Source: Allacma fusca
Lineage: Eukaryota > Arthropoda > Collembola > Symphypleona > Sminthuridae
DNA length: 64,000 bases
Direction: 5' to 3'
NCBI GenBank assembly: GCA_947179485.1
Contig: OX359246.1
Location: 7,254,001 to 7,318,000 of the forward strand
Shown: one piece after another, positions 1-64,000 of the stretch
How the letters are laid out: each line of letters begins with the position of its first letter
How positions within the stretch are numbered: position 1 is the stretch's first letter
Notes under the pieces: generated by a model
What the model was told of the DNA's origin: nothing
The model's input: the letters and a program-made list of their open reading frames with translations, nothing else
Database searches by the model: none
Position numbers and translations under genes: made by a program

Positions 1-90
1 AAGTGAAAAATTTTCATCCTGTATTTTATTAAAACATTTGGAATCACGTACAATTAATCAAACAATTAAACGAGTAATATTTATTTTCAG

Positions 91-3000
91 GTACATTCCG
101 TAAGTGAAAGAATAAACTACCGTTTCTGCTATATCTAATTACTGATGTGTCTACATAAGATTTCATATGAATTTATTCACGAATTGTTTCAGTTATTTAA
201 TTAGTGTTTAGTAGTGTAAGTTTTTTACAAAAGTGTTTCAATCTTTGATGCTGTCAAGTCGGACTAATTACTTTTATTTTCCATAACGAATTAAAATTTT
301 ACATTCTTTTCGCAGCTTTAGCTATATATGCATATATTGTGTTAAGTCAATCCTATTAATTTATTTTCAGCTGGACTGGGTAAGTGAAAGGACAAATTTA
401 TAATTTCTATTACTGACGCCATTATTAATAAATAACTTCTTGAACAATCCCCATCTAATATCGTGCTACCTTTTTTTGTTAAGTGAGAAGCGTTGAAAAT
501 GTTGAAATGAAAAATTTGAACTCGTTATGGAAGGCACATCATTTCCGATCAGATCGGCGAAGTCAAGAAGTGACCAATTATCTTAAGTTGAAATAAACGT
601 TGAAGGACATGACACGATTTAAATTTATTTATTTAATTTGATATTTTTCGATTTTATAGTTAAGCTATTTCAATACTTTTTGATTATAGATACATACATA
701 TATCTTGCTTCACTTTTATCCAATCTATTGAATGCAGTGAGCTTTTGGAAAACCCATTGGATTTAGCTATTAACCGTTCAATTTTATTTTGAAAATTTGA
801 GAAATTATGCAAAAACTAAAAATCAGTTTTTTAAAAAATTACTGCCTTCGCTCCATTTCCTTTGAGGACTATAACCAGAGTATTTGAGCCGAGAGGGGAG
901 GGAACAAGTTTTAGAAAATCTGATCAAAATTTTGCTACGTACTTGGGGAATAATTAAACATTTGTTTTTACAATTCGGATAAGCATAATAATGTTCGGAT
1001 CGAGGTTCTTGCAAATGAATAACTATATGACTACGGATGCAAAATTGTATGACATGAATTTGGGAGTTGAGTGCTGTATAGAGCATTGCGAAAATAGTCC
1101 GTTTGGTATAACAAATATTTAACTGTAGGGATTTTTTGAAAATTGCCCTTTAGCCTATTATTTTTAACCAGATTATTGGCCACTAAAATTTGAGCAGAAT
1201 TTGGAAGCACGTCTAAGACCTATGTTACTCGAGTTATCTCTTGCGAAAAGCATTTACTGGGAACTCCTGTCCTTACACATGTTGCACTTTGCACTAATAT
1301 ACATAAATTATTAATATGATGGGGTTTTGTATTTAAAACAAGTCCGTGTACTATTTTCTTGTATTTATTTACAGGTTTGATAAATTGTGTTACTGGTAAG
1401 TGTGGATTCCTTCCTACTAGAAATTTTGCTTTGAAATCATTCTCAAAAACGTGTGCAGTAAGCTTAAAAGCAGGGTTGGGAAGTTGCAAGAAATGGCCTA
1501 GTCATTATTAAGTAAAATCCGGTTCTAACCGGCCTGGGCCTGTTGAGCAGGTTGGTAAATATAAAATGACAAGAATTATTCCAATCAAAATAAATCCACT
1601 GTCCAGTCAAATCAGGTTGTTACCATTTCTTGCCACTGGCTTGGCCTTTATTGACAAACCTCGGTTTTTCGAACCCTCCTCAAAAGCTCAAAGTGTGCTT
1701 GTGGGAACACAAATTTTCCAAGATATTGCAATTTGGATGTACGAGACCAGCAGTATAGTACATCTATTAAAATTTAATGGCAACCAGTTCAATTATTCTT
1801 TGTTACGTTCTGTAAAACAAATTATTTTTTACAATAAATGTACGCACAAACAAATCCCATCTGAATTATTTGATTTTCTGCAGAAACCCACAATCTTAAA
1901 TATTTAAGTTGAATACATTTAAGCAACAAATTGAAAAATATATACTTTTAGGCTTTGTATACATTTGAACTATTTTTTTGGTTTACAATTTAGGTATCTC
2001 GAACCCTGAAGGTATGTAAAAAATCTTTTATGAATATGCCATTGTAATAGATATTATATTTACTTACATACATACTTAATTACATACATATTATTTTATA
2101 AAACTTATATAAATACCGGGAGTTACTACCCGAAGTTGAGTTAAACGATCAAGTTAAAAATTGGCCGGCTCAAATTGCATTGACCGATGATTACTTATAG
2201 AAAATTGTATCAAGTCTATGTAGTAAGTGTAGTCAGGGATCCTCGCTTGAAAATCATAAATTTTTCAAGAAATTTTGTTTTGTTGCTCTCAGGGACGGGA
2301 AGGGTCTTGAATACGAATACTTTTTTAAACGTTGAGATACGAAGGAAACACTTGACAAAGAGCTTTGTAAGGTCGAAAGAAATTCGAATTTTTTTCGGAT
2401 ACTAATTCCGATTCCGATTCCAATGCTTTTCTTTAAACCCATTTTTTGGGTATTGTAAGTATCCAATTTCAAAAATTCTTTTTAAATTCCTATTCTAATA
2501 TCATTTATCTATTTGTCTATATTTACAACTAATCAATGCAACTATTTATTTACATACAATCCTTGTACAAAGTTTTTGGGGCACTGTGAAATTCAGATTC
2601 CGATTCCCGTCCCTGGTTGCTCTATAAAATCTGGAATAGCCGTTTGAAAATTATGGATTTTGATCGAAAACAGGGATTGCATCCCTGAATCAGAGACTGT
2701 TAAAAACCTCTGGTCAAGAGACACTTATTGCAGGATTAGAACCCCTGAATTTTGTCTACAATATTCTCAATAGTGAGATATATCTGTAAATAACAATATA
2801 ATGTAATTTTGAAAACTTTATTTCCGTTTTAGTCCGTTATGATTTTGTAACCACAGGTGAGTTTATTTCTTGCATGAAGCTAAACTTGAATAAATTCCTT
2901 ATATAATTATATAAAATGAGACCCGATTGTTATTGAGATGTTGTAACATCTAATGAAGTGTAAATATTCATGCAGAAAATATTTTTGAAAGGAAATCAAA

Positions 3001-6000
3001 ATTCATTAAACTTTGTTTTATTAGGTTCACTAGTTGCGCAATACGGTAGGTTCCTTAGGGAGTTTCTTAAGAATAATAATTCCAAGGTGTGCTGAATAAA
3101 TAAACCCGTGCTTATCATGCCTACAAAAACCCTGTACATTTGTCAGTCCAATACCCGAATTTTGGAACCATACATTTCTGGACCCGAATCCGTTCCTGTG
3201 CACAAATATTTGGTTGAACAAGATGTTTCTCCTGAACATCTTGTTTGTCTTTTTTTGTTATTAGAAGATTAATTCAGATTTCTCTTCAGCTTTCCCTAAC
3301 CCATTTCCCCTGACCTCGATTAGGTTTTTGCGTTTGTCCATAAGAATTGAGAGCAAGGTTGGGGAAATTCAGCTTCAAGTGTGAAATTGAGGCAGGTGCG
3401 GCCCAGAAAAAATTTCGGATGTGCGTACTCATTTTCCATGATTCTCTTGCGTTATTAAAAATAATTCTGAACACTTTAATGGTCACTAATGGGTATTTAT
3501 TTGATTCTATTATTATTTCCCAGTTCAAAAATTGAATCTAGCAATACGGAACTAAGATTGTGAAATAAGATTTAAACAAGTATTATTTACTTTTATTGCA
3601 ACTCTGTGTACCAATATTTATCAATTTTCTTTTGCATTTCTGGCTCCGAAACTGCAATTTTCTATTTTCATGAACACCAGAAGACTATGAAAGACCAGAA
3701 TTCCTTTATAGGTTCTTGAAGCACAGTTTCCCCATCCATGCTCCATACTTTTATAGACCATAGTCACAAAGCTCAACCGAGCGTCTTAAAGACCTAATAG
3801 CTCAGAAAACGTTCATATATTTTTTTTGCCAACTGGTGTATTTTTCTGCAAAATACTTTTTTCAAATAATTTTATATTAACTAAACATTTGTATACCATC
3901 AGAGATCGTCGACTGTCATGTTTTGATGAAATCAGATTTAAACTAGAGCGTATTTAGCTCTATCAACTGTTGTTAATTGATAGTAGGTACATTTGTACAT
4001 ATGTATATCGTGGTTACATTAACTACATTTTATAGTGTATTTTCAAAATTCCCTAGTAATATGAATAATGGTGTGGCGCAAGATCCGCATTGCTTTCACT
4101 TTATTGACATTGTGAGGAACACTTGTGCATATTTGAGTGGGAAATATTTTTGTGAGGGAATATTTCCAAGGATGGAGGGGTTGTCTTAGGAGGGATTAAA
4201 TCCCGAGGCAATATTACCAGAGGGATTGTGTCGGAGGGAATATGTCTCATATATATATATATATATATATGAATGAAAACATGATGAAGTTGTAAACCTA
4301 ATAATTTTAATGTTTACAGTTGACGAAAAGACCCTAGGTAATGTTCAGGGATTTTTTTCAATTTGTAGAAGTCTGCTAACCTTAAATCTTAAATCCCTAC
4401 AAACTATTGATTAAAAATTGACATCCATTCTTGATAATTCAAAATAAATTTGCCGTCAAATTTGTAGTATTGATTTCCAATCCCCCTCATTTTGGTAAAG
4501 TTTTAACTGTGCTTTTGTACATGACTCGTTAAAATGCTAATATTTTCATGTTGATTACAGCTTCAACCATGGTTCCAGTTCGTGGTAATTTATTCCAAAT
4601 ATTTACATTTTAAGGAGCTAATTATTATAAAACTACGGTGCTTATAAGGTGCTCGTTCAAATTTAGAAGGAAACTCGTTATGATTCATGCGTCCAGTTTA
4701 TCAATTACTCTTCACCATGAAGCATCAATAATTTTTGTAACTTTCATTCAATGTTGTCAGTGACAGCTTATATTTGCTCTCAGAAGGTATCTTGGTAACT
4801 CTAGCATGACGAAAGCTGAATTGCAGTGTGTGCTTAGATGTTTACATGTTTTTGTTTACCAATTTTGAAGGTTAACTAAAATTTACACTATCTCCTTCTA
4901 TTTTACCCTCCTTTTACGAGATAGCCTCCCCTGGGACGTCCAGTGTAAAAAAAATGTAGGGCCAGGGTAACAAAATTTTTAACTATAGGGCCCCCAAATT
5001 GCATATGAAAAGGTCAAACCTATTTTGAGGGTTAGGGCCAGGGTAAAAATTATTTTAATAATCCACCCCTGTCTACTTGCATATTATAATGTGAGCATGG
5101 AACAAAAATTAAATTATTTTTTAAAATCGAAATTTTGGTTTTAAAATCAACTTGACTCTAATAATTATTATTAATTTTACAGGTACGGGGTTGAACTCGA
5201 TCTCTTGCAGGGGTATGTTAACGATATACACAGATATGTTTACTCACTGTATTTTAATTACACCGGGGGAAAATATATTGTAATAACAATCAATTAAATT
5301 TTTTGGCGGGTACAAGTTTTGAGTAAACATATTTCTAAAATTCTAACTAACAACTTAAGAATGATCACATGGAATTTCGAATCGTGAGTCATAATAATAA
5401 TTATTATTGTTGTCTCCCGAGTAAAAATCGAAGGCATTTTTAGGCCTAATTATGCTTTGCGCTAGGGCAGTTTCATCTGTGCATAAACATAATCACCTAA
5501 TTAAGGCGAAAAATAATAATGAAAAGTTTATGCATATAAAATATGTCCTGAAAATAGCTAATAAAAATGAATAATTTATTTTCTAGATAATATTAAAACT
5601 CTACACTTTTAATCAATTTCAACGATATTTGGTAACTTACAAAGATGGGATATTTGTTTGTCTTCGTCTCTGAAAGCTAAGTATTTAGACAAATTCAATT
5701 CAGTACATCGTTTCAAACTAACACTGGCGCTAATATTTACGATTCTAATAACAGATCAATTTGATGTCGCTATGTAGTTAATTTTTGATACAAGTAAAAA
5801 CAGTTTTGTCTTGCTATTATTTTGAGTTATTACTAGAAACCCCTTTAGGACAAAAAGATTTTGACCCATTTCAACAATACTGTCGCAGGTAATACTTTGC
5901 TTTACCACTGTAAAAATTAATCCTTTGTACAAGGCTTTAACATAAATTGCGGCACGTTTCACTCCTTGTGTTTGCAATTCGTCCAACATTTTTGTTTCTT

Positions 6001-9000
6001 CGCTATTAATGAAGTATTCTTTGGTAGTACCAGTGAGTACAAAATCTTGAATTCTGTAAGCCGATTGAAAGTATGTTGCCCCATGTATTAAGTAATTATA
6101 GAAATCAAGTGCAGGGCCACCAGCAGGTGACAAGATTTGCTGGGAAATTTTCTGCAAGGCGTACTTGCTGGCTAACTTACTAGCAATTTCAGGCCCCACA
6201 TTTTTAGTCCCATTAATCATTTTTAGGATGATTCCATTTTGATGTTCAAATTGAAATGTTGAATATGACCACAAAGGTCCCCAGTTCTTAACATTTTCTG
6301 CTGCATGCAAGCTTAAGTGAAGGTTAAATGTGTAAAATCGTTGCCCGTACAACCCATTCACAGCAGTTGAAAAATCAATAAGTAGACGCTTTGCTTTGAC
6401 AATGTTATGATCTGAAATGGATTCTTGTAACAACAAACACATTGCTTGACGAAATTTGCCAAAGTGAGTTAAATATTGTTTGGGTAAAATATTTTTTAAA
6501 ATGAGCGGAAAAACCAACAACCAAATTTTCCACTCGCTTGCTTTCCAATAATTAATTTCCGAAATGGGTCGTAATTTTCTACTCAAGTTCGAAGGCACTG
6601 ATATCAATTTGCACTTTTCACTTACAATTCTTGACCTTTTCCCGACATAATAACTTTTTGATGAATTACTAGAGTCAAACCATGAGAGTGTAAAGTACTT
6701 AACTACGCCAAGTAAAGCGGAGTGCATATAATCATATACGACACCGTTGACAATATCAAAATGTTTCAACTTTAAAAATTGGGAAGCTTCAAAGACTCCA
6801 CGATGTGATTTTGTGACTACATTTTTGTTCAGGTTTGCTTGAATATTCCGTAGACTCTCAACGTAAGTTAATTTTGACCGTTTTTCATGAGGAGTCTTGC
6901 AATAGGGCATAACTATCTTGTGACTTTTATCGGTCAACCATAAAGTTTCCCCTGGATGCAAACACCACGGGCAGCTAAAGGATCCATTATGCTGAATCAT
7001 TTCCAATACACTGCTTCTTGCCGGAGAATCACATACGACAATTGGAAAAAAGATCTTGCTGATAGTAGGGCGTCCGTCATTCATCCATTTAATTCCGTTT
7101 TGTTGCAATAAATTAAACTGATTTATAATATGGTGTAAATATGTTGTAAAATTTGGCTTTTGGTTCCCAAACCAAAGAGCGCAAACAATAGAAAATTTGC
7201 GCCTCAAAGAATACGACAATTCATTTATAGAAATTATTACAGGCCATATTTGAAATCTAGAGGATTTAAAAACCGAAATTCCATCTGTATTGACAACGCA
7301 TGAAAAACTGGATTCCTGAAGTTGCAATTTTTTATATAACTCTCCATCACAAATGTCGCTGTGGAAATTTTCTTGACCATTCTTTTGCCTTTCTCTCAAA
7401 TAGGATTGTACAGTAGGATTCTCTAGCACTGCACCAAAACATGACTTTACATCGAACACAAAAAAGTAGTTACTATTGTCATGTTGTATTTGGTCACTTG
7501 TTTCACAGGATAAGCAGTAATACTTATTTGCAACTAGTCCTAGGTATTTCTTGCATGTTATACAAAAATAGTGTCGAATACCGATGTTTCCTTCCAAGTT
7601 CAGTACCTTTTTGAGCATGTAAGTTGAAGCCGAAAAATTAACGTTTTTCGGGACATGGAAATTGATTAATTCATGAAGATCTTCAGTTCCCTTTTTAGAC
7701 AACTTGTACCGTTGAGCAAATGCTAAAATGAGAATGTGACTCTCGGACGATGACAATTTTGATCCCGTGTAGAGTTCCTCCTGTAAATATAAATTACAAG
7801 TAAAGTAATAATAGCTGCACCAGTGTATTTTTTGTATACCGTAATTTAAGTTAACAGAAAAGTAGACACTGACTAACGTAATCGGAAATGGGAGAGCCGC
7901 TCTCGGAACTTTCTGAACAATCATCTTCAATTTCAGAATCCGCGTAAATTTCATTTTTATCATCGTCAAACTGTTCATCTTCAGCGTTTGATAACGCTTG
8001 GGTCTGCTAAATTTAGCACGCAAAATAATTAATCCATGCACAAAATACCATACTTAATATGTGCATATGTTACATTACTAATTATTACTTGTAGAATAAT
8101 GGCATCATCATATGCGTCACAATTTTCTTGCTGTTCCATTTCAATTTTTATACGGCGTGATGGTGATTGAAAATTACTTCCTACTGTTTTCTGCAAAAGA
8201 AGATTTGGTTTTAATACATATACATTTCATTATTCTTTTTATTTGAATTTTGGAATATTATTGTCTTTCAAATACTTAACCTTGAGTAATCTACTCCTGG
8301 ACCTTGCTGGTAAACCCTGCAAGGGTTGCGGCGAAGTTACATATTGTTTATAACGACCCATACTAAACAACAATAATTATTGCAATTATGTATTGATTGC
8401 TGTTTCCTTCATTCATTGACATGAATGAAATTCCCCAGCCAATTACGCTTATTTGCATACTAAATTCTGCGCCGTCTCCCGCGTAAGAAATACAAAGAAG
8501 CGGAGTCCCTGTATTTCGTTCGCTGGTCTAGACTTGATGGAATGCTTGGAACTCTTACTCTTGGTCCGTTGAAATTTTTGTTAATTGTAATCAAATACTT
8601 TTAAAATGTATTTGCTAGTTTGTTGGTTTAAAGATGTGCCAAAAACTTGGTCAGTGATTTCGAGTGACGTTCTTGCTGATGGAACAAAACGGAAATCAAA
8701 GTCCTTAGTTGGGAAGGTAGTCAACGTTCAATGGAAATCAAAAATCCATCCAGCCGAAGTTGTTGCTGCAGGTAAATAGTGTTATAACGTTTGCAAAATT
8801 TTAATTATCAATTTTATCACAGATTTTATCAGTTAAATAAATATAATATTTTATTCTAGGTGAGGATGACGATGTGCTCAATTGTCAAGCTGATGAATTG
8901 GCAAAACAAGAATTCGAAAAGGCCGATGCTGAACCAGGTGAAGTTAATGTTACTATTGCTGATTAAAATTGGCACTTAAGATTCATTTGTTAATTGTTTA

Positions 9001-12000
9001 CATGTTGTCACTCAATTTTTCAGTTAGAAAATATTCAAAACCATCCACTGTAAAGACAGCTTCAAAAAATCATCAATTTGCATCGGCATCTGTCCACAAA
9101 AAGTTCTGTTCGTAAATAGTTGCCCTAATTTAGTAGTTTTTACCTTTTTACCAATATTGTACTGATGCCATTACAAATATTTTAAATTCTAGGCAAACGA
9201 AATACGCTTTGTGAGCGAAGCCAGCAAATTAGTTCTGTTCTTGAAGTATTGGAACTAGACGAGGAAACCGGGCAGATACCAACACCAATTTTGAATGATC
9301 CTGGCGTTATTAATGACAGATCGGACAATCTTAAAGATGATGAAACAAACTGGAAAGGTAATATTTACCTTAGATGTCAGTATAACAAAATTTCAATTCA
9401 AATTTCAAGACCTGTATTTTTGTATTTCTTTTAGAGCTGTATGAATCCAGCCGATCTGATTTCAAGGATCTTCGGAAGAAATACAAGGACTTGAAGAGAG
9501 CGCACAAGCTATGTTCTTCGGATGTGAGCAAATTAAATTTTTATGTTGATATTTTAATATTAGTGATTAGCAATATTATATTTTAAATTATTATGTACTT
9601 TTCATTATAACAGGAGGCAGTTGAACTTTTGGCTGGTTCCGGAATTAAACTACTCCAGAGTGAGGTTGCAGCTATGAAGACAATGTCTCCAAGCATCACC
9701 TTCTTTGCCCGCAACTTATTTCGGCGAGTTTTCAAGTCCGAAGAAGTAGTTAATCATTCATTGCTTGCGAGAAAAAGCACGGCTTTGGTAGACCACAATC
9801 CATTACCTGCAGTGGATGTTAAACGTCGGGACGCAGTCATAGGTAATCTGTGCATTTACTAGTTGGCAATGTCTATTAGCTTTTCAGAAACAAACTTTTT
9901 TTGTATTTTTTCTTTTAGAATTTTCTCTGTCAACTTATGGTTTTCAGAAGTCATCTACGGAAGAGCAGCGTCTGGACAAAAATCAGAAGAAGACGAGAAA
10001 AGCTGCAAAATCAAGGATTATCCAATCTCTTTCCGACTTCGTGCGTGAGGAAAATGTAAAATTCAAAAGGGCTTAGACCTAAGTTTCTAAATGTTAACAT
10101 TCATTAAGAATCTTCAATTTGTAATATGACTGCAAAATTAGTGTGTGAATAAATTTGCTACATATGTAAGAATATTATGATTAATAATTTAATTGAAATT
10201 TATTGGCGCCCATTCATTCCTTCATTGCATGAACAATATTTTATGGATAATATTTTATAGATAATATTTTATGAATAATATTTTATGAATAATTTATTTT
10301 GTCTGTTGAAAAAGCACATAAACAAAAGCGGCTATTGATTGTGCAGAAAACTTTAGGTTTAAAATCGGCCAAATATAGCTGCTAACGATTATGCATAAAT
10401 TGCATTGGTTTTTATGTATAAATTGCAGTAACATTTTTACTCGGGCTATACTTCCGTAGGTTATTCTATTATAGCCGGTAAGTTATAATAGTAACATCTT
10501 GACCTCTAAAACATCAAATACGTGATTTAATTTAAATTAACCAAATTTAATGTGTTTCAGGTTTTGACAAGACTTCGATTGCGTCAAGTATGTACACTTT
10601 GCCGTTATACATGATGAATTAAGCTTTTATATTTAGTATTAATAGTCAGCGAGGTTTTGTAGACAATCTAGTCCTTTGAAAATAATTGGCAAGAACCTGT
10701 CAGTTAATGTTGTCCGACTGTTGTCCCAACTACTTTCCTACTACATATGTACATTCATAACAGTGGTGAAAAAATATAAAATATACTTGTTAATAATTTA
10801 TTTCAATAATTTATTTCGATAATTATTTCATTTAGTCCCATACAGCTCTGAATGTACGTTACAAATTATTTATTTTAATATCTACCTTATATTTGTATGC
10901 AACAGTAATTATATTTTTTCTTAAATTTTCAACTTTTGAAAAAAATTCGTTTTCGTAAAAAACGAAAAGCGTAGATATTACTCACTCCTCCTGAAAAAAA
11001 GATGTCAGGATAACTTCTACACCCTTTGACCAAATTCGAATATTAAGGGCTTAAAGTCAATGCCGGAATTTGTATAACGTCCATTGCTTAACTTACCTCT
11101 TCAGCATGTATAGTTTACGAGATCTGAAGCTGTTTATACACAAGCTTTCCCGTGAGTCTACGGAATTGCCTATCCTAAAAATACATTGCAGTTTTTTAAA
11201 AGGTGTTCCCCACAATTATTTTTATAAAAATGTGTATATGTATCTGCCTAATTATTGCAAGCTAGTGTCAAATCTTATGATGTGATCACAAGAGCTTGGA
11301 CCCTTAAAAATTAATTGTTCAAAAATGAAAATTATGGTTGTCATAACCAAAACCTTCAATATTCGAAACGTAACTTGAAGTCATTCAAATATAATCAACT
11401 AATTAAATTATTTGAACTTCATGAAAATTTTAATACTATCATAATATGGACTCATAAAATCAAGAAAAGTTTGAAAACAATTGAATAAAAAATAAGGATT
11501 TAAAAAACCAAAATGAAGATGCTTTTACGGCCCTAAAAAGTGAAAAACTGGTATTTTATATGGGAGAAATTAGACCAATAATGAACGAAACAAAGCATCT
11601 CGGATGCAAACACATACGTATACATAATATTATTCAGTAGCACTTGAGATGCTTTATTTTGTTCATTATTGCTCTAATTCCTCCCATATCAAATGCTAGT
11701 TTTTCACTTTTTAGAGTCGTAAAAGCATCTTCGTTTTGGTTTTTTTAAAACCTATTTTTTTTTGTATTTATATGATTACATTCTGTATCCCTTAATTTGG
11801 ACGATTGCAAAAATTAGAGAAGCAATAATATTACAGGAAGTGTAAATTTATTCAAAACTTCCGCCACACAATACTCTCGGTGTCGCAGCTTTCAGCACCC
11901 TCAATATTTTAAATATGAAATAACATATAACATTGTAGCACTCATGGCTGTCATTTCAGGTGCTGCAAGTTCTGTGCGTCTGTTTGGTGAGGACAATAAA

Positions 12001-12450
12001 TCATTAAAATACCATAATTATTATAACTTACCTTCGAAATTGGTAAATGTGATTCAGTCCCGGGGGAAATTTCTCCTGATGATTTGAACCAACACACAAA
12101 ATTATTAATTCATGAGTTGAAATGTTTTGTCATGTATATTAATCCCATGACTTCTGCAAATGTTCTCATTTCAGCCAATTCTGCTCTTCCAAGTTCGTAA
12201 ATTTTTACCTTACGCAATTCTCTTGAAGTAGCATTAGGTGAATGCATGGGTTATAATAATAACTCACATTTAAAATTTAATACCACACCATTGCTCTGAT
12301 TATTTTAAAACATTTCAGTGACAGTGGTTTTCGGTAAGTCAATGACCCCATTTCTTTGACACAAATAACAAATTCTGTATGTTGTCTAAAAGAATAAATT
12401 TTTTTGTACTAAAACTTGTGTTTATTTGCATTTCAGACCTTGTAAGCTAG
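91..12450 (+). CDS. Micro-exon gene, 3' part (14 tiny phase-1 exons)
   Basis: I do not recognise the product. Exons: 91-99, 371-379, 1375-1395, 1994-2011, 2833-2856, 3025-3045, 4320-4337, 4561-4584, 5183-5212, 10561-10587, 11960-11986, 12175-12192, 12319-12333 and terminal 12437-12450. Each follows a T-rich AG acceptor and precedes a GT donor (GTAAGT, GTATGT, GTGAGT and similar; 12193 is a weak GTTCGT). Internal exons are 9-30 nt, every one a multiple of three, and every junction is phase 1. Joined, they give one open frame of about 90 codons ending in TAG at 12448-12450; at least exons 3, 5, 6 and 7 would contain stops in frame 0, so the phase is forced. The peptide is rich in S/T/V/G with two cysteines (in LINCVTG and SISCRG) and looks beta-rich and extracellular, which is inference. 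The window starts AAGTGAAAAA, like bases 3 onward of the first two donors, so more exons probably lie upstream. Confidence 0.72.
4930..5290 (+). repeat. Segment holding micro-exon 9, duplicated at 12840-13125
   Basis: The intron sequence before exon 5183-5212, the exon itself and about 70 bp after it recur as a diverged direct copy at 12840-13125. Both contain GGGCCAGGGTAAAAATTA, a run like CCACCCCTGT, the exon and then a block ending CGGGGGAAAATATA. This is direct evidence that micro-exons here spread by duplication with their flanking introns. Confidence 0.8.
5416..5428 (+). repeat. Left terminal inverted repeat of CACTA-like element
   Basis: CCCGAGTAAAAAT; exact complement at 10433-10445. 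Confidence 0.85.
5756..8361 (-). CDS. CACTA/EnSpm-like transposase, 4 exons
   Basis: DDE-type transposase expected to cut and join the ends of the surrounding element. Exons in transcription order: 8361-8281, 8190-8089, 8003-7878 and 7780-5756, all phase 0, 777 residues. The ATG at 8361 (MGRYKQYVTS) is the first in the joined frame. Reading 5756-8041 as one frame instead would translate the intron 7877-7781 and lose the acidic N-terminus (about residues 65-103). Order of parts: basic start, acidic stretch, helical segment from EELYTGSK, a zinc-binding pair (CITC and CLSC, about 176-195), then the catalytic core with NTDGISVFKS (D269), the hydrophobic QIWPVII strand, CDSPARS (D354) and CPWC (373-376), and a helical C-terminal half. 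The NTDG/CDSPAR pattern is that of animal Tnp2/EnSpm-type transposases. I see no internal stop, so it may be active. The glutamate of the triad cannot be assigned by eye. Confidence 0.82.
8362..8605. promoter_or_regulatory. Divergent spacer between transposase and BEN gene
   Basis: 244 bp separates the two start codons of oppositely transcribed genes, so both promoters must lie here or within the first exons. No clear TATA box or known operator could be assigned. It is GC-richer than its surroundings (for example CTGCGCCGTCTCCCGCG near 8467). Confidence 0.4.
8606..10076 (+). CDS. BEN-domain protein of the CACTA-like element, 7 exons
   Basis: Likely DNA-binding partner of the transposase. Exons: 8606-8771, 8860-8937, 9024 to about 9107 or 9111, 9193-9357, 9435-9523, 9614-9842, 9919-10076. 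The start MYLLVCWFKD and Trp-rich exon 1 resemble the N-terminal module often found ahead of BEN domains. Exon 6 and the start of exon 7 form the BEN domain: helical residues around SPSITFFARNLFRRVF, then SEEVVNHSLL and the stretch to DAVIG. Exon 5 is a basic coiled coil. The end is basic (KKTRKAAKSR), stop at 10074-10076. Exon 3 to 4 is uncertain: the canonical donor GTAAAT at 9112 gives a stop in exon 4, while a poorer GTTCGT donor at 9108 keeps the frame. That may mean decay or an unusual donor. Confidence 0.68.
10433..10445 (-). repeat. Right terminal inverted repeat of CACTA-like element
   Basis: ATTTTTACTCGGG; exact complement of 5416-5428. Confidence 0.85.
11488..11764. mobile_element. 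Long-hairpin MITE-like element
   Basis: Two arms of about 118-125 bp (11488-11605 and 11640-11764) are inverted copies with some mismatches around a short loop; both contain GATGCTTTTACG and its complement, and AAAAAGTGAAAAACT and its complement. No coding capacity. It lies in the intron between micro-exons 10 and 11. Confidence 0.75.
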
Positions 12451-12663
12451 AGGGGAACCGGTTCCAATGAAGCCAACGTATTGCCAAGCATGGCTTCCTT
12501 TAACGAATTATCTAAAAAAAAGTCGTCTGCAACGACAGTTTTTTATTAACGATTTTTTTTTCATTTTTGCTCATATCCGTTCATTCATGTATGAAAATGC
12601 TTATGATTGAATGCTTATAACGTTTTTGGTTATAAATAGTTATTTCCCACATGTATATATTAA

Positions 12664-12669
12664 AATAAA
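12664..12669 (+). promoter_or_regulatory. Candidate polyadenylation signal of the micro-exon gene
   Basis: AATAAA lies 214 bp after the stop codon of the terminal micro-exon, in an AT-rich stretch with further AATAAA-like words. It is the first convincing hexamer downstream, but AT-rich DNA gives such words by chance. Confidence 0.35.
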
Positions 12670-12839
12670 TCTTTGAATTTTTAAATATTATAATAAATTT
12701 TGCAAAAATTATAATAAAATGTTATTTTCATTTATTCACGTATGATGTCATACAAATATGTGTAAATAACTATAAAAACCCCAAGTGCTTTCTCAGCACG
12801 TTGCACAGCTCATGGATTCCGCACTTTTTTAAATTATGG

Positions 12840-13125
12840 CCCTTATAGACTGCTTGTGTAAAGGCAAAATCTATTTTGAGGACTTGGGCCAGGGTAAAAA
12901 TTATTTTGTTAATCCACCCCTGTATACTTCTATATTATGTTGTGAGCATGAGTAAAAATGTAATTATTTTAAAAAATCAAACCTTCGTATTAAAATCCAC
13001 TGTACTGCAAATTAATAATAATATTACAGGCACGTGTTGAACGGAGTCTTTTTGCAGGGGTACATGTGTTAACGATATCTGGTTGCTCTTAGTATTTAAT
13101 TACATCGGGGGAAAATATAAAGGAA
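12840..13125 (+). pseudogene. Degenerate copy of micro-exon 9 with its introns
   Basis: This is a copy of 4930-5290 downstream of the terminal exon. The exon-like part, 13030-13059, keeps the 30-nt length, the AG acceptor and a GT donor, but in phase 1 it has TGA as its third codon. It therefore cannot serve in the frame of the gene and is best read as a dead duplicate exon. Confidence 0.65.
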
Positions 13126-14104
13126 ATATAGGACCATGAAATAAGGAAGTTTTCTTTGACATAATCAAGACCATTCAGTCGGAAGAATATGTATGGATTT
13201 CAAAGGTCCTTAAAATTTTGCTGCATTAAATTGCTTCAGAATTTAATTCAGAATTCAATTCACTTAAATTCAAGTTCACTTAAATTCAGAATTTGACTAT
13301 GCCAAAATTACTTTATGCTAATGACGAGTTTTGAAAATCATTAACTAAGGAATTCATGTCAGTTTTAAATATTTTTGTTTTGGATTTTTAGAAGAATGTT
13401 AGTAATTTGCTCGCGAAGTTTTATAATTTTGCGAAGAAGATCTTACACCGAAAAGAAATTAAAAATAATAATTACAATAATAATAGCAGCTAACAAAATT
13501 TGTGGTCTTGAAGTACGAATAGCTTGTGGTCCCCACATATGTACAACATATACGCTTTTTGTGGAAACAGTTTGTTTCTATTATTATATCACGTAACCAG
13601 TTTAATACTTTTAAAATAAAAAATAATAATTTGTTTCTCAAAAAATCGAAACCGTTAAAGAAAAACTGCCAAGAAGGCCTGCCTAGGCTGAATAGGCCTC
13701 AAATGTCAAATGTGTTATACATATTTACCGGAAATGACACGCCATTTTGAATTGTGCAACCCTGGTCACACCCATGTCTAAAATATTGATAACCTCCAAT
13801 GTCATTTTTTTAAATGCTCCTTAAGCACGCTCAGTCATAACACAATTTTGAAAATTAATCTTATGACTAATATGGAGAACCCCAGTATTAAAGCAGTAGC
13901 TCAAGGTATTAAATTATGGGCAAATAAAATGCACAAAATAATCATCTGCATTTATTCATACTATCGTGCCCACTGCAGCCAAGGTCACTCTAGAATTAAC
14001 TATGGGCGTTGCATTTAAAAAATGTCCTTGGTGATATAATTGGGAATGAACTTTGGTTAAGTACGGGTCCTAATTTAATAACATAATCATTAGAAGATTT
14101 CAAA
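13126..14104. other. No gene seen
   Basis: AT-rich DNA. The open frames near 13375-13750 overlap one another on both strands, are rich in rare combinations and have no family signature. Nothing else recognised. Confidence 0.6.
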
Positions 14105-15430
14105 CAAAAACACGGCAACTTTAAAGTTTCTAAAATGATACATTTCACGTCTAGTATTTCACAATGTTAATTGTGGAAAAAATATTCTGAATCAAAGCTA
14201 GTAGTCCCATTTTGTTGCTATGAAAATGCCGAGAAACGCTAGAAAAACAGGATATTTTTAAAAGCTTCTCACGTGCTCAAAAATTGGTTATGTGGGAAAA
14301 CATTTAAGCAGGGAGGAAAAAAACTGCAGGGTTGCTTCAATGGGCATATTCTATCTGTATACTCTTACGTTATTTCCCTTAATTTTACTATGCCGTCGGC
14401 AATGATCGAAGGTTGAGATGACCGAAAATTGTCATCAGACTGCAGTTAGTTCTCCAGAGAGAGGGTAAAGTCGCAGATGATTCTTTTGTATGATACAAAA
14501 TGTTGAAATTTTGTTTGAAAACTCGTGAATTTGCAACACTAAAATGTTGACTCAGGTTGTAAAATAAGGTTTGAAATAAATGAAGCTTGCAGAGCATTTA
14601 CGTAGCTTTTAAATGAGGTTTGAAAGAATGAGATACATATCTTTCTACCCAAAAGTTATTACAGCCTTTTGAATTTCACAATGGCTCATAAAATCGGTTT
14701 CTTTTAACTTTGAACGAGTCGACAAGAATTTGTTTTTGTAAAACTTTATCACATGATAATATCTTATAAGAGGGGCCCAGGTATCCGAAGAATCCTTGTT
14801 AGCAATAACATATTTAGAATTTTTCTGTAAAAAATCAATACTTTTGAATGAATTCAAAATTTCAGGTTGCATGTCTTTCGGTTGTGAAACAATAAAAAAA
14901 CTCATTTTATTTTATAGTTACACTGAAACATTTATGATCGGGTGGTGACATCTCATGTATCGCATATTTTGAAAGTATTAACAGGGTTCAAAATCGGTGT
15001 TTACGGATAATTATATATTTTTAAATTTTCGAATTTTAAAAAGATGTTTTAAGCAGGAATACGAGAAAACCTTTAAATGCATACGAATTCCATTGAAACC
15101 CCCAAGGTCCGGCGAAACAAAACGCCGTTCAGCACTTATTTCTCCAATCCATTTCCGTATTTCTATGATCCAAATACCATAGGACTGATTTCAAATAATT
15201 AAATGTTAAATTCAAAACTTCTTCAAGTAAAGTTAATTCTTGCTACGGCTAGCCACTACTGAAATGTACAACAATTGTTACTAACAAAAAGTCAACCCAC
15301 TGCTACATTTGTTTTCTACACTAGAGCCAACGTTCTGGAAGTTTGTTAAGAACACGTTTTTGAATATCCCGCAAAAATAAAAATAAGATATAAGTCTCAT
15401 TTCTTCTTGAAAATATAATTTTTAGAGCTT
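14105..15430 (+). repeat. Dispersed segment R1, copy 1
   Basis: A non-coding segment starting near CACGGCAACTTTAAAGTTTC and running through ATTTTGTTGCTATGAAAATG to GAGCCAACGTTC. Related copies lie at 31670-32530, 36940-38600 (interrupted by two insertions), and partial ones at 18270-18840 and 40900-41290. These copies mark the borders of the duplicated blocks that carry the receptor genes. Confidence 0.7.
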
Positions 15431-15577
15431 CTTTAAAAATTTTTCAATAATCTCTGCTTTTACTTGCAGTTTTTTGTTGTACACGTTTATTATCGACTGG
15501 GTGACTAATTTCCGGGTTGCCGTCGACCAAAATGTTGGGTAAAATGCATGAGGCCTTTGGAGCCAAAATTTAGTTTA

Positions 15578-16734
15578 GGGAGTGTGCACAAATTACGTTT
15601 CATTTTTAGGGGAGGGAGGGGGTCTTGAAGCTGATGATTTTGTGTATACCAAGGGGGGGGTAGGGGTAATCTTGCTGATGATGTTTCACCAATTCTCACA
15701 AAAATGTTAGGAATAAACCCGGAAAATTGTTAGAGTGTTTTTAGTAACAAATGTTTTTATTCAAATACCACTGACACATTTAATAAACATACGCAAGGCA
15801 TATGTACATTAGTCCAGTCCAAATGTCTGACAACCTTGGTAATTCCCAAACTCTTGGCTTAAGCAAGAATAGTTACAAAATTTCGTCCGTCCATCTCAGT
15901 GTGTTTTGCAAATAATTTATTTTCATGATCCCAGTTGCTGTCGCCCTTGGTGATGCAACTTGGAAAATGCTTTTATATCGAAGTTTCTCCTGGTCCCGGT
16001 GCTCTTTAAGAGGACCGGCCGATTCATCTGCCTACTTTGGCGGTTTTGCGTTATTTGAAATGTGGCCGACTGGATTCAGATCGAATTTACCGATATTACA
16101 GACGTTAAATGTTAATTTTATTATAACAATATGCTCTTTGCAAAAACATTAATTGCAATATCGCGTTTGTCCGCGAGCGAGAAACCAAATTAAAATGGCC
16201 GCGATCTCAAGTTTCCCAGCCGGTATTCATTTGTTGGGCTTTTTTATTATTTTATTTTTCTTCCTTCAAAATTTAGTTTTTTTTAATACGTACTAACACG
16301 TGGACCGATTTAAACCAACAAAAAACTTATCCGAATAAGAGGACAACACTTATTCACAAAAATTTTAAACAAAATTGGTCGACCATTTTCGGAAGAAAAT
16401 TACGGGAAGTACAGCTGCTATTTTTTTCACACAAACTCGCTGACCGATTTTAATCAATAACGAACTCATACGAGTTTTCGACCTAAAAAATGATAACTAA
16501 AATTTTGATTGGTTCGTTCTAGTAGTTTTTAAGGAAAACTGAGGGACATCACGGATAAAACTATCTTCTATGCCGTCCTAACAATGCTACGGATTAAACT
16601 TGCTTTTTTGTCTTTGTTTTTGCTTTGATGACGTTTACAGGGGAGGGGGTTCAAGGAATAATGACATTAGGATGACGATAGGGGGTAGGGTCCAAAAATG
16701 ATGAAAAAATGAAACGTAATATGTGCACACTCCC
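15578..16734. mobile_element. Non-autonomous Harbinger-like element (1157 bp)
   Basis: Ends are inverted repeats of about 30 bp beginning GGGAGTGTGCACA (15578 on; complement ending at 16734), differing at one base in the first 20. TTA flanks both sides (15575-15577, 16735-16737), the TWA-type 3-bp target duplication of PIF/Harbinger elements. No transposase remains; the open frame at 15925-16152 has no recognisable motif. Confidence 0.78.
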
Positions 16735-16887
16735 TTATAAGAGCGTCCAGTTTCATTTGTTTGGAGTTCACGCTGACACCCAGCTGTCCCCATGAATTCA
16801 AATTGTTTTTTGAAAATAGTCAATCTCAAGCCATTAACTATTGAAGGAAATCTTCAATTTCCATTGTGCTCCTGAAAAAGCTTATTA

Positions 16888-18178
16888 CAGGGGCGGGCCA
16901 TCCTATTTAGACCACTCAATGTCCCTTAATTTCAACGAAGCTAAGGCGCGAATTAATTAGCGGGAACGTAATAATTAGTCGCTAGATGTTGTTGAACATG
17001 TCAAAAAAGTTTCATTATTTTCCTCCAATATTTGGGCCAAAAAACCAATCCCAAAGTTGAAGGACTCGTTTTGGGACTTTCCAAAGCTGGAATGTTCTAA
17101 ATTTCTTTAGTGCATGAACTAAAAATAGAGAATATGAGTTTTTATAAACCGTGTGTACTTTATTTAAATAATTGCAAAGAAAAAAGTCGGATTTCCAAAG
17201 TGATTGGATTTCCGACCCCGATTAAGTATCAACCATAAAGTGTAGTGACTCCGACAATCATGGGGAAAATTAATTCCTTGGCTACCAATGCAAATCCACT
17301 AAATCAAAGTGAAGTTACCAGAAGGTCAATATTGGTACAATAACTGTACGGAAAATTATTTAAAAATTCCGTATATTTCGGTAAGAAACCCGCGTTCAGA
17401 ATTTGTCCCCGAAGCGCAATCAGATCCGGAATACTAATTATAAAAAAATTTGTGAGCACTACCTGTCATTTGTTAAACAGGAATTAGTGGCCACATTCGA
17501 TTAGGCAATGTTTGAGGTCCACAATACCAACGGGAAAATAATACATTGCTGTATTAATAAAGCAGGAAAAAATCCGGATGAATGGATAGTGGACCCCGAA
17601 AACTTTTTTAACACCTTCATGGTGATTGGCGGGTTATGTGTAATAAGTACCCCACCTCGCATCAAAGTGCCAAAAACAGTAGATGTGAATTTAGAGTACT
17701 ATATCAAGTAAGCGCTGAATTCAAAACATAGAGAGATTTCCTCGGAAATTCTACCCAGGTGAGATGTCGAAGATGACTACGCATAACGACGCCTCATCGC
17801 CCGACACAACAAGGTAATCCCAGGCGTATGCGGAGCAGAATCGGAAATCAGTGGTAGAAATTTTTTTACCGAAAGTCAAACATCCTTAAAGTATCCCGAT
17901 GCAAGCCCCATGGACTTTTTCGGGTTTGGCTTCCTCAAGCAGAAGATCTTTCTGAAGCGCCCGCGGTCAGAATATGGAGTGTGGAAAAAACTTCGCGGTA
18001 TGTGGAAAAGTAAAATGCTCGCCATGTTCAACAACGTCAACGAATCTTCAAAATTCTTCTTGTGACCAATAGTTACAAAGATTGGTCATCATTTAAAAAA
18101 TCGCTAGATATTTGTCGCCGATATAAGTGCTCTAAATTAATTGTTATTAAGTGGTCTAAATAGGAAGGCCCGCCCCTG
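16888..18178 (+). mobile_element. Degenerate Tc1/mariner-like transposon (1291 bp)
   Basis: Inverted ends of about 29 bp start CAGGGGCGGGCC and include CTATTTAGACCACT, with TA target duplications at 16886-16887 and 18179-18180. Length is typical for mariner elements. Near 17795 a reading gives HNDASSPDTTR, and near 17900 a second gives SPDASPMDFFGFGFLKQ, the second and third catalytic-Asp neighbourhoods of the family, but in frames broken by stops. The open frame 17508-17711 is an earlier part of the same dead transposase. Not autonomous. Confidence 0.82.
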
Positions 18179-18269
18179 TACAATAAATATTCGGGAATGT
18201 TTCCCGTCTTGCATTTTTTTGGACGGTTCCAAGGACTGGGGTTATTTCTGTTTTATCCCTATTAGAGCA

Positions 18270-18840
18270 TTCATGTAGAATTTAAATGAGGTTTGAAAGA
18301 ATTAGATACATCTTTCTACTCAAAAGATTTTTCATTCATAAAAAGCTCATTTCATTGTAAAGTTACAATGAAACATTTATCACCGAAATGTGACATTTCT
18401 GCCGAATGCCATTGCAATTTTTAAAAGTATTAACAGGTTTCAAAATCAGTATTTTCGAATATCTGCTTTTAAATTTTTGAATTTTGAAAAGATATTTTAA
18501 GCAGGAATACGAGAAATGTTGGAAATACACACAAATTTCATTGAAACCCCTAGGTTCGGAGGAACAAAACGCCGTTCAGTTCGTATTAAATCAGTTTTGT
18601 ACTTCTATGAGCCGAAAACCAGGGCTGATTTTGAATAACTAAATGTTAAATTCAAAAGTCTTGCTACAGCAAGCCACTAAGGAAAAATGCAATATTATTG
18701 TTGCTAAGAAAACGTCAACCGAATTCAAGGCTTGTTTTCTACCCAAGAGCCAACGTTCATGATGTTTGTCAAGACGGTGTTTTTGAATATCCCTTCAAAA
18801 TTTAAATACGATATAAAACACACAATAAAACATTTTTTTT
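18270..18840 (+). repeat. Dispersed segment R1, partial copy
   Basis: Matches the second half of R1 (TTTAAATGAGGTTTGAAAGA through GAGCCAACGTTCATGATG). It follows directly on the flank copy that holds the mariner element. Confidence 0.65.
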
Positions 18841-19002
18841 GCAAATATATTTTTAAAATGAACCCATAACACGATAAGTTAGAAACTAATGGTTTTTCAA
18901 AATTTAGTGGAAACCTGCTCATTACAATTAGACGCGGGAATTTAAGATTAATTTTAAATTTAGTATAATACACGATACACGCTCACTGGTAAATATACAT
19001 AT

Positions 19003-20783
19003 CCCTAGTAGAAGCTATTGGTAACATTTACGTCCGGTGATGGTCATGAACGTCAAATGTCGTCAACGAGCTAATTGCTTTCATCAATCGAAAAATCTTT
19101 ACGTAAACCCGACGTTTCAATGACTACTTATCATGTACGTAAAATATTGATGGTAAATCAGGCTGAATAGGAACGTCAAAATTTTACCACAGTACATATA
19201 GCTCCTAAGCACGTAACATGAACGTCTCCTCAACGTTGTTACCGTTCCAATATTTCAGACGTTATAAGGCATATGCGCATGTCTGTGTGCAAGTTTGAAT
19301 CCACATGCAGTTTACTCAAAAACATGAGAGTCAATCTTGAGTTTTCCAAACCTCACGGCTATTCCTGTGTTGTTCAGCTCGGTAAGTTAATTGTTAAAAC
19401 ATTATATAATCTTATATTTACTGTTGATGCAAAATTATTGGGTAAAATTTAGACATTAAGTTTTAGGTATCATTGTTGTCATTAGCAAAAGCAGTTAGTG
19501 AGCGTCATCTTCGAAGAATAATAACCAGGGCCGTTGATGTAGAATTAGAATTCCTATCAAAACCTAGTGAACCAGGTTTAACTTACCACGAACGGTTTCA
19601 AATAGTGTTACAGATTCTATATTTACCCCTCTATTCTATGACAAATTATTACTGAGAATGAATTAATTTGTACATAATAATACATTGAATACAGAAATTA
19701 AGAATAATTAGTGTTAGCGTGTGGAGCAAAACATTGATGACGTCCTAGGGTTTATGGCGAGGCTAATGCAATTAAATAATGTCCTTTTAGATGTCCCAGA
19801 AGAATGCCTTCCACTGGAGTCAATTAATGACATCCACATTCCTTGAAATGGAGACCAACATAAAGATTCTAGTGGGTTTCAGAGTTTTTGCTGTTTATAA
19901 CTGTTTGTGACCATTATAATAAATAATTAGTTGATTAAAATACGATTCCAGCTAAATATTTATTATTTATCTATGCCAATACGTAAATTTCAATGCAAAA
20001 AGAGAAGGAAATTGCGCCCAGGAATCTACTCTCATCCTGAAGAACATGTTTGGAAATTACGTTGCTACTCATCTTAACTGAAAAGGCTTCATTAAGAAAA
20101 ATTGTACTCCCAAAACTGGGATTCACAAATTTACCAGAGTGGTGAAACCACAGGTAAATAATTATTTTGAATTAATTAGGTTCGTACTATACTATACTAC
20201 TATTACTTTTCGCATAATATACTTATAACATATTAAATTCCCTAATACCATACATTTCACAAATTTATTATAGGTAGCGTTCAATTGATCGAGCGAAGAG
20301 CAACAGAGAAATCTATTGAAGGTTATCAAATATTGTCTGAAGCTCTATGCGGCGTGGTGTCTCATGTCAAGTTACGATCTCTATTTCGGACCAGCACTAA
20401 TAATTTGCTGCATTTTCAGCAATGGTAATATTTTATATATATTTTTGTAAAACACAATATGTTTGAAAATAAAATCATTTTGCTGATTGCTGATTTTGCA
20501 GTTGATTGAAATTATTTTAATTTTTTTTTGCATACAAATTAGCTACTGTAGAGGCATCGGTTATTTAAAAGTACATGATTTACGTAAATGAAACCATTTA
20601 ACGTTACGTCGTGTACACGTCGCGATGCAACGTCCGCTGAACGTAATTTTGAAGGTCCTATTTACGTAAAAAAAGCGGACATTTGTTATTCACATGGACG
20701 TCAAATGTGTACGTCCTTGCGACCAAATGACGTCCCGATTTGACATTGCATTTACGTTCCTGTTACCATTATTTCTACTAGGG
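19003..20783. mobile_element. Element with CCC-type termini, decayed content
   Basis: 1781 bp between inverted ends CCCTAGTAGAA (19003-19013; complement 20773-20783), with AT on both sides as a 2-bp target duplication; similarity of the ends extends through GGTAAC. The first bases match the termini of the 5416-10445 element by the pattern CCCKAGTARAA. Subterminal parts are full of ACGT-containing words (AACGTCA, TTTACGT). The interior keeps coding-like fragments, for example an exon-like piece at 19473-19655 with RRIITRAVDVELEFLSKP and a donor GTAAGT at 19382, but no intact gene. I could not place the family of these fragments. Confidence 0.7.
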
Positions 20784-21104
20784 ATAGCTTTTGGAGTATT
20801 TATAGGAGAGCGTATAGTTACAAATCATTCTGTTAAATCCTATACTAGCTATTCGCCCCTTACAATTAGTGATTTATGTATAAATAGAATGTAGTGCTGA
20901 CCACCGATGATTTTTCCCGTTTCCATTCCTCGTTTGATAAAGATAAGTTAAATTCAGTTTTAGAAAACTCTTAGATCGGCAAATGTGGGCCATTATTCCT
21001 TCAATAAAATTATACAGATATAAGTCAGAGCCCAGAATAAGTGTGCTGGCAGAATTAGTCATAGAGATACAAACTAATTTGAAAAATCCATCCATTCAAA
21101 AAAA

Positions 21105-22892
21105 CTAGATTGAAAGTTCCAATTTCCAAAATTGGAAAGTTACTTCTACGAGGAAAACTACAAAGCAGACAACGCTGCTCCAAAGAAAAGCGTAGATTGC
21201 TAGTACAATGGAGCTCTGCATTGATAATGCTTTTACGGACTTTTCATATGTAACTTTTCTATTTCCTAAAGATAAGCAACTTGGGAATTGATGATTTTCC
21301 CACTTTTCCCAAAACCAATACAAACCAGCAGTAACCATTGCTCGAGCTCTCTTCAAAACCGGATTATACTTTTCGCCATAACCCCAAGTAATGTAAATTG
21401 AAACATGCTCAATCCGCAAATGATCATCTCTAACATGTGCATTTGACGCAAACTTGATAGATTCTGCCTTGGCTACTTCGTTCACGAGATTCCAGTAAAA
21501 TGGCAGATCGTCCGAAAAAACCACCAGAGCGGATTTTGGCTTACTCAAATTTTTAATCACTACTTTTTCAGCGTCAGTGGCGTCAAGGCAATGAAATTGC
21601 GTAGAGTTGAAATATTTTGGTAGCTTGGATTTATGTTCGAATATTGTTCTTTTAGAATTTGAAATTTCTAGAATCCATTCATTTGAACGGCAATAAATTG
21701 AACATGCTTTGTTACTAGAACTAATGAAACTTTCCATGCCTTGAAACTTTGGTTTTTTACCTTGTGGAAAGTACAGCGTAAAATTTCCAAGTGCCTTTAA
21801 ATACTTCCATTTGCAAATGCTTTCATTTTCAACTACAAAGGAGCTTTTCAGAAATCCTTTGTAGCCATTTGAAATAACTATTGCGGAAATTAACCAGATT
21901 AGTATTAACATTCTCTTTGCCTTGGTTACCGTGGGGAGCGATGGACTCTTGCCCACAAAACTTGATTGCTCCAAAACGATTGCTAGCAAATTAGCACAAA
22001 CTGTTGATATTCGGGCTGATGAAACAAATATATCCCAAGTAATTGTGTTAATGGCGAGAACTGAAGCAAGAAACAGCATCAATATAGCCAAGCATATCCA
22101 AATTCGGAATTCGAATGGATTTGTGTACATTTTTAACTCCAATGCGACGGACGTGACACTGTCGGAAGTTATGAAATTCAGGTTCGAAGAATATGATAGT
22201 CGAAATTCTGTATGGAAATCCGTACTTACCAAATTCCCCATTATAACCCCAGAAAAAACAGAGGTTGACAATGTTGATGCATTTATGTCCAAATCCATCG
22301 TTAAGTAATCGATTGTGGTTGAGTACAAATCCGAAGGCTCTTTAGAATAATGAGGTCCCAGATGCATTTTGGAATTTGATACTTTGCAAGAATAAAGGTT
22401 TCCAGTGGCTAAGTTTTGAAGGATCCAGTTAGTGAATCTCCTCCCATTGTTTGTTGCTTCTCTGAATTTGGATTCCATTGTATCTAAGCAATCCAATGTT
22501 GTGCACTCAAACGATGCCTGACAATGACAGTATACACAATTGCAGACGTAGAACCCCTGAAGAGCCGTTGATGATCTCGGAAATAACACAATGACAAACA
22601 ACAACATGATCTTTGTTCTACACCGGATATTTTGTTGCTTGAATACACCTGTACTGAGTAGGGTTGAGTTTGTTTCAACGACATCTAGGAAACTATTTTT
22701 ATCCGCGGGGTATACTCTCAAAAAATAGGGTGAGTTGATCCTACCGTAGTCGTAAGGTTTTGTCAACTGCACGATTCGTATCATGCAGTCTTCCAACTTA
22801 TCCGTGATGTATTGCAATTTGATTTGTAGAGATTGTTGGTAATAAAGACAAAACAAAAATACTGTCTGCAATCGTAGTCGTTGCATTTTCAT
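21105..22892 (-). CDS. Divergent ionotropic receptor, copy A
   Basis: Predicted ligand-gated channel of the insect-type IR family at the plasma membrane, 595 residues in one exon. It has a hydrophobic N-terminus (signal peptide, about 1-24), a degenerate ligand-binding region, first membrane segment near FRIWICLAILMLFLASVLA, a pore-like stretch around CANLLAIVLEQ, second segment MLILIWLISAIVIS followed by NGYKGFLKSSF, a second binding lobe and a last segment LAIYAFLWSSVVCFVVFLV near the C-terminus. This order is that of IRs and glutamate receptors. Compared with copies B and C it lacks about 60 residues of the N-terminal lobe right after RTKIML, with the frame kept. ATG at 22892 is shared with the paralogues. 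Ligand unknown; the lobe deletion makes normal function doubtful. Confidence 0.85.
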   Translation of the reverse strand: MKMQRLRLQTVFLFCLYYQQSLQIKLQYITDKLEDCMIRIVQLTKPYDYGRINSPYFLRVYPADKNSFLDVVETNSTLLSTGVFKQQNIRCRTKIMLLFVIVLFPRSSTALQGFYVCNCVYCHCQASFECTTLDCLDTMESKFREATNNGRRFTNWILQNLATGNLYSCKVSNSKMHLGPHYSKEPSDLYSTTIDYLTMDLDINASTLSTSVFSGVIMGNLVSTDFHTEFRLSYSSNLNFITSDSVTSVALELKMYTNPFEFRIWICLAILMLFLASVLAINTITWDIFVSSARISTVCANLLAIVLEQSSFVGKSPSLPTVTKAKRMLILIWLISAIVISNGYKGFLKSSFVVENESICKWKYLKALGNFTLYFPQGKKPKFQGMESFISSSNKACSIYCRSNEWILEISNSKRTIFEHKSKLPKYFNSTQFHCLDATDAEKVVIKNLSKPKSALVVFSDDLPFYWNLVNEVAKAESIKFASNAHVRDDHLRIEHVSIYITWGYGEKYNPVLKRARAMVTAGLYWFWEKWENHQFPSCLSLGNRKVTYEKSVKALSMQSSIVLAIYAFLWSSVVCFVVFLVEVTFQFWKLELSI

Positions 22893-24230
22893 AATAATTA
22901 TTTCATTAAGACCATTGTTAAACTACTTGTTAAACTAAGTCGGAGTAGAATGTATAGCAAACACTACATTTACAAAACTACGTCAACCAGATCACTCCAT
23001 GACACTTTGCAGACACAGTAGGAAATTACGAAGTATTTAGCTTATTCCAGCTCCTCATCGTGACATTTCAGATAGAACTTGAAAAGAGAAAGAACTCAAG
23101 AAGAAAGAAGAACCCTTTATATATTGGGAACTGCAGACTTGACAAGGTTTTGAATTCTTTTGGCAAGACAGTTTTCTGTAACGGTGCTGAGTTATGATGT
23201 CAGACGTATCTCCAAAATAATGACAATTTCCGATGGGTCTTTGTAAAAGTGTTCCTAAATCATCTTTAATACAAAACAAAGTTTTTTAAATTAAACTTGA
23301 GAATGACATGGAATATTCCAGTGTTAAAATAGTCTCTCAAGCTATTGATTGGTTTGAAAATAATTTCGATCTGGTGGATGGCGTAACGAAGCCATAAAAT
23401 AAGGGAATAGCTGGAATTGCGGAATGGTCTAAAAGAATCAATCGAAGAGATGGGATGGTGAAATCAATTGTTGAGACAAATGATGTATTTACAATGTGTT
23501 AAACATTTTTTTGAAATGTTACAAATTCAGCATTTTATTGCCGGTTTTTTGAGCAAATAAAACAGTCCCTTCAATAAAAACCTCCACGCCTACCATCCCC
23601 TATAGTCTGGAGATTTTTGTTTCCGGATTTATACCCTCGATGAATTTACAATTTCCGCAATAATCTCTGCTTTTACATGCAGTGTTTGTTTGTTGAACAC
23701 TTTTACTAGCCACTGGGTGGCAAACGTTTGGGTTGCCATCGACCAAAATCTTGGGTAAAAGATATGCATGAGGTCTTTGAAGACATTTGGGTTTTTAAGA
23801 GCGTCCAGTTTCATTTCTTTTGAGTTCACGGTGACACAAAACTGTGCCCATGAATTCCAATTTTAAATTGAAAACATTTGAAGCTATATTTATTGAATCG
23901 TATAATTATAGTATATACCAACTAAAAAGAGTAAAACCTTACGATATTATAAATGTGGCGCGTAGCCGTAAGTCCAAGATTCATCTGGAACTCTTGAAGG
24001 CAGTCTTCAATTTCCGTTGTGCTCCCCAAAAAAGCTGAAAACAATGAATATTTGGGAATGTTGGTTTGGAGTTGGTTTTTTCAAAATTTTCAGCAAAGAT
24101 AAATACTAAATCGAATTTTCTTTTAACTGTGATCTAAGTGAGCCAGGTAAAACCTTTCAGTCAAACATTATTGGGATTTAGGGAGTCTTAAGGTGCCACA
24201 AATGTTTATGCAGAACAATTAAATAATTTA
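22893..24230. repeat. IR upstream flank, duplicated with the gene
   Basis: About 1.1 kb upstream of copy A recurs upstream of copy C (35707-36870) and, shorter, upstream of copy B (26441-26930). Shared words include TCAAGCTATTGATTGG and GACAATTTCC. The promoter of each receptor should lie in its first few hundred bases, but no motif is clear. 23629-23829 is a broken copy of the unknown reading frame at 36225-36590. Confidence 0.65.
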
Positions 24231-24512
24231 AAACTAATTTTTAAAATACTCTCAATCAGTGAATAAAAGACAGGAGATGTGAGCCAAATGGATGTCTCCA
24301 GCGTTTTATATAGGTATGTCAGATAATCATATGTCTAGACATTGATGGTACGATACAAGGAGACGGAAATAAATTAAATTTTAGAAAACTCTTAGATCGG
24401 CAACAGTAAGATATTATCCCTTTAATAACATGATATCAGGCAGAGCACGTAAGTGTGCTGGCGTAGTCATAGAGATAAAAACTAATTTGAAAAATCCATC
24501 CAATCGAAAAAA

Positions 24513-26440
24513 CTAGATTGAAAGTTCCAATTTCCAAAATTGGAAAGTTACTTCTACGATAAAAACTGCAAAGCTGACAACGCTGCTCCAAAGAAAAGCG
24601 TAGATTGCCAGTACAATGGAGCTCTGCATTGATAATGCTTTTACGGACTCTTCATATGTAACTTTCCTATTTCCTAAAGATAAGCAACTTGGGAATTGAT
24701 GATTATCCCACTTTTCCCAAAACCAATACAAACCAGCAGTAATCATTGCTTGAGCTCTCTTCAAAACTGGATTATACTTTTCCCCATAACCCCAAGGAAT
24801 GTAAATTGAAATATACTGCTTCCGTAAATGATCATTTGTAACATACACATTTGACGCAAACTTGAGAGATTTTTCCTTAGCAGCTTCACTCACGCGATTC
24901 CAGTAAAACTGAAGATCGTCTGAAAAAACCTACCAGAGCTGATTTTGGTTTACTCAAATTTTCCACCACTATTTTTTCAATTTCAGTGACGTCAAGGCAA
25001 TGTAATTGTGTAGGATTAAAATATTTTGGTAACTTGGGTTTTTCTTCGAATAGTGGTTTTCTGAAATTTGAAATTTCCAAACTAAATTCAGTTGAGCGAC
25101 AATAAATTGGACACATTTTCTTACCAAAGCTAATGAAACTTCCCATGCCTTCAAGCATTGGTTTTTTGCCATGTGGAAAGTACAGTGTGAAATTTCCAAG
25201 TTCCTTTAAATATTTCCATTTGCAAATGCTTTCATTTTCAACTACAAAGGAGCTTTTGAGAAATCCTTTGTAGCCATTTGAAATAATAATAGCGGAAATT
25301 CACGCTAAGCGCGGGACTCTCTCCCGTAAAACTGCCCTGTTCCAAAACGATTGCTAGTAAATTAGCCAAAGCCGTTGACATTCGTGCTGATGAACCCAGT
25401 ATGTCACAGGTCATTGTGTCAATGGCGTGAGCTGTAGCAAGAAATAACGTCGCTATCGCTAAGCATATCCAGATTCGATATTCAAATGGATTTGTATACA
25501 TTTTGAACTCCAACGCGACGGACGTGACACTGTCGGAGGTTATGAAATTTAGGTTCGAAGTGTATGAAAGTCGAAATTCCGTGTGTAAATCCCTACTTAC
25601 CCAATTCCCCATTCAAATGCAAGATGGAACACCAATTAACTCTGTTGAGGCATTCATGTCCAAATCTATAGTTAAATAATCGATTGTGGTGGAGTACAAA
25701 TTCGAAGGATCTTTGGAATAATGAGGTCCCAGATGCATTTTGGAGTTGGATACTTTCCAAGATTTAAAACTTCCAGTGGCTGAACTTTGAAGTGTCCAGT
25801 AAATTGACCTCTTCCCGTAGTTTGTAGCTTCTGTGAATGTGAATTCCATTGCGTCTAAATAATCCAATGTTGTACAATCAAAGGATGCCTCACAGTGGCA
25901 GTTCATACAATTGCAGACGTAGAACCCCTGAAGATGCGTTGAGGATCTCGGAAATAGCACAAATGTGGGTACATTCCATAAAGAAATTATAATTCGTGAT
26001 AACGCAGTTTTCAGGAGTTGACTCTCAGCCAAATTCTGGCATAGTATCAATATAAATTTGAAAGACGGTTCTGAGATCCAAACCTTATCATTGCTTTTGA
26101 ATGAAAAGTTTGGTTCCTCAAACAAACTCTGATTGTATGCGGGGTTTGCTGCAAATAGCATGATTTTTGTTCTGCACCGGACGTTTTGTTGCTTGAATAC
26201 GCCTGTACTGAGTAGGGTTGAAGGTGTTTCAACGACATCTACGAAACTGTTTTTATCCGCGGGGTATACTCTCAAAAAATAGGGTGAGTTGATCGTACTG
26301 TAGTCGTAAGGTTTTGTCAACTGCACAATTCGTATCATACAGTCTTCCAACTTATCAGTGATGTATTGCAATTTGATTTGTAGAGATTGTTGGTAATAAA
26401 GACAAAGCAAAAATACTATCTGCAGGCGTAGTTGCTTCAT
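24513..26440 (-). pseudogene. Ionotropic receptor pseudogene, copy B
   Basis: Full-length copy of the receptor at 21105-22892 on the same strand, with the N-terminal lobe complete. It is broken at least three times: an in-frame TGA at 25615-25613, a deletion with frame change near 25300 that removes most of the second membrane segment, and a frameshift near 24930 in the lobe before YWN. The last 126 codons (24513-24893) are clean and keep the third membrane segment. No reading could give a working channel. Confidence 0.88.
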
Positions 26441-29400
26441 TTTGAGAATAATTATTATTTCATTACGACTAATGTCATATGTACTAAATTGTACCAGAAT
26501 GTTTATCCAACACTAAATTTACAAAGCTACATTAGACAGATAACTCCATGTCAATTTGCAGAAGCAGCATGGAATTTCGAAGTATTTATCTGATTACAAC
26601 TTATATTGTGGCATTTCAGGCAGAACTTGAAAAGTGTTACCAAATATGCCCTTCACATTAGTACCTGAAGACTTGCCAAGCTCTCAAATTCTTTTGACAA
26701 AACAGTTTTTTTGTAACGATGCTGAGGTATGAAGTCAGACATATCTTCAAAATAATGACAATTTCCTATGGGTCTTTGTAAAAGTATTACGAAAGCACCT
26801 TTAATACAAAACCAAGTTTTTAAAACTAAGCTTGAGAACGACATGGAATACTTCAGTGTTAAAATAGTCTCTCAAGTTATTGATTGGTTTCAATATAATT
26901 TCGACCTGGTGGATGGCTGGACGATGCCATAGAAAAAGGGATTTTAAATATTTGATAATTTTTCAATTCTTGAATTTTTTTTAACGGTTCCAAGGACGTT
27001 ATTCCAAGGGGTTATTTCTTTTATAACTTTCTGAGCCCGCAAAAGTTTAAACATTCACCAAGGCTCAAAGCAATTTCGTGTATTAGCTATGCTCTATTTT
27101 TGAATACATACAACTACTTATGTACATATACCTACATACCAAGATATAGCTCTCAACTTACTTTTGCGCAAACCTGGAAGTAAGGTATGAACTTATAGAA
27201 ACTGTCAAAATCTTTATTTGAGAGTGGAAAGAAACTCGAATGACAAATGTACCTATTGCAACACCCCGTAGAAGTCATCCCCATATGATTTAATTTAATT
27301 TACGGCGTTAACGCTATTATTACTGGAATTGATTGAGTCGAGAGACAAGACATTTTACAATTAAGTTTGCCAGGACTCTGGCCATTCACTCATAAAGCTG
27401 ACGAAAACTTCTTTGTCAGTTTGGATCCATTTTAAATATATTTCATGAAACAATCATAGGCTCCAGTATCGTATATTTCATTTTGGTATATGTTGGTCAG
27501 TTGGAACGATTTCGAGTTGAGACGTCACTGGAAATAGGAAAATCAACGTGTAATTTCGGCTTATGATTTCTAGCTACTTGCCAGTTGTGTTTAATTGTTT
27601 CCATGGGGTTTAGTCAAAATTTCGCTACTTCAAGTTTTAAAAAAATTAAAACAATCTTTACAAATTTCAAAATTTAAGTTCAAGTTGCACATCTACGGCC
27701 TAAATGAGTACCTTCTGCGTTTGTCCTACATTTTCAGGCCGATCCGTTTAAAAATTTTGTCCCGTACAAGGTTTGGAGTTTTCAGAATCCAACGATTTTA
27801 TAATAGCGCTTGGTTAATAATTTTGTGCTTGAAAAATATCTATACCATTCAGAACCGTTGGAAAAACTTAATTTGTTTTACTACTTGCTCTGTGGTAAAA
27901 CGCCATTAATGATTTGTGACACGCAATGTCTGTTAACCTACTCAAAATAGAAATAGGTTATAGATTTTATCTCTAATTGGTGGTAACAGGAAGAAACAAA
28001 ATCTATATTAATTAGAATTGTTCAATTCAAACTTACTCAACTATTAAAATATTGTGACGATATATTATTATGGTTCTTTAATCTCGCGCCCAAGTTCGGA
28101 TGAGTCGATAAAGATGTGTAGTATTTGGTGAGAATAAGATAATCGTGGATAAAAATAGGTTTATACGGAATAATAATCTTGAATTAATTTATTCTGAATA
28201 AAATCAAAGGATGAAATTGAAATAAAACGATAAGGAAAATCTTAATCCAAGGATCTATTCCTATTGTAAATCTCTGTTGGGCTGTCCATCTTCGATTCTT
28301 GGGCAGGGGCCGAAATGGAATAGGATCTGTGTACGCGAGCTTTGATCCAATCCATCCGAGAGCCTCCCATGAACTGTCGTGTTCTTGCTTGACTTAACCT
28401 AAGGATTTGGTCGTAACCTTAATTTACATGTTATGTACATAATTACATTAATAGCATTTCATCATAATTATTGTTTATAGAAACAATGAAAAGTATTAAA
28501 ATAATTGTCTTCACATCCTGTCCCATATCCGGCCTTCCCTCAGATTCTGCTGAGTGGAAGTGCTGACCGGTCTGAAAGGATAGATCTTCCTTCTTAGATC
28601 TGGTGATGTTGATTAATTATTTATGCTAACGTGCCATTTACGCGATCTTTGGTCACGTAGCCTCCTTCTCTCGTCACGTAACTTCAGGTGTACAATTTGG
28701 GATGTAACAATATACTTAATATGTGATTGCTTCGTTATTTTCAGGTTAACTTTGGTTTGTTTGTTTACTAATAATAATGTAAAAAATTACTTTGAATACG
28801 ATTAAAGTAAATATTAACAATACTGGTTTTATCGGCCTACTAAACTCATGTCGTATTATGGTTACAAACATGCAGCTCTTATTATCAAACAAATCGAATT
28901 TCTTTAGAAAGTTAAATCACACTGGATCAAGGATTATAGGTGTTGATAATTTAAAATATAGTTTAAATTGAAAATCCAACTTCGAATCCAATCCAAACGA
29001 AATTTGAACCGATTCTGGAATTTGATTCGAAAATCAAATAAATTTCAAGATTGTGTTGCCGGATTCGAATAGTTCTATAAAATTGATTTGAATAAAAAAA
29101 CCCGAATACTAATTCACATATAAAATAAAGTTGGATTTGAAATTCAAATACAAACCAAATTCGAAATAAGAAAATAGTTGGTTCGAATTCAGGTCTGTGC
29201 TGGATACATCAAATTGTGATTTCCTTGACCACCACTAAATTAGAAATTCACTGTAATTTTAAATCTACCACCAACAGCTTACTGGAATCGTATCATTATT
29301 TTCTGCGTTTCTGATGTCAGGTGAATGTTTTTTCACGTCGTATTAAGCCATCCCTGAGAAGCCATTCTTGAAGTTTAATAGTCTATGCTTCCCACCCTCC

Positions 29401-31270
29401 CATGAATGACGGGGACATTTTTAGAGGTATAAAAAATAAAGACACAAATAATGATAATTTTGTAAAGTTCGTTTGATGACATTGCCTGGTGATCATATAA
29501 TTTGACTGACATTTGCCTATAAATTCAAATATAATGGTACTTGTTTCCTCCATTGACTATATATGACAATGCTAATAACTGTAAAACGGTTATGAGGATT
29601 CGAAGGCCGTACAAAACGTTGCCCTATAGACTCTGCCGTTACATGCGTTCAAGATAATTGTTATAAGCCTTACACATTTACATGTATTTAGATGATGAAC
29701 AAACTTCGCAATTGCAACTGTCAAAGATACTACAAATGTCTCCAGAAGTCCCTATAATTTTAGATATAGATACATCACTTAATTCCCTCCTATTCGAACG
29801 AGTGCCGGTATTTTTGGTCTGTATCACTGATGAATGTCATCTAGGCCCATTTTAGTTTACACAAGGATCAATTTTTTACCGAGTTTACGATACCTCCCCT
29901 GTTACAATAAATAAAGCATATCTAGTGTTGACAAGTCGTAAACAGTAAAATGCACATGAATAAATATTGCATAAAGTAATATTCACCAAATCAAAAATTA
30001 CGGATTTTGTAGAACGTTCTAAATTTAATAATAGGCAATGGCAATGTGACCTCATAAAATATTAAAATCCTTGAAAGATCTGACATAATTACATATATGC
30101 TCTGAATAATACTTCAGCTTGAACCATAAATGATCTTTCATGTTAATTTCATGCTGTGGTGAAATGTTATCCACATGAATTCAAAGGAAACAAGGATCAA
30201 GTGTTTGCAATCACTTTCAGTGCCGCAAGAATTGTATTCCCATAAAACTTCACTTGAGCAGATATTTCTAGACAATTAGAGAGCTGAATTACTTTACACG
30301 GATGTAAAGTCTAGAACTGGAATAGCCGATCTTACCTATAACAGCATTTTGATGTATAGCTCTCAAGCTGTTACTACCAACAGTAGTGAAGATGCACATC
30401 AAATACTTACTTGCTTTAAATGGATATTTTTAAAAATGTACTCCTGAGACTTACAAAGTACATATGCATTTTGCATGGGTCATCGAAATTGAAATAAACA
30501 AAGCGCACGATGAGTTGTGTTCTCTACTTGGAAGCTTCAGTACATTTAGCATTATCCACTCGCGAGAGTCCATCAATTTGCCAAAACATAATGTCACAAA
30601 TAGAGAAACCAACCTGCTTTAGAATTGCCCTAAAAGTGTGAGAAACCATTGATAAAAGGACAAGTTTCTTATATTCTAGTAAGCCCGGATCAGTCGTCTG
30701 AGATTTTAGAGTTTCAAGCTCATTTAAAAAAAGTCAGTACAACATATCTTCAATAAAGAAAAGTATTACAAAATTGTCCATAATCTTTCAGGATGCTAAC
30801 GATAATTTGCATATTTACTTGTGTGTTTTACCATTTACCATTGTGTTTTACAATGTGTAAATGGGAATCGGGACTGTAAATTCCAATCCCTTATATCAAA
30901 TAATCCCTTATAAGGGTATCCCTTACAGCGAGAGTTCACCGTATTGGCAATTTTAGTGATAGTGAAATTTTTCGACTTATATTCTTCCGCTGTTTTATGT
31001 AGTCATTATAAAATCCTTAAATAAAATGTTTATGTTACCACCTTTTACTGTCTGAATGATTTGAATCATCATTCGATTCAATTCAGCACGCAGTAATGAA
31101 ACAAATGGAATCATGTTAGTCGTGAATTGAATCGAATCATTGTAGTTCATTCGATTCATAAGTTGAATTGAATTAAAATGAATTTTTTGAATTTAATTGA
31201 AAGATTCTGACAACTATTTTTTACATGATCAACCCCAGTAAAAATTGGGTCTGGTGTCAAATATTCAGCA
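26441..31270. other. IR flank, then long gene-free stretch
   Basis: 26441-26930 matches the upstream flank of copies A and C. From there to 31270 I see no supported gene. 28960-29200 and 31060-31210 are low-complexity runs of GAATT/TTCGAAT-like words. The open frames at 27595-27909 and 28623-28805 have no family features and are probably chance. Confidence 0.55.
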
Positions 31271-31357
31271 GATTAATTGCGGATAGGTGAACCGACCACC
31301 AGACAATCAGAAGCTACGGCAACCACCGTAGGAGTTGTCAGCTTCGCTTCTACGAAA

Positions 31358-31738
31358 ATGAAACGTTTATACAACCCGCCAATGTTTTTGCTTTGCCTCT
31401 GTTGCAAACATTCTGTATCAATCCATTTAGAACACATCACGGGTAAATTGCAAGATTGCATGATACGAATTGTCCAGTTGACAAAACCTTATGACTACAG
31501 TTCGATCAGCTCACCCTTTTTGTTGAGAGTGTATCCAGCAAATAAAAATAGTTACCTAGATTTTGTTCCACCACCATCAACCCTATCAACTGCAAATGTG
31601 TTCAAGCAACGAAGACTCCGGTGTTATACAAAGATCATGCTATTTGCAGCAAACCCTTATTATAATCACGGCAACTTTAAAGTTTCTAAAACGCTACAGT
31701 TCACGTCTAGTAATCCACAAAGGAAATTGTGGAAATAA
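31358..31738 (+). pseudogene. Inverted 5' fragment of an ionotropic receptor, copy E
   Basis: Opposite in direction to all other receptor copies. From ATG at 31358 it encodes a signal-peptide-like start and a clear match to residues 1 to about 105 of the paralogues (DCMIRIVQLTKPYDY, then RVYPANKNSY and KIMLFAANPYYN). After about 31670 the sequence switches to the R1 segment, and the frame closes at 31738. It is a duplicated first part of a receptor, truncated at a duplication breakpoint. Confidence 0.82.
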
Positions 31739-32530
31739 ATATTCTGAATCTAAGCTAGTAGTCCCATTTTGTTGCTATGAAAATGCCAAGAAACGCTAGA
31801 AAAACAAGATATCTTTTGTGTGATATAAAATGTTTAAATTTTGTTTTCAAATTCGTGAATTTTGAACACCGACATTTTGACTCAGATTATATAATAAGGT
31901 TTGAAATAAATGGAGCTTGTAGAGCATTTACGTAGCTTTTAAATGAGATTTGAAAGAATGAGATACATCTTTCTACTCAAAAGCTTTACAGTTTTTTGAA
32001 TTTCACAATAGCTCATAAAATCCTTGTCAGCAAAAAAATATTTATAATTTCTGTGTGAAAAAATCAATAATTTTGAAACAATTCAAAATTTTCGGTTGTG
32101 GAGCAATAAAAAATCATTTCAATGTAACGTTTTCAAAATCAGTATTTTTGAATATCATCTGTTTTTAAATTTTCGAATTTTAAAAAGATATTTTAAGCAA
32201 GAATACGAGAAAACCTGGAAATTCATACGAATTCCATTGAAACCCTAAGGTTTGGAGGAACAAAACGCCGTTCAGCTCATATTTAATCAGTTTTGCATTT
32301 CTGTGAGCCTAAAACCAGGGCTAATTTCGAATAACTAAATGCTGAATATAAACGCCTTGCTACAGCAAGCCACTATGGGCATATACATACAATATTACTG
32401 TTGCTAACAAAAAGTCAACCCAATTCTAAGCTTGTTTTCTACCCAAGAGCCAACGTTCATGATGTTTGTCAAGACGGTGTTTTTGATTGTCCCTTCCAAA
32501 TTTAAATACGATATAAACACGCAATAAACA
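31670..32530 (+). repeat. Dispersed segment R1, copy at the IR-E breakpoint
   Basis: Begins where receptor similarity stops in the fragment 31358-31738 and follows copy 1 (14105 on) to about GAGCCAACGTTCATGATG. 32580-32860 then matches 41300-41520 and 24060-24200, the 3' flanks of the receptor copies. Confidence 0.7.
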
Positions 32531-33648
32531 CTTTCAAAATTTTTTGGTTTTGCAAATCCTGAATGGGGTCAATCTGATGATTTCCTCTCGTCGCCAATTT
32601 TCGAACAGGATTTCGGTCAAAAGGTTTACAGCAATTAGACACATTTGTAATGAGATATTATTGACCGAGATGCGTCATTCAAGCTAGACAGCATTACAGT
32701 GTTTCGAGTTTCACAATCGCTTCCATAATTGGATTTTTCGAAATCTTCAGCAAAAATAAATAATAACTTGAATTTACGTTTAGTTGAGGTAACAGTGAGT
32801 CATGCACAGTTTTTCAGTCAAAAATTATTGGGATTTAGAGAGTCTTAAGGCACCCCAAAAGTTGAGTAAATTTTTTTGAGAGCAGCAGCAGGTTTTTATG
32901 GATCTAATTTCGAGTACTTCTGAATTTTGAATCCCGTAGTCTACATTAATTGCTTTTTAATATTTTGAACAACTCGGCCATAAAATGATTACAGTAGACC
33001 GGGGGGGGGGAGGAGTTCATTTTTCGGATGATTCTTCTACAACGAAAAAACATCAGTGATCAATACTCAGCACCAGCTGACTGGGTTTTCAAATGTTTTA
33101 ATTTATTCAAAAACTTCATAAAAAGACAATTTGTGCTAAGGATAGGGCTTGTCTCATATGATTCCTTCTGGGCAAAAACATGATGACATTTTGGTCGCAA
33201 AATTTATGAATTTGATTAACCCATCAGAATTGTATCTAGGATTTTAAAATTTGGTCAACATAATTTATTTTTTAAAGCAACAACACCTATTCAATAAAAT
33301 AATGTCGACGGTGAAGTGTATTGCGAGACCCACACGTTATTCCAGTTATTTGAATGTACTTTGAAGCCTCAAAATCGTGTTTTTCGTTTTTGAATCCCAT
33401 AGTTGATATAAGCTAATTCTTTTATAATGTTAATAACTCCGTGATAAGACAATTATTCAGGAGGGATATCCAAGTCTCAGATGATTCCAGTTAGGCGAAA
33501 AATTCGTCGGTCAGCAGTGCTACGTGCTAAGTCAGATAAATTCATTTTTAGAAAACTCTTAGATCGGCAACTGTGGATCATTATTTCTTCAATAAAATTA
33601 TATAAGACAGAGCCCGTAACTGTGCTGGCGTAGTCATAGAGATACAAA

Positions 33649-35631
33649 TTAATTTGAAAAATCCATTGATTCAAAAAACTCCACTTTCAAAAATTGGAAA
33701 GAAACTTCTACGATAAAAACTGCAAAGCAGACACCACTGCTCCAAAGAAAAGCATAGATTGCCAGTACAATGGAGCTCTGCATTGATAATGCTTTTACGG
33801 ACTCTTCATATTTAACATTCCTACTTCCTAAAGATAAGCAAATTGGGAATTGATGCTTATCCCACTTTTCCCAAAACCAATACAAACCAGCAGTAATCAT
33901 TGCTCGAGCTCTCTTCAAAACAGGATTATACTTTTCCCCATAACCCCAAGTAATGTAAATTGAAACATGCTCTTTCCGCAAATGATCATCTCTAACATTT
34001 GCATTTGACGCAAACTTGATAGATTTTTCCTTGGCGACTTCATTCAAGCGTTTCCAGTAAAACGGTAGATCGTCTGAAAAAACTACTAGAGCTGATTTTG
34101 GTTTACTCAAATTTTCGACAATTATTTTGCCAACATCAAGGACTTGTAAGCAATGAAATTGCGTGGGGTTAAAATCTTTTAGTAACTTGGACTTGTGTTC
34201 AAATAGTATTCTCTTAATATTCGAAATTTCCAGACTCAGTTCATTTGAACGACAATAAATTAAACATGATTTATTGTCAAAATCAATGAAACTTCCCATG
34301 CCTTGAAGCCTTGGTTTTTTGCCTTGTGGAAAGTACAGCGTAAAATTTCCAAGTTCCTTTAAATATTTCCATTTGCAAATGCTTTCATTTTCAACAACAA
34401 AGGAGCTTTTGAGAAAGCCTTTGTAGCCATTCGAAATAATTATTGCCTAAAGTAACCAAGTTATTATTAACATTCTCTTTGGCGGGGTTACCGTGCTGAG
34501 CGATGGGCTCTCACCCATAAAGCTTCCTTGTTCCAAAACGATTGCTAGCAAATTAGCCCAAGCTGTTGATAATCGGGCTGATGAAATAAATATATCACAG
34601 GTCATTGTATCAACGGCGAGAACTATAGCAATATATAGCATCACTATAGCCAAGCATATCCAAATTTGGATTTCGAATGGATTTGTGTACATTTTTAACT
34701 CCAATGCGACGGACGTGACACTGTCGGAAGTTATGAAATTCAGGTTAGGTGTGAATGAAAGTCGAAACTCTGTGTGGAAATTTCCCTTTTCGAAATTCCC
34801 CACTGATATCCAAGAAATGACAGAGGTTGATGATGTGGATGCATTCATGTCCAAATCCATAGTTAAGTAATCGATTGTGGTTGAGTGCAAATCCGAAGGA
34901 TCTTTAGAATAATGAGGTCCCAGATGCATTTTGGAGTTTGAGACTTTGTAAGAATTAAGGCTTCCAGTGGCTAAGTTTTGAAGGATCCAGTTAGTGAATC
35001 TCCTCCCGTTGTTTGTTACTTCTCTGAATATGGATTCCATTGTATCTAAGCAATTCAATGTTGTACAATCAAAGGATGCCTCACAGTGGCAATATATACA
35101 GTTGCAGACGTAGAACCCCTGAAGATTCGTTGATGATCTCGGAAATAACACAAATGTGGGAACATTGAATAAAGTCATTATAATTCTTGATAGCGCAGTC
35201 TTCAGTAATTGACTCTCTTCCAAATTCTGACAAAGTATTAGAATAAAATTCAAAGACGGTTCTGAGATCCAAACCTTATCCTTGCTTCGTAATGTGTAGG
35301 ATGGTTCTTCAAACAAACTCTGATTATAGGTTGAGGTTGCTGCAAACAACATGATCTTTGTTCTACACCGGATATTTTGTTGCTTGAATACACCTGTACT
35401 GAGTAGGGTTGAGTTTGTTTCAACGACACCTAGGAAACTATTTTTATCCGCTGGATATACTCTCAAAAAATAGGGTGAGTTGATCGTGCTGTAGTCGTAA
35501 GGTTTTGTCAACTGCACAATTCGTATCATACAGTCTTCCAACTTATCAGTGATGTATTGCAATTTGATTTGTAGAGATTGTTGGCACCAAAGACAAAACA
35601 AAAATACGGTCTGCAATCGTGGTCGCCGCAT
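33649..35631 (-). pseudogene. Ionotropic receptor copy C, one in-frame UAG
   Basis: Near-complete receptor of about 660 codons with the complete N-terminal lobe and all three membrane segments. The only disabling change I find is TAG at 34449-34447, inside the second membrane segment (after IITWLL); the frame continues unbroken for 266 codons to the stop at 33649. ATG at 35631 matches the starts of copies A and B; frames upstream of it are not needed. The C-terminus ends SMDFSN, different from copy A. It may be a young pseudogene, or be expressed through stop-codon readthrough as known for some IR genes. G follows the UAG. Confidence 0.8.
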
Positions 35632-36224
35632 TTTGAGAATAATTATTTCATTAAGACCATTGTAATATAAACTAAGTCGGTTCAGAATGTATATCAAACA
35701 GTACATTTACAAAACTACGTCAGCCAGATCACTCCATGTCACTTTGCCGTCAGAGTATGAAATTACGAAATATTTATCTTATAGCAGCTTCTCATCGTGA
35801 CATTTTAGAGAGAACTTGAAAAGAGAAAGAAATCAAGAAGAAAGAAGAACCACTTATATGGGAACTAAAGACTTGCCAAGCCCTTGAATTCTTTTGGTAC
35901 GACAGTGTTTTGAAATGGTGCTGAGTTATGAAGTCAGACATACATATCTCCAAAATAATGACAATTTCCAATGGGTCTTTGTAAAAGTTTTCCTAAATCA
36001 TCCGTAATACAAAACAAAGTTTTTTAAACTAAACTTGAGAACGACATGGAATACTCCGGTGTTAAAATAGTCTCTCAAGCTATTGATTGGTTTCAATATA
36101 ATTTAGATCTGGTGGATGGCGGGATGAGGCCATAAAATAAGGGAATAGCTGGACTATCGGAATCCAAGAGATGGGGTGGTGAAATTAATTGTTGAGACAA
36201 ATGAGAAGCATGTGTTTGCAATAT

Positions 36225-36590
36225 TTATGTTAAAAAGTTTTTTGAAATATTCCTCATGTTACAAATTCTGCATTTCATTGCCGTTTTTTGAGCAAATAAA
36301 ACAGTCCCTTCAATAAAAACCTCCACGCCTTCCTTCCCTCTAGTCTTGAGAATTTTGTTTCCGGGATTTGGATCCTCGATGAATTTACAATTTCCGCAAT
36401 AATCTCTGCTTTTACTTGCAATGTTTTGTTGAACACTTTTACTAGCCACCGGGTGGCAAACGTTTGGGTTGCTTTCGACCAAAGTCTTGGGTAAAAGATA
36501 TGCATGAGGTCTTTTGAAGACATTTGGATTTTTAAGAGCGTCCAGTTTCATTTCTTTTGTGCTCACGCCTACATATGAAACTGTACCCAT
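36225..36590 (-). CDS. Unrecognised Cys-containing reading frame
   Basis: 121 codons from an ATG at 36590. It contains CGNC near the middle and CRIC near the end, so a zinc site is possible. Broken copies occur at 23629-23829 and around 15480-15570/16740-16790, inside the same duplicated flank. The paralogues have lost the frame, so it is either the surviving member of a small gene family or a remnant of a larger gene. Function unknown. Confidence 0.3.
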   Translation of the reverse strand: MGTVSYVGVSTKEMKLDALKNPNVFKRPHAYLLPKTLVESNPNVCHPVASKSVQQNIASKSRDYCGNCKFIEDPNPGNKILKTRGKEGVEVFIEGTVLFAQKTAMKCRICNMRNISKNFLT

Positions 36591-36977
36591 GAATTCAAAT
36601 TTTAAATTGAAAACATTTGAAGCTATGTTTATTAAATCGTATAATTATAATATATACCAACTAAAAAGAGTAAAACCTTACGATATTATAAATGTGGCGT
36701 GTAGCCGTAAGTCCAAGATTCATCTGGAACTCTTGAAGGCATATAGTCTTCAATTTCCGTTGTGCTCCCACAAAAATCTGAAAACAATGAATATTTGGGA
36801 ATGTTTCCATTCTTGCATTTTTTGGACGGTTCCAAGGAATGGGGTAATTTCTGCTTTATCCCTGTCTGATTCAATGGGTCTGCAAAAGTTTAAATATTCA
36901 CCATGATTCAAAGCAATTTTCTATGTTCAAACTAAATTTCGGGAGCTGTAAAGTTTCTACAATGCTACAGTTCGCAA

Positions 36978-37336
36978 ATCGTCGCTGAAGAGGCAAAATG
37001 GAATACATGCATTTTCGATTAAAATCAAAATGGTCTACATGCAGTTTTACTAAATGCAAAATGGAATAGATGCATCAAGTTTTAAAAGCAAAATGGACTA
37101 AGTGCAATTTCGTCTAAAAGCAAAATGGTCTACTTACAATTTCGCTTTAAAGCAGAATTGCCATTAAGTATACACGCATGTAGACCATTTTGCTTTTAGT
37201 GAAAACTGCATGTAGTTCATTTTGCTTTCAGGAAAGCTTGCAACTATTCCGTTTTGCCTTTAAGGAAAAAGGCATGTAGACCATTTTGCTTCTAGTTGAA
37301 ATTGCACTTAGTCCATTTTGCCTCTTCAGCGACGAT
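36978..37336. mobile_element. Fold-back element made of inverted short repeats
   Basis: The ends, 25 bp at 36978-37002 and 37312-37336, are perfect inverted copies (starting ATCGTCGCTGAAGAGG). The left half holds five spaced copies of a GCAAAATGG-centred unit of about 30-35 bp; the right half holds the same unit inverted (CCATTTTGC). The whole 359 bp can fold into one long imperfect hairpin. No coding capacity. A target duplication could not be defined. Confidence 0.85.
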
Positions 37337-37466
37337 ATAGTATTTCACAATGTAAATTGTGGAAATGAACATTCTGAATCTACGATCTATTCTAGTAGTA
37401 CCATTTTGTTGCTATGAAAATGCCACGAAATGCTCAAAAAATAGGACACTTTCAAAAGCTCCTCAC

Positions 37467-38149
37467 CATAGATGTGGGTGTTTTTCCCACTCGCACTCCC
37501 ATAGAGAAAAAATCCACTACTCCTACTCTTGCCCACTCGTAGTCTTACTAAGAATGTAAAACTCCTACTCCTACTCTCAGCGCTAACTTCAAATCTCACA
37601 ACTCCTACTCACCACTTGTGAGTTACTCAAAGTTTTCACCGAAATATTAAGACAAAAATTTTCCTTATAATTATAAAATAGAATACTAAAAGTACAAAAT
37701 AATTCAGTTTAATTTTATAGTCAAAATTCAATAACAAATGCAAAAACCGACGAAGTTTACAATAATTGACAATATTTATAATAGCAACGCCTGGAAGTAT
37801 GCTCAAGATTTATTTCTAATCTGTGACATATTTTGTCTTCCAATGGATGGCTTGTACATAAGTCCGCATTCCACACGATTGTTTGTTTAAAATTATGAAA
37901 TATTTCCCAATAACCGCTAATCTTTTAGCGTGGCAATGCTAGCTTTATGCTATTAATACAATGGTACGAGAAATAGTGAGTAGCAAAGCATGGTACTCCT
38001 ACTCCTACTCATTTTCTATGCTTGGATTTATACCACTCCAACTCACGAAGTTTTTTGCGCCCTCACTCCTACTCTTTACCTTGCTCCCCTGTGAGTGTGA
38101 GTAGGAGTGTGTTGAGTGCACTCGTCATTCGCGAGTAGCCACCATGTAT
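37467..38149. mobile_element. Non-autonomous hAT-like element
   Basis: Flanked by the direct repeat CTCCTCAC (37459-37466 and 38151-38158; G precedes both), which R1 has once. The 8-9 bp target duplication is that of hAT elements. Ends are imperfect inverted repeats (ATGTGGGTG against the complement of the last bases). The subterminal parts are built from CTCCTACTC-like words on the left and the complement on the right. No transposase. Confidence 0.6.
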
Positions 38150-38953
38150 GCTCCTCACGTGCTCTAAAATTGGGCAAGTGAGAAAGCATATTAGCATTTA
38201 AGCCGGGGAGGAAAACTCTGCAGGGCATTTTCAATTGGCATATTCCATCAATACTTTTGTAGTTGTCAAGGGTTTCCCTTAATTTTAACATGCGATCGGC
38301 AATGATTGAAGATTGAGATGACCAAAAATAGTCATCAGACGACAGTTAGTCTTTGACTGGGAGGGTGAAGTCCGAGATGATTCTTTTGAGTGAAATTTGT
38401 TTTTAAAAGTTTGTTTAAAAAATCGTTGAATTGAACACCCCGCAGAAATGTTGACTCAAAATTTAATATAACGTTTGAAATGATTGTAGCTTGTAGAGCA
38501 CGTATGTAGGTTTTACATGAGATTTAAAAGAATTAGATACATCTTTATACTCAAAAGCTTTACAGTTTTTTGAATTTCACAATGGCTCATAAAACGTTGA
38601 AATTTTGCTTGAAAAATTGTAGATATTTAAAGCTGCCAGATTCAAATAAGCAATTTGTCAAAATTTATATCGTTGTATAAAAACAATTGATCAAATCTAC
38701 CGTTAGCATTTTCTTAAAGCGATTTAAGAACAATTCTCTGAAAATAACTACGGTATATAGCATATTGGTAAGTACTTCTGCTGTATGTTAATATTAATAA
38801 CTAATACTTGTCCGAGGAATTGAACTTGTTTCAACAAATTTGTGTCACCGAAAAGCATATCATAAAATGACTTTTACAACTGTGATTGCTCCAGAAGTTC
38901 CATGGACACTTTAGATTTCACCTGCGTCCACAATTTATTGATAAAAGCTAATA

Positions 38954-40175
38954 GATAGATAGATAGATAGATATTTATTCAGGTCGATTTCTGGCCTTGG
39001 CCCTTACAACCTTTTTGGGCTTTTACACGAATTCTTGAATTGTAGGGAAACGTTTCCCCACAAATAGTTAAATAAAATAAAATAAAGTAAAATACCATTT
39101 TTTTAGCGTCACTCAATCACAATCATTCATATAGTTTAAATACAGCTGTCTAATCTTAATTGCATAACACCAGAAAGCATACATATTTACATACTCCTGG
39201 TGTGTTGAGTCCTGCTTGAACATAGCTGTTATGAAGTTGTTTCTGTTGCAGTTTTTAATGTCTTGTTTTAGCAGATGTCTTCCTCCTTTATAGTGTGGAC
39301 ACACTAACATTACATGATATATGTCTTCAATGTCATTTGTATTACATATTTCACATTTCGTGCACTTATTTCCTTCCCATATCCCATAGATTGCGTTCAG
39401 TTTGTATGATTTTCCTTTTACACTTACATAAGGTATGTTCCCCCTGATTGATTGCACCAATCTCACTACGTTCCACTGCAGAGCACTATTGAAATGGTGG
39501 CTTTTGTTTACGTGTGTTTTGATACTTGGGAAATGAGTAAACCTTTGGTTTTGCATCATATCCTTTACATCCTTATCTACTAGATACTGAAAATATTTCC
39601 CTATTATTGCATTGCTGTGTGCGTTTACATACTCTTTACTTAGATAATATTACTCCTCTTCCATCTTAGCTTCGCAGAACATGTCTTTAACATAGTACAT
39701 CCAATTGTATTTATTTTTCACATTATTCTGCATTTCCTTGTAACAATTTAGACTTATGTTATTTTCATCTTTATTTACGATTCTTTTAATTAACTTAACT
39801 GTCGCCTTGAAAATGTGACCTTTGATGTTTACCATTCCCGTTTCTAATCTTAAAATAAACGCAGGTATTAGTTTTGAGGCATGCAGTATTGTTCTAAGGA
39901 AGTTGGTTTGAAAGGATACCATTTTGTCCAAACAACTAAGAGCCCACACTGGGGCACAGTAAAGGAGTACAGAGCTTACAAGTGTGTTGAAAAGTTGTAT
40001 GTGTACATCTATGTTAGTTGTACGGCTCTTGTATAGTATCGCCAATAGTTGACTTTGAGCCTGTTTGGACTTTTCTATGAAGAGTTCCCATGTCTTATTG
40101 AATTTTCCAGTGTAAAAGAAGGGTACTCCCAAATACATATAAGAGTTTAAAATTTCAATTTTGTCCTCTACCCAA
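38954..40175 (-). mobile_element. 5'-truncated non-LTR retrotransposon (LINE)
   Basis: Exact 14-bp target duplication GATAAAAGCTAATA at 38940-38953 and 40176-40189. On the minus strand it encodes the end of a reverse-transcriptase ORF: YLGVPF motif after about 15 residues, a thumb-like helical part, then a C-terminal Cys/His motif (CTKCEIC, then HVMLVC). One in-frame TAA at 39652-39650 separates the two open parts (39650-40138 and 39113-39559), which are in the same frame. The 3' end is a run of GATA/TATC repeats beside the target site. About 1.2 kb; not autonomous. Jockey/CR1-like by the YLGVPF block, which is inference. Confidence 0.85.
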
Positions 40176-40189
40176 GATAAAAGCTAATA

Positions 40190-41830
40190 CGCGCTCAGTG
40201 TCAGCGTTGGTTTCTGAAATGAAGCAGAACCCTGTTTGTGTTATACAACATACTAGCAAAAATATTTCTAGCAAGACAATTTTATAAAAACCAAATGTCG
40301 AAAGAATTTTACCTGGAAAGCGAAAGTAAGTACTCAACTAGGACTATCATATTCTCGCATTCTGTGATGCTAAAGTAATTACTTTTAGATACTTTTTTTG
40401 TAAGTCAACGTTGAAAGTACAATCTCCTACCATTTTAATTTTGTCAGGTCAAATAACAGCATACGGAGTACTTACAATTAAATAAAAGCAACTATTTAGA
40501 ACTAACGGATACAATAAAAATATTTAATGATTTCCCCTATTTATGCACTATTGCAGTATGCTGCAGAAATGAAACAATGAATAGAATTTGAGTTCAAATG
40601 ATGGACCTACTTTTACATGGAAAGACGTTAATGATTCAACAATTTACAGGTTCCAAGTTCTAAAATGGATAAGTGTCGCTTGATCGTGCTCACTTTTCCT
40701 AGCACAGAATAATTTTACAATTATTTTAGGCAAATGTAAAACAGTAGAATTTAGAATCTTTTTCAATCAAATAGTGGACTTAGTAGATCTTATGATTTTT
40801 TAGTAAACTGCCTTCCCAAATAGTAGCTAGTCTACTAAAAAAGTAGGCATCGGGCAGGTTTATGGGTATTGATCACCTCTCAAAAATTGGTACCCGATTT
40901 TTAAAATTACATTTGAAATGAATGAATTCCACAATGGCTTACAAAATCGGTTTCTTTTAACTTTAAACGAGTCGAATTTGTTTTTTTAAACTTCATCACA
41001 TGATAATATCTTATATGAGGGATCCAGGTTTCAGAAGAAACCTTGTTAGAAAAAAATATTTATACTGTTTGTGCGAAGAAATCAATGCTTTTGAATTTTG
41101 AATCAAATCAAAATTTCGTGTTTCATGTCTTTCGGTTGTGGAGCAATAAAAATTCATTTTATTGTATAGTTACCATGAAACATTTATGACAGTTTTTGTC
41201 AGTTTTTGGAAGTATTAACAAGTTTCAAAACCGGTATTTTCAAATATCTATTTGTTTTTAAATTTTGTAATTTAAAAAAGGTATTTTAAACAGGAAATCT
41301 TACAAAAAGGTCAATAGATTTGAATACCCCCAGCAAATTTCGACTAGGATTTCGTTTGAAATGTTTAAAGAAATTAGATACACCATTGTAATGAGATATT
41401 ATTGGCCGAGATGCTTCATCCAAGCTAGACTGCATTACAGTTTTTTGAATTTCACAATCGCTACAATAATTGGCTATTTCGAAATTTTCAGCAAAGATGG
41501 ACAATAAATCGAATTAACTTTTAACTGAGACTAGCAATCAGGCCATCCGCCGAGGCGGATGGGATGTCGGGCGGCAATGAATTTTAATTGTAATAATAAA
41601 TTGAATGCAACAATAATATTTGATACCAATACCCTAGAAGTTCTATTTTTTAAGTAATTACAGAATTATTATATAAAATAACCAAACAGCTATATAATCT
41701 TAACACGAAGGGTTTAACTATCCAATTTGCTCCGTCTGTAGCTTATTTCAGATATTTTCTAATATGAAATAATTACTGTTACAACTGTTTCGTAAATACC
41801 TATTTGTAGTAACTTCATTGCTGGAGTAGC
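40190..41830. other. Partial R1 and IR-flank copies, no gene
   Basis: 40900-41290 matches R1, and 41300-41520 matches 32580-32810 and the 3' flank of the receptors. No supported coding region. A hairpin at 41538-41575 (CCATCCGCC / GGCGGATGG) has no known role. Confidence 0.55.
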
Positions 41831-41833
41831 TTT

Positions 41834-42747
41834 ATCTGTTGTGACCAAAGATGGGCCTTTTCATTCACCTAGCCTACTTCCTTCCTATAATTAAACTAAC
41901 ACAATGCGACTCCCTATTTGCCAATAATTATAATCCTCGTCAAGTTATCTCCCCTTTTTAAGGAAATTTTCAACCAAACGCCTTCCTTAAATTATATAAA
42001 GGCTAAAGCAACACGAAGTTCCTTCGTATAATATAGGAAACAGGGAGATGCCCTACCTACATATATCCCTATAAATGTTCTTATAATATTCCTTTTGGGA
42101 GTATCATGCAACTATACCCTATTAGGAAGTTCAAAACTACTGCTTTCCTAAATAAGTACACCCTTAAAGTTCCTACAGAAAACTGAAAGCCCCGCATGTA
42201 TGTCGAAATATCCTGTACTTAATAATACTATATTTATTTATTACTTGTTGGTCTGTTCCACGCTGAAAATTTGTTACATCATTGTCGACCAGATGTCCTA
42301 ACAATCATGCTATAACATGCTTTACTTCTCCGCATTTTTACAATCATTGCTAATTGTTGTAGTATAAAGGTAGGAATTTCCCAATGCAAAATTATAAATT
42401 TCTCTTCGAAATATAATACAAGACGTATATAATAGATACGAAGATAATAAATACGTTTTATTGTTCAGTGCATCAGTTGCATGACTACCCCTACTCGGCA
42501 TGTCGGTATCAGTAGCATACCTGCTCACTTCACATTAATTTATTTATGAAGCCCCTAGCCTAAATTTCCTAGGTGCCTATATTTATTCTCCAAACTTCCT
42601 ATAATATTTTATTTGCATATAAATTCCATTGAACCTTGCCTATATCCTACCCTAGATTCTTGTTTCTTTGCTTCCTCCCCATAATTTGTGCCTATAAAAG
42701 GGTCTAGATATAGGCAAGCGACCCATCTTTGGTTGTGACAATAAACA
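41834..42747. mobile_element. Possible TIR element rich in CCTATA words
   Basis: CCAAAGATGGG near the left end (41844) and its complement near the right end (42719) sit within longer similar inverted ends (GTGACCAAAGATGGG against GTCACAACCAAAGATGGG). The interior is non-coding and full of CCTATA/TATAGG words, like 63160-63720. Boundaries and family are uncertain. Confidence 0.45.
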
Positions 42748-43333
42748 AAAATCGTATGGAAACTGGCATGGAATTTTATAACCCACCAAAAAAATAATCT
42801 CACCCAATTTATGTTAAAGGGTCAATATCGGAGCAGTTGTTTTTTAAAATCGGTTAGGATGCCTGTAGCTCGGTTGATAAAAAATTAGTTTTATAAATGT
42901 TTGTAAATTAATCTGACTTTGCGGGCTATAAACGTTTTTTAAAATAATTAATACTTTTTAAATGGGATCTCCAATGAAAATGGTACTTTTTAGAATTTAG
43001 CCAACGTTATAATGCTTTTAAAACTTAAACCATTTAAGCAAACCAAATGTTTGTCAGTCAGCCTTTATTATTATTAGTTAATATGAATTATGCTGGACAA
43101 CTTCAATAAAATCATTAGACCTGATCACAAAATTTTTGATTCTAGGAAAAAATGCGTTTCAACATTATGTCGCTAATACTGCTGCACAAAGGTTGTAACT
43201 ATTTTCAGTATTGCAGTGTAATTTCAATAAATTCAGGAAAGCAACTCTCTCGCTACAGTCGAGCACCAGTGGCGAATTATTTTAAAAATCGAGTGAGCTA
43301 ATTATTAGTATGGTTATGTGAGAAAGTCAATTA
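42748..43333. other. No gene seen
   Basis: AT-rich DNA without supported frames or repeats. Confidence 0.55.
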
Positions 43334-43508
43334 CAGGAAAAACTCGATATAACGGATTTCCAGGGGACCAGTAAAATTTGTCCGCTATAAAAAATGTCCG
43401 TTGCATGCAATAATTTTAGCATTGGTTATATGGGAGCCGGACAAACAAATCTGTCCGGTGTAACTAAATTTCCGTTGTAGAGCCATCCGTTATATCAAGT
43501 TTTTCCTG
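43334..43508. mobile_element. pogo/Tigger-like MITE (175 bp)
   Basis: Inverted ends of about 24 bp, CAGGAAAAACTCGATATAAC and complement, differing at one position, with TA at 43332-43333 and 43509-43510. The AAAACTCGATATAACGGA-type end is characteristic of pogo/Tigger elements. No coding capacity. Confidence 0.8.
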
Positions 43509-44111
43509 TATATGCACGAAAGTGTAGGCTATTTGGAGACTTTGTTAACGTGGATGTGAAACATTCAAACATGGCTTACAAAAAATGTAAACATACTTAG
43601 GTTCTTGACTATTACGTCACTTGATTTTTGACCATGAATGGGTAACAATTTTTGCACCATCCAGAACGCTATCAGTGCATGACAGCTATATAATTTTAAT
43701 TCATTTAGTGTATAATATGTATTGACGGGCGATTTACCCGAAGTAAGAATTTAATAGTGTTGGTTAAAAGATGATTACTGATCATATACACCACACTGTA
43801 CTAAATATTCAAAGGCGTACATAATAAGTAAGTGGTAGTTTATTCTAATTAACCATACAAATTTCTGTTCTCTCTTTTTTACATTATTTTTACATTTTTG
43901 TATTCTGAAATGGCATTATTTTTTGTTGACTTGGACAGAATTAAACTGAAAACTTGATTACTTTACCTAAAGCCTGCCCAACTCAACAAAAAAGAAATGT
44001 TAAAAATAAAAAAATGCTTTGATTTTTATTTTAAAGTATTTTTTTCCATAAATGAAAGAAAAAATGAACCGCTATGCTTCAACATGGCATGTACATAAGG
44101 ACGACAACCAT

Positions 44112-44141
44112 CACTACTACTACTACTACTACTACTACTAC
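44112..44141. repeat. (ACT)n microsatellite
   Basis: About ten uninterrupted CTA/ACT units. Confidence 0.95.
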
Positions 44142-44536
44142 GATGAAGCTTTTAGTAAGAAGGATATCAGTGAGCCAGGTAAAGCTTTTCGGTCAAACAC
44201 TACTGGGATTTAGGGAGTCCTAAGGCGCCCCGAAAGTTTATGCCGAACAATTAAATAATTTAAAAATAATTTTTAAAATACTAACTGAATAAATGACAGG
44301 TGGTGTGACAAATGGATGTCTCCAGCGTTTTATATAGGTTTGTCAGATAATCATATGTCTAGACATTGAAGGTACGATACAAGGAGACGGAAATAAATTA
44401 AATTTTAGAAAACTCTTAGATCGGCAACAGTAAGATATTATCCCTTTAATAACATGATATCAGGCAGAGCACGTAAGTGTGCTGGCATAGTCATAGAGAT
44501 ACACATTAATTTGAAAAATCCATCCATTCAAAAAAC

Positions 44537-45338
44537 CTAGATCGAAAACTCCAGTTTCAAAAATTGGAAAGTAACTTCTAGGATAAAAACTACAAAGCAG
44601 ACAACGCTGCTCCAAAGAAAAGCGTAGATTGCCAGTACAATGGAGCTCTGCATTGACAATGCTTTGACGGGCTCTTCAAATGCAACCTTCCTGTTTCCGG
44701 AGGATAAGCAACCTGGGAATCGACGATTATCCCAGTTTTCCCAAAACCAATACAAACCCGCAGTGGTCATTGCTCGAGCTCTCTTCAAAACTGGATTATA
44801 CTTTTCCCCATAACCGCAAGGAATGTACATTGAAACATGTTCTTTCCGTAAATGATCATCTGTAACATGAACATTTGAAGCAAGCCTAAGAGATTTTTCC
44901 TTGGCGGCTTCATTCAAGCGTTTCCAGTAAAACGGTAGGTCGTCTGAAAAAACTACTAGAGCTGATTTTGGTTTACTCAAATTTTCGACAACTATTTTGC
45001 CAACATCAAGGACTTCTAAGCATTGAAATTGCGTGGGGTTAAAATATTTTAGTAACTTAGATTTGTGTTCGAACAGTTTTCTTTTGGAATTCGAAATTTC
45101 CAGACTCAGTTCATTTGAACGACAATAAACTGGACATAATTTGTTACCAATGCTAATGAAACTTCCCATGCCTTCAAGCCTTGGTTTTTTGCCTCGTGGA
45201 AAATACAGCGTGAAGTTTCCAAGTTCCTTTAAATATTTCCATTTGCAAATGCTTTCATTTTCAACTACAAAGGAGCTTTTGAGAAATCCTTTGTAGCCAT
45301 TCGAAATAATTATTGCGGAAATTAACCATGTTATTAGT
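44537..45338 (-). CDS. Ionotropic receptor, copy D, cut by assembly gap
   Basis: C-terminal 267 codons of a receptor paralogous to 21105-22892, open without a break from the second membrane segment (ITWLISAIIIS, NGYKGFLKSSF) through the second lobe to the third segment and stop at 44537. The 5' two thirds are lost in the N gap at 45339-45538; the sequence beyond the gap is unrelated, so the gap cannot be only 200 bp if the gene is complete. 44160-44530 is the 3' flank shared with copies A-C. Confidence 0.82.
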
Positions 45339-45538
45339 NNNNNNNNNNNNNNNNNNNNNNNNNNNNNNNNNNNNNNNNNNNNNNNNNNNNNNNNNNNNNN
45401 NNNNNNNNNNNNNNNNNNNNNNNNNNNNNNNNNNNNNNNNNNNNNNNNNNNNNNNNNNNNNNNNNNNNNNNNNNNNNNNNNNNNNNNNNNNNNNNNNNNN
45501 NNNNNNNNNNNNNNNNNNNNNNNNNNNNNNNNNNNNNN
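45339..45538. other. Scaffold gap, exactly 200 N
   Basis: A round-number placeholder. It truncates receptor copy D and precedes unrelated sequence. Confidence 0.99.
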
Positions 45539-45627
45539 CAGTGAACCAAAATGAGTAACGTTGTGCTGAATAAAATATTTTTGTCATGTGGAAATTGTGA
45601 TGGGACAAAAATGTAAGACAATTCTAG

Positions 45628-45933
45628 TTGTATCCCTTACGTTTATGCTATGGGATACCGATTTATAAAGTGGCGGGTCTCAATGTCAGTTCAATTGCAA
45701 TTTTCCTGGGTTCGAGGCAAAACTCGCCTGGTATGGACTATGTTGCTTTGAGCCGAGTGTATGACCCTGATCAATTAATGATCCTGGACGAAATATTTAG
45801 AGATGATAGATTTACATATGATGGTAGAAGGTCCCGGCTCGTTCAATTCGAAGAGAGGCGGCTTATAGCTCTAGAAAATAAGGGTAATCACCCCAACATA
45901 GCAGCATTTCTTGCTAAAAAATGTATTATGTAA
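45628..45933 (+). pseudogene. C-terminal fragment of a PIF1-like helicase
   Basis: The frame reads YPLRLCYGIPIYK, then PGMDYVALSRV, then a DRF-containing tail: helicase motifs V-VI of the PIF1/Helitron-type superfamily-1 helicases. The usual His-Lys-Ser-Gln of that motif is altered (IYKVAG), so the ATPase would not work as such. No ATG starts it, and the upstream part falls in the N gap. Probably a remnant of a Helitron or related element; no Helitron 3' end was found nearby. Confidence 0.7.
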
Positions 45934-46349
45934 ATATTGTACTGAATAAATGTATGTGTAAATTTTGTAAATGCGAATGAATTACCACGATATTTTCACC
46001 ACCACCACCACAAAACTCTTTATTATCATGGACATATTTTCTTTACATTTCAATGGTAATATTTTTGTTTACATTACCCTGGCAATATTTTTATTTACAT
46101 TATTACGGCAATTTTTATTTACATCTCATCCTTAACTGCTAATATAATATGGCTTTAAAATTTGCATCTCAAAGATTGTTTGCTTTCAATTTGGAGAGAG
46201 GAAAGCAGCACTGAACTTTATGTTCGTCATTGTAAAGTCCATTCTCTTTCAAATTAGGAATGTTGCGAACAAAGTTCCTCACAAAATTTTCGTTGCTCGA
46301 AAAATAGATTGAAACAGACGTAAAAATTTTTCGTACGAAATTCCTACAA

Positions 46350-46705
46350 AGTTATCAGCAAATGATGAGTAAATTATTAATTTACGGTCATTCCTTGACT
46401 TCAGATTAGCATAACTTTTGAGGTGTTTAGGCAATCTTACTAAAATTACATAGCAACAGCATCTACTCCTTACCGGCTACACGCTGGTAATGACAAACCT
46501 TAACGACAGTAGATTGGTTCAAACGTTATATGCAAATGATGAGAAAATGAGTAATTTACGGTCATTCCATGACTTCAGATTAGCATTACTTTTGAGGTGT
46601 TTAGGTAATCTTACTGAAATTACATAGCAACAGCATCTACTCCTTACCGGCTACACGCTGGTCAAGTAAAATCACTACGATAGTAGATCAGCTCAAACGT
46701 TATAA
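46350..46705. repeat. Tandem duplication, two units of about 175 bp
   Basis: 46351-46523 and 46524-46705 agree over most positions, sharing TTTACGGTCATTCC, ACTTCAGATTAGCAT and CTACTCCTTACCGGCTACAC. Non-coding. Confidence 0.9.
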
Positions 46706-48420
46706 GATTATAACATAAAACATGACCATTTTGCGGGCCTTCCTCAAAGTACCCCATAATGGGAAGAAGTAATGGAACATACAAACTCAGATATATAAAT
46801 AGCCAGTAGTCGGATTAATGTACGGCTAAACAACACCTGGGTAAGAAAATAATTTGGCCCAATGCTTGGTCACCAGTATTAATTTAATTACTGCAGACAA
46901 CATTCTGGAGCTTGTTTACGGCTCCACGCATGCATATCGGTTTTATGGAGACTAGAATGAGTACATTGGAAATAGACCCTAATAAACAGGAAAGAGTCTA
47001 GAATTTCAATGTGTTATTTTCTTAACCTAAATCCGGATCGGGAGTACTTAGCTGAAAATAAATATATTTTTGTTTAGTGAAAATTTTCTGTATTGATGAG
47101 GTCATTTGAAAAAGTTCCGGATAATTTCGTCTAGATGATATAAAAATTTCTTGAAGCCTCCTTTACATCGCAGACTATGTCAGCGGGCTCTCCAAAAGAG
47201 GATAAGTTTGTTATTGCCTGCTTGAGCTGGTTTAAGTACACCGTACAGGGAAATTGATCCACTGATGAAATTATATGAGGGAGTGAAATGTAAGAAACTT
47301 GTTCGTTCTTATTCCCTCAGCTAGAACGCTTCAATTTTGTGATCTCAAATTTCACCCAAGATGGAAATTCCCGTCTTTAAAATGTGATTCCTTTCTCATT
47401 GAAAATGGCAAGTGAGGTTTTCACTACCTTAAAACCTCAGTAACCATTTTAGTACGTAACGAGAGATTAACCAACATCCCACTGGTATAGCAATACATGT
47501 ATCGTTACCAAAGTATTGGCATGAGAAAAACAAACAGATGAACTGAAATTGCTGTTTTGGATATGCATTTTTTATGCAACTAGCGTGGCCTAATGTTTCT
47601 CGAGTCTGTAATTTATCGCACTAGTCAGAGCTATGTGGAAGGATCAAATCACTAAAACTAAAAGTCGAGCCTTTCTACATAGCACTGAATAATCAAAACT
47701 AATAAACCAAACCCAAACCCGGATTCATCAGTGCATATACATGTGTGTCCCCATCACATAAGAAATCTTCGTGCTAAAAGTTAACTTATTTAAAAGATCC
47801 TCTAATGACAGCAGTTGTAAATACATACCTATGCTCCGCTATTCCAGCACTGTAGTGTGTCAACTTGAAAATTGTAAATTTCTAAATATTCAAACACACT
47901 GAAGATACAATTAAAATACCTCTCTAAAATACAAAAGCATCAGAGACTGTTTTTTTCCCATAAATCTATGCTTTGTTTGTGTTTGGGAAGCATTTATTCC
48001 AATTGTTTTTGAAATGAGTAGGGAGCCACTTCAGGGTTTCAAAAACATTCTCACAAATGCAGATATTATTTCCCTCCGGTTTGCATGAACAAATAAAAAT
48101 GCATAAAAGTGTATAAAGCTTTTACTACTATTGAACCTATGATTAGAGAATTTTGGAGACAATTGCTATTTGCGAAAGTCAGAGGAAAGCAGTTCCATGT
48201 CTACATTTTGTTATGCAATATCTACATTTGTAAATTACTTGCACATAGACCGAATTACAAAAAGTTTATAAGTAAGCCATTAGATCCATGTGTACAAGCT
48301 ACAGCTTGAAATCCTGCCAATCTCTCTCCCGTCAGCGCTGCTAAAGTATTGCAACTTCTCAAAATTGAAAATTCTCAACAGAGACTACTTCTATTTACTC
48401 GGGCATTATTGTTCAAGACC
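46706..48420. other. No gene seen
   Basis: No supported coding frame, RNA gene or transposon end. The frames at 48109-48309 and 48290-48487 lack any family feature. Confidence 0.5.
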
Positions 48421-48545
48421 CATTTTCGTGCTAAAAATTAGAGTGCACATTTTCGTGCTAAAAAATAAATGCACATTTTTGTGCTAAAAAAATGAAATGC
48501 ACATTTTCGTGCTAAAAATAAAATGCACATTTCCGTGCTAAAAAT
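48421..48545. repeat. Minisatellite, five units
   Basis: Five copies of CACATTTTCGTGCTAAAAA with variable A/T spacers, period about 27 bp. Confidence 0.92.
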
Positions 48546-48619
48546 AAATACTACAATGCCAAACCTTTGAATAGGATCCCATATTTTATCTCCCTGAGCA
48601 GGATTTTATTTTGACTGAA

Positions 48620-49205
48620 TTCACAATTCCCCCCCCCGTTTTTTTTTCAAGTTCGAAAGTTTTTTTAACCCCGATTTTACTCTGCTCACAATAACCAAAC
48701 ACATGAATACCACAGGAAATCTAAGTAAATAAACTAAAGTTCATTATCGCCTTCGTTAATTTTCCCACAGTTCTTTCAAGATCAGAAGTTTTTTTGGCCC
48801 GCAGATTTTACTCTGTTCACAATAACCGAACACATATATAAATACCACTGCACATCTAAGCAAATAAACTATATGCTAATATTGTCTTTCCGAAAAGAAC
48901 TTAAATATTGCAGTTTTCAAATTCAGTATTTTCCTTAAGTTCTTTCTTTCAGTTTTGTTAATTGTCCTAAAGTTCTTTCAAGTTCGGAAGTCTTTTTGGC
49001 CCCAGATTTTACTCTGTTCACAATAACCAAACACATATATAAATACCACCGGACACCGAAGTAAATAAACAAATGTTTCTCTTTCCGAAAAGAACTTTAA
49101 TATTGTAGTTTTCAAACTCAGTTTTTTTACCTAAGTAATTTCTTTCAAGTTCGCTAGCTTACTTAAACGCAGATTTTTAATCTGCTCACAGTAACCAAGT
49201 TGATC
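48620..49205. repeat. Tandem array, four diverged long units
   Basis: Four units with spacing 120-190 bp share TTTCAAGTTCG, AGATTTTACTCTG, TTCACAATAACC, ACACATATATAAATACCAC and AAGTAAATAAAC. They lie directly beside the left end of the capsid-encoding element and may be part of it or of its flank. Confidence 0.85.
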
Positions 49206-49413
49206 TGAGCAATTAATATGTTTTCAAACAACTACAATATTTTTTCACAACAATCTAAATATTTTTCTGGACCCGCTCCACTCCAGTCACAAAGTTAAAC
49301 TAAATTTATACATATCATTCACAAGAAATTTTCCTCTCCCCAAGTGATTTTCATAAAATTATTCGTTGCATCTTTCCCACACTCAAAAGTTCATGCTTAA
49401 TTAAAAAATTTGT

Positions 49414-49643
49414 CGTTGAGTACTAATGCAGCTGCACTTCTGTGCAATAAATGTCATCCCTGCAGAGTACTCAACGCTACGACCCTTTGCAGTGATTTAC
49501 TGCATGTCCGCCCTTAAAGGACCCGAACGCTGAAGGAAGCAGCACAAATTTATTGTACTACCTCCTGTTCTTCCAGCGTTCGGCCCAAGCTCAAGCATCC
49601 TTCTTCCTATCCTTTAACACACACACACATGTTAAAGGATAGG
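49414..49643. repeat. Cluster of four hairpins at the left end
   Basis: Perfect or near-perfect inverted repeats in a row: CGTTGAGTACT with its complement (49414-49474), TGCAGT-GATTT-ACTGCA (49489-49505), CGAACGCTGAAGGA against TTCTTCCAGCGTTCG (49524-49582), and a 15-bp stem TCCTATCCTTTAACA around (CA)n (49605-49643). They lie just beyond the last gene of the capsid element. Role unknown: terminal structure, transcription end, or packaging signal are possibilities. Confidence 0.8.
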
Positions 49644-49701
49644 ACCACAGTAAAAATTCCTATCGGACCGACGGGGGTAAAAAATCCATTCCACCGACAT
49701 G

Positions 49702-50479
49702 TCATAAAAAAGGGTATCCAAAGCTAACTACTAGTATATGATGTTCACTTTGGAAGAAAAACAAGATGAGTTTAGTTCGTATAACCTCCTCACCCTGTAC
49801 AATAGTCTGCTCAAGCTCCACACCCAATTTCAAGGAGATTCTCAAAGATCCTTGTAAGCGGATTAGTTGTTCTAATAATTTTTTCAGGGGTTCAAAGAGC
49901 CTACTAAACACGTCATCAATATGTACAATATCTTCTGCTGTAAAATGATGGACATACGAGATTATAGCTCCATGATGAGACCTGCTGAATTCTCTAAAGA
50001 CGGACAAATCTAGTCGTTGTTGTTGTTGTTGAGGAGGAGGGGGAGGTGGAGTTTCTGCGGCAGTCTCACTGGATGTGGAGGCGATGACGATATTCTCCGC
50101 CGGAGGCGCCTCTACTTCTCCGCCATCCCCAACTTGATTGGTCTCTTCTCGACTACGACATACATGGACTCGAATATCAAGGCAATACAGCTGGCACAAG
50201 GGGCAAAAATGTTCCGCCAAAATATGTCTGTCATATGGAATTTTGTTACGGCAGTAGAATGGGCAGTTGGGCACAGAGCAATGAAAAACCTACGCCCGAG
50301 AGAAAATACGAAAATAATTATTTTAAAATATCGTAACAGTTTTTTAATAAAAATGCCTTCACAAATAAATTAGCCTGCCTACGGTATAATTCAAACAACA
50401 TACTTACGTAATTAAATCTACCGGAGACAGTTGCACGTGGGTACTCTGTCCCAGAAAAGTCACCATCATCATCGGCCAT
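49702..50479 (-). CDS. Zinc-finger-like protein of the element, 2 exons
   Basis: Exons 50479-50408 and 50289-49702 (phase 0, intron 118 bp with GTAAGT donor), 219 residues. Start MADDDGDFSG at 50479 precedes an acidic tip. Exon 2 opens with a Cys/His cluster (HCSVPNCPFYC, then HFCPLCQLYC and VHVC), consistent with one or two zinc fingers. A proline/glutamine low-complexity linker follows, then a helical stretch with leucine heptads (FEPLKKLLEQLIRLQG). It probably binds nucleic acid or a partner protein; many Polinton-type elements have a small finger protein, but I cannot assign an orthologue. The last 20 residues may belong to an unseen third exon instead. Confidence 0.6.
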
Positions 50480-50509
50480 TTTGGAAAAGAAACGCGAATT
50501 TCAAATAAA

Positions 50510-50743
50510 TCACAAGTTATCGACGATTTCGTCATGGCCATCGGCAGTTCCGCACAGAGTAGTACGCCGACGCTGTTTTCTCATTGTCCCGTCGCATTGT
50601 CGTGCTACAAGTTTTTCTTGTAAAACCCAGAACGACTTTATCGCAACTTGCATTGCCATCATGGCACACAAAATGTACAGCACTGCAAATATTATAATAT
50701 AATGTTGTGTAATATCAGTTGGTTCACTAAAACTCAAACGCAA
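50510..50743 (-). CDS. Possible small membrane protein
   Basis: An open frame with one strong hydrophobic helix (HYIIIFAVLYILCAM) followed by a basic tail (MRKQRRRTT). There is no ATG before the helix; the frame could be an exon after the AG at 50722, but I found no donor to pair with it. The gene would fit between its two neighbours without overlap. Not recognised. Confidence 0.3.
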   Translation of the reverse strand: MRLSFSEPTDITQHYIIIFAVLYILCAMMAMQVAIKSFWVLQEKLVARQCDGTMRKQRRRTTLCGTADGHDEIVDNL

Positions 50744-50792
50744 GCTTCATTCACAATTGTGTGATAGCAATAATAAATAACAATAATTATTA

Positions 50793-52169
50793 TTATTGTA
50801 GTGCGTTACTTTTATTAGTAAATTCCAAGCAATTTCCAACCTCTTCAAACTTGGATCGCTCTGACTGCTCCTGCTTCTTTTGCCACTGCTTGGAATCACA
50901 CAATGTAGTAATAATTTTTCTTTCCAGGTTATTAACCTCGACTTTGGGGTGTGTAGTGTGTAAAATGACGTCGTCGCCCAAGTAGTCGTGGTCGTCGTGA
51001 GAAAGGCAATGAAGCAACAAATGAAATGTTTTTACTAAAGATTTTTCACTCTCAAGTATTTCAAATATAAATTCATTGGCTGCTTTGGAAGCCAGGCTGC
51101 TTAAATAGTTTTTCACAATTAAATCCTCAGCTGAAATTTCGACGGAGCTAGTCGAATTTTTTGTCCCGAAAGTTACACCACTGTTATTTGAAACGGCTGA
51201 TGATGATGATGACGATGATGGGGAGATGATCGAAGTGCGTGAAACCAAGGTGGTGGTAGACGGAAACACAAACTGGAGGCAGAGCACAAAGTAAAGTCGG
51301 TGTAATTTCTTCATTTCTCGAAAGAATATTCACAGCGTATGTATTGTACTGGCCAAGAGATGTGCGAATACTAAAGTAAATCCCAAGCCTTAGCGACTTC
51401 TTATGCTTGTAATTTTCCTCTCCTTCCTTGATTTGGGCAAAGTTTTTTGCGGATAATTCCGCACCTTCCGCCACTCTACAGCAACACTACTTTGTTTCCT
51501 CTTTGTCTCTCTTGCTATATTACGTTTACGGCGTAGTCGTACTACACTGTTCGTACCTTTCCCTTTCGTTGATTTATTGAATAATTGTGCTGCTTGGTAT
51601 TCAATCGGACGCCAATGTTTTATTGCACTGTTTTTTTCCTCCGTCGTATTTTCTACAGCCTGTGGTAAGGTGGTGGTGGAGGGTGTGGATGCCAAAATTC
51701 TGCTTTTGTCTGCTCGCTGTTGAGATACGGCCTCTCCACAAATTTCCTCAGGGGACTGAGACTCAGTAGTAGTCTTCCCAGCTCCCACGCCTCCTCCTCC
51801 TCCTCCCATCAACTTTACGTTCTCACGCTCATCCTCGACCTCCTCCTCGATTTTCGAAGAACCAGGATTCTTCTTTGCACTTTGAAGTTTTTGCTTTTCA
51901 GTCACAGCTTTAGTAGGAGTATCTTTCCCCTTCGTACTCGTACTCGTAGTCGACCCTTCGTCATTCGAGAATGATTTATTGGTTGGTTGCTCGCTATGAG
52001 TTTTGCTGTTCTCGACGTTAGTCTGCACATCCGCAGTTGTTTCTGCCGGCTGTTTTTTGTTTTGTTTTACTACTGTACTCCGTTGTTGTTCGTTGTACAT
52101 ATTCAAGAGTTTAAAATATAATTCTGGTGGCATGACCTTATATATATTAATTGCCTGACTATCCTCCAT
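50793..52169 (-). CDS. Unrecognised element protein, probably 2 exons
   Basis: Exon 1 from ATG 52169 (MEDSQAINIYKVMPPELYFK) to 51465, then a probable intron 51464-51273 (GTGCGG donor, CTGCCTCCAG acceptor, phase 0), and exon 2 to the stop at 50793; 394 residues. N-terminal 30 residues are helical, then a long low-complexity charged Ser/Thr/Lys region with a Gly run, a basic patch RLRRKRN, and a helical C-terminal domain after SAEDLIVKNYL. The start overlaps the preceding gene by 11 bp. Alternatively exon 2 is a separate gene from ATG 51314 with a signal-like start (MKKLHRLYFVLCLQF). No family recognised. Confidence 0.5.
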
Positions 52170-52644
52170 CGCCGTCAACAGAAAAGCCCAACATGCACTC
52201 TACATTAAAAATACACTTGTATACTGTAGCCAAGACAGCTCTTACAGTTTTTTCTTCTCTCAACAATACTTGTATGAGGGACTGCTGCTGCTTCTGTTGC
52301 GATTTGGATCTTCTGATGACGACAACGTTGTCTCCACCACCACCCGAAGATAGTTCCCTACACCGACACAATCCTCGGAAAATATATTGTAAGCGCCTGT
52401 TTGTAGCACTTGATAATGGACTCGTTAAAAATACGTCTAGGTTACAAAATAGATCGCACAATGCCAACAACGTTTCATTTGACGCTTCTTTAATTAATGT
52501 TTCGTAGTTGAGTTTGTTTGGAGCCAGCAATATTTCGTACAAATGCTCGCATTGTGTTTCCAATCTTGAACGCTCTACTTGCATCTCATTTGTCGTGAAT
52601 TTCGGAAGTGGGAAGTTTGGCGGGAAAACGTTATTTTGGACCAT
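52159..52644 (-). CDS. Small helical virion-associated-type protein
   Basis: 161 residues from ATG 52644, which lies 14 bp before the end of the ATPase gene; the upstream TTG-started frame is only the overlap. Mid-part is helical and leucine-rich (YETLIKEASNETLLALCDL), followed by a Gly-rich turn, a basic KSQQKQQQ segment and a last hydrophobic helix (VLATVYKCIFN). The order, helical repressor-like block then basic linker then hydrophobic end, is like that of a small protein regularly encoded beside capsid genes in F54H12.2-type elements. That link is from memory and is inference. Confidence 0.55.
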   Translation of the reverse strand: MVQNNVFPPNFPLPKFTTNEMQVERSRLETQCEHLYEILLAPNKLNYETLIKEASNETLLALCDLFCNLDVFLTSPLSSATNRRLQYIFRGLCRCRELSSGGGGDNVVVIRRSKSQQKQQQSLIQVLLREEKTVRAVLATVYKCIFNVECMLGFSVDGDGG

Positions 52645-53287
52645 ATACCTCACAGGTTTCGTCGGACAAAAAGAGGTTATTCCGAGCAAAGTATCGAAAC
52701 CGTCGGTGGTGGGGGTGGAAGTCTAACATGAGGTAGCTAAAGTCTCTGGATTTAAGTGCGCGGTCATAGGCTGCTCTAATAAATGCAGTGTCATCAGGGC
52801 ACACTTGACTTGCAATGTAGCGTATGATCCGCTTATCACGGTTGAAGGGAAAGAGAAATAGTATTTGTGTATTAAGTACGCTGTCTCGTATGGTGGAAAC
52901 AAAAGGCTGTTGTAGGATTACAGCAACACACACCTTGCGATGATGGGAGATTTTTGTAAATAAATTGTTCACTAACTCAGATAGCTCACAGCGTTTTTTT
53001 AAAGCCGAGAGTTGATCGTCCACAACTACAAACGAATTTGCGCTAATTTGTGCTTCAGTAAGCGAAGTTACAAAAGACACTTGCGGGTCATTAAGTTGAA
53101 AATCTGTAAACTCGTCTTGAATATAATCACATAGATAAATCACCTTGTCTATACGTTCCGTAAATATTTCGTCTCGCCTTCGAATTAATTCCAACACCAT
53201 ACGGGTCTTCCCGGTCATTGATTGACCATATATCTGGATCGTTGATGGAACCGGGATTTGACACGGAATGCTATTCTCATAATCCAT
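52631..53287 (-). CDS. FtsK/HerA-type genome-packaging ATPase
   Basis: Expected to drive DNA into the capsid. 218 residues from ATG 53287 (MDYENSIPCQ); the longer frame upstream lacks conserved features. Walker A is GQSMTGKT (21-28), Walker B is FVVVDD (about 86-91), followed by an LQQPF segment after a helix, the place of the sensor residues, and RDKRIIRYIASQV, a basic stretch conserved in this family. Single exon, no break. The stop overlaps the start of the next gene. A typical small ATPase of Polinton-like elements; a herpes- or NCLDV-type enzyme would be longer. Confidence 0.85.
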   Translation of the reverse strand: MDYENSIPCQIPVPSTIQIYGQSMTGKTRMVLELIRRRDEIFTERIDKVIYLCDYIQDEFTDFQLNDPQVSFVTSLTEAQISANSFVVVDDQLSALKKRCELSELVNNLFTKISHHRKVCVAVILQQPFVSTIRDSVLNTQILFLFPFNRDKRIIRYIASQVCPDDTAFIRAAYDRALKSRDFSYLMLDFHPHHRRFRYFARNNLFLSDETCEVYGPK

Positions 53288-53449
53288 AGACGTATGGGAA
53301 AAAAACGATGAACTGGAAACGGAACAAAGAAAGAAAGAAAGAACGAAAATTTGTGTGTGCACAAATGAGAGTACACTAGCCCACTGGTATACCATCACCA
53401 TTTACAACCCGTTTTTATTCATTTTTTTCTTTTTTAATTTCAATAATTG

Positions 53450-54106
53450 TTAACGTAAACAAGAAGAATACCCATTACTATATGTTCTACATAGACATTT
53501 TGCTTTATTTATTTGTAAATTGTTTGCCTTATCATAAATGCCATAGGGATTAAATCCATTAATGTTTTTTACAAAATTTGTAACCACGAAATCATTACGT
53601 CGTGTATTTCTACCAAACCTACGGAGGAATTTTTCAAAACTTTGCCCCAAGCCCATACAATAGAGGAATAAAATACAATAGAATCCACAGGCATTACTGG
53701 AGCCACTTTGCAAAGTTTTGCAGTTTTCGTTGCCAATTCGAAGGAAGGTGGGTAGTTCCACGTGTTTATAAGTGTCAATTGATTGACCAAATGAATCCAA
53801 ATAATAGCACTTGACTCGGGATATAATGTACAAAGCAATCCAATGCTCGCCTAAAATTAGACATGTAACAATTACACACATGCGATATTAGGTAGCTTTT
53901 AATGAAGCAAAATTTGCATAATTATTATTACTCTATGTACCAGGTTCAAAGCTTCTGGATGTGTTTATAATTACGGCTGTGGGAAATTTTGTGATGCAAC
54001 CAACGACTTCTTCAACTCTGTCCGCAGCACACACCACAATCGGTATATCAAGGCATTTCGAATTGTAAAGTACATGCAAGCCACGTTCCAAGCTCGACGT
54101 ATTCAT
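53450..54106 (-). CDS. Adenain-like cysteine protease, 2 exons
   Basis: Maturation protease of the virion. Exons 54106-53941 and 53850-53450 (90-bp intron, phase 1), 188 residues from ATG 54106. Catalytic set: His58 (in EHWIALY), Asp74 (LDSFG), Gln103 and Cys110 (LQSGSSNACGFYC); the 7-residue distance from Gln to Cys equals that of adenovirus protease. The single-exon frame would miss the first third, which supplies the strand before the His. It is placed between ATPase and major capsid, as is common in this group. No damage seen, so it may be functional. Likely substrate: the GG-rich core protein at 55701-56096. Confidence 0.88.
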
Positions 54107-54198
54107 CTTTTTTTTTTGTATCGAATGAAAGATTCGGGGAGGCGGAGGAGGAGTAGGTCACTGCTCTGCTGTTGCTGATGCTGATGCTGCTTGTAAAT

Positions 54199-55671
54199 CT
54201 AATCTGTTGTAATGTTCCGAGCCTTATCAATTTCGATACAGGTTTGGCCGAGTAAAAACATTATCACGGTGATATTTTCCGTCAGAGCCTGAGAGAACCT
54301 CAGGGAAATTTTGCATTGGCCCGCCTTATTTACCGACAACGAATTTGAAGATAATGGCAGCAGTTCTATGCACGTAAAGGCATAGCCTGTAAACAATCCA
54401 CACAAAAAATAGTTTATTATTTAGAGTTATTGTTTTAAATTATTACGAGTTTTTTTGTTTTGTTTATGGTAATTGGTTATGTAAATATTGGTAGTTTTTT
54501 TAGGTTTTTTACCGTCTCTCCACCTATCCGATGTGATGCCGTTTCCAACAATTTGCGAAGCAGCCAGTCGCCTCAACGACCTGAGGGCGAATGTGAAATC
54601 AAGACATCCTGCGGTCCCATTTTGGAATTCATACGTGAATTCCCTCTGCTCGATCGTGTCGTTGTTCCACGAAAAGTTTATACTGGAAATGTTCTTGTGC
54701 TCAAAATTAAAAGCACTGGCTGACAGTTTGCCCAGGTAGGCTGCCGTAGAGACAAATCCAACAATTATACACTTTGGTATTCGAGGTAGGATTATAGAGT
54801 CAGATATGTAGCTAGACAGTCCCGAGGCTATGTTAATGCATTTTAGTTCTGTCGTCGGACAGGGAAATTTAAAGGACTTCCCCTCATTGAGCATTTTACG
54901 ATGGAAATCAAGAACTCCTCGGGAAACGACTTTCCGGCTGATATACAAGGTGGCCTCGTTAATCACGACGGTATAGGGACAACCGGATATTCCAGTCTTG
55001 GAATCACTTTTGGAATCCAGGCAAAATTCAGGAATTGATCGGCGTAAAATGAGTTTGAGTTCGACGCTGGCTGGTAAATAGCGCGTCTGCATCAGTAAAT
55101 TGGCAATTATATTTCCCGTGACAACAAACTGCTGTGAATTTTTGACAATATTATATCTCTTTTGATAGCCACCGTCTGTAGGGACGTAGGCATTGAATTT
55201 ATCGTCTGGGTAGTAGAACGAATCTTGCAATTTGCCAGATTTCTCCTGTGGCGAGCTGCACAGAACCTTGTGCACGTATGCCAGGTGTGGGTAGTTATTG
55301 TAAGAGTCGGACACTTGGACGTTGTTTAAAAATAACTGGACGTTGGAAAACAATGCGTCAAAGAATAGATTTGTAGGGCAGACGTCATCATTTGCATCGC
55401 AAACGTTTCCATTGCTTTGCACAATCTTGGCCTTGATTTTCAAAAAGCTATCCGCCAAATCAAAGTAGCTCTGCCCATCTCCCGAAACGACAAACTGGAT
55501 TGGCTGGTAGTTGTCTGAAATAGACTCTATGGGGTAAAAAGGAATGTAATCTGTACTGTTTAACGTGGAAATGTCTGTTGGGTAATTCGCAAAGGGCAAT
55601 AGTTCACTTCGAATAGATTCAGTAGACCCACTGAATACAGTGGGATCCCCCTCAAATATTGTTGATTCCAT
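54199..55671 (-). CDS. Major capsid protein, F54H12.2 type, 2 exons
   Basis: Double jelly-roll shell protein. Exons 55671-54513 and 54386-54199 (126-bp intron, phase 1), 448 residues. Start MESTIFEGDP at 55671; the frame can be read 15 codons further up but overlaps the core gene there. N-terminal part: IQFVVSGDGQSYFDLADSFL, the first strand block typical of F54H12.2 homologues, then NLFFDALFSNVQLFLN. C-terminal part: GNGITSDRW at the end of exon 1 and, in exon 2, GYAFTCIEL, then ISLRFSQAL and CIEIDKARNI, the conserved ending of the family. The exon-2 match is what proves the intron: without it the protein would end in a basic low-complexity tail. Open throughout. Confidence 0.9.
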
Positions 55672-55700
55672 GTTATTAATGGCGACTGAGACTGCTGTTA

Positions 55701-56096
55701 TTATTTTCGTGCACAATTTCTCCTCACACCCGCTGTCCTCCTCCTACGTCTTGCCCCACCAATTTGCATGGGCCTCTGCCTTTTAGTCCGTCTTCGTCTT
55801 CGTCCACCTACTTGCGTTTTTCGTTTTCTCACCCTACCACCAGTTTGTCTCCTCCGACGCCGACTTCCAGAGGCGGATTGCTTCCGGGATTGGGTTAGTG
55901 GGACCAGATAAGAAGAACTTTCTGTTGAAAGTCCATTTCCGCCTCCCATTGTTGTCATGCCAACTCCAGTATCATATCGCCCCCCAACTTGGTAGTCAAT
56001 ATTATCGTCACCACTGTTGTTTTCGTCAAACTTGGAGCGCCGGGGCGGGGCCAGAGTACAAGCCTCTTCGTCGTCTTTGCACACAACTTCTCTCAT
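55701..56096 (-). CDS. Arg-rich core (DNA-condensing) protein with GG cleavage sites
   Basis: 131 residues from ATG 56096, two bases after the minor capsid stop; ends at 55701, before the major capsid start. N-terminal third is acidic to neutral (CKDDEEACTL), the C-terminal half is very basic (RRRRRQTGGRVRKRKTQ and beyond). It holds four matches to the adenovirus-protease consensus (M/I/L/N/Q)-X-G-G: QVGG in DYQVGGRY, QTGG, a second QVGG, and QIGG. Cleavage there would release short Arg-rich peptides, as with adenovirus core proteins. This fits a DNA-condensing core precursor. The protease is encoded two genes downstream. Confidence 0.72.
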   Translation of the reverse strand: MREVVCKDDEEACTLAPPRRSKFDENNSGDDNIDYQVGGRYDTGVGMTTMGGGNGLSTESSSYLVPLTQSRKQSASGSRRRRRQTGGRVRKRKTQVGGRRRRRTKRQRPMQIGGARRRRRTAGVRRNCARK

Positions 56097-56097
56097 T

Positions 56098-57704
56098 TTA
56101 GTACTTGGGCCGTATATGAAGACTGACCAGTGTCTCAGAATCTGGATGAAAATCAATGTTTCGTAAAAACTCGTCTACAAACTTGACTCTTATTTTTTGT
56201 AGCACGTTCGTATTCATTCCGAGATAGACAACTGGCTCGAATGTAATTGTCGTTGGTTTTATATACTGGTCAACTTGCAATTCTACATCTCTCAATAAGG
56301 GGACCGTAAAATTGCCATAATACTGATTTTCTATGCAATCTGTCAAAATTAACAGCCGCTTGGGATCCCCTGCCTCGGGGGGAGGGAAGTAGGTCCCCGG
56401 GTTGTCATTTCTGAAATTCTCTTGGTTTTCCTCGGCGATAATGGCTGCGGACACTGTGTAGCTTGTCCCATGCCTAAACACAGCGTTCTCAGGGATACCA
56501 AAGTAAGCATTTAATGTTGAAGACAAAAAAATCGATACAAATGGCGGCAAACTCTCAACAAATACTTTCCCGTTATCAACGTTAAATGTGATATTAAATT
56601 CGCTGTATTTTTGAGACGCAAATGTCGAATTTATACCCGCAACAACATCGTCTACATCACGACTTTGGGGCTCAGACATGTAATAGAATTGCCTACCAAA
56701 TTGACCGAATGTAAAATAAATCCTTTCTCTGGCTTGCAGTTTTTTAAACTCTGCGTCGCTGGCAGGGCGACTGCTGTAATGCGTCCCTACTCCAAACTTA
56801 CTGCTTGAAAAGCCAAAAATGCCCACTATTTTGGGGGATAGAATTACAAACTCTCCCTTGTCCCTTGTGGAGTAGGACTTAAAATCTAGCTGTACATTTC
56901 CACCCGCTAACACATTAATTTCAAGTCATAATGATTTCTATCCAAACTGTTATTAAGAGTTGCTACAAATACATTTAATGACTCGTGGCTGTCAAATATG
57001 TACGCGTACAAGGACTCGTAAATGTTGTCCAGAAATATAATATTCTCAGTGGATACGCTCTCATTTGCATACTTAACCAACTCAAGTTCAATTGTTTCAT
57101 TCTGGCCAATTAATCGACTAAAAGAAGCTTGTGTGCATGTCTCCTTCGCAGAATAAGTCCCCAGGTAAAAATGTAATCTCTCAAATCCAAACAGGGTTGC
57201 CAATTTCGTTGGAATGCGCAGGTGTTCATTCCGGTCAAGTTGGCCAACAGTAATTTCAACCAGTACTTCCAATTCCGGCTTGTTAGCAATTATCGTCAAC
57301 TTAAACCACACTGGAAGTTTTTTCTCTTTTAGAAGATCGTTTAAATGACCCACAAAATATATTAAGCTGTCGGTAGTGTTTGTGAACGTAATTGGTTTCA
57401 CTGTTGGAACTTTGATATTTGGAAATAAAGGCGGCGGCGGCGGTGGCGGTGGAGGTGGGACGATCGGTTTATTTTCTGGAGTACTGTCGGGGCTCGGGAG
57501 AGGATTAATCTCGCTGCTTGGGTCACGTGGTAAATATCTCAACGAAACTACGCCAATTTCGTATGCACTGTGTGGACAGACGATAGGATTTCTAAATGCT
57601 ACAACTAAATTGTTTGGGGTTGAGCTCTCACTACATTTACTGCTAAGCGTCACCCATTTTGGTGTCGGTTCCGGGTTCGGCGCCAAATTCTGGCTGGTCA
57701 ACAT
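56098..57704 (-). CDS. Penton-like minor capsid protein, frame broken
   Basis: Two open frames: 57704-56907 (ATG 57704, 265 codons) and 56913-56098, which has no ATG at its start and lies in the -1 frame. They are halves of one protein. The first has the N-terminal strand block (VTLSSKC, YEIGVVSLRYLP) and a run of ten prolines; the second ends with LLILTDCIENQYYGNF, PVVYLGMN and VSLHIRPKY, the conserved end of the minor capsid (penton base-like) protein of this group. A domain of about 60 residues ending in (L/I)FGF or YFGI occurs three times (about 112-174; across the break; 87-140 of the second frame). The break sits in the second copy, near 56907-56916. Confidence 0.75.
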
Positions 57705-58913
57705 CTTTCTTGGGAACCTCTTCCCACTCGGGCACCGGTGAATCTCTAGCGTCTCTCCTCCTCTCTTGTTTCACAGGCGACAGCTCTTCAACGTAGAATT
57801 TGCCCTCCAGTGGCTCGTTTGTACCCAGTGTAACTAGGCTAAATGTGTAAGGTATTGTTGGGTGTACTTTACTTACAGCGAATATCTCCCGAGAGAAGTT
57901 TTCCGAGTATCCTAAACAGAGTTTAAAAATAAATTACAATATCCAATTTTAGTAAAAATCAATATAATTCAAACTCCCTCCCCGCCTACCTTTTTCAAAA
58001 ATTATCTTGTTTTTCCCAATACGGACATGATCTCCGACTGCCAATGCTGGTGGCTTTCTGGCCAAGGGTTTTTCTTGTATATATTTCTTATACATGTGCC
58101 ACCAGACGTCAAAACTGTCCTCAAAACGAACAGATGCCGGCGTCCGATTAATTGTGCTGTGTACGGTGTGGTTATAGGTGTTCACAAAGTCCTGTAGCTT
58201 GTCGTCAAATTTAAGCGTACCTCTATGCGTCAAGTATCGCTGAATTCTTGTAAATAGGGTGCGAATAAAACGCTCGGCTGGACCGCTTTTAATTGGGGAC
58301 GCAGTAGCATACCACTGAATTTCGTTTTCCCCCAATAAGGATTGAAAGGCGCGAGATTTAAACTCCGTACCTAAAACGAATACAAATTATTGCCGTATAG
58401 AAATGCTCCGAAATTTATTGCCGTCAGTTCTTCTATTAATTTGATTTAATTTGACGCACCTTCGTCCGTCCAAAGGTAATCTGGGCGAATGGGATGGGCT
58501 TCTTTCAGAATAGATTTGAAAGCTCCGACCACGTGCTCCGCACTCTTTGACTTTAGCATTCGACAGTACGCATACTTACTCAAAAAATCAATGCACACAA
58601 ACACACATTTGTTACAGTTATTATAGGGCACCCACTTATCTGAAAGTATTTTTAGATCCGCACACCATGTCGAATTAACTAGACTGACTTGAACCTTCCT
58701 TCTCCTAAATTTCCTTTTAATTGGCCGATGTAAACTGAAAGTCTCGATTTTTTGTAGTTCACTCTGGACGGCGTCCTTATCCGTCCATTTTTTCCTCTGC
58801 TTTAAAAATCCATGTAGACCCGAAAAGGACCCCGAAAGACGCTGGTTTAAGTAGCTTCGTTTAATTTCACCTGCACTACTGCTACTACAACTACTGCCAC
58901 TACCATTACTCAT
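57643..58913 (-). CDS. DDE integrase, F54H12.3 type, 3 exons
   Basis: Retrovirus-like integrase that inserts the element. Exons 58913-58460, 58370-57990 and 57911-57643 (introns 89 and 78 bp), 367 residues. Core motifs: WCADLK (Asp86), LWTDEG (Asp150), PAERFIRTL (Glu184); the first intron falls two bases after the codon pair of Asp150. FLSKYAY follows the first Asp as in F54H12.3 relatives. C-terminal part: basic GKNKIIFEKG end of exon 2, then an SH3/chromo-like segment in exon 3 (SREIFAVSKV, LEGKFYVEEL). The start ATGA overlaps the stop of the zinc-ribbon gene, and the last 62 bp overlap the minor capsid start. No internal stops; all motif residues are kept. Confidence 0.88.
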
Positions 58914-59422
58914 TTTGCAGTCTCCAAAACTTTTCTGAACGGGCGCAATGCCTCATTGTCATCTGGACTGTCGTTTGGGCCCAGCACAAATGTTGAAAAA
59001 CAAATTCCACACAATTTTATGGCGTCCAGGAGAGCAAATTCGTACACTACGATTCCCTTGCTCAAGTCTCTATAGTCCGAGATTGTCTCAAGGTGAAATT
59101 GACGCTCAACAATTTCCTCCTCCAGTGAATCGGATTTGCAAAATATGCACTTGTAATTCCAAAATGATTTGTACGTCTTCAGCCAGAAGGCAGGATCGAA
59201 AACTTTGTCTAATTTTGAAATATTTCGACTGTCGGTAATTTCTCGTGCCGCACTATCAATATTTCCAATGGTCTTTTTAGTCAAGTAAATTGTGGAGCAC
59301 CTCTTGCAGTACCGCTTAAAATCGTGGACTTGAAGCTCGACTATATGCTTTGACTTGAGCCTATACAAATAACTAAATTTACACGAGTGGCACTGGACGT
59401 CTTTTATTTTGATTTTAGTCAT
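58910..59422 (-). CDS. Zinc-ribbon protein, unknown function
   Basis: 170 residues from ATG 59422 (MTKIKIKDVQ); the extra 13 codons upstream have no ATG. Two Cys pairs at the start (CHSC, CKRC, about 28 apart) and two more later (CIFC, CGIC) suggest two zinc ribbons separated by a helical stretch. It ends with TGA overlapping the integrase ATG by 4 bp, so the two may share a transcript. No homologue recognised; nucleic-acid binding is the simplest guess. Single exon, intact. Confidence 0.6.
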   Translation of the reverse strand: MTKIKIKDVQCHSCKFSYLYRLKSKHIVELQVHDFKRYCKRCSTIYLTKKTIGNIDSAAREITDSRNISKLDKVFDPAFWLKTYKSFWNYKCIFCKSDSLEEEIVERQFHLETISDYRDLSKGIVVYEFALLDAIKLCGICFSTFVLGPNDSPDDNEALRPFRKVLETAK

Positions 59423-59790
59423 GTCGAAAATTGAGTACACTCGACCACCGCACCAGCCCAACTATTCCTTCCAACTGACAAACTCTGATGGAAATAAATT
59501 CAATTTTATATGTTCGAGGGATTGGCTTTATTTACACATACTCCCTGTAGGTAATAATTCACGTAACATCCCACAGTCATCCCAGCAATACATAGAAAAT
59601 GGTGACTGACTTGAAAATATAAAATCTTTAACACATGTGCAATAATAATTCATTCGGAACATGTAACTGAGATCAACACGAACACAACAAGACAACAAGT
59701 ATAACAATATAACAAAAAAGTATAATTATTAATATAATTCAAATAAACAATTCATAGTCCGAGGTGTAATACATGACAACAAGACAATAA
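59423..59790. other. Spacer without gene
   Basis: Should contain the promoter for the zinc-ribbon/integrase pair and the 3' end of the membrane-protein transcript. AATAAA-like words near 59741 lie on the other strand. No motif assigned. Confidence 0.5.
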
Positions 59791-61504
59791 TCAATGGCCA
59801 AAAAACCGGTTCAATCTGGCAATAGCCATATATTTGGCTTGCCTAGGAAGCTGAACGCGCCCCAAATTTGGCTGTGGAGCATCTTCTTCCTCCTCTTGCT
59901 CTTCTTCGTCATTGGGAACAGCAGCAGCAGCAGGTGGACCCGGTGGCACTTCCTCCCCGACAAATTGCAGCTCTTCCAACTCCATGTCCAACTGAACATA
60001 TCTCCCCCCGGCTTCGTCTTCGTTCAAATTAAGAATTGCAGGCCCATCCTCATCTTGCACCTGGTCAAACTGGTCCGCCACAACTAACATCGGGTTCGGA
60101 CGACAAGGAGCTTCCACATAACGTGGCGGCTGGGGCACTGCTGGAGCTTGTGGACGTTGGGCTCGTCCAACACGTGGCATGGGCAGAGGATCCTCCTGCT
60201 GGAGTATACCCAATACTTGGTTAGCTGCATTCGCAGCCGCGCCACCAGCACCAAGCTGATTTAACACTACGGAAAATGCAAAGAAATCAGCAATGATTAT
60301 TCTCTCTCATTTGTTTATGCTTTTTTGATTACTAATTATATACTTAAACCGCTTAAAAAAATTTTTCTACCATGTCGGCCAAGTGCCACGTCTTCTGCAT
60401 CAGCCTCGTGTCGCATGAGCTCATCCAGCCAGGCCCGAATGGTTTGTCGGCGAGCAAACCTATTTCCAGCAGGAATGAACCCCTGAATGTTGGCCAAGTC
60501 CTGGGGGTTGACATGGGGTCGATCTTGCCTGAATCGACGTTGAAGGAAAAAAATCCAGCAACGCCCAAAGCGCCGAGTAACAGAGACCCAATTAGACTCA
60601 GAACGCCTGCAAAACAAAACAAAAAAACATTATTATTTTCAACATTGGCGGACCAGTCTATGCATTGGCGGACCAGTCTATACATTGGCTGACCAGTCTA
60701 TGCATTGGCGGACCAGTCTATATACATTGGCTGTCTAGTTTATACATTGGTTGTCTAGTTTATACATTGGCTGTCCAGTTTATACATTGGCTGTCCAGTT
60801 AATACATTGGCTGTCCAGTTTATACATTAGCTGTCCAGTTTATACATTGGCTGTCTAGTTTATACATTGGCTGTCCAGTCTATACATTGGCTGTCTAGTT
60901 TATACGTTGGCTGTCTAGTTTATACATTGGCTGTCCAGTTTATACATTGGCTGTCCAGTTTATACATTGGCCGTCCAGTTTATACATTGGCTGTCCAGTT
61001 TATACATTGGCCGTCCAGTTTATACATTGGCCGTCCAATTTATACATTGGCTGTCCAGTTTATACATTGGCTGTCCAGTATATACGTTGGCTGACAAATT
61101 AATAATATTAAATTCGTACAAAGTCTTTCAAATCATTAATTACCTGTTGCGGGCCAATTTATTGTTGGAACCGTCCTTACAATAGTGTCAGCACATTCTG
61201 GCAGATTACATTCGTCAGGAAATCGAGCAACCCCAAGCACATCGTCTGACAATTCAACGAGGTCCTCGAAACATTTTCCTACGTGTCCAAAAATAATGCC
61301 CCAGTCACAGCGTTCATTTCGTGTACAGTCCAGGCAAGAAAGGAGGGATGCACACACTGAAAATAAAATCAAACCGTATCACTCTGTATTTACTCAAGTT
61401 AAAAACAAATAAATCGTAATTATTAGCACGGGATTTTTTTAAGAGTCACAAAATTAAATAATAATAATTCTGTCAACAAGTAGTTGTCTCTTACCACTGG
61501 CCAT
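59791..61504 (-). CDS. Cys-rich single-pass membrane protein, 4 exons, frame broken
   Basis: Exons 61504-61495 (only 10 nt: ATG plus two codons and one base), 61356-61144, 60606-60371, 60266-59791; about 310 residues. A Cys-rich N-terminal domain (SCLDCTRNERC, then CNLPECAD) is followed by one membrane helix (VLSLIGSLLLGALGVAGFF), then a helical basic domain (VNPQDLANIQGFIPAGN, RAWLDELMRHEADAED) and a Pro/Ala- and Glu-rich tail. The helix and what follows are in different frames, with the shift at or near a run of seven T (minus strand) around 60550. It may be a virion membrane or envelope-related protein of the element; not recognised. Confidence 0.6.
60646..61099. repeat. 20-bp minisatellite inside an intron
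   Basis: About 22 units of TATACATTGGCTGTCCAGTT and variants. It fills nearly all of the 537-bp intron between exons 2 and 3 of the membrane-protein gene; other introns of the element are around 100 bp. Open frames here on the plus strand are only the repeat translated. Confidence 0.97.
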
Positions 61505-62190
61505 TGCTGCTTTATAACAAAAATAAACGAGTTGAAGACAAAAACAAAATGAAACAACTATTCCAACAATAACAACAACAAAAATAACAATATAAATTCA
61601 GATCGGGTCGGGACAAAAAAAACATTAGGTGTTGACACAACGATAAGGGAATCCGAAAGAACAATCACAAACGCCAACTTCATAGCTCGCTAAACAAAAC
61701 GTTCCAGTGGTAACTAATTACGCTTTTAACTATACACGACAGTAATGACAAAGGACATTACCTACACCAATCCCCGTGCGTCTTCATGGAAATTGGACTG
61801 GTAGCTCCAGGGCTCCAATCTCCGTGCGTCTCTTTCCCCCAACTCTTATGACATTCATGGCCGAAACAATTAGTTCGTAATGATGGATGCAAGTGCTGGG
61901 TGCAAAATATGAAAATGTATTTCTTAAATAATTAATTTGGTGACAATAATTTAATATTATTTACTGTGAACTGGACTGTCCACACTTTGCTCCAATTAAT
62001 TTCGCTGTATGAAGTCGACAGGCTGCGTTAGTAAATTTTCAACCTCAAATACTTTGTATGCTTTATTACAATGTGTAGCAACTGACGCTGATTTATTATG
62101 GATAAAAAACAGGTTTATAGTCCTTATAGACTTTCGTATGCCCTTAGGAAGTAACTATTCCTTTAATCGACTCTTCTGGTCTTCTATTAT
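61505..62190. other. Right flank of the capsid element, no gene
   Basis: 61768-61784 and 61818-61834 are direct repeats (CCAATCYCCGTGCGTCT). The frame 62009-62227 has no recognisable motif. I looked here for an inverted copy of the left end and for polymerase motifs and saw neither. Confidence 0.5.
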
Positions 62191-62530
62191 TTCTGAATTA
62201 TCTCCAGTAATATCTCCCTGGTGGTAAGTCCTCAAAAAATTCAAAAATCCCTGCTGAAAAAAAGGTCAACGATTTTCAAAATCCCTGTTTCCAAAACAAA
62301 TCTCTTACAAGACGTGAAATCCCTGCAAAATTTGGCCAATCAAGCCAAAAATCCCTGTTTGCTTAACAAATTTCCCTAAAACCCGTCAACAAATTTGAAA
62401 ATCCCTGCCAAAAAAAGGTCAACGATTTTAAAAATCCCTGTTTGTAAAAATAAATCCCTGCGCTTGGAGATTTTCCCTGCCAGAAATATTTTTTCCCTGG
62501 GAAGATTCTTCCCGTCTTCCTACAAAAATC
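62190..62530. repeat. Irregular array of AAATCCCTG words
   Basis: AAATCCCTG or close variants occur about nine times, partly within a longer unit CTGCYRAAAAAAAGGTCAAC that is present twice. Confidence 0.8.
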
Positions 62531-62540
62531 CGACCCCTGT

Positions 62541-62691
62541 CAGGGGGTAGGTTTTGAGATTTTTTTGAAGTTTTGGACTTCAAGACAAATGGAAACTATA
62601 TCCAAAATTACGCTTGAAATCAGGGGAGTAGGTTTTGAGATTTTTTTGAAGTTTTGGACTTCAAGACAAATGGAAACTATATCCAAAATTA
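62541..62691. repeat. Tandem duplication, two units of about 79 bp
   Basis: Units start CAGGGGGTAGG and CAGGGGAGTAGG and are otherwise nearly identical through GGAAACTATATCCAAAATTA. Confidence 0.93.
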
Positions 62692-64000
62692 CTGAATGTA
62701 TTTTAATGAAATAGTTTGTGAATATTGCTAACGTAAAGCGGAATGGTTATTGCTTATGGGGTTGAATTCGGGAGGTTAGTTGTTATTCATTAAAATGAAA
62801 GCGCTGAACTGGAATTGAGGTGTAAAGATTAGATTCAATTTTACTCAACATCTGGATTAGGATTGGGATTAATTATTTCTTATAAATTTTGCAATCCGAG
62901 ATTAAATTTATCCCGGATTAATAATCCATTCCCTTTCCTGAAGGGTATAGGCACATACTGCTGAGACTGACACATGGTCAGATTAAAGTACAATAAAACC
63001 TGTATATCGTGGTCTCCTGCTCACAGTGGCCAGCATCATGTTTCCCCATCAAGAGCCCTATCTTTTAACATTAATTAAATCCCCTATACAGTGGTTTTGA
63101 CCAGGGCTTATGTCCACTCACTTTGGAAAGCATGCTCCGAGCTCTGAATACAATAGACCAACGTTGTCCAAAAGGTTCAGCCTACCTAAAATACTACATT
63201 TTTTTGCAGCTTTGCCTTTCCTACATATTAACCTATATTATTTATCAAAAATAAATTACCTACCTAATTGCCTACATATATACTCCTGTAATGTTTCTGC
63301 CTATACTATAGCCTATAAAGACATATTTTTTAGCCTATAAAGACCTATTTTAGCCTATAAAGGCTTATTTTTTCAACTAAAAATCATATATGTATGTACA
63401 CGTGCAATCGTAACACATGAAAAACATCGAACTACAAAATTGTCACGTATTTGAAGAATATTTTTGAGATTTATTTTAAGGTTAAATCAAATAATTGCTT
63501 GACAAATTTGTCAATAGATTATTAAATATGCCTATTTTTACCTTCGCAAACTGCCTACCTTGTTCCTAAATAAACAGTGAACTCTTGCAGCTCCTACATA
63601 TAATATAGGATTAATTTTAGTGGTAATTACTGCACCCTATTTTACTACCTATAATTACTTATATTTTGCATCCTGCCAATTTTTATCCTATATATAGGCC
63701 TATAAATAGGATAGGTGGACACCTTTGCAATGGACTGCATTAAAAATGATGTACACATGAAATCGTCGCTCATCATTCCTATAAACGTTATTCTAGATTA
63801 GGCTTTTTAAATAAAGTATATTCCTGTGACACCATGCACATTTTAAAAAGACGATGACTCCCAAAAATCCCAGGTGAATGGGGACTCATGACTAGCCGGC
63901 CGGCTTAAAAGACTTTGAGACGTCAAATGGTTTCAGCTTTGGGCGAAATCTCTCTGCCTCACTAGATGCTTGCCCTCTTTCACTTTTTGTGAAACGCTGA
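62692..64000. other. No gene seen
   Basis: AT-rich with many CCTATA words. 63311-63374 is a triplicated AGCCTATAAAGAC-like unit. Frame 63110-63340 has no support. Confidence 0.5.

Follow-up and report, generated by a model that had tools for sequence, protein, structure and literature searches.

A gene of 26 exons, most of them micro-exons, in the springtail Allacma fusca, with a probably fast-evolving mature chain

Exon structure of the window gene

A 64-kb stretch of Allacma fusca DNA (hereafter the window, to whose positions all coordinates refer) carries, on the sequence evidence, the 3' portion of a genuine gene with 26 exons, most of which are 9-30 nt long and start at codon position 2. 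We designate this window gene G, and its relatives in the same genome A, B and C. A partial A. fusca database protein without a name (P0001, 142 aa) holds, in order, all 14 short segments that a sequence-only reading had joined into a micro-exon gene, together with one further exon at 10460-10477. With this exon (exon 21) included, the window part of G is identical to P0001 at 94 of 96 residues, and the spliced model of G matches 140 of the 142 residues; both differences (L/I and A/S) fall in exon 17. The features of the window are listed below.

91..99, + strand: exon 12, 9 nt, first G exon within the window (splice borders, P0001)
371..379, + strand: exon 13, 9 nt (splice borders, P0001)
1375..1395, + strand: exon 14, 21 nt, LINCVT (P0001; counterpart in A, B)
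1994..2011, + strand: exon 15, 18 nt (P0001; counterpart in A, B, C)
2833..2856, + strand: exon 16, 24 nt (P0001; counterpart in A, B)
3025..3045, + strand: exon 17, 21 nt, 18 nt in B (P0001)
4320..4337, + strand: exon 18, 18 nt (P0001; counterpart in A, B)
4561..4584, + strand: exon 19, 24 nt, 30 nt in B (P0001)
5183..5212, + strand: exon 20, 30 nt, TGLNSISCR (P0001; counterpart in A, B)
5416..10445, strand not assigned: DNA transposon, 5030 bp, in intron 20
10460..10477, + strand: exon 21, 18 nt, YSIIA, outside the 14 segments (P0001; counterpart in A, B, C)
10561..10587, + strand: exon 22, 27 nt (P0001; counterpart in A, B, C)
10836..10853, + strand: candidate extra, perhaps cassette, exon, 18 nt, open in phase 1 (splice-like borders)
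11960..11986, + strand: exon 23, 27 nt (P0001; counterpart in A, B, C)
12175..12192, + strand: exon 24, 18 nt, 21 nt in A, B and C (P0001)
12319..12333, + strand: exon 25, 15 nt (P0001; counterpart in A, B, C)
12437..12450, + strand: exon 26, terminal, 14 nt, stop TAG at 12448-12450 (P0001; counterpart in B, C)
12664..12669, + strand: first of three AATAAA polyadenylation-like signals, the others at 12692 and 12713
12851..13119, + strand: degenerate second copy of the exon-20 segment, past the gene end (76% to 5000-5277)

Exon 13 and its flanks resemble exon 12 at 79% over a 38-nt stretch. The exon copy within 12851-13119 carries an in-frame TGA, as read by eye. The candidate at 10836-10853 is absent from P0001; relative A has a similar candidate, and B and C have a 24-nt exon at the equivalent place.

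Followed upstream in the same genome, G acquires 11 further exons and comprises 591 nt (196 aa), open over 55.7 kb. Every one of the 26 exons is open and has plausible splice sites, and 24 of them measure 9-33 nt. Codon position 2 is the start of 23 of the 24 internal exons, which are also multiples of three. Six upstream exons were located through matching to P0001 and exon 5 through back-translation of its first residues; the exon bearing these residues is absent from the 30 kb adjoining the window and was found 31 kb upstream. The first exon was identified in relatives B and C, and later in G.

The sequence-only reading was right, yet understated. It gave only three junctions, the ends 91 and 12450 and the count of 14; the remaining segments were reconstructed from the sequence, and we infer from that reconstruction which exon it had omitted. 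As it had described, AG...GT borders enclose the 13 non-terminal segments, which are all multiples of three (9-30 nt), and an AG acceptor precedes the terminal one; all are open in a single phase up to the TAG. It had remarked that in several exons frame 0 is stopped where phase 1 is open; stops occur in 7 of the 14 internal window exons in frame 0, in 4 of the 14 in frame 2 and in none in phase 1. The segments are real, but the gene neither starts at position 91 nor is confined to 14 exons, there being a fifteenth one in the window and the 11 upstream.

The transposon in intron 20 has 13-bp exact terminal inverted repeats and an apparent 2-bp duplication (CT); an ORF on its minus strand matches DUF1258 with a score under the curated cut-off. 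It ends 14 bp before the start of exon 21, and no insert is found at this point of intron 20 in relatives A, B and C. Intron 20 is 5.2 kb long, and the intron between exons 5 and 6 reaches 29,301 nt. The contig of P0001 measures only 19,012 bp, whereas the same residues span 43.6 kb in G, so that its copy must lack at least 24 kb of G's span.

The predicted protein

Exons 1-3 of G (71, 41 and 33 nt) encode a putative prepro part. It starts like a signal peptide, continues with an acidic segment that contains an NIT sequon, and then has NRVKR, the furin-like RVKR site lying in exon 3. An upstream first exon with a putative signal peptide, as predicted by the sequence-only reading, was thereby found. 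The following 23 exons of 9-30 nt encode nearly the whole mature chain of about 150 aa, with few cysteines. Protein starts are hydrophobic in G, B and C; the signal peptide and the furin site were called by eye, with hydropathy computed for the starts of B and C only. The G protein is thus predicted to be secreted and cleaved at RVKR.

Residue propensities lean to strands and not to helices in three of three proteins, and AlphaFold2 run on P0001 alone gave a mean pLDDT of 36.5. Searches of Pfam, NCBIfam and PDB sequences with P0001 returned nothing usable; the best PDB match, ribosomal protein S3 (E = 1), was rejected.

Relatives and exon turnover

A cluster located about 3.6 Mb from G in the same genome contains the three relatives, with the layout of G. 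Relative B is open (27 exons, 208 aa), as is the shorter relative C (20 exons, 158 aa); exons of 6-36 nt hold 76% and 68% of their coding sequence, respectively. Exons 1-5 and the last exon were not found in relative A, which is truncated and may be a pseudogene. When the genome was searched for the promoter plus first exon, in a way that would miss divergent members, at least six matches came up: G, B, C, a copy of the 5' end of C, another piece lying upstream of this copy, and a piece of A's promoter.

Counterpart exons in A, B or C retain the phase and splice borders and, in nearly every case, the length as well. What differs between gene copies, as seen in DNA, is the presence of whole exons, or exon length by multiples of three. 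A 15-nt exon (eY) is present in B and C, and has no usable borders in G and A. In relative C no counterpart was found to exons 11, 14 and 16-20, nor to one of exons 12 and 13, and relative A has three 9-nt exons of a single type. Exon 11 of G, without counterpart in A, B and C, was left out of all comparisons. The family found here is small, and its copies include open, shortened and truncated ones, so that each gain or loss of an exon can be traced individually.

Rates of change

In some pairs the mature exons appear, from pN/pS, to change faster at amino-acid-altering than at silent sites. The mature pN/pS ratio (with codon-bootstrap ranges) is 1.95 (1.20-3.74) for G-A, 1.49 (1.11-2.15) for A-B, 1.38 (1.00-2.08) for B-C and 1.28 (0.96-1.78) for G-B, and is near 1 for the other pairs (G-C 1.01, A-C 1.11). 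The prepro part gives 0.47 (0.21-1.03) for G-B and 0.45 (0.21-0.98) for G-C, but 1.01 for B-C; the contrast between prepro and mature parts thus rests on the pairs with G, and positive selection is not seen in every pair. For these ratios exon 3 was trimmed to its first 17 nt in pairs with G, codons interrupted by introns were excluded, and rows of unequal length were dropped (mature part: G-B 3/21, G-C 1/14, G-A 1/16, A-B 2/16, A-C 0/9, B-C 0/16).

Intron pseudo-codons given the same treatment yielded 0.80-0.81 in four pairs. The observed value was reached in 6 (G-A), 7 (A-B), 37 (G-B) and 110 (B-C) of 2000 pseudo-codon draws each, where the pseudo-codons overlap in three frames and the gene pairs share branches and hence are not independent. 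Compared with their own intron flanks, ungapped exons clearly exceed these only in G-B (14/16) and A-B (13/14), the result not being clear in G-A (9/15) and B-C (7/12); here the dropped rows of unequal length were 1 of 16 shared exons in G-A, 3 of 19 in G-B, 2 of 16 in A-B and 0 of 12 in B-C. The ungapped exons stand in place of a free-gap alignment, in which exon identity came out too high.

Interpretation and alternative explanations

Taken as one claim, and leaving aside its role, the anatomy of G, its prepro organization and the fast evolution of its mature chain are in our view probable. As nearly all exons are symmetric and in one phase, exons could be gained, lost, duplicated or lengthened without damage to the frame, and nonsynonymous changes would build up within the mature exons. 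We tentatively propose that same-phase micro-exon chains are a repeatedly evolved device for fast-changing secreted proteins, arising in springtails independently of aphids and flukes. The three larger exons would form the prepro part and the 23 exons of 9-30 nt a diversifying mature chain, whose variety would come from substitution and from frame-preserving gain, loss and lengthening of exons, perhaps with skipping.

It is rather unlikely that the variety comes mainly from alternative splicing, an idea raised by the sequence-only reading, with symmetric micro-exons being skipped and one gene giving many peptides, as proposed for schistosome micro-exon genes (MEGs). The shared phase and the lengths in multiples of three of 23 of 24 internal exons would permit it. 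The candidate at 10836-10853, with splice-like borders common to A and yet absent from P0001, would fit, and the transposon end 14 bp before exon 21 could weaken this exon in the present haplotype. However, P0001, the sole annotated product found, has all 14 segments and exon 21 besides. G might also be a dying gene, with introns of 29.3 and 5.2 kb swollen by inserted elements such as the 5030-bp one, and with transcripts perhaps no longer made; the copy of P0001 does without at least 24 kb of G's span. This we consider improbable, as the frame stays open through all 26 exons, with splice sites that look plausible, and P0001 differs at only 2 of 142 residues.

That splice-like sites in AT-rich DNA were strung together by chance can practically be dismissed. 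Phase alone is weak evidence here. The best phase-1 chain in 1-12500 has 21 candidates, whereas 200 dinucleotide shuffles average 4.05 and never exceed 10. Against the chance argument of the sequence-only reading, phases 0 and 2 yield chains of 18 and 17, respectively, in the same region at that loose cut. A stricter cut leaves a chain of 12, against a shuffle maximum of 5 in phase 1 and 6 in any phase. Only 12 of the 21 candidates in the loose-cut chain coincide exactly with exons of the final model, and six lie inside the transposon. It is P0001 and the same borders in the relatives that settle the point. A very improbable reading makes G a deep-branching member of the aphid bicycle family, dating from an early hexapod. 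Exon phase and micro-exon layout are the same, and the bicycle classifier, applied with the coefficients printed in PMC9168663 (cut-off 0.72), gives logits of 15.5 for G, 18.6 for B and 13.0 for C. Against this kinship, no C.C motif occurs in P0001 or the complete G protein, nor by eye in B and C, although CYC motifs are missing from some true bicycle members. Word-limited protein searches with E up to 10, which would bear on kinship to MEG as well as bicycle proteins, matched P0001 only. The composition leans to strands, and the authors of the classifier report that three outgroups, progressively more basal, yielded no candidates (PMC9168663).

The mature chain presumably meets a changing extracellular partner, such as a food plant, a fungus or microbe, an enemy or a mate. 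By analogy, a salivary or gut effector-like protein ranks first among the possible roles, although tentatively; a defence or antimicrobial protein would be less likely, and a reproductive protein slightly less so again. Gene families that consist almost entirely of micro-exons belong, in the literature drawn on here, to blood flukes and sap-sucking hemipterans, each of which has hosts to manipulate. A free-living springtail with this layout and with signs of positive selection makes it testable whether the micro-exon layout as such allows secreted proteins to evolve fast. In the literature collection searched, no paper contained both "microexon" and "Collembola". Such genes, it seems, escape annotation, since protein searches gave only a fragment of one family gene.

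Comparison with known systems

Many venom and antimicrobial peptides are prepropeptides with a conserved signal and pro part and a variable mature part. G resembles these in its conserved prepro part, basic cleavage site and faster-changing mature part, and differs in that its mature part, of about 150 aa and with few cysteines, is split over 23 exons of 9-30 nt.

In schistosome MEGs, symmetric exons of 6-36 bp account for about 80% of the coding sequence (PMC5825161). The likeness suggested by the sequence-only reading extends to this figure, since 24 of the 26 exons of G, within the same size range, make up 81% of its coding sequence. G further resembles MEGs (PMC5825161, PMC4350168) in its signal-peptide-like first exon, and G and its relatives share with them inserted elements in introns, raised pN/pS and local duplication. 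G differs in belonging to another phylum, in having no sequence similarity found and in its prepro part with a furin-like site.

Bicycle genes, known from aphids, phylloxerids and scale insects, have almost all internal exons beginning at codon position 2, and their fast divergence is ascribed to positive selection (PMC9168663); their proteins are described as helical and saposin-like (PMC13041983). Enrichment in salivary glands is a further mark of bicycle genes. G and its relatives resemble them in the many micro-exons with codon position 2 starts, the signal sequence (signal-peptide-like in G), the fast divergence and the positive score in the structural classifier. In contrast to bicycle genes, G belongs to a springtail and not a hemipteran, lacks the CYC motif and any sequence similarity found, has a furin-like prepro part and a strand-leaning composition, and is accompanied by only a handful of copies found.

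A gene of micro-exons in the window

The sequence-only reading had proposed a chain of 14 micro-exons, all in phase 1, at positions 91-12450, giving three junctions, both ends and the count; the other segments were re-read here from the sequence. All thirteen non-terminal segments have AG...GT borders, are 9-30 nt long and are multiples of three, while the terminal segment has an AG acceptor and ends in TAG. Phase 1 is open in all 14, and the chain was confirmed as described. When proteins were searched with the joined 90-aa peptide, one came back (E = 2.4e-45), here P0001, a 142-aa entry recorded as "unnamed protein product, partial [Allacma fusca]". P0001 contains all 14 segments, bearing out their order, plus an insert encoded by an exon at 10460-10477. 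All 14 exons therefore exist, but the window holds 15. P0001 is identical to the window part of the gene (hereafter G) at 94 of 96 residues, and corresponds to residues 55-196 of the complete G product with an identity of 140/142. At the level of sequence, this agreement proves the exon set of G within the window.

The claim that such a chain exceeds chance stood in part. A micro-exon scan, using splice matrices set by hand without training on the Allacma fusca genome, was compared with 200 dinucleotide shuffles of 1-12500. The phase-1 chain contained 21 candidates at the loose cut (shuffle mean 4.05, maximum 10) and 12 at the stricter cut (shuffle phase-1 maximum 5). In four other 12.5-kb segments, whatever the phase or strand, no chain was longer than 11 (loose) or 5 (strict). 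However, phase 1 was not singled out at the loose cut, where the same region also gave chains of 18 (phase 0) and 17 (phase 2). Of the 21 picks, twelve coincide exactly with exons of the final model, and six lie within a transposon. The scan shows an excess of candidate micro-exons on the strand of G, and does not give the exact exon set.

Structure of the complete gene

Matching to P0001 located six further micro-exons just upstream of the window (-1779 to -2), and the exon encoding its first residues 31 kb upstream. Exons 1 to 4 were located through similarity to relatives of G.

Exons of G on contig OX359246.1 (C8), with the evidence for each
C8 7210730-7210800, + strand: exon 1, similarity to relatives
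C8 7220189-7220229, + strand: exon 2, similarity to relatives
C8 7220558-7220590, + strand: exon 3, similarity to relatives
C8 7221294-7221308, + strand: exon 4, similarity to relatives
C8 7222899-7222919, + strand: exon 5, first residues of P0001
C8 7252221-7253998, + strand: next six exons, P0001 match
within the window, + strand: last 15 exons, P0001 match

In full, the model of G comprises 26 exons spread over 55,721 bp; joined, they make 591 nt that encode 196 aa without an internal stop. Of the 26 exons, 24 measure 9-33 nt, and these carry 81% of the coding sequence; of the 24 internal ones, 23 begin at codon position 2. Because the contig of P0001 is 19,012 bp long and the same stretch in the genome carrying G is about 43.6 kb, the P0001 copy, judging from these two lengths, must lack much of a 29.3-kb intron; an assembly difference may instead account for the discrepancy. 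By eye, part of this intron resembles a retroelement and includes a possible ORF for a membrane protein (3896-7720 of L008, a stretch upstream of the window).

Intron 20 contains a 5030-bp element (5416-10445), a DNA transposon with 13-bp inverted repeats, the sequence at one end being exactly complementary to that at the other. No insert was found at this site in the three relatives, and comparison with one of them (A) suggests a 2-bp duplication, CT. The transposon ends 14 bp ahead of exon 21, so that part of the 3' splice region of this exon is transposon sequence. A minus-strand ORF of the element matches DUF1258 (E 3.1e-6) at 27.3 bits, below the curated cut-off of 33.1; an apparent multi-exon plus-strand gene was seen by eye at about 8607-10075.

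Elsewhere, intron 22 carries a 280-bp near-palindrome (11484-11763, 80% self-complementary, foldback-element-like). A short repeat at 4082-4246 has at least 36 near-full genome copies at 84-85% identity. Past the end of G, 12851-13119 is an old copy of the exon-20 segment with splice-like borders and an in-frame stop. Several long, mutually similar ORFs, mostly on the minus strand, occupy 21105-45169; one matches a ligand-gated channel very weakly (E 0.0081), and the region may be a tandem array of ionotropic-receptor-like genes, some of them broken. A run of minus-strand ORFs at 49702-60267 shows weak matches to an integrase core and to an adenovirus-type protease, and resembles an element of the Polinton/Maverick type.

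Relatives and exon turnover

A DNA search with window positions 1-600 found four more stretches on the minus strand of the same chromosome, near 3.55-3.60 Mb, a region with three relatives of G (A, B and C). B spans 14.6 kb with 27 exons (208 aa, open), two of them absent from the G model; no counterpart of G exon 11 was found in it. C has 20 exons (158 aa, open); no counterpart was found in it for G exons 11, 14, 16-20 and either 12 or 13. A has 16 recognised exons; it may be a pseudogene, since exons 1-7, 9, 11 and the last did not turn up and two of its donors are GC. Searching the whole genome with the promoter and first exon yielded at least six matches, all on C8 at the loci of G or its relatives. 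A 99% copy (1009 bp) of the 5' end of C, comprising promoter and first exon, was seen at 1501-2507 of another stretch (L018), where further exons were not found; it would reflect either a partial duplication of very recent date or an effect of the assembly.

Counterpart exons in the relatives keep phase and splice borders; where their lengths are unequal, the difference is a multiple of three (18/21, 24/30, 21/18, 33/39). B and C have a 15-nt exon at a place where usable borders are missing in G and A. The stretch between exons 22 and 23 holds a 24-nt exon in B and C, versus an 18-nt candidate in G and A. Three 9-nt exons in A are of one type.

Selection on the mature chain

pN/pS was calculated from Nei-Gojobori counts over equal-length exons, with codon bootstrap. 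As control, aligned intron flanks were read as pseudo-codons, overlapping in three frames; their ratio was 0.80-0.81 in the four tested pairs.

Mature-chain pN/pS (bootstrap range), equal-size control draws reaching the observed value, and exons with raw divergence above that of flanks
G-A: 1.95 (1.20-3.74); 6/2000; 9/15, not clear
A-B: 1.49 (1.11-2.15); 7/2000; 13/14, clear
B-C: 1.38 (1.00-2.08); 110/2000; 7/12, not clear
G-B: 1.28 (0.96-1.78); 37/2000; 14/16, clear
A-C: 1.11 (0.77-1.77)
G-C: 1.01 (0.69-1.53)

The observed values used in the control come from the exon-versus-flank comparison (B-C 1.32, G-B 1.27). For the prepro part, the ratio was 0.47 (0.21-1.03) for G-B and 0.45 (0.21-0.98) for G-C, unlike B-C at 1.01 (0.46-2.63). 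The evidence for diversifying selection on the predicted mature chain is good but not overwhelming, because the pairs have branches in common, A is possibly a pseudogene, the ratio is near 1 in two of the six pairs and counts are small.

Predicted product

An upstream first exon with a signal peptide had been anticipated, and exon 1 encodes MQHLTVFFTMAVASVLCGSLGHP, which looks like a signal-peptide start. Exon 2 encodes an acidic stretch with the sequon NIT, and exon 3 HNRVKR, a furin-like site, at whose place NRVQR stands in B and C. The remainder of the product, about 150 residues following the tail of exon 3, comes from 23 exons of 9-30 nt. P0001 matched no family in Pfam or NCBIfam and gave no usable match in PDB; AlphaFold2 on the single sequence returned an unusable model (mean pLDDT 36.5). 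Simple propensities are strand-leaning in P0001, B and C. G probably encodes a secreted prepro-protein of a free-living springtail, its mature chain built from micro-exons; we infer secretion, cleavage and a role outside the cell.

Comparison with known micro-exon families

With its anatomy, its relatives, the exon differences among copies and part of the selection signal established, G is a real, unusual gene and a member of a small family. We found no earlier report of micro-exon genes in springtails in the literature searched; among the literature matches listed, micro-exon gene families are those of schistosomes and aphids. The proposed resemblance to schistosome micro-exon genes (MEGs) holds for the layout by which these are recognised, with symmetric exons of 6-36 nt making up about 80% of the coding sequence. 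For MEGs, PMC4350168 also reports high dN/dS, enrichment in transposons and duplication of genes. The published classifier likewise rates G as a bicycle gene (logit 15.5, with the coefficients of PMC9168663), and G shares the phase of bicycle genes, whose internal exons, according to that paper, begin with codon position 2. It has no CYC motif, and in word-limited protein searches (E up to 10) P0001 was the sole match, with no MEG or bicycle protein. For these two reasons we file G in neither family; as read from its sequence, it is a gene that works like both.
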